A stretch of 21,754 nt of DNA, from positions 1 through 21,754 of IMG/VR virus record IMGVR_UViG_3300037628_000534. One strand, 5' to 3'. Below the pieces are notes generated by a model. The model saw only the letters and a list, made by a program, of their open reading frames with translations, made no database searches and was not told where the DNA came from. How positions within the stretch are numbered: the stretch's first letter is position 1; every line of letters begins with the position of its first letter. This stretch comes from a virus. The translations under genes were made by a program, and so were the position numbers. Below, piece by piece: positions 1 to 21,754 of this stretch.

Positions 1-537
1 AGCGCGAGCAGCGACCTTGATGCCAACTTCGCGGTTGACATCAAGGACATGGAGGCGTCTGTGGATGTGGACCCTGCAGCAGCCATCACCCGGGTGGAGG
101 TCTTCGACGCCGGCTCGAGCCCATCGTTGGCGGGTGGGGATGAGATCGGCATCGTCTCCATCCACGACGTCGATGCAGAGATACCCCCTCGGATGACCCT
201 AAGGAACTTCGTGCTCACGGGGGTGGGCCAGGACCTGCTCGGTGTGATCTCCGTGAAGGCCTTCTACGGCTACCGGCCCGCGAACAAGACGACTCCGCTG
301 GACGGCAGCGAGGTAGCGGAACTGCCCGACGTCTACCAGGAGCTGCTGGTCATGGACCTGACCCAGTGGATGGTGCAGCAGACCCTGGAGATGGACGCGG
401 GACGCAAGACGGCCGCGCTGGAGGTCCTGGGCGTGGACGAGGGCCAGATGCTGGATGCGTTCCTCCAGGAGGTGGTAGACTACGCGGGTGCCCAAGTGTC
501 TCGCTTCGGAGATGTTAAAGGCGCTCAGAGGCTGTAG
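1..537 (+). CDS. Head-tail adaptor-like virion protein (5' end outside window)
   Basis: The frame is open from the first base, so the gene starts upstream; the ATG at 49 is probably internal. About 178 residues are visible. The second half contains an L-P-D-V-Y-x-E-L-L helix followed by a second long helix rich in Q, A and E. This is the usual layout of gp4/tail-tubular-A-like adaptor proteins of short-tailed phages, where a conserved 'LP' helix precedes a region that packs against the portal. The first half is beta-rich (V-E-V-F-D, G-I-V-S-I-H-D). It stops two bases before the next gene and sits just upstream of a nozzle-like protein, which fits an adaptor or another structural protein. The assignment rests on layout and a weak motif; another virion protein is possible. 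Confidence 0.5.
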   Translation, partial: SASSDLDANFAVDIKDMEASVDVDPAAAITRVEVFDAGSSPSLAGGDEIGIVSIHDVDAEIPPRMTLRNFVLTGVGQDLLGVISVKAFYGYRPANKTTPLDGSEVAELPDVYQELLVMDLTQWMVQQTLEMDAGRKTAALEVLGVDEGQMLDAFLQEVVDYAGAQVSRFGDVKGAQRL

Positions 538-539
538 GC

Positions 540-2060
540 ATGACCGCAAAGCCCAGCATCGCCAACCCCGAGATCGAGTACGACGCCCGAACACTGACGG
601 CGCTCCCCCAGGTGGACTTCTCTGACATAGCGACCTGGCCGGATACATCGGGTCAGGGCAACGACGCCACTCAGTTCTCCAATACCCGCAGATTCGAGGA
701 GAGGGGATTCAACGGCACGGAGCCGGATGTCAGGATGTTGGGTGTCGGCTCCGATGCCAGGTTCAGCTACGACGGTACGGTCTTTCAGGGCATCGGCGGC
801 TTCACATGGTTTGCCGTTATCCAAGCACTGGATCTGGCCACTGGTTTCGCCATCTTCGGGTCTTCCGTGAGTTCATCGTTCCCCAGGTTTCCTTCCATTC
901 TCGTGTTGCCTGACGGCTCCATCACTTACAACCATTCAGCCTTCCCGACTTACAACATCCAGTCGGCGGCTGGTGTGATCGTGGTCGGCACCAAGTACGT
1001 GATTAGCAGCCGGTTGTCCACCACTACTGGGATGATCCTTCGCGTGAATGGTGTCCAGGTCGGAGCCGACGCGGGCGCGGTCCAGGGCATCGTTGACAAT
1101 CAGAACGCGAGGATCGGTGAGCACCGCGACTCGACCAGCGGGGGCCTTGGTCAAGCCTTTGGCGACCAGAGGCAGTTCGCGTGGGTCAGTGGGTATAGCT
1201 CTGAGGCCTCCGCTGTCCAGATGGACGACCTGGAACGGTTTCTGGCCGACCGATTCAATGTGCCCGGTCTCGGCACCGTGAGGCCCAAGCCGACGATCTC
1301 CAATCCAGAGATCGAGTTCGATGTGAACAGCCTGAGTGGCTTGACGGATGGGGATGTACCGACGCCCTGGCCCGACACTAGCGGTCAAGGCAACGACGCC
1401 AGCCCCCTCGGAGGCGATCCGCCAACATACGAGGCAGGTGCCTGGGGGGACGATCACAGGGAGACCGTGAGGCTGCTCGAACCCGTCAACGGTGGCAGCT
1501 TCAATTTCGACGGCACCCCCTTCGTGGCCACAGACCTCACGATGTTTTTCGTCTTCCGAATGTTCCGGCTCACCGCTGCGTTCGGTAATGCGTTCATCGG
1601 AGGTTCATCGTTTACCGACTTCGCACAGGTGGAGCTATTTGTCAGGCTGAATGGGGCCATCGTTTTCAGCTTCGGAACAGACGAAGGGGCGACGTTGGCT
1701 GCGGAGAGTGCCGTAGGTTTGGTCTCGCCAGACGAGTCGTGTCATGTCCTGACCGTCAGGCACTCCAATTCCAGTGGCAAGATCATCCGCCTCGACGGTG
1801 TGCAGGTTGCCAGCAACCCCTCCGCGACTGGCAACCTCACACAATTTCCAGGTGCTAGAATCGCTGACGTAGCCAACCTGATCTTCATCGAAGACACGAA
1901 AATTCCTTGGATCGCTGGCTATTCCTCTGCAGCCTCTTTGGCCGAGATGGCGCAGATGGAGGCTTTCCTGACTGAGTTGTGGTGTGACCCGATTTCGCCT
2001 CCCGGAGTGTGGATCCCCCAGGGCACTCAGGTTCCTCCCACCAGCGACTGGGTGACCTGA
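540..2060 (+). CDS. Tandem LamG/concanavalin-A-like virion protein
   Basis: A 506-aa protein built from two related halves (about residues 3-248 and 249-490). Each half opens with P-x-I-x-N-P-E-I-E-[YF]-D, then W-P-D-T-S-G-Q-G-N-D-A, a 'F-x-[YF]-D-G-T-x-F' strand, a central beta-rich part with 'R-[VL][ND]G-V-Q-V', and closes with 'W-[VI]-[SA]-G-Y-S-S' plus a short helix. The WPDTSGxGNDA and 'G-Y-S-S' elements are typical of the LamG/Laminin_G_3 jelly-roll fold, which often binds sugars in phage adhesins and decoration proteins. A short C-terminal tail (I-S-P-P-G-V-W-I-P-Q-G-T) follows. The start at 540 is two bases after the previous stop; its own stop overlaps the next ATG by one base (TGATG). 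Carbohydrate binding and host recognition are inferred; the ligand is unknown. Confidence 0.72.
   Translation: MTAKPSIANPEIEYDARTLTALPQVDFSDIATWPDTSGQGNDATQFSNTRRFEERGFNGTEPDVRMLGVGSDARFSYDGTVFQGIGGFTWFAVIQALDLATGFAIFGSSVSSSFPRFPSILVLPDGSITYNHSAFPTYNIQSAAGVIVVGTKYVISSRLSTTTGMILRVNGVQVGADAGAVQGIVDNQNARIGEHRDSTSGGLGQAFGDQRQFAWVSGYSSEASAVQMDDLERFLADRFNVPGLGTVRPKPTISNPEIEFDVNSLSGLTDGDVPTPWPDTSGQGNDASPLGGDPPTYEAGAWGDDHRETVRLLEPVNGGSFNFDGTPFVATDLTMFFVFRMFRLTAAFGNAFIGGSSFTDFAQVELFVRLNGAIVFSFGTDEGATLAAESAVGLVSPDESCHVLTVRHSNSSGKIIRLDGVQVASNPSATGNLTQFPGARIADVANLIFIEDTKIPWIAGYSSAASLAEMAQMEAFLTELWCDPISPPGVWIPQGTQVPPTSDWVT
549..1997 (+). repeat. Two-copy intragenic tandem duplication (about 738 bp unit)
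   Basis: The first unit starts at 549 (aagcccagcatc) and the second at 1287 (aagccgacgatc), 738 bases (246 codons) apart. Matching anchors are the 'ggcaacgacgcca' segments at about 658 and 1389 and the 'ctctgaggcctc'/'ctctgcagcctc' segments at about 1199 and 1924. Identity is high only around the conserved protein motifs, so this is an old duplication that has diverged. Confidence 0.75.
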
Positions 2061-4291
2061 TGGCTGACAAGAACCGCAGGATCATCAACCTGCCCTACGG
2101 GGAGGGCCTGGAGCGGTCTAAGGGTGTGATGGTCATCAAGCCGACGAGCTTCGAGGACCTCAGGAACGTCTTCCTCTTCGAGGGGAAGGCGCAGGCGCGT
2201 GGCGGGCTGACCAGCACCGCCGTCCTGCAGGATGATGGACCCACGGATCTCGACGTGACGGTCCTGCTCGCTGCCCTGCGCTCAGAGGCCGCAGCCATCG
2301 GCATCGGGTACAACACGACAGGCGGGGCCAACCGCGAAGTATGGGTCAACCGGATGGACGTCAACGGCTCCAATCCACTGGCGGTCGGCCAACTCGGAAC
2401 GCTGTCGTTGAACGCGACGTTCACGCCACCGATCATCGTCGGAGCCGACTCCGACAACAAGTTCTTCATTGCCCATGACGAGCCGTTCCTCACCGATCGC
2501 TTCGTGACGGTGTTCTACGATCCCGGCCAGAACCCGGCCCTCATCAATCTGACCGCCGACCTCGACGGAAACGGTGACGCGGAGGTGTTCTTCCGTGGGG
2601 TCGTTAGGCATCTCAGCTACATCTTCGGCTGGGGCTACGGCAACGCCGAGGATCCCGACCGTGGCGACGTGGTGCGAGTCAGCGACTCCGGTGACAGCAC
2701 CCAATTCCAGGACTTCGCGTTCTTCGAGGCGGGACAGCGTGGCGAGCCCGTGATGGTCTGCCGCTCTGCGGGCAACAAGCTCATGGTCTTCAAGGAGACC
2801 GAGACGCACGCGATCTTCGGCTACTCGCCCGACACGTTCGGCATCCAGCCGTCTGACACGCTCTTCGGATGCGTGAGCAGCAGGCTCGCTGTGACAGTGG
2901 GGGGCACAGTCTTCTTCTGGTCCACGCAGGGGCCGAGGATCACAACGGGTGGTCCCTCCCAGGACATCGCCGTCCCGCTCGACATAGAAGGCCCGGATCC
3001 GACCACGCTGGTCGAAGAGTCCGAGGTCCAAGATGCCTTCGCGGAGTACGATCCGGCGACCAGGGTGGTGACGTTCGTCTGGGGGCGTCGGGTCTACGCG
3101 CTCTCCATCCGCAACCCGCAGCGGCCACGGTGGAGCTACTACGAACTCGGGGAGACAGCACAGTGCGGGGGACAGTTCTTCGATACCCAGTCCACGGTGG
3201 GTGGTGGTGGTGCGCCTACTGGAGCCCCTGAGAATCTGACGTTCCCCAACGCGCTGACGACCGACATTCTTGAGATCGCGGTGAACTTCGACAACGTGGG
3301 CGAGACAGGTGTCGGGACGCAGATCGAAGTGCAGGTCTCCAAGGACGCGGGCGCGACCTACACGGCGGTAGTAACCGTGGACTCGGACGGCGCAGCCACC
3401 AATCAGACCATCGTGATCCAGGAAGAGACCGTGGGGACTTCCATCAAGCCGCTCACGGACTACAAGATCGCCCTGCGCTACGTGAGGGGGGGGCTGCACT
3501 CCGTTGGCTACACGAGCACCGATCCCGAGGACTGGCCAGTTATCAGCACGGGCTCCACCACCACGGTCTCGAATGCTCCGTTCTGGGTCTTACGGACGGG
3601 TGGGAACACGGGTCTCTGGACCAGAAACTCTCCTACGGTGAATAGGATTATCAACACCATCGTCATCCCTACTGGCCACGAGTTCCTGGAGATCGAAGTC
3701 GAGGTCCAGATCGAAACTGATGGAAGCCCTGTCGTCCAGGACCTTGGTGACGGCACAGGGCCTCCCGACACGGTTGACCAGATTGAGACCCCCTTCGCCT
3801 TCCTCGTCCTCTTGGACCCTAACACGACGGTCCTCGACCGCCTGGATGCCGTGAGGAACAGGGAGAACGTCTACAGGGCTCGCTTCGTGAACACGCTCCA
3901 AGCGAACACCGGAGCGTTCGGTGCTCTCGCCCGCTCGTGGGCAGGTCCAGACCTTCCGACTGCCCTACAATTCGCCCTTGACTCCGGCAATGAAGGTTCC
4001 GCGTTCTGGCAAAACACGGGATCGCCTGCACGCGCTCCAACAGACTGCCCACCGGGAACACCCCCAGGGAGCCACAACACGGAGTTTTGGGTGACTGTGA
4101 ACTTTGGTGTTTGGAGCCTTGAAACGCAGACGGGTCCATTCAGCCAGGGAATTGAGAGCTTCGATCCAGGGGCGAGCTTTGGTGATGAGGTCTCAGTGGC
4201 GATCCGCCACAAGGTTCTTACTTGCTCGGCCTTCGGAGGGCCAGAACCCTCGTACAGCAAATTCACTACCACAGAGACGGAGGAGGTCTAA
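2060..4291 (+). CDS. Tail nozzle/hub-like protein with beta-rich C-terminal extension
   Basis: A 743-aa protein. I chose ATG 2060, which overlaps the previous stop as TGATG, over an in-frame ATG at 2009 that would overlap the upstream gene by about 50 bases. Residues 1-390 read like the propeller-type tail nozzle/hub proteins of podophages (T7 gp12 / P22 gp10 type): 'A-R-G-G-L-T-S-T', repeated beta strands, a 'K-L-M-V-F-K-E-T-E-T-H-A-I' strand, then 'S-S-R-L-A-V-T-V-G-G-T-V-F-F-W-S-T-Q-G' and 'F-V-W-G-R-R-V-Y-A-L'. Residues about 390-495 look like a fibronectin-type beta sandwich ('Q-V-S-K-D-A-G-A-T-Y'). Residues 496-743 are a further beta-rich, Thr/Ser/Gly-rich region. It would form the distal tail tube through which DNA passes. 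The N-terminal call is moderate; the C-terminal domains are unassigned. Confidence 0.6.
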   Translation: MADKNRRIINLPYGEGLERSKGVMVIKPTSFEDLRNVFLFEGKAQARGGLTSTAVLQDDGPTDLDVTVLLAALRSEAAAIGIGYNTTGGANREVWVNRMDVNGSNPLAVGQLGTLSLNATFTPPIIVGADSDNKFFIAHDEPFLTDRFVTVFYDPGQNPALINLTADLDGNGDAEVFFRGVVRHLSYIFGWGYGNAEDPDRGDVVRVSDSGDSTQFQDFAFFEAGQRGEPVMVCRSAGNKLMVFKETETHAIFGYSPDTFGIQPSDTLFGCVSSRLAVTVGGTVFFWSTQGPRITTGGPSQDIAVPLDIEGPDPTTLVEESEVQDAFAEYDPATRVVTFVWGRRVYALSIRNPQRPRWSYYELGETAQCGGQFFDTQSTVGGGGAPTGAPENLTFPNALTTDILEIAVNFDNVGETGVGTQIEVQVSKDAGATYTAVVTVDSDGAATNQTIVIQEETVGTSIKPLTDYKIALRYVRGGLHSVGYTSTDPEDWPVISTGSTTTVSNAPFWVLRTGGNTGLWTRNSPTVNRIINTIVIPTGHEFLEIEVEVQIETDGSPVVQDLGDGTGPPDTVDQIETPFAFLVLLDPNTTVLDRLDAVRNRENVYRARFVNTLQANTGAFGALARSWAGPDLPTALQFALDSGNEGSAFWQNTGSPARAPTDCPPGTPPGSHNTEFWVTVNFGVWSLETQTGPFSQGIESFDPGASFGDEVSVAIRHKVLTCSAFGGPEPSYSKFTTTETEEV

Positions 4292-4794
4292 TGACTGGCA
4301 CTCCAATCCCGACTCTGTTCTTCGGTGGCCGCGACACCGAGGCCAACGTCCTGCAGTTCAGTGACGGCTTCCAGGACAACACGGTGGACTACGTGCCCCT
4401 GGCGAAGAGCAGCCCCGTGGCTCCCGCCGGAGCCAGTGGTGAGTGCGAGTTCAGGAACGTCTACATCACCATCACCCACGACATGGAGGTGGACATCCGG
4501 CTCACCCCCATCGTGGACTTCGTCCCCCTCGACGGGACGGGCGGCCAGCCTGATGAGAGGCTGGTCTTCAGCCTACCTGCCCTGGGAGCGCGGCTCACGG
4601 AGCGGTTCGAGATGGGCCTGTCCAAGCCCTTCCCGCTCGCAGGCCCGGCCCGATTCAGGAACGCTCTTCGTGGAGCTTGGTTCCAACTCCAGGCCGAAGC
4701 CTTGTCTCCACTCGCGGCTGGTGATTTGATATTCGAGCAGGTCGAACTACAATATGAAGTGGTGCGAGAATCGCTCGTAGCGGAGGCCCCATAA
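4291..4794 (+). CDS. Hypothetical virion-region protein, beta-rich
   Basis: A 167-aa protein that I do not recognise. ATG 4291 overlaps the previous stop (TAATG) and is preceded by a strong AGGAGG at 4281-4286 with good spacing, so it is preferred over the longer in-frame start at 4222. It looks like a single beta sandwich: alternating strands such as 'V-Y-I-T-I-T-H-D-M-E-V-D-I-R-L' and a C-terminal 'I-F-E-Q-V-E-L-Q-Y-E-V-V'. It has no signal peptide, membrane segment or Cys pair. Its place between the nozzle-like and ejection-type genes suggests a minor tail or head component. Confidence 0.7.
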   Translation: MTGTPIPTLFFGGRDTEANVLQFSDGFQDNTVDYVPLAKSSPVAPAGASGECEFRNVYITITHDMEVDIRLTPIVDFVPLDGTGGQPDERLVFSLPALGARLTERFEMGLSKPFPLAGPARFRNALRGAWFQLQAEALSPLAAGDLIFEQVELQYEVVRESLVAEAP

Positions 4795-5369
4795 TGGCGC
4801 GTGAATTCTTCAGTGGTGACGAACAGCAGGCACGGCAGGAGCGGCAGTTCGGGCGAGTCAGCAGGCGGGTGGAGAGCCAGGCCACGAGAGCGAGCGAGGC
4901 AGGCCTGCAGCGATCACTGGATTTCGACCCCTCCCAGGCGGTGGACCGATTCGGGTCGGGCTTCCTGGACGAGGCTCGTGAAGGTCTGGGTCAGGAGTTC
5001 CAGTCTCTCGTGGGCGGCTCCGTGGGACGTGGTCGTCTCCGCACTGGCTTCTTCCAGCGTGATGCTGGCCGTCTCTTCCAGGACTTCAACCGCCGGGTCA
5101 GCAACGCCATAGCCCAGCAGTCGCTGGAGGCGTCGAGACAGAGCCTGCAAAACATCCAGGGCTTGCAACGCAGCGGCAGCGACCTCCTCGGGCAGCAGAT
5201 CGATCTCCTCGGTGGTGCGTTCGACCGGGCCACAGCAGAAGAGAACGCCCAGGGTGGTGGCTTCTTCAGCAAGGTGGCGGGCTTTGCCGGAGCCGCCGCC
5301 GGCAGCTTCCTCGGCCCGCTCGGTGGGGCTGCCGGTAAGGCAATCGGCGAGAACCTCTTCAGCGAATGA
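4794..5369 (+). CDS. Internal virion / DNA-ejection-type protein (191 aa)
   Basis: The ATG overlaps the upstream stop (TAATG). Residues 1-150 are charged, Gln/Arg/Glu-rich and helical, with 'G-R-G-R-L-R-T-G-F-F-Q-R-D-A-G-R' in the middle. Residues 154-184 are a Gly/Ala-rich hydrophobic stretch. Helical body plus a Gly/Ala hydrophobic tail is the usual composition of small podophage ejection proteins (T7 gp14, P22 gp7 type) that leave the capsid and line a channel through the envelope. It is the first of three consecutive ejection-type genes, with 4-base ATGA overlap into the next. The role is inferred from composition and position, not from a diagnostic motif. Confidence 0.6.
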   Translation: MAREFFSGDEQQARQERQFGRVSRRVESQATRASEAGLQRSLDFDPSQAVDRFGSGFLDEAREGLGQEFQSLVGGSVGRGRLRTGFFQRDAGRLFQDFNRRVSNAIAQQSLEASRQSLQNIQGLQRSGSDLLGQQIDLLGGAFDRATAEENAQGGGFFSKVAGFAGAAAGSFLGPLGGAAGKAIGENLFSE

Positions 5370-6574
5370 CTTTCCGACCTAGTGTCCTACCGGACAGAGA
5401 CAACGACATCCTCTCGACGTTCACCAGGAGCTTCGAGCGTGCGCGTCAGCAGCGCCGGGCAGACCAGGCCGACTCACGGGCCCAGGGAGAGTTCGAGGCC
5501 CGTCAGGAGGACCGCCAGGCCCAGAGGCAGGACCGAATTCTCGAGGCCAATCTGGCCGTCGCGGAGGCTCCGGGTCTCTCGTTCGAGCAGGGGTTCGACG
5601 TCAACCAGCGGGGCACCACGGCCGAGGTCAGGCAGGGCGAGACCGGGCGTCTCCTCGGGGAGGCGCAGGGCCCCACACTCAGACTGCAGGACCAGGGTGT
5701 CGAGGTGGGTCGAGGGCCAGGTGGTCGGTCGATCTTCCGCAGCGAATTGGCCACGAGAGAGGGACGCCGGGAGACGGTGCTCCGGGAAGCGGAACTGGAG
5801 GACGAGGCGGGAGCGCCCGCGAGGAGACGGACGCTACAGGAGGAGGAGCGAGAAGCGGAGGCCAGGGCGACGGCGCTGCGTTCGCAGGGTGTGCCGGAGG
5901 CGGAGATTGCAGCCCTGAAGTTCGATGAGGCTGGTACTCGACAACGGCTCAACCTTGCCGCCACCGAATCGGCGCGAACGGCGAGACCGGCAACGGACAC
6001 CGGCACCGAACGGCTCCGGCAGCAGGACATCGATGCCATCAGTGAGCGGGCCGACGAGGCGGGCATAACCCTACAGCCGGGTCAAGCAGAGACACTCGCC
6101 AGATCGACGGCCGCCCAGATCGAAGACTTCTTCTCCGACTTCCCGAAGGCCGAGAGAGATCAGCTCCAGCGGCGAGTGGATGACCTGGTCGAGCAGCTCT
6201 CGAAGATCGACCTGAATACTGGCCTGCTGGATCGGGCGGAACAGAACAAAGCCAGGCAGCGTGCCATGAGGGACAGCGGCTTCCAGAATACGCAGCAACT
6301 CAACGCTGCCCAGGAGCGCCTACGTCAGTTCAGCGCGGGCCAGGGCGCGGTTCGCTCACGGAGGGAGCCCGCTCCAGGGCCTGCTGATGTTGACGGGTCT
6401 ACGTTGACCGACATACCCCAGGGTGAGTTCTCGTTCAGCCCGCAACAGCACGAGGAATTCACCGTCACCATCCAGGGCATGAGTCGTGATACTGCCGAAC
6501 AGATGTTGACCACGACCCTGCCGAACGCGACCCGAGCGGACATCGACGCCATCCTGGCCCTTCAGGGTCTCTAG
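5366..6574 (+). CDS. Internal virion-type coiled-coil protein (402 aa)
   Basis: The start is fixed by an ATGA overlap with the previous gene. The protein is very rich in Arg, Gln, Glu and Ala: residues about 20-60 and 130-190 read as long amphipathic helices or coiled coils. A Gly/Val-rich beta-like patch lies near residues 85-125, and residues about 330-402 carry a small conserved-looking C-terminal part ending 'A-D-I-D-A-I-L-A-L-Q-G-L'. There is no catalytic motif, signal or membrane segment. Between two ejection-type genes, it is probably the middle internal core protein (compare T7 gp15 by gene order). I cannot place it in a named family. Confidence 0.6.
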   Translation: MTFRPSVLPDRDNDILSTFTRSFERARQQRRADQADSRAQGEFEARQEDRQAQRQDRILEANLAVAEAPGLSFEQGFDVNQRGTTAEVRQGETGRLLGEAQGPTLRLQDQGVEVGRGPGGRSIFRSELATREGRRETVLREAELEDEAGAPARRRTLQEEEREAEARATALRSQGVPEAEIAALKFDEAGTRQRLNLAATESARTARPATDTGTERLRQQDIDAISERADEAGITLQPGQAETLARSTAAQIEDFFSDFPKAERDQLQRRVDDLVEQLSKIDLNTGLLDRAEQNKARQRAMRDSGFQNTQQLNAAQERLRQFSAGQGAVRSRREPAPGPADVDGSTLTDIPQGEFSFSPQQHEEFTVTIQGMSRDTAEQMLTTTLPNATRADIDAILALQGL

Positions 6575-6580
6575 GGCACT

Positions 6581-9500
6581 ATGGCCACCGGCCAGAGCAA
6601 CCAGCAGCTCCAGGATGACCCACTCGCTGCACTGAGGCGTGCTCGCGAAGAGTTCGACCAGAGGCAGGAAGCGGAGCGCGGCGGGGACGACCCGCTTGAG
6701 GCGCTCAAGGATGCTCGCGCACGGTTCGACGCGCAGTCGGACATCCCAGATCGCGAAGCTCCACAGCCGCCAGAGCCCGGCTTCATCCAGCGGGTCACCA
6801 GTACCTTCCGTGAGCGCGGACCCTTTCTTCCGGTACGTGACTTCATCGACAGGCGGCGAGCTGAGAGTCAGGAGAGGAGGGATGTAGCCGAAGCTGAGAC
6901 CGGCGTGCGGCCGGGCGGCTTCCGTGTACCTGAAGGGAAGATGCGCGACCCGTTCGATCCTGGTCGGAGCCTTCTCGGTATCGGCCCGCGTCTTCCTCCT
7001 AGCCTCGTGGACATCCCCAAGGAGGATGAACCCAGCGCACTGGGTGGGCCCACACTCGCGGAGGCCCTCGGTCGGAACCAGGCGTTCGAGTCTATCGACG
7101 CACCACAGGCCCCGGAGCGCCGTGTGCGTGGCCCCGAATCACCGGAACAGAAGATCGCGAGGGAGGACCGGGAGTTCGAGTTGCAGGTCGAGCGAGAGCT
7201 GTTCACCGGGGAACGTCGCGGGGTCGCCAGCGACCAGCCGTTCGTGCCCTCGGAGGAAATAGTGCCAGGGCGAGGGACACTGCTTGAGTTGGCGAAAGCC
7301 GGTGTGGATTTGGCCAAGAGAGGTGCTGTCACGGCAGTCGGGAAGGTAAAAGAGTTCGGTCTCGGCACAGCGGAAGGGTTGCGGCGTGGCACAGCGGCAG
7401 AAGAACAGCGACGGATCGATGAAGGAACAGACTTCGTTGAGGAGTTCGTCTCCAACCGGGCGGCCGAGGCCGACGCCGCCGCAGCGCGTGAGACCAGCAT
7501 GGAAGCGAGTGCTGCACCTCCGCGACCCGCCAGGTTCCGGCGTGCGAGGGGTGCAGAGGAGGTGTCGGCCGCTCTGAGCCGCGCACTGGAGCGGGACCAC
7601 GCTGCATTGCAGGAGAGGTACGACTCCTTCCCGCTGCCCGTCCGTATGGCCCACGCGGCCGTGAGGGGTGCCTTCAACGCACCAGCCCTTGGCCGCATCG
7701 ATGAGCTGGTGGCCAAGGCGAACGGTGTGGTGTCGGCGGCGTTCGGTCTCGACGCCCCAGCCCTCACGACAGCAGAGGTGTTCGAGATCGTGGAGCGCGG
7801 GCTCCTGGATAAGGGTGCTGGTGGTGCCGGCTTCCTGGTTGGCGCGGGAGTCACATTCGGTGCAACGAACCGCCTCGTGGCCTCGTTCGCACCGTTCACA
7901 CGCAGCGGTACGACGGCGCGGACCATCCTGGAATCGTTCGATCCGAATAACCCGGTCTCGGGGGGCGTCAGGGCACTGCAGGGAGCGGTCGAAGGCGTGC
8001 CGTTCGATCTGGCGTTCAAGGCCGACACCCCAAGGGAGAGGATGATCAACCTGGGGGCAGGCCTGGTCATCGGTGCGTGGCTGGGACCGATAGTCGGCGG
8101 CGCAATCCGAAGGGCTGGAGATCTGGATCCGCGCATCTTCGATCCGACCACAGCCATCGGTGCGGTCAGGGCTGGGCCGGATGTCCTCATTCCGACGCGG
8201 ACTCGCCGGGTGCCACTCGCGCAGCAGCCGCTCCGTCAGGTGCTGGAGGAAGAGACCGCTCGGCTCGAGGCCGGAGCTGCCCGCATCAAGGCAGCGGATG
8301 CGCCTCCACCGAGGGAGCTGGAGGCACCCGTGGAGCAGCCCGGTCCAGGGCACATCGGTCCCGAGACTGTCGATCCAGAACTGCGAGGGCGTAGGGTCAG
8401 TGAGCGCGAGGGCTCACCGGGCCGACGTGTGGAGGACCTGGAGCCGAACCGTATAGACGAGCTGGATCCACCGCCGGATCCCGATCAGCTCACACCCCAG
8501 GAACGCATCACTGGTCGGCGCAACCCATCTCGCGACATCGATGAGCGCACTGGTCTGCTGAACGAGAGCGCCTGGGAGCGGGCACTGATCCGCGTCCAGG
8601 GGCCGAAGGATGCAGATGGACGGCTCATCGATCCGTCTGGTTCCGCTGATCCGAACACTGAGGTCCTGCTCTTCGACCTCACACGCTTTAAGGCCATCAA
8701 CGACCTGATCTCCATGGAAGCCGGAAACGCGAAGCTGCGTGAGATAGCCGACCTCATACGAGACCACTCGGGCATCTCGAACCGCCAGATCTTCCGGGCG
8801 GGCGGTGACGAGTTCGGGATCATCGTCCCGACGGGCACGGGCCAAGCCATCGGTCGCCGGATCCAGAAGATCGTGGGCGAGACCCCGATTGGTGACACCG
8901 AATTCTTGTTCAGCGTCCGCTTCGGCGTGGGCCAGAGCGATGTGCTCGCGAACCGTGCCATGTCGAGCGCGAAAAAAGTGGAGACAACGCCGAGGTTCCG
9001 GGGCGAAGGTGGAGAGCCACTAACCCGTCCCAGCGCACGTCAGTCGGACGTCGCGCATACCCGCACGACAGCAGACCGCTTCAACCCGGAGGTCCAGGTC
9101 AGGGAGCGTCCCGGCCCTGAAGGCCCGGCCGGTTCTCCGAAAGTCAGACCGCGTGACGCCGCCGACCCGCCGCCACCGGAGGTTCCTGTCGGCAGGCAGG
9201 CCGACGACGAGGGCGGGTTCTTCCCGCTAGAGGAAGGCGCGTCTGCCGCACGCGGCACCACTGTGTCGGAGTTGACCGTGGCAGAGTTGGGCAAAGAGGC
9301 TGGCGGGGTGGACCCCAGAGCCATCGCCAAGGGCGTGAGGGCAGTGAAGGGCTTCTTTAGGAGGCACTTCACGTCTGCTGGTGACCTGCCCCAGCACATC
9401 TTCCGGCTGAAGCTCAAGGCCGACCAGTGGGTCCAGGCCCAGATGGGCGAAGTGAAGTTCATGCTCCGCAGGTACGACGACACGTTGAGGGATCTCTACG

Positions 9501-12019
9501 GGGGCGACGGTCCCTCGCAGGAGATCAAGGACCAGATCAACCAGGCCTTGCGCGGCCAGCTCGACCCCGATGAGGTCTTGGATCCGTTACTCGCGCCCAT
9601 CGTCAAGCGGCTTCGCGAACACGTAGACAGCTTCTCCAGCCAGATGATGGAGTCGGGCATGGTGAAGGGGAAGCTGGTGCCGGTGATCGCCGACAACATG
9701 GGCGTCTATCTCAGCCGGTCGTACCGGGTCTTTGACGATCCCAACTGGGCGCACAAGGTCCCGAAGGATGTCAGGAACCGGGCCGAGAACCTCATCCGAC
9801 TGGAGCGACCCAACGCCACCGAGGAAGAGATCCAGGGCATCATCGAAGGCATCCTCTCCAAGGAGAACACCAGCCCGCTGGCGTTCCTGGGAGGTGGCTC
9901 AGTAGCCAGCAAAGACCTGTCGATGCTGATCAAGAGGAAGGACATCCACCCTTCCATCCGTGCCCTGATGGGCGAGCACACAGACGTCAGGCTCAACTAC
10001 GCGAGAAGCGTGGAAAGGATGGCCAACACCCTGGCCAACCACGAGTTCCTGACTGAGGTGGCGAGGACCAGCGTCGGCACACCCGGCAGGGCTGGCGGCT
10101 TCTTCTTCCAGAATCGTGAGGTCCGAGGGGACCAGAGGTTCATCACTGAGTTCGCCGCGTCGGGTTCCGAAACGATGGCACCGATGAACGGCCTGTTCAC
10201 CACACCGGAGATCCATAAGGCCTTCGAGACGGCGTTCGGTAGACAGGCCCAGGCACCGGGCTGGCTCAATGCGTACATGAAGGTGAACGGTATCGTGAAG
10301 TTCGATAAGACGGTGCTGTCTCTGATGACCCACGTCAGGAACGTGCTCGGCAACGTCGGCTTCGCAGTAGCGAACGGGCACTGGCGTATGCAGCATCTCG
10401 GCCGGGCCCTCGAAGCAGCGAACGCTGGGCTCGGAGCCACCCAGGCGGGGAGGAGACTGAGGTCGAAGGTGTTGAGCCCGATTGGTCTCGGCGGGAAGGT
10501 CGTCAAGGAACTGACGCCGGAGCAGATCGCGAGGCAGGAACGGCGGCTGCGCGTGCAAGGCACGGGCGCACAGAGAGGTACACTGCTGTCGCCGTGGGAG
10601 CGGTACTACCAGAACCTCCAGGCCCTCGGGGTGGTGGATCAGAGCGCACACGCCGGGGAGCTTCAGGCCATCATCAGGGACGCCGCTCGCTCGGGACTCG
10701 ACAACGTAGAGCCCGACTCGAACCTGTTGTCCAGGGCGATCAAGACGGGCCTCGAAGTGACCGGAGCCCTCTACCGTGCGGAGGACGATCTCTGGAAGGT
10801 GATCGCGTTCGAGAACGAGTTCGCCCGGTACAGGAAGGCGATGCCGAACGCCTCCCAGTCCGAGGTCGAAGAGACGGCTGCCTGGATCGTGAGGAACACG
10901 TACCCGACGTACAGCATGGTGCCCTCCGGGGTCAGGGCTTTCCGTCGCAACATCGCGGTGGGATCGTTCACCTCGTTCCCGGCCGAAGTCTTCCGCACCA
11001 TGTACCACACGATCTCCATCGCCCTGAGTGAGGTGCGGTCGCCGAACGCTGGGATTCGGAAGATCGGTGCCGAACGGATGGCGGGTATCGCTGTCGCCAC
11101 GACGCTGGTGCCCGCTGCCGTGTCGGCGTCACGCTTCTTCGTGGGCGTGGACAAACAGCAGGACCAGGACTTACGCCACTTCGTCGCACCATGGCAGCAG
11201 AACAGTTCCTTCATCTATCTGAGCAAAGGCGAGGACTCGACGTTCGACTACGTTGACATCTCCTATACTGACCCACACAGCTATGCGCGGGACGCGATCA
11301 TGGCCGCGCTGACGGGCGACGGGGACTGGGGCGAGAAGCTGCTGCTCGCCACCCTCCAGGCCACACAGCCGTTCCTCGGTGAGGAGATCCTGTTCGGCAA
11401 GATGCTCGACTGGCGGCGGAACAGCACACCCTCCGGCCGGACTGTGTTCAACCCAGAGGACTCCCTCCCTGATCAGGCAACCGACATCTTCGCCCACTTC
11501 TACGACGCGCTTGAGCCGGGCACCCTCACGTCAGCACGTAGGGTGGCGAGAGGAGCCCGAGGAGAGACCTCGCCGACCGGCAGGGTGTTCAATGTCGAGA
11601 GGGAGATCAAGGCCGTGCTGACCGGCAGCCGCCGGCAGACGACGAGCGTCCCCCAGTCCCTGATGTTCCGTGCCAGGTCAACCCAGACCCGCATCAGGAA
11701 CGCCAACAGCATCCTCACCAGGACCGCTAACCGGAGGGGCACCGTTAGCGAGGAGGAGCTGACTGCAGACTTCTGGGACTCACTGCGGTCGCGGGAGAAG
11801 GTCTTCGCGGAGTCACACGAGATGGCGCAGGCAGCGATACGGTTGGGCATGACCCAGGTCCAGGTCGAGAGAGCCCTGCGTTCCGAGAACATCAGCCGGG
11901 CAGACGCACGGGCCATTGTCGAAGGGACCGGGCCACCGCGCAGACGGACGGACGCGGGCAACGCCGAACGCAACGCCATACTGCGAGCCCTCGAAAGAGA
12001 GGCAGAGGAACGTCGCTGA
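6581..12019 (+). CDS. Giant internal virion/ejection-type protein carrying a GGDEF domain
   Basis: An 1812-aa protein, the largest gene here. Residues 1-330 are charged and low in complexity. Residues about 330-520 hold an Ala-rich helical part with two Gly-rich hydrophobic stretches (about 412-432 and 488-510). Residues about 650-800 are a GGDEF domain: T-G-L-L-N (657-661), F-D-L-T-R-F-K-A-I-N-D (698-708), F-R-A-G-G-D-E-F-G-I (738-747), S-V-R-F-G-V-G (778-784) and an A-N-R-A-M-S-S-A-K helix near 790-798. Low-complexity, Pro-rich linkers flank it. Residues about 930-1812 form a long helical region of the kind found in large phage internal or polyvalent proteins ('T-H-V-R-N-V-L-G-N' near 1250). 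Position after two other ejection-type genes and before the endolysin matches the largest internal core protein. Ejection with DNA into the host is inferred; cyclase activity is not proven. Confidence 0.7.
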   Translation: MATGQSNQQLQDDPLAALRRAREEFDQRQEAERGGDDPLEALKDARARFDAQSDIPDREAPQPPEPGFIQRVTSTFRERGPFLPVRDFIDRRRAESQERRDVAEAETGVRPGGFRVPEGKMRDPFDPGRSLLGIGPRLPPSLVDIPKEDEPSALGGPTLAEALGRNQAFESIDAPQAPERRVRGPESPEQKIAREDREFELQVERELFTGERRGVASDQPFVPSEEIVPGRGTLLELAKAGVDLAKRGAVTAVGKVKEFGLGTAEGLRRGTAAEEQRRIDEGTDFVEEFVSNRAAEADAAAARETSMEASAAPPRPARFRRARGAEEVSAALSRALERDHAALQERYDSFPLPVRMAHAAVRGAFNAPALGRIDELVAKANGVVSAAFGLDAPALTTAEVFEIVERGLLDKGAGGAGFLVGAGVTFGATNRLVASFAPFTRSGTTARTILESFDPNNPVSGGVRALQGAVEGVPFDLAFKADTPRERMINLGAGLVIGAWLGPIVGGAIRRAGDLDPRIFDPTTAIGAVRAGPDVLIPTRTRRVPLAQQPLRQVLEEETARLEAGAARIKAADAPPPRELEAPVEQPGPGHIGPETVDPELRGRRVSEREGSPGRRVEDLEPNRIDELDPPPDPDQLTPQERITGRRNPSRDIDERTGLLNESAWERALIRVQGPKDADGRLIDPSGSADPNTEVLLFDLTRFKAINDLISMEAGNAKLREIADLIRDHSGISNRQIFRAGGDEFGIIVPTGTGQAIGRRIQKIVGETPIGDTEFLFSVRFGVGQSDVLANRAMSSAKKVETTPRFRGEGGEPLTRPSARQSDVAHTRTTADRFNPEVQVRERPGPEGPAGSPKVRPRDAADPPPPEVPVGRQADDEGGFFPLEEGASAARGTTVSELTVAELGKEAGGVDPRAIAKGVRAVKGFFRRHFTSAGDLPQHIFRLKLKADQWVQAQMGEVKFMLRRYDDTLRDLYGGDGPSQEIKDQINQALRGQLDPDEVLDPLLAPIVKRLREHVDSFSSQMMESGMVKGKLVPVIADNMGVYLSRSYRVFDDPNWAHKVPKDVRNRAENLIRLERPNATEEEIQGIIEGILSKENTSPLAFLGGGSVASKDLSMLIKRKDIHPSIRALMGEHTDVRLNYARSVERMANTLANHEFLTEVARTSVGTPGRAGGFFFQNREVRGDQRFITEFAASGSETMAPMNGLFTTPEIHKAFETAFGRQAQAPGWLNAYMKVNGIVKFDKTVLSLMTHVRNVLGNVGFAVANGHWRMQHLGRALEAANAGLGATQAGRRLRSKVLSPIGLGGKVVKELTPEQIARQERRLRVQGTGAQRGTLLSPWERYYQNLQALGVVDQSAHAGELQAIIRDAARSGLDNVEPDSNLLSRAIKTGLEVTGALYRAEDDLWKVIAFENEFARYRKAMPNASQSEVEETAAWIVRNTYPTYSMVPSGVRAFRRNIAVGSFTSFPAEVFRTMYHTISIALSEVRSPNAGIRKIGAERMAGIAVATTLVPAAVSASRFFVGVDKQQDQDLRHFVAPWQQNSSFIYLSKGEDSTFDYVDISYTDPHSYARDAIMAALTGDGDWGEKLLLATLQATQPFLGEEILFGKMLDWRRNSTPSGRTVFNPEDSLPDQATDIFAHFYDALEPGTLTSARRVARGARGETSPTGRVFNVEREIKAVLTGSRRQTTSVPQSLMFRARSTQTRIRNANSILTRTANRRGTVSEEELTADFWDSLRSREKVFAESHEMAQAAIRLGMTQVQVERALRSENISRADARAIVEGTGPPRRRTDAGNAERNAILRALEREAEERR

Positions 12020-12510
12020 TGGCCGGCAACAACTACGGAGCCACGAGCCTCCAGCGGCTGGCTACCGTACACCCGGAGCTGGAGAACCTGATGAAGGCGG
12101 TGGGTGAGCACTTCCCCAACACCATCCTGGAGGGCGAGCGCACCGTCGAGCAGCAGGAGAAGAACGTCGCCAAGGGCGTGAGCAAGACGATGAACTCCAA
12201 ACACGTCCGATCACCAGCCGAGGCCGTGGACGCCGCTCCTGACCCCCTTGCCTGGCCCCAGGCGGCGAAGCTGCTGTCCCGTATAGAGACCGTCGCCGGG
12301 CAACTCACCGATGAGCAGGGCGCGGAGGTCATGGCGCTGGTCGAGGGGTACGTCAGGGAGGTGTCGAGGTGGTACTACTTCGGGGGGTTCGTCCTTGGCT
12401 ACGCCCAGGAGCTGAACGTCGAGATCCGGTGGGGAGGCGATTGGAACTCAAACCGTCAACTAGAGGACCAGACGTTTCACGATTTACCTCATTTTGAAAT
12501 CAAGCTGTGA
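12019..12510 (+). CDS. Endolysin, M15-type L-alanyl-D-glutamate peptidase
   Basis: A 163-aa protein, overlapping the previous stop as TGATG. Residues 59-71 read N-S-K-H-V-R-S-P-A-E-A-V-D and the C-terminus has W-G-G-D-W (near 138-142) and D-L-P-H-F-E (155-160). This is the S-x-H-x(8)-D ... D-x-P-H-F-E pattern of peptidase M15 (VanY/CwlK-like) endolysins. Predicted zinc ligands are H62, D71 and H158, with D155 next to the last. It would cut the L-Ala-D-Glu bond of peptidoglycan stem peptides. It has no signal peptide, so it should depend on a holin, and two membrane-protein genes follow immediately. The length is normal for a single-domain enzyme of this family. Confidence 0.9.
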   Translation: MAGNNYGATSLQRLATVHPELENLMKAVGEHFPNTILEGERTVEQQEKNVAKGVSKTMNSKHVRSPAEAVDAAPDPLAWPQAAKLLSRIETVAGQLTDEQGAEVMALVEGYVREVSRWYYFGGFVLGYAQELNVEIRWGGDWNSNRQLEDQTFHDLPHFEIKL

Positions 12511-12683
12511 GCCAGTTCTGGGGCAACGTGAAGGGTTGGCAGAAGCTGGTGCTGATTCTCGTTGTAATCCTAATCGCCACGTCCATCATTCACCGGCCTA
12601 CTGCAGTGTGGATCCTGGCTCCGATCATGGAGGTGGCCCGCGCTACATTCCAGCTCGCCCGAGACCTAGGAGGATCACCGTGA
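12507..12683 (+). CDS. Small single-pass membrane protein, holin candidate (58 aa)
   Basis: The GTG start at 12507 overlaps the endolysin stop (GTGA), and its own TGA stop overlaps the next GTG start in the same way, so the frame is boxed in on both sides. The peptide is M-S-Q-F-W-G-N-V-K-G-W-Q-K, then a hydrophobic helix at residues about 14-28 (Leu/Val/Ile-rich), then H-R-P, a second weaker hydrophobic part (33-43) and an amphipathic tail. A short membrane protein directly after the endolysin is the usual place for a holin or a spanin component. It could have one or two membrane helices. Holin function is inferred from context. Confidence 0.72.
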   Translation: MSQFWGNVKGWQKLVLILVVILIATSIIHRPTAVWILAPIMEVARATFQLARDLGGSP

Positions 12684-13087
12684 GACTACTCGCCCTGCTG
12701 CTGCTCGCTGCCCCGCTGTCTGCCCAGCAGACCGTCGTCGTGCCTGACGTGAACGTGGTGGTGGAGCCGACTCCTATCACCATCGAGAACAACGTCGAGG
12801 TGATGTCCGACAGCGAAATGATCGCCAACCTCAACAGGAACCTGGAAGCACTCCGTCTTCAGATCGCTGCCCAGGAGTGCAACACCTGTGGGAGCTCTAA
12901 CCTGGTCAGGGCAGGTCAGGGTGTGCTCGTAGTCATCGCAGCGTTCATGGCCTGGCAGGTGAAGAAGATCGCGGACAGGCCGAACGGTGACACCAACGTC
13001 GAGGTGAACGAGGGCGACGTGGATGTGGATGTGACCGTGGAGCCCCACGACCACGGCCGCCGGAAGGATCGCGACGAAAGCCACTAG
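12680..13087 (+). CDS. Exported membrane protein of the lysis region (135 aa)
   Basis: GTG start at 12680 with a strong AGGAGG at 12668-12673 and a 6-base spacer; this is preferred to the far-upstream ATG at 12494, which would overlap two genes. Residues 1-15 look like a signal peptide (R-L-L-A-L-L-L-L-A-A-P-L-S-A, cleavage before Q-Q). Residues 16-50 alternate Val with Pro/Asp/Glu. Residues about 50-68 are a short helix. C-N-T-C is at about 70-73, and a membrane helix spans about 79-95. The tail is Val/Asp/Glu-alternating and ends His/Arg/Asp-rich. It may be a spanin-like or envelope-active lysis accessory protein. There is no lipobox. I do not recognise the family. Confidence 0.75.
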   Translation: MRLLALLLLAAPLSAQQTVVVPDVNVVVEPTPITIENNVEVMSDSEMIANLNRNLEALRLQIAAQECNTCGSSNLVRAGQGVLVVIAAFMAWQVKKIADRPNGDTNVEVNEGDVDVDVTVEPHDHGRRKDRDESH

Positions 13088-13096
13088 TGCTCAGAA

Positions 13097-13127
13097 GGGG
13101 GGTCACTGGTATACCTGGCAACCCTCC
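13097..13127. terminator. Candidate hairpin between converging gene blocks
   Basis: The only gap between the two convergent gene blocks (13088-13135) contains an imperfect stem: GGGGGGT (13097-13103) against ACCCTCC (13121-13127), with one G-T pair, then a 2-base mismatch and a short inner stem. There is no T-run on either side, so a classical intrinsic terminator is not clear. Position argues for a transcription-ending role. Confidence 0.3.
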
Positions 13128-13135
13128 GAGGCCCG

Positions 13136-13381
13136 TTAGACGCGAACTGGGAGCCCTGTTTTCAGTGAGTATCCCCTGATCTGGGCCTCTGCCTCCTGGA
13201 TCAGCGAATCGCGGGCCATCCGTTCGAGGAGCCTCCGCTCCTCCTCGGGGTCACGTATCGCTCCGACGCGGGGGCCATACCGGAACGAGTGGTGCCTGAT
13301 GTACTGCTCGCGCATCGCCTCCCGCAGCTCCTCCTCCAGGAACAAGCCAGCCCGATGGAAGTCCAGCAGCAGGAGATCCAT
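13136..13381 (-). CDS. Hypothetical protein, 81 aa, last gene of the minus-strand block
   Basis: The ATG directly abuts the upstream gene's stop codon (13382-13384). The protein is highly charged and helical (E-E-E-L-R-E-A-M-R-E, P-E-E-E-R-R-L-L-E-R), with a Tyr/His/Arg-rich patch 'Y-I-R-H-H-S-F-R-Y-G-P-R'. It has no Cys, signal or membrane segment. I do not recognise it. As the most distal gene of the long early unit it may be weakly expressed. Confidence 0.6.
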   Translation of the reverse strand: MDLLLLDFHRAGLFLEEELREAMREQYIRHHSFRYGPRVGAIRDPEEERRLLERMARDSLIQEAEAQIRGYSLKTGLPVRV

Positions 13382-13753
13382 CTAGCAGACCACCTCGTAG
13401 ATCTTCACCGGGTGTGCTCGGGTCTTCACCGAGGCGGCTGGGGTGAACTCTCCCGTGAACCGCAGTCTTCCCTGCTTGACGAACCCGTTGATGACCCCAC
13501 CCCATGCGTTGTGATGGTGGGGTTCCACCCCTCTCCTGATGCATTCATCTCGGATGTTCTCGCCCTTCACCCGGCGACCGACCATGGTGTCCAGGACCTT
13601 GCTGACTGCTGCGGTGAAGCCCTCACGGTGGACCCTGCCGATGCCCTCATCGCGAAGCCTCTTCCCTTCGTCCAGGTCGAAGAGGTTCCTCTGCTCCGGT
13701 GAACACTCCTCGCACTCCTCCCTTGGGAGGTTGTGCTTGCAGTAGTCGGTCAT
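13382..13753 (-). CDS. Cys-rich, winged-helix-like phage protein (123 aa)
   Basis: The start is set at ATG 13753 (ATGA overlap with the upstream stop); a longer frame to 13912 would overlap the upstream gene by 160 bases. The N-terminus is C-K-H-N-L-P-R-E-E-C-E-E-C (Cys 5, 14, 17 and His 7), a probable zinc site. The body holds 'G-E-N-I-R-D-E-C-I-R-R-G-V-E-P-H-H-H-N-A-W-G-G-V-I' and then 'G-R-L-R-F-T-G-E', which reads like a DNA-binding winged helix with a beta hairpin. Similar 'H-H-N-A-W-G-x-x-I' segments occur in small phage proteins of unknown function near nuclease genes. A VRR-NUC gene lies two genes upstream. Function unknown; DNA binding is inferred. Confidence 0.72.
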   Translation of the reverse strand: MTDYCKHNLPREECEECSPEQRNLFDLDEGKRLRDEGIGRVHREGFTAAVSKVLDTMVGRRVKGENIRDECIRRGVEPHHHNAWGGVINGFVKQGRLRFTGEFTPAASVKTRAHPVKIYEVVC

Positions 13754-14139
13754 CCCTTGAACTCGGGCTGCGGCTCGTTCTTGCCTGCTTCCTTGGCGCT
13801 CTCCCCTTCCGCGATCATCTGCTCTTGAAGGTTGGAGTCCCGGAACTGCCAGAGGTGGAAACAGTTGGGGTGGATCGACAGCCAGTGGGCTCGAGGCGGG
13901 AAGGGGATGCACATGAACACGTCGTCGGGCAGCAGCCGGTCACGAGCTTCTCCGATCTCATCCCACGTCGGGTATCGGCGCTGGCAACTGATCGACAGGT
14001 GCCAGCGCAGGCCGTAGATCTTGTCCACCGGCTCGCGTGACACGAAGATCCCGCACTCCCCCATCCTGAAGGCCTTCGTGCCGTGGGCCAGGGTGTCTGC
14101 GACCTGGGGTGGGAGGCGTACCTCCTGCAGTGGTATCAT
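13750..14139 (-). CDS. Hypothetical phage protein, 129 aa
   Basis: ATG 14139 overlaps the upstream VRR-NUC stop (ATGA), with AAGGGGG upstream as ribosome binding site. The central part reads 'L-R-W-H-L-S-I-S-C-Q-R-R-Y-P-T-W-D-E-I-G-E-A-R', then 'D-V-F-M-C-I-P-F-P' and 'N-C-F-H-L-W-Q'. It resembles a widespread but uncharacterised group of small phage proteins with conserved W-H-L-S and P-T-W-x-E-I motifs. The tail is Glu/Lys-rich. It is in tight overlap with its neighbours on both sides. No function can be given. Confidence 0.72.
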   Translation of the reverse strand: MIPLQEVRLPPQVADTLAHGTKAFRMGECGIFVSREPVDKIYGLRWHLSISCQRRYPTWDEIGEARDRLLPDDVFMCIPFPPRAHWLSIHPNCFHLWQFRDSNLQEQMIAEGESAKEAGKNEPQPEFKG

Positions 14140-14516
14140 CTAATGATCCCCCTTTCGATGAGTTCCTCGCGTGCCGTCGAGAGGGGCCCTAGGATGTAGC
14201 GTTGCCCTGTGCTCTCGACATTCAATTGGAACACCCGTTGATCCGGCGTCTGCTTGCTGTTCACCTTCTTGTACTCGGCCCCCTCGCGGCGTTTTACTTC
14301 GTGCCACCAAAAGGCTTCTCGCTTCGGGTCAAGTACCTGAAGATCCGCGATGCCCTTGGTCATCCCCACGGGCTTCTGGGGCTGGCTCGTCACGATGACG
14401 ATGAGCCCCACCTGTTCGTATAGGTCGATGACCAGCCGCTCCTCGTCCTTCTCCAGGGGCGGGGCGATCTTCATCAGCGGGATCTGATCCCCGTGCTTCA
14501 GGCGCTGGTCAGTCAT
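14136..14516 (-). CDS. VRR-NUC-type nuclease (126 aa)
   Basis: I chose ATG 14516, an 8-base overlap with the upstream gene; a longer frame to 14573 overlaps more. The protein keeps the PD-(D/E)xK pattern of the VRR-NUC family: an early Glu cluster (D-E-E-R-L-V-I, residues 24-30), 'G-I-A-D-L-Q-V-L' (Asp 58), 'W-H-E-V-K' (Glu 73, Lys 75) and a downstream 'D-Q-R-V-F' (Gln 93) after a basic loop. Family members include standalone phage endonucleases and domains that cut branched DNA, usually dependent on Mg2+ or Mn2+. Near helicase and recombination genes it probably resolves or trims replication/recombination intermediates. The exact substrate is unknown. Confidence 0.72.
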   Translation of the reverse strand: MTDQRLKHGDQIPLMKIAPPLEKDEERLVIDLYEQVGLIVIVTSQPQKPVGMTKGIADLQVLDPKREAFWWHEVKRREGAEYKKVNSKQTPDQRVFQLNVESTGQRYILGPLSTAREELIERGIIR

Positions 14517-14739
14517 CGACCTGGTTGTGGATCGACGGCATGAATCCCTCGAAGTGCATCCTCGTGCGACCACACTTCTTGCACGTCGCGTTGGGCAAAG
14601 GGCTCAGTCTCGCATCGCCACAGAACACTTTTTTGTCGGGCTTCACGAACCGATGGCAGACCTCACAGACCGGGATGAACGTCGCCCCGCCGTCGTAGGT
14701 CACCCTCCACAGATTCGGGTAGTCGCAGTCAGTGTGCAT
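14509..14739 (-). CDS. Zinc-ribbon protein (76 aa)
   Basis: ATG 14739 overlaps the helicase stop (TGATG), with GAGGT upstream. C-E-V-C at residues 25-28 and C-K-K-C at 53-56, with Cys 40 and His 62 between and after, indicate a zinc ribbon. It has no enzyme motif. It sits between the DnaB-like helicase and the VRR-NUC nuclease, so it could be a DNA- or protein-binding accessory of replication. Confidence 0.72.
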   Translation of the reverse strand: MHTDCDYPNLWRVTYDGGATFIPVCEVCHRFVKPDKKVFCGDARLSPLPNATCKKCGRTRMHFEGFMPSIHNQVDD

Positions 14740-15668
14740 CAGTCATCGACCTCGAACTCACGGGCGTCACACTGCCGGGCTCGGAGCGTATTGTAGTCCC
14801 ACATCAGCGGGATCTCCCCGCAGGATCCGTGGCGGTTCTTCGCGGCCAGGAGTTTGATCATCGCCTGGTGTCGCCCGGTCTCCTTGTAGGTCGTGTGGTC
14901 CAGCAGCATCACCTGGTCCCCATCGTTCTCCAGCGAGCTGCCGCCCATCATGCCTTGGACCTTCGGACTCTCCGTCGAGCCTGACGTCGCCCGGTTGAAC
15001 TGGCTCACGCCGATGGACACTGCGCCAAGCTCCACGGCCGTCGAGCGCACCGCGTGGCTGACCTCCATGATCCGGTCGCTCATCTTCTCTGCGTTGCCAG
15101 TCCAGGCCAACTGCAAGTAGTCGGTCACGAAGCACTTCACGCCCCGGAACTCGTGGAGGTAGCGCATCGACGCGACGATGTCTTCGAGTTGGGAGATCGG
15201 CCTATCGTTGGTGAGCAGTACGCCACCGTTCTCTTCGTAGTTCGTCTCCAGCATCTCGTTCGCTTCGAGGGCGGTGGGCTCGTCATAGCGTGGGCCCCAC
15301 TCCAGGTTGCTGATCCGCTTCCCGGTATGGATGGCCATGTAGCGGGTGAGGAGCTGGGGCTTGCTCATCTCCAGGCTGATGATGCCGACCTTCTCGCCCT
15401 TCTTCACCGCGTGAGCTGCCAGGTTGATGGCCACGAGGGATTTCCCCATCCCCGTGTTTCCGGCCAGCATGATGTGCCAGCCCCTGGCCAGGCCCGTGCC
15501 TCCTCCCTCGTCCCCGCACACGGCGTTCCAGGCCGCGTAGGGCGTGGTCACCACCATGTCTGGGGTCCAGTTCTTCTTGGCTTCGTTGAGGGCCTGTAGC
15601 TCGTACCCTAGGGCCTCGACGTAGGGGGGCGTCTCCTGCTCTGCGAGGTGTCGCGCCTCCCGGTACAC
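14739..15668 (-). CDS. DnaB-like replicative helicase
   Basis: A RecA-fold helicase. With a GTG start at 15668 it has 309 aa: Walker A G-N-T-G-M-G-K-S (residues 70-77), 'I-S-L-E-M-S' (catalytic Glu near 100), Walker B 'C-F-V-T-D-Y-L-Q-L' (179-187), 'S-Q-F-N-R' (222-226) and 'K-N-R-H-G' with a downstream Arg for the subunit interface (277-281). These match the C-terminal domain of DnaB; most of the DnaB N-terminal domain is missing, as in several phages. The frame is also open up to an ATG at 15896, but that adds 76 Glu/Asp/Pro-rich residues overlapping the upstream gene by about 190 bases, so I prefer the GTG. It probably forms a hexamer unwinding DNA at the fork, loaded by the protein encoded just upstream. 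Confidence 0.9.
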   Translation of the reverse strand: MYREARHLAEQETPPYVEALGYELQALNEAKKNWTPDMVVTTPYAAWNAVCGDEGGGTGLARGWHIMLAGNTGMGKSLVAINLAAHAVKKGEKVGIISLEMSKPQLLTRYMAIHTGKRISNLEWGPRYDEPTALEANEMLETNYEENGGVLLTNDRPISQLEDIVASMRYLHEFRGVKCFVTDYLQLAWTGNAEKMSDRIMEVSHAVRSTAVELGAVSIGVSQFNRATSGSTESPKVQGMMGGSSLENDGDQVMLLDHTTYKETGRHQAMIKLLAAKNRHGSCGEIPLMWDYNTLRARQCDAREFEVDD

Positions 15669-15703
15669 GGCGAGTTCCGCCTGCGTACCGGACGACAGCA
15701 GCG

Positions 15704-16381
15704 TCAGAGATTGGCGAGTGGATCGCTCTTCTTCTTCTTGGGGTTCTTCGGAGTGGTCTTCTTCGGGGTAGTCTTCGGGCTGCGGCCCTTCGTCTGCCCC
15801 CCTGGTATCTTCGTGAGGTCCCTGCTCGTCGGTCTCTTCCACTGGGCATTCCCCTTCGCCTGGCTGTTGGTCTTGGCCTTGTGCTTCTCCCTCCACCTGT
15901 TGTCGGTGCCGAAGAAAACGGCGGCGTGCATGGTGTACTGCTCGTCCTCCCCGGCTCGAGCCCTGGCATACCGCTTCGTCGCCTCGAACAAGGTACGTGC
16001 TCCGACCGGAGCTTCATCCTTCCGGGAGCCCTTCCGCGTGGCAGCGTAGGCGTGGTAGCCCTTCTGCTTGGCGACCTTCCTTGGGTAGAGCTTCCACACC
16101 TCCTCGAAGTCCTGCTTGAGGTCGGTCTCCTGGACCTGGAAGATGATGCGCCACTGCGTCTTGCTCTCGACGCTGATGTGGCCACGGGTCTGCAACCGCG
16201 TGAAGAAGCTGCTGACCTCAGTGAGGGGCCAGCCCCACCTCTCCATGTAGGGAAGGATGGGGATGACCCCTCGCCGGTCGGCCAACTGGAGTATGTCCAG
16301 CCAGGCCTCCTGGGGATTGTACGGCTCGCCCTCTGTCGCCCACACCCTCGTGAACGCGGTCCTCTCTACCGTGATCGTCAC
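15704..16381 (-). CDS. Replication initiator / helicase-loader-like protein
   Basis: A 225-aa protein starting at GTG 16381, overlapping the stop of a tiny upstream gene (GTGA). Residues 1-80 look like a winged helix ('G-W-P-L-T-E-V-S-S-F-F-T-R-L' as recognition part). Residues about 90-165 carry 'F-E-E-V-W-K-L-Y-P-R-K-V-A-K-Q-K-G' and then 'A-V-F-F-G-T-D-N-R-W', the layout of phage replication proteins that pair with DnaB-type helicases (lambda O / DnaD-like). The last 50 residues are a Lys/Pro/Thr-rich tail. It is followed 35 bases later by the helicase start. Origin binding and helicase loading are inferred from motif and neighbour. Confidence 0.72.
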   Translation of the reverse strand: MTITVERTAFTRVWATEGEPYNPQEAWLDILQLADRRGVIPILPYMERWGWPLTEVSSFFTRLQTRGHISVESKTQWRIIFQVQETDLKQDFEEVWKLYPRKVAKQKGYHAYAATRKGSRKDEAPVGARTLFEATKRYARARAGEDEQYTMHAAVFFGTDNRWREKHKAKTNSQAKGNAQWKRPTSRDLTKIPGGQTKGRSPKTTPKKTTPKNPKKKKSDPLANL

Positions 16382-16470
16382 ATCCGTGGCTGGAACAGGG
16401 TGAGCAGGACCCAGGCGATGGCAGCAGCGATGAGCGCAGCCAGCAGCATCCCGGCCAGCATCTGCCTCAT
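16378..16470 (-). CDS. 30-aa membrane microprotein
   Basis: This very short frame reads M-R-Q-M-L-A-G-M-L-L-A-A-L-I-A and continues as a single hydrophobic helix with W-V-L-L-T-L-F, ending Q-P-R-M. Its ATG overlaps the RecT stop (ATGA) and its TGA overlaps the next GTG (GTGA). A GGAGG lies close upstream; in-frame ATGs at codons 4 and 8 could also serve. Fitting exactly between two genes with 4-base overlaps at both ends, in a genome where nearly all genes are joined that way, argues that it is translated. Function unknown; it would sit in the inner membrane. Confidence 0.6.
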   Translation of the reverse strand: MRQMLAGMLLAALIAAAIAWVLLTLFQPRM

Positions 16471-17267
16471 GCCTCCTCTCCGATCAACTCCTCACGCCGG
16501 GCCTCATCCAAGCTCTCACTCAATTCCTTCTGGGCCTGCTGTGCCTGCTCTGCCATGTCCTCCTCAATGGACTCGGCGGTGTCCCTGTCCGTCGTGGAGG
16601 TGGAGTAGCCCACATCACCCCGGTTATCCATCTCAATGGCCAGAGCGAGGTTCGGTGAGAGGTCCAGCCACTTCAGCACCCGCTTGATCAATGTCTTCTT
16701 CCCCATCGCTGCGTAGTCGGTCTTCCACGGGCCACTGCTGCCGGCCTTCGAGCGAGCCCTGATCTTGTCCACGTCCCCCCGGGGTGCGTACTCGTGGACG
16801 GTGGTCCCGTTCGACAGGGTGGCCACGGCATAGAAGCCGGTGATCTGGCCGTCGTCCCTCGGCTCCTCACCCAGCAGCGGGACGTGTTCGATCATCTCTT
16901 GGGTGCCCTGGATGACGTGGAACAGGTCACCCTCGTAGACCTCCCTGGCCACGAGCTTGGTCACGTCACCGTTCTTGAGCGCGAGCTTGATGAGACCTCG
17001 GTAGTCGGGAATCATCTGGCACTTCCTGCCGTAAGGCACGAGGTGTGCCCCGCCGATGGGGCTGTTGATCTCCAGCCCTAGCTGGCTGGACACCATGATC
17101 GCCTCGACCACTGAGATCGGGTCGCACTCCAGGAGCTTGGGGTTACGAACGCAGGCCAGCCGGGCCAGTCGCACCACTCGTTTCGCGTCCTGGCCCGGCG
17201 GCAGGATCTCTTGGATCTTTGCCTCCTGGGAGGCGATGATCTCGGGTAGGTTTCTCTTCTCAGCCAT
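16467..17267 (-). CDS. recT: RecT-family single-strand annealing protein
   Basis: A 266-aa protein with a near-perfect ribosome binding site (AAGGAGGATAAGC before ATG 17267). It has the RecT core: 'L-A-C-V-R-N-P-K-L-L-E-C-D-P-I-S-V-V-E-A', 'Q-L-G-L-E-I-N-S-P-I-G-G-A-H-L-V-P-Y-G', 'M-I-P-D-Y-R-G-L-I-K-L-A' and 'W-K-T-D-Y-A-A-M-G-K-K-T-L-I-K-R-V-L-K'. The tail (about 225-266) is acidic and Gln/Glu-rich. RecT proteins bind single-stranded DNA left by an exonuclease and anneal it to complementary strands. A matching exonuclease lies two genes upstream in the same unit, so this is a two-part recombination system. It overlaps the upstream gene by 8 bases. Confidence 0.92.
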   Translation of the reverse strand: MAEKRNLPEIIASQEAKIQEILPPGQDAKRVVRLARLACVRNPKLLECDPISVVEAIMVSSQLGLEINSPIGGAHLVPYGRKCQMIPDYRGLIKLALKNGDVTKLVAREVYEGDLFHVIQGTQEMIEHVPLLGEEPRDDGQITGFYAVATLSNGTTVHEYAPRGDVDKIRARSKAGSSGPWKTDYAAMGKKTLIKRVLKWLDLSPNLALAIEMDNRGDVGYSTSTTDRDTAESIEEDMAEQAQQAQKELSESLDEARREELIGEEA

Positions 17268-17505
17268 GCTTATCCTCCTTCAAATAATCCTCGGTCGAGC
17301 CCGGTATGGGCTTCCGATGTTCGTCTGCCTGTGGGCAGGTGGCGAAGTGTGAGATGTAGGTGGGAATCATCCTGACGTAGAGTTGTTCGGCGTCGGGGGT
17401 GTGTTTCATAACGAACCTCTTCTCGGGTGGGTCCAGCGGCACCCTCTTCCCGCTCTCCGTCCTCCCCCACACGATCTCCTGCTGGCACGTCCTGCACCTG
17501 GCCAT
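17260..17505 (-). CDS. Small zinc-finger-like protein (81 aa)
   Basis: ATG 17505 overlaps the stop of the 45-aa gene (TGATG). The N-terminus is C-R-T-C (4-7) followed by 'G-K-R-V-P-L-D-P', and a second half-site H-F-A-T-C is at 53-57, giving C-x2-C ... H-x3-C. This 'C-x2-C then R-x-P-L-D' arrangement is common in small phage proteins of unknown function. It overlaps the RecT start by 8 bases. Confidence 0.75.
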   Translation of the reverse strand: MARCRTCQQEIVWGRTESGKRVPLDPPEKRFVMKHTPDAEQLYVRMIPTYISHFATCPQADEHRKPIPGSTEDYLKEDKHG

Positions 17506-17642
17506 CAGAGCTTGCGGTGCAGGACGGAACGGTGAAGCCTACAGAGCTTCGTGGGCTTCCCGGTACGCACGTCACACTCGACCGGATTCCCACAACGCTT
17601 CCCCTTCTTTTTGGTCTGGTTCACGGCTGTGCATTGGGGCAT
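17505..17642 (-). CDS. 45-aa Cys-rich protein
   Basis: Begins at ATG 17642, overlapping the exonuclease stop (TGATG), and ends overlapping the next ATG in the same manner. Cys 4, 17, 23 and 34 and His 37 are spaced like small zinc-binding phage peptides of the form C-x-A-x(n)-G-x-x-C-x-N-P ... C-R-L-H. It is highly basic (K-K-K-G-K-R). A role in binding nucleic acid or a partner protein is possible but not shown. A much longer frame to 18008 lies antiparallel in phase with nothing and is a shadow of the exonuclease gene. Confidence 0.7.
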   Translation of the reverse strand: MPQCTAVNQTKKKGKRCGNPVECDVRTGKPTKLCRLHRSVLHRKL

Positions 17643-18706
17643 CAGAGGATCTCTTTTGAGTCGTACATCCTGAGGGTGTCGAAGGGCTTCCCGGTCCTGA
17701 CGTAGTCGTCCAGGTCCAGCCGGGAGGCCTCGAAGAACACTTCGATATCGTCCAGATCCATGCCTGCCTTGGTCAGGATAGAGGCCATGGCAATGGGGTC
17801 GAGCGGCTGCATCGCACGGAGTTCTTTCTCCATGAAAGTCTTCCGCCCCTTGGTCTGCGTCAGGTGGACGCGGGCACCGTGGCCCTCGTAGACCCCGTGC
17901 CCCTGGTCCATCAACTCCTTGAGCTTGCCCTTCGCGTGGTCCTTGGCTGCGGTGCCCAGCTTCAGCATCGCGTTGGCCTCCCGGAAGAGGTCCACGTTCT
18001 TCTGCCACTGGACCAGGCCCTTGCTCTCCTCTCCGAAGACCACGACGTCGGTGCCCTTCTCCACCTCGTCACCCCAGTCGATCACCTTCGGTATCGGTGG
18101 CACCTGGGCCAGCACGTTGTCGTTCCAGAAGCGACGGAGCACGTCGGTCACCTTGTCGTACAGTTCCCGGTCGAACTCAATCGTGAAGGTTCGGAACTCC
18201 CACGGATCAGGGCAGAGCACGGCAAAGGCACCCCAGGTCACCCCGCACAGCCCCATGTAGTGCTGGAGTTGGAGGATGTAGGACTTGGGCAGCCCCTCGG
18301 TGTCCATCTTCTTCATCACGAATCGGTTGGCGGTCTTCACTTCGAGCACCCCGGGGCCGTCCTCGGGGGTGGCGTGCGGCTTCACGCCGTTCGCCTTGAT
18401 GATCCGATCCGGGCTGCCGATCAGGAACTTGTGGATCCGGTCGCGCCGGAACTTGCCCGGCCGGAGAGGCCGGCCCTTAATCTCCTGGTAGATGTCGGCC
18501 ACGATGGGCTCGAGCCGCCGGCCACGCTCCATCTGCGGGCTGTCGATGTCCTCGCCTGGGTTGACCTTGCTCACGTAGACGTCGATGCCATCACGGTACT
18601 GATCGACACCCATGATCGCACCCACGTCGGAGCCTCCGACCCCTGTTCTACGTCGGAGCAGGAACGCGGCCCGCAGTTCAGCCTTAGTCTTCTTCCGGTT
18701 CGCCAT
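17642..18706 (-). CDS. YqaJ/lambda-exonuclease-type recombination nuclease
   Basis: A 354-aa protein with the YqaJ viral recombinase pattern: 'G-V-G-G-S-D-V-G-A-I-M-G' (22-33), 'E-R-G-R-R-L-E-P' (Glu 66), 'G-S-P-D' (Asp 100), 'L-E-V-K-T' (Glu 122, Lys 124) and 'L-Q-L-Q-H-Y-M' (Gln 148). These are the metal-binding and catalytic residues of a PD-(D/E)xK 5'-3' exonuclease. Residues about 225-354 are a C-terminal helical extension. Paired with RecT downstream it should chew double-strand ends to expose single strands for annealing. It starts 22 bases inside the end of the upstream HTH gene. The usual family length is about 200-330 aa, so this is at the long end. Confidence 0.9.
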   Translation of the reverse strand: MANRKKTKAELRAAFLLRRRTGVGGSDVGAIMGVDQYRDGIDVYVSKVNPGEDIDSPQMERGRRLEPIVADIYQEIKGRPLRPGKFRRDRIHKFLIGSPDRIIKANGVKPHATPEDGPGVLEVKTANRFVMKKMDTEGLPKSYILQLQHYMGLCGVTWGAFAVLCPDPWEFRTFTIEFDRELYDKVTDVLRRFWNDNVLAQVPPIPKVIDWGDEVEKGTDVVVFGEESKGLVQWQKNVDLFREANAMLKLGTAAKDHAKGKLKELMDQGHGVYEGHGARVHLTQTKGRKTFMEKELRAMQPLDPIAMASILTKAGMDLDDIEVFFEASRLDLDDYVRTGKPFDTLRMYDSKEIL

Positions 18707-18920
18707 GATATCCTTCGGGCAGGTGTTGAGCGTAGTGTTTCCAGCCCTGCTTCCAGGCCTCCATCTGCTGGACCATCCAGTTCTGCACGGTGCTGCCGTC
18801 CACGTCCACGCGACGGCCCTTCGTCTCAGCCTTGAAGGTCCCGTCCTTGATGCGGTTGTGGACCCACTGCTTGGAGTGTTGGCAGCATGATGCTACCTCC
18901 CTCACGGTCATCCACCTCAT
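18684..18920 (-). CDS. MerR/Xis-like helix-turn-helix protein (78 aa)
   Basis: ATG 18920 is preceded by GGAGGTGA with good spacing; ATG at codon 4 is an alternative. Residues 4-35 read M-T-V-R-E-V-A-S-C-C, then H-S-K-Q-W-V-H-N-R-I-K-D-G-T-F, and residues 36-49 G-R-R-V-D-V-D-G-S-T-V-Q-N-W. This is the HTH_17 / excisionase layout (winged HTH with a 'wing' strand pair). The tail is Trp/Glu-rich. It overlaps the exonuclease start by 23 bases. It may act as a small DNA-binding regulator or architectural factor; there is no integrase in view to pair it with, so excisionase is only a fold label. Confidence 0.75.
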   Translation of the reverse strand: MRWMTVREVASCCQHSKQWVHNRIKDGTFKAETKGRRVDVDGSTVQNWMVQQMEAWKQGWKHYAQHLPEGYHGEPEED

Positions 18921-18932
18921 GCTTCACCTCCA

Positions 18933-19045
18933 AAGAGGGGCCGGGAGTTGAACCCGGAGCGGATCGCTTTGGATGTCCGCGCCTCCCAAGTTCCAACGTC
19001 CGGTCTGTGCAGCAGATGGCACGTTGGCCCCCCTGGGCACCCTCT
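18933..19045 (-). other. tRNA-like hairpin element (T-arm and acceptor-like pairing)
   Basis: In the 130-base gap 18921-19050 the minus strand has CCGGG-TTCAACT-CCCGG (18957-18941), a perfect 5-bp T-arm with a T-loop-like 7-base loop. It is followed by CCCCTCT, which can pair with AGAGGG at 19045-19040 or AGGGGGG at 19034-19028. Inside are an inverted repeat CCAACGT/ACGTTGG and GCGGA/TCCGC. I could not find a convincing D-arm or a 7-base anticodon loop, the length (about 100-113) is too great for a usual tRNA, and no CCA follows. It may be a degenerate tRNA, a tRNA-like RNA or simply a structured leader for the HTH gene. Confidence 0.35.
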
Positions 19046-19050
19046 CACAC

Positions 19051-19254
19051 TCATTCGGCTAGCTCGTACAGTCGGAGCGGGCTGGTCGCCATCGGCAAGC
19101 GTGAGACGATCAGCCCCTCGTTCTCCAGGTCCATGAGCGCGTACTTCAGGGTCGAGCATCGCGTGAGCCCGACGGCCGCGAAGTCACGGACGGTCTGTGG
19201 CTCGGGTGCCTCCAGCGCCTTGAGGATCTGTCGTTGGGTGAAGGTCAGGTTCAT
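19051..19254 (-). CDS. Small winged-helix DNA-binding protein (67 aa)
   Basis: ATG 19254 is preceded by AAGGAGGT with a 6-base spacer, so the longer frame to 19407 is rejected. The whole protein looks like one winged helix: 'F-T-Q-R-Q-I-L-K-A-L', 'Q-T-V-R-D-F-A-A-V-G-L-T-R-C-S-T-L-K-Y-A-L' as helix-turn-helix, then 'L-E-N-E-G-L-I-V-S-R' and a strand ending 'L-R-L-Y-E-L-A'. It probably regulates transcription of the early genes. It overlaps the upstream gene by 4 bases. Its target is unknown. Confidence 0.75.
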   Translation of the reverse strand: MNLTFTQRQILKALEAPEPQTVRDFAAVGLTRCSTLKYALMDLENEGLIVSRLPMATSPLRLYELAE

Positions 19255-19457
19255 ACGGCCACCTCCTTCGCAGGCACTGCGGCGGTGAGGGTGTACTCGG
19301 TGGCACACCCGGGGCAGGAGAAGCTCGTGGCTACGACGGCCTCGGCTCTCTCGGGGGCTTCGGTGCGGACGTACTCGACGTCGTCGTCGTTGACGCGGTG
19401 CTCGCACCAGGTGGAGGGTGTGTCCCTCACCTGCAGGTAAATCCTAGCGTGACTCAT
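19251..19457 (-). CDS. Hypothetical protein with one Cys pair (68 aa), first gene after the promoter
   Basis: ATG 19457 lies about 20 bases after the predicted transcription start, with AAGGGAG as ribosome binding site; an in-frame ATG at 19487 would sit inside the promoter. The protein has C-P-G-C at residues 48-51 plus Cys 18 and His 20, a possible small zinc site, in an otherwise beta-rich, acidic sequence. Unrecognised. Being first in the promoter-driven unit, it should be made early. Confidence 0.68.
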   Translation of the reverse strand: MSHARIYLQVRDTPSTWCEHRVNDDDVEYVRTEAPERAEAVVATSFSCPGCATEYTLTAAVPAKEVAV

Positions 19458-19483
19458 CGATCCATTCTCCCTTTCGAGTTCCC

Positions 19484-19512
19484 ACAATATGTCCGAAATT
19501 ATTTTCCGTCAA
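19484..19512 (-). promoter_or_regulatory. Sigma70-type promoter, minus strand
   Basis: Read on the minus strand: TTGACG (19512-19507), a 17-base AT-rich spacer, TATTGT (19489-19484). This is 5/6 and 4/6 match to the consensus at ideal spacing, in the only AT-rich gap of a GC-rich window. The expected start is near 19477, leaving a leader of about 20 bases before ATG 19457. It would drive the recombination and replication genes. Confidence 0.62.
19490..19511. promoter_or_regulatory. Imperfect palindrome in the promoter spacer, candidate operator
   Basis: The minus strand reads TGACGGAAAAT-AATTTCGGACA, 22 bases in which 8 of 11 mirrored positions pair (T-A, G-C, C-G, G-C, three A-T, central T-A). 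It fills the gap between -35 and -10. An XRE-type repressor gene ends 30 bases upstream, so a repressor site here would switch off the downstream genes. The binding partner is inferred. Confidence 0.42.
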
Positions 19513-19541
19513 TGCTGGGTCCAAAGTGTCGGCTCTACGCC

Positions 19542-19874
19542 TCACTCCCTCCCTTTGAGTTCGGGCACGACGCCCCCGTATTCATCTAGCTGGGGCGGTG
19601 AAGTGTTGAAGATGCGATCCACGGTCTGATCGAAGCTCGCCTCGTAGGCAACCATCCTCTTGACCAGGGACAGCGGGATCCGGGACGCGCCACTCTCGTA
19701 GCGTTCCCATTGGCGCTTGCTCACGCCGTACCAGTTCGACGCCCGTCTTTGCGTCCATCCGGGTCGCCTCTGGTTCCTCTTGAAGGCATGGTCCCCGGCC
19801 TGCTGCTGCCTCCAAAGGCGCAGGTCCTCGGGGCTCATGTCCCTATGAGGGCGAACCCTCATCGCGGTCTCCAT
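19542..19874 (-). CDS. XRE-family helix-turn-helix regulator (110 aa)
   Basis: I chose ATG 19874, two bases after the upstream stop, with GAGGAG upstream; ATGs at codons 5 and 13 are alternatives. The longer frame to 20042 is overlap shadow. Residues 13-75 form the HTH: 'P-E-D-L-R-L-W-R', a Lys/Arg-rich loop, 'G-W-T-Q-R-R-A-S-N-W-Y-G-V-S-K-R-Q-W-E-R-Y-E-S-G' (39-62) and 'I-P-L-S-L-V-K-R-M-V'. The G-W-T-Q ... G-V-S-x-R-x-W-x-R-Y-E-x-G pattern is the Cro/C1 type. The tail (77-110) is short, with no protease domain, so it is more like Cro than a full cleavable repressor. It lies directly upstream of the promoter with a palindromic spacer. Confidence 0.82.
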   Translation of the reverse strand: METAMRVRPHRDMSPEDLRLWRQQQAGDHAFKRNQRRPGWTQRRASNWYGVSKRQWERYESGASRIPLSLVKRMVAYEASFDQTVDRIFNTSPPQLDEYGGVVPELKGRE

Positions 19875-19876
19875 TT

Positions 19877-20113
19877 TCAGAAGCTCCTCATCTTTGAGAT
19901 TAGGTAGGTCAGGGACTCGAGCCGGGCCGACACCGCCAGTGTTGCCGCCACCTGGGCACCGCGTGGGTTTGCGTCCACGGTGTCGTGAGCGGTCTTCTCC
20001 CAGACCTCGGCTATGGTTCGCTTCTCCATGTACTCCTTCCACATCTCTTGGCGGTCAGCCCGCTGGCCCTCGTCTCCTTGGTAGGAGCCGGGGAACGCTG
20101 TCCCGTCAGCCAC
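19877..20113 (-). CDS. Hypothetical helical protein (78 aa)
   Basis: GTG start at 20113 preceded by AAGGAGG with a 4-base spacer. The sequence is charged and helical ('R-Q-E-M-W-K-E-Y-M-E-K-R-T-I-A-E-V-W-E-K') and then Ala-rich ('A-Q-V-A-A-T-L-A-V-S-A-R'). It has no Cys, signal or membrane segment. It overlaps the upstream secreted-protein gene by 8 bases and is followed two bases later by the XRE gene. Unrecognised. Confidence 0.65.
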   Translation of the reverse strand: MADGTAFPGSYQGDEGQRADRQEMWKEYMEKRTIAEVWEKTAHDTVDANPRGAQVAATLAVSARLESLTYLISKMRSF

Positions 20114-20333
20114 GGTGCCTCCTTGGCCGGGGCAGGGGCTCGGTGAGTCTGATGCTCAACGGGCAGGGTCGCGACCGGCCTACGAGCCTCGTGTAGATGC
20201 GGCCGTTGGCCTCGTAGTAGCACGTCTTGGTGTCCACCCCGGGGGCCTCGCCGACCAGGTAGGCGTGGGTCTGTGCTCCGACTGGAGCAGCGGCTGCGGC
20301 CAGTAAGGCCAGAGCCAAGATGAATGGTTTCAT
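20106..20333 (-). CDS. Small secreted protein in the early region (75 aa)
   Basis: ATG 20333 (ATGA overlap with upstream stop). Residues 1-20 form a clear signal peptide: K-P-F, a Leu/Ala core, and V-G-A before Q-T. There is no lipobox Cys. The mature part of about 55 residues has two Cys (near 38 and 57) that could form a disulfide, and a basic Pro/Arg-rich tail. The longer frame to 20576 is shadow. A periplasmic protein made early in infection could alter the envelope or block superinfection; that is inference from location only. Confidence 0.7.
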   Translation of the reverse strand: MKPFILALALLAAAAAPVGAQTHAYLVGEAPGVDTKTCYYEANGRIYTRLVGRSRPCPLSIRLTEPLPRPRRHRG

Positions 20334-20590
20334 GTGTCCCCCCGTAGTACTCTGACGGCGTTGTTGGCGAAGCTCACGGCACACCGCATGGTGCAGAAGT
20401 ATCCGTAGCTGTCGTACTCCCCCGTCCACGCTCGGTGCGTGTCCTCGGGGCTCCAGTGCCTCACGCCCTCGTCGTCCTGGCTGCGATAGACAGGACTCAG
20501 CGGCTTGCCGCACTGCGGGCACCTCGGCCGCTTCGGTACGGGCGGTGCCTTTGCCTTGATGGGCAGCGTCCTCCAACTAGCGGGGCTCAC
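20330..20590 (-). CDS. Zinc-ribbon protein (86 aa)
   Basis: GTG start at 20590, overlapping the upstream stop (GTGA), with a strong AAGGAGGG before it; no ATG start fits without a large overlap. Residues 24-27 are C-P-Q-C and 66-70 C-T-M-R-C, separated by about 40 residues rich in Trp, Tyr and His. This is a two-part zinc site of the treble-clef/ribbon kind. No enzymatic motif is seen. Confidence 0.72.
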   Translation of the reverse strand: MSPASWRTLPIKAKAPPVPKRPRCPQCGKPLSPVYRSQDDEGVRHWSPEDTHRAWTGEYDSYGYFCTMRCAVSFANNAVRVLRGDT

Positions 20591-20832
20591 GCTGCCCTCC
20601 TTCGGACGACGGCAATGAAGGCCGACGTGGCGATGGTGTCCACTCGGATCTGTCGCTCGTAGACCCGCACGGTGTACTTCTCCGCGTCGTGAGCTTGACG
20701 CCACTCGTCGCGGATCTGTTGGGCCTCCTGGACGTGTTGGAACACGCCATAGAAGACGACCGGATGACGCTCGTTCTTCTCGTCGTTCGTGGAGAAGAAC
20801 GGCTGCTTGTACTCGCTCCGTTTCTTGCTCAT
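20587..20832 (-). CDS. Hypothetical protein (81 aa)
   Basis: ATG 20832 overlaps the upstream stop (ATGA). The protein begins with a basic tail (S-K-K-R-S-E-Y-K) and has alternating strand and helix: 'P-V-V-F-Y-G-V-F', 'V-Q-E-A-Q-Q-I-R-D-E-W', 'Y-T-V-R-V-Y-E-R-Q-I'. This is a small alpha/beta fold. No Cys or membrane segment is seen, and I do not recognise a family. Confidence 0.65.
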   Translation of the reverse strand: MSKKRSEYKQPFFSTNDEKNERHPVVFYGVFQHVQEAQQIRDEWRQAHDAEKYTVRVYERQIRVDTIATSAFIAVVRRRAA

Positions 20833-21068
20833 TTGGGTTCCCCTTTCGGTGGGTCGAGTGCGAATCCTAGCTGCCGATGGATGTCGATGATTTCCTCCAT
20901 GTGTTGGACGTGAATGGTGACGTCGGATGATCCCCCGAACCTCAGTACGAGGGCAGCGGAATCGGAGTCGAGGTCATGGATCGCGACCTCGGTCTTCACG
21001 CCCCTGGTGTGGACCAGCGTGTTCGTGATCGGCCAGAGGAACGTGTCCAGTGGGGTCGGGTCAGCCAT
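20829..21068 (-). CDS. Hypothetical protein (79 aa)
   Basis: ATG 21068, with GAGGA upstream and an 8-base overlap with the previous gene. Strands such as 'T-E-V-A-I-H-D-L' and 'A-A-L-V-L-R-F-G-G-S-S-D-V-T-I-H-V' followed by a helix 'M-E-E-I-I-D-I-H-R-Q-L-G' suggest a compact alpha/beta protein. There is no motif for function. The stop overlaps the next start by 4 bases. Confidence 0.65.
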   Translation of the reverse strand: MADPTPLDTFLWPITNTLVHTRGVKTEVAIHDLDSDSAALVLRFGGSSDVTIHVQHMEEIIDIHRQLGFALDPPKGEPK

Positions 21069-21384
21069 GCTGTTTCCTCACTTGCTTGCGACGGATGAAG
21101 TTCGTGCGGCTCTCGCCCGAGATGATCGGACTCACCACCCGCTGGGCGATGCGGTCTCGGTTCGTCCTGGCTACGGCACAGCAGACGCGGCACTCCACGA
21201 TCCTCGGTCCAGCCAGCAGCCAGAGGTTCTTGGGCTGACGGTGGCAGGCTGTCGTCACCACCAACTCCCCGGCCCTGGCGTAGTGGATCCTCCCGTTGTC
21301 GCCGACGCAGGTCATAAGCCCGCAGGCATCATGGTCGTGGTGCCCGCCCTCAATCTCCCAGTACCAGGGCATGGCCGTCTTCAT
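21061..21384 (-). CDS. Cys/His-rich hypothetical protein (107 aa)
   Basis: Begins at ATG 21384 (ATGA overlap with a tiny upstream gene). Cys 21, 26, 47, 65, 68 and 69 and the run G-G-H-H-D-H-D suggest one or two metal sites. The last third is basic ('R-T-N-F-I-R-R-K-Q-V-R-K-Q'). It may bind nucleic acid. The longer frame to 21426 is rejected because it would run through the neighbouring small gene. Confidence 0.65.
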   Translation of the reverse strand: MKTAMPWYWEIEGGHHDHDACGLMTCVGDNGRIHYARAGELVVTTACHRQPKNLWLLAGPRIVECRVCCAVARTNRDRIAQRVVSPIISGESRTNFIRRKQVRKQHG

Positions 21385-21470
21385 ACGACCCCCAGGAGCC
21401 ACTCGATGCCCTTCAGCAAGAGCCACGAGAGGGCGGCGTAGACGACGACGGCCTTGGCCACGCCCTTCAT
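21381..21470 (-). CDS. 29-aa membrane microprotein
   Basis: ATG 21470 overlaps the upstream stop (ATGA), and the TGA stop overlaps the next ATG the same way. The peptide is M-K-G-V-A-K-A-V-V-V-Y-A-A-L-S, then W-L-L-L-K-G-I-E-W-L-L-G-V-V, so it is hydrophobic with a few Lys. It should insert as a single helix. Exact 4-base overlaps at both ends are the main support. Function unknown. Confidence 0.55.
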   Translation of the reverse strand: MKGVAKAVVVYAALSWLLLKGIEWLLGVV

Positions 21471-21754
21471 GCCTTGCGCTCCAGTGCGTCGTCCCATTGT
21501 GACGCCCGTCGTCGCAACGCTTTGGCGGTCACCTCGTAGGACGCTGCCTTCTCCAGTGCCCGGTCGCGCTCCAGCCGGAGGTGGGTGGCGACCTCGGCCC
21601 GGAGCCGGTGGTCCTTCTCGTATCGTCGGTGGCCTCTGACGGTGACCGCAGCGGTCGTCTCCATGAAGGCCTGGATGGCTCGGGTCCTGCCGTCCTCCGT
21701 CTGGTTCGACGTGTCCCCGCAGTACTCGATGAATCCTCGGTCCCTCAGTGCGTC
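21467..21754 (-). CDS. Hypothetical helical protein (5' end outside window)
   Basis: The frame is open to the right edge, with 95 codons visible; the ATG at 21664 is internal or an alternative start. The visible part begins 'D-A-L-R-D-R-G-F-I-E-Y-C-G-D' and continues into a long Arg/Glu/Ala helix ('R-L-R-A-E-V-A-T-H-L-R-L-E-R-D-R-A-L-E-K-A'), probably a coiled coil. No functional motif is visible. Confidence 0.6.
   Translation of the reverse strand, partial: DALRDRGFIEYCGDTSNQTEDGRTRAIQAFMETTAAVTVRGHRRYEKDHRLRAEVATHLRLERDRALEKAASYEVTAKALRRRASQWDDALERKA

What the first reader, a model, noticed from the sequence alone, without database searches (positions are those of the whole stretch)
8531..8980. 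GGDEF (diguanylate cyclase-type) domain inside a giant ejection-type virion protein
Residues about 650-800 of the 1812-aa protein match a GGDEF domain from the T-G-L-L-N entry to the terminal A-x-x-A-x-x-x-A-K helix. Against the PleD cyclase as I remember it: metal Asp (D699) kept, second Asp replaced by Thr (T701), Lys 704 and guanine-contacting Asn 707 kept, the other guanine-contacting Asp changed to Asn (N716), R739 and the full G-G-D-E-F (741-745) kept. The feedback site R-x-x-D, expected nine and six residues before the GGDEF motif, is missing (I732, R735). Low-complexity linkers flank the domain, as in a domain insertion. If the protein is injected with DNA, the phage would deliver a feedback-blind cyclase, or a nucleotide sensor with altered base choice, at the first moment of infection. 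It might raise c-di-GMP, make another cyclic nucleotide, or only bind nucleotide.
Basis: partly seen in the sequence, partly recalled or inferred. Interest (0 to 1): 0.87.

Follow-up and report, generated by a model that had tools for sequence, protein, structure and literature searches.

The report
Exchangeable cyclase-like cassette in ejection protein
A bacteriophage carries, inside a giant virion protein that is probably pushed into the host cell with the viral DNA, a domain shaped like the bacterial enzymes that make the signal c-di-GMP; close relatives of the phage carry a toxin-like kinase in exactly that place, so the spot looks like a slot for swappable weapons.

Summary
ORF 6581-12019 (1812 aa) holds a real GGDEF domain at residues about 641-801: Pfam E 1.3e-9; predicted fold with pLDDT 88.5, matching diguanylate cyclase structures at Z 17. 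The metal ligands (D699, D743, E744), N707 and phosphate lysine K798 are kept. The guanine-binding Asp is Asn (N716), the phosphate Arg is lost (T802), and the RxxD feedback site is absent. The carrier is supported as a virion ejection-type protein: its core is homologous to Cellulophaga phi18:3 gp123, found in virions by mass spectrometry; its best, though weak, structural match is T7 gp16; gene order resembles T7 14-15-16. Among 94 family members the same position holds ADP-ribosyltransferase (14), GGDEF (3), zeta toxin and others. In the nearest syntenic phages a zeta-type kinase replaces the GGDEF in place. GGDEF domains in such polyvalent proteins were already reported (Iyer 2017), so this is a variant of a known kind. 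New here are the in-place exchange, the missing feedback site in all 21 domains of this phage set, and Asn at the guanine contact in 7. Activity and product are untested.

The parts
6581..12019 (+). 1812-aa ejection-type polyvalent protein (whole ORF)
   Evidence: phrog_22602 'virion structural protein' E 8.5e-32; homologous to phi18:3 gp123, identified by MS/MS
7571..8260 (+). conserved N-terminal region, residues about 331-560, with a hydrophobic segment near 488-510
   Evidence: 41% identical to L010/L012 over 332-563; hydropathy
8516..9070 (+). exchangeable cassette slot, residues about 646-830
   Evidence: alignment to L011/L010: identity 0.46-0.54 before, 0.13-0.22 inside, 0.48-0.50 after
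8501..8983 (+). GGDEF (palm) domain, residues 641-801
8675..8677 (+). D699, metal ligand (DgcR D174)
8699..8701 (+). N707, guanine contact (DgcR N182)
8726..8728 (+). N716 in place of the guanine-binding Asp (DgcR D191)
8801..8815 (+). GGDEF motif, residues 741-745
8972..8974 (+). K798, gamma-phosphate Lys kept (DgcR K289); the Arg four residues on is T802
8984..9295 (+). right linker, residues 802-905, rich in P, R, E, D, G and S
9296..12016 (+). helical core, residues 906-1812, not recognised by Pfam; T7 gp16-like by weak structural match
   Evidence: AF2 pTM 0.80; top two of 928 chains are T7 gp16, Z 7.7 and 6.3
5366..6574 (+). 402-aa protein in T7 gp15 position
   Evidence: gene order only; 36-45% identical to L010-L012
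4794..5369 (+). 191-aa protein in T7 gp14 position (gp14 is 196 aa)
   Evidence: position and size; weak BLASTP E 0.02
2054..4291 (+). 745-aa virion protein upstream
   Evidence: phrog_511 'internal virion protein' E 1.9e-6; phrog_3287 'virion structural protein' E 9.6e-6
12019..12510 (+). endolysin
   Evidence: phrog_465 'endolysin' E 1.4e-32

Best explanation
The 1812-aa gene product is an internal virion (ejection) protein of a tailed, probably podovirus-like phage. Its C-terminal helical core does the T7 gp16-type work, and just before the core, between flexible linkers, lies a slot that exchanges effector cassettes. In this phage the cassette is a GGDEF palm domain. When the protein enters the host with the DNA, the domain binds Mg-NTP through D699/D743/E744, N707 and K798. 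Two copies pair and make a cyclic dinucleotide without the RxxD brake, shifting host signalling or occupying a nucleotide-based defence before any phage gene is expressed. Shown: the fold, kept and lost residues, cassette exchange, and homology of the core to a proteomically confirmed virion protein. Inferred: ejection into the cytoplasm, catalysis, product and purpose.
For: Fold. Residues mapped on DgcR. Homologue in virions by MS/MS. T7 gp16 as top two structural matches of 928 chains, with T7-like gene order and sizes. Slot contents in 94 members: ART-PolyVal 14, LPD1 4, LPD3 4, GGDEF 3, MuF_C 2, zeta toxin 1, RadC 1 and others, i.e. the published polyvalent-protein repertoire. In-place exchange GGDEF/zeta kinase between syntenic phages most of whose neighbouring genes are 60-88% identical. 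GGDEF domains recur in large phage proteins, with the metal Asp, K332, N335 (PleD numbers) and GDE retained in nearly all of 21 domains.
Against: The guanine Asp is Asn and the phosphate Arg is lost. The TIGR00254 cut-off is narrowly missed. The domain sits on a very long branch. A cyclase needs two domains face to face, while T7 gp16 has only a few copies per virion (about 3 by the T7 record note). The gp16 match is weak (Z 7.7, rmsd 7.5; Foldseek found nothing at E<=0.001), and a profile comparison with gp16 gave nothing. No protease motif that would free the domain was seen (no HExxH).
Confidence: 0.5

Rival explanations
1. The cassette is a degenerate GGDEF domain: it keeps the fold and perhaps nucleotide binding but makes no product, and serves as a nucleotide or c-di-GMP sensor or decoy, or as a spacer in the ejection protein.
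For: N716 for Asp, T802 for Arg, T701; long branch; other phage copies are clearly degraded, e.g. L205 with Glu/Asn and GDKF.
Against: All metal ligands, K704, N707, the exact GGDEF motif and K798 are kept at about 25% overall identity; the slot otherwise often holds enzymes.
Confidence: 0.33
2. It is an active cyclase with changed base choice: Asn at the guanine Asp lets ATP in, giving 3',3'-cGAMP or mixed dinucleotides, perhaps as decoys against cyclic-nucleotide defence.
For: Asn in 7 of 21 domains of large phage proteins against 0 of 17 stand-alone viral and 0 of 30 best-scoring bacterial domains. Hypr GGDEF enzymes change product through this same position (Ser), and natural Ser/Thr enzymes always have D rather than E in the motif; the window has D.
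Against: Asn is not discussed in the passages of that paper that I read; Asn has Asp's length, so it may keep guanine or bind poorly; no host or defence system is known for this phage.
Confidence: 0.12
3. Ordinary host-derived diguanylate cyclase sequence joined to a phage gene by assembly error.
For: Metagenomic contig with one copy only; the tree does not reject a place among canonical cyclases (p-AU 0.34).
Against: One continuous frame with phage sequence conserved up to both edges of the slot; two further core-family members, L030 and L105, carry GGDEF in the same slot; the domain is far from all GGDEFs found here.
Confidence: 0.03

Closest known systems
Polyvalent proteins with GGDEF domains (Iyer et al. 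2017, PMC5512222), e.g. Acetonema longum WP_004096050.1
   Same: Large phage protein predicted to be packaged and injected, with a GGDEF domain beside other conflict domains; same repertoire in the slot (ART, zeta, RadC, LPDs, MuF-C).
   Different: Here the core is a gp16-like virion family that Pfam does not recognise, only one effector is recognised, and an in-place exchange between close phages is shown. No metallopeptidase motif in this copy.
Diguanylate cyclases PleD, WspR, DgcR and 3ign (Marinobacter)
   Same: Fold; Mg ligands; Asn of the guanine pocket; phosphate Lys; GGDEF motif.
   Different: Asp to Asn at the base contact, Arg to Thr at the phosphate, no RxxD site, no sensor domain or dimerising coiled coil recognised.
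Hypr GGDEF enzymes (GacA, PMC6456294)
   Same: Change at the same base-contact position together with a D (not E) in the motif.
   Different: Asn here, Ser/Thr there; an I-site (R393) regulates GacA, none here.
T7 gp16 internal virion protein
   Same: Position after gp14- and gp15-type genes; large size; helical core with T7 gp16 as best structural match.
   Different: No sequence similarity found; no transglycosylase domain recognised; carries an effector slot.
Stand-alone GGDEF proteins of YuA-like and Bordetella phages (YuA gp44, 156 aa)
   Same: Phage GGDEF domain; same best PHROG family for the domain, phrog_5594.
   Different: Not fused to a virion protein; encoded outside the late gene block, beside an anti-restriction gene.

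Membership tests
GGDEF domain (PF00990) | profile score above the curated cut-off | tested here: met
   38.5 and 43.9 bits against 23.8
GGDEF domain (PF00990) | GGDEF fold | tested here: met
   Z 17.1 to 3ign, 16.9 to PleD over residues 641-801
Diguanylate cyclase (TIGR00254) | score above the NCBI cut-off | tested here: not met
   36.7 bits excised, 31.6 whole, cut-off 37.4
Diguanylate cyclase (enzyme) | Mg ligands (Asp of strand 1, the two acidic residues of GG[DE]EF) | tested here: met
   D699, D743, E744
Diguanylate cyclase (enzyme) | guanine contacts Asn and Asp | tested here: not met
   N707 kept, Asp replaced by N716
Diguanylate cyclase (enzyme) | gamma-phosphate contacts Lys and Arg | tested here: not met
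   K798 kept, Arg replaced by T802
Diguanylate cyclase (enzyme) | makes c-di-GMP as a dimer | not testable with these tools
   needs biochemistry
I-site-regulated cyclases | RxxD just before the GGDEF motif (positions -9 and -6) | tested here: not met
   I732/R735; absent in 21 of 21 domains of this set, present in 10 of 17 stand-alone viral and 25 of 30 bacterial
Polyvalent proteins (Iyer 2017) | large protein near late virion genes, predicted to be packaged | tested here: met
Polyvalent proteins (Iyer 2017) | unlike effector domains combined or swapped on one protein family | tested here: met
   slot contents in 94 members, exchange; a single recognised effector in this copy
Polyvalent proteins (Iyer 2017) | a second known polyvalent domain (metallopeptidase, LPD, ART) in the same protein; common in the class but not required of each copy if the virion core counts as a domain | tested here: inconclusive
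   Pfam finds only GGDEF; no HExxH; the core itself is a conserved virion domain not in Pfam
T7 gp16-type ejection proteins | structural similarity of the core | tested here: inconclusive
   Z 7.7 and 6.3, top two of 928, but weak for a helical protein; Foldseek and hhalign gave no match
T7 gp16-type ejection proteins | enters the host with the DNA | not testable with these tools
   needs a translocation experiment
Hypr GGDEF | Ser/Thr at the base-contact position | tested here: not met
   Asn716 (definition)

The most novel reading that the evidence does not exclude
The phage delivers in its virion a ready-made, brake-free cyclic-dinucleotide synthase with changed base choice (taking ATP as well as GTP), from a phage-specific class of GGDEF domains. 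The product acts at time zero on host signalling or as a decoy for cyclic-nucleotide defence, and relatives swap this enzyme for a zeta-type kinase or ADP-ribosyltransferase in the same slot as hosts change.
Probability: 0.12. Interest if true: 0.88.

Novelty: new variant of a known kind. Interest (0 to 1): 0.56.

Why it matters
Polyvalent ejected proteins were proposed from genome analysis in 2017, and GGDEF was listed as a rare member; I found no experimental test of one in the papers searched. This case gives a clean comparison: closely related, syntenic phages that differ by one cassette (GGDEF or zeta-type kinase) in the same ejection-type protein. If the domain is active it would be a second-messenger enzyme delivered before transcription starts, and the recurrent Asn at the guanine contact makes substrate choice directly testable.

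Tried and rejected
Single-sequence scan of IMG/VR with the core found nothing; the alignment scan found hundreds. Stand-alone GGDEF hits in proviruses (L002-L005, L162-L166 and others) look like ordinary cyclases, not virion proteins. Shared ancestry of the cores of the other giant GGDEF proteins L167, L168 and L169 with the window core: no support (hhalign probability under 1%), so GGDEF seems to sit on several unrelated scaffolds. One single acquisition of GGDEF by the core family (window, L030, L105) is weakly rejected (p-AU 0.026), with the caveat of long branches. Foldseek of the core against the PDB gave nothing at E<=0.001. PADLOC: no hits. Selection on the domain (dN/dS) could not be tested because no close copy of it was found.

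Full report
What was checked. The window is a 21,754-base virus record of IMG/VR. ORF 6581-12019 encodes 1812 aa without a stop. Residues 692-783 match Pfam GGDEF at E 1.3e-9, and no other Pfam family is convincing. AlphaFold2 with 38 related domains gives pLDDT 88.5 for residues 641-810. The model matches diguanylate cyclases over nearly its whole length: 3ign at Foldseek E 4e-10, Z 17.1 to 3ign and 16.9 to PleD. This is far beyond chance.

The active site. DgcR, a solved cyclase, binds Mg through D174, E217 and E218, guanine through N182 and D191, and the gamma phosphate through K289 and R293 (PMC8041772). The window has D699, D743, E744, N707 and K798 at these places, but N716 for the base-binding Asp and T802 for the phosphate Arg. 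T701 replaces an Asp that is not a listed metal ligand. The product-inhibition motif RxxD is absent. So the metal centre is intact and substrate contacts are partly changed: catalysis is possible but not assured.

The carrier. The C-terminal half (about residues 906-1812) is homologous to Cellulophaga phage phi18:3 gp123 (E 3e-29), whose record says it was identified by MS/MS proteomics as a virion structural protein, and to proteins of Pseudoalteromonas phage Y3, Pelagibacter phage HTVC027P and phage 023Pt_psg01. The predicted core is helical (pTM 0.80). Foldseek found no significant match. In the second look by VIA-align the two best of 928 chains are both T7 gp16 (9jyy_I Z 7.7; 7eyb_I Z 6.3). 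This is weak for a helical protein, but it is the functionally expected answer. Upstream lie proteins of 191 and 402 aa, in the order of T7 14-15-16; downstream lies an endolysin. Ejection into the cell is an inference from this.

The slot. Scans of IMG/VR and of GTDB genomes gave many relatives of the core. In 94 non-redundant members (the window included), the stretch of up to 480 residues before the core contains ART-PolyVal (14), LPD1 (4), LPD3 (4), GGDEF (3), DUF7178 (2), MuF_C (2), ATLF (2), and one each of zeta toxin, RadC, LPD37 and others. The nearest relatives L010-L012 are syntenic over the window, with most neighbouring genes 60-88% identical. Against L011 the identity of the ejection protein is 0.46-0.54 over residues 451-565, about 0.3 up to 650, 0.13-0.22 within 651-830, and about 0.5 again from 831; there L011 has a P-loop kinase of zeta-toxin type. 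This is an in-place cassette exchange. GGDEF in the same slot of L030 and L105 is only distantly related; one common acquisition by the three is weakly rejected (p-AU 0.026).

A wider class. GGDEF domains occur in many other large phage proteins (L167, L168, L169 with LPD38, L194, L196, L200, L201, L203, L205, L216 and others), on cores not visibly related to this one where tested. Of 21 such domains (window included; the set also holds a few proteins of 245-780 aa, some of which may be cut by contig ends), none has the RxxD site, against 10 of 17 stand-alone viral domains (Fisher p 4e-5) and 25 of 30 top-scoring bacterial ones. Asn replaces the base-binding Asp in 7, against 0 of 17 and 0 of 30. 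The p-values ignore shared ancestry, the two viral groups were sorted by me partly on protein size and context, and the bacterial sample is of best-scoring domains only.

What is known. Iyer et al. 2017 defined polyvalent proteins and reported GGDEF domains among them as 'not very widespread', suggesting interference with nucleotide-based host responses (PMC5512222). The zeta-like kinase is listed there too. Stand-alone GGDEF genes are known in YuA-like and Bordetella phages. In Hypr enzymes a change at the same base-contact position alters the product (PMC6456294). In the Panoptes system a relative of the fold makes cyclic dinucleotides as decoys in defence against phage (PMC12657218).

Conclusion. 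The finding is real and well described. It is a new variant of a known, largely untested kind: an exchangeable effector cassette in an ejection-type virion protein. Most likely it is a nucleotide-binding and probably catalytic domain without product control; a degenerate domain is the main rival. The step from fold to function needs the assays listed.

Noticed in passing
L010:7037-12715 and L011:6986-12712 (residues about 690-860): The syntenic relatives carry a zeta-toxin-type P-loop kinase in the slot that holds GGDEF in the window.
   Followed up: yes
L208:6582-12791, residues 470-612: A GGDEF-like domain in which the SGDEF hairpin comes before the DxD strand, as if circularly permuted.
   Followed up: no
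window 2054-4288: Only the first 397 of 745 residues are conserved with L010-L012 (72-74% identity); the rest is replaced, as in host-contact proteins.
   Followed up: partly
window 540-2057: A protein of two similar halves sharing 'WPDTSGQGNDA', like lectin-type (LamG-like) repeats.
   Followed up: no
L006:4227-14492 (Pseudoalteromonas phage Y3): A 3421-aa polyvalent protein with methyltransferase matches is encoded directly before the core-family protein, which itself carries an ADP-ribosyltransferase domain.
   Followed up: partly
L169:5154-13718: A 2855-aa provirus protein with GGDEF and LPD38 (Pfam), and possible ParB-like, ART and HExxH metallopeptidase regions seen by eye.
   Followed up: partly
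L223:7932-8402 (Pseudomonas phage YuA gp44): Stand-alone GGDEF protein beside an anti-restriction gene; shares its best PHROG family with the window domain.
   Followed up: partly
window 14739-18706, minus strand: Replication and recombination module: DnaB-type helicase, RecT, YqaJ exonuclease.
   Followed up: no
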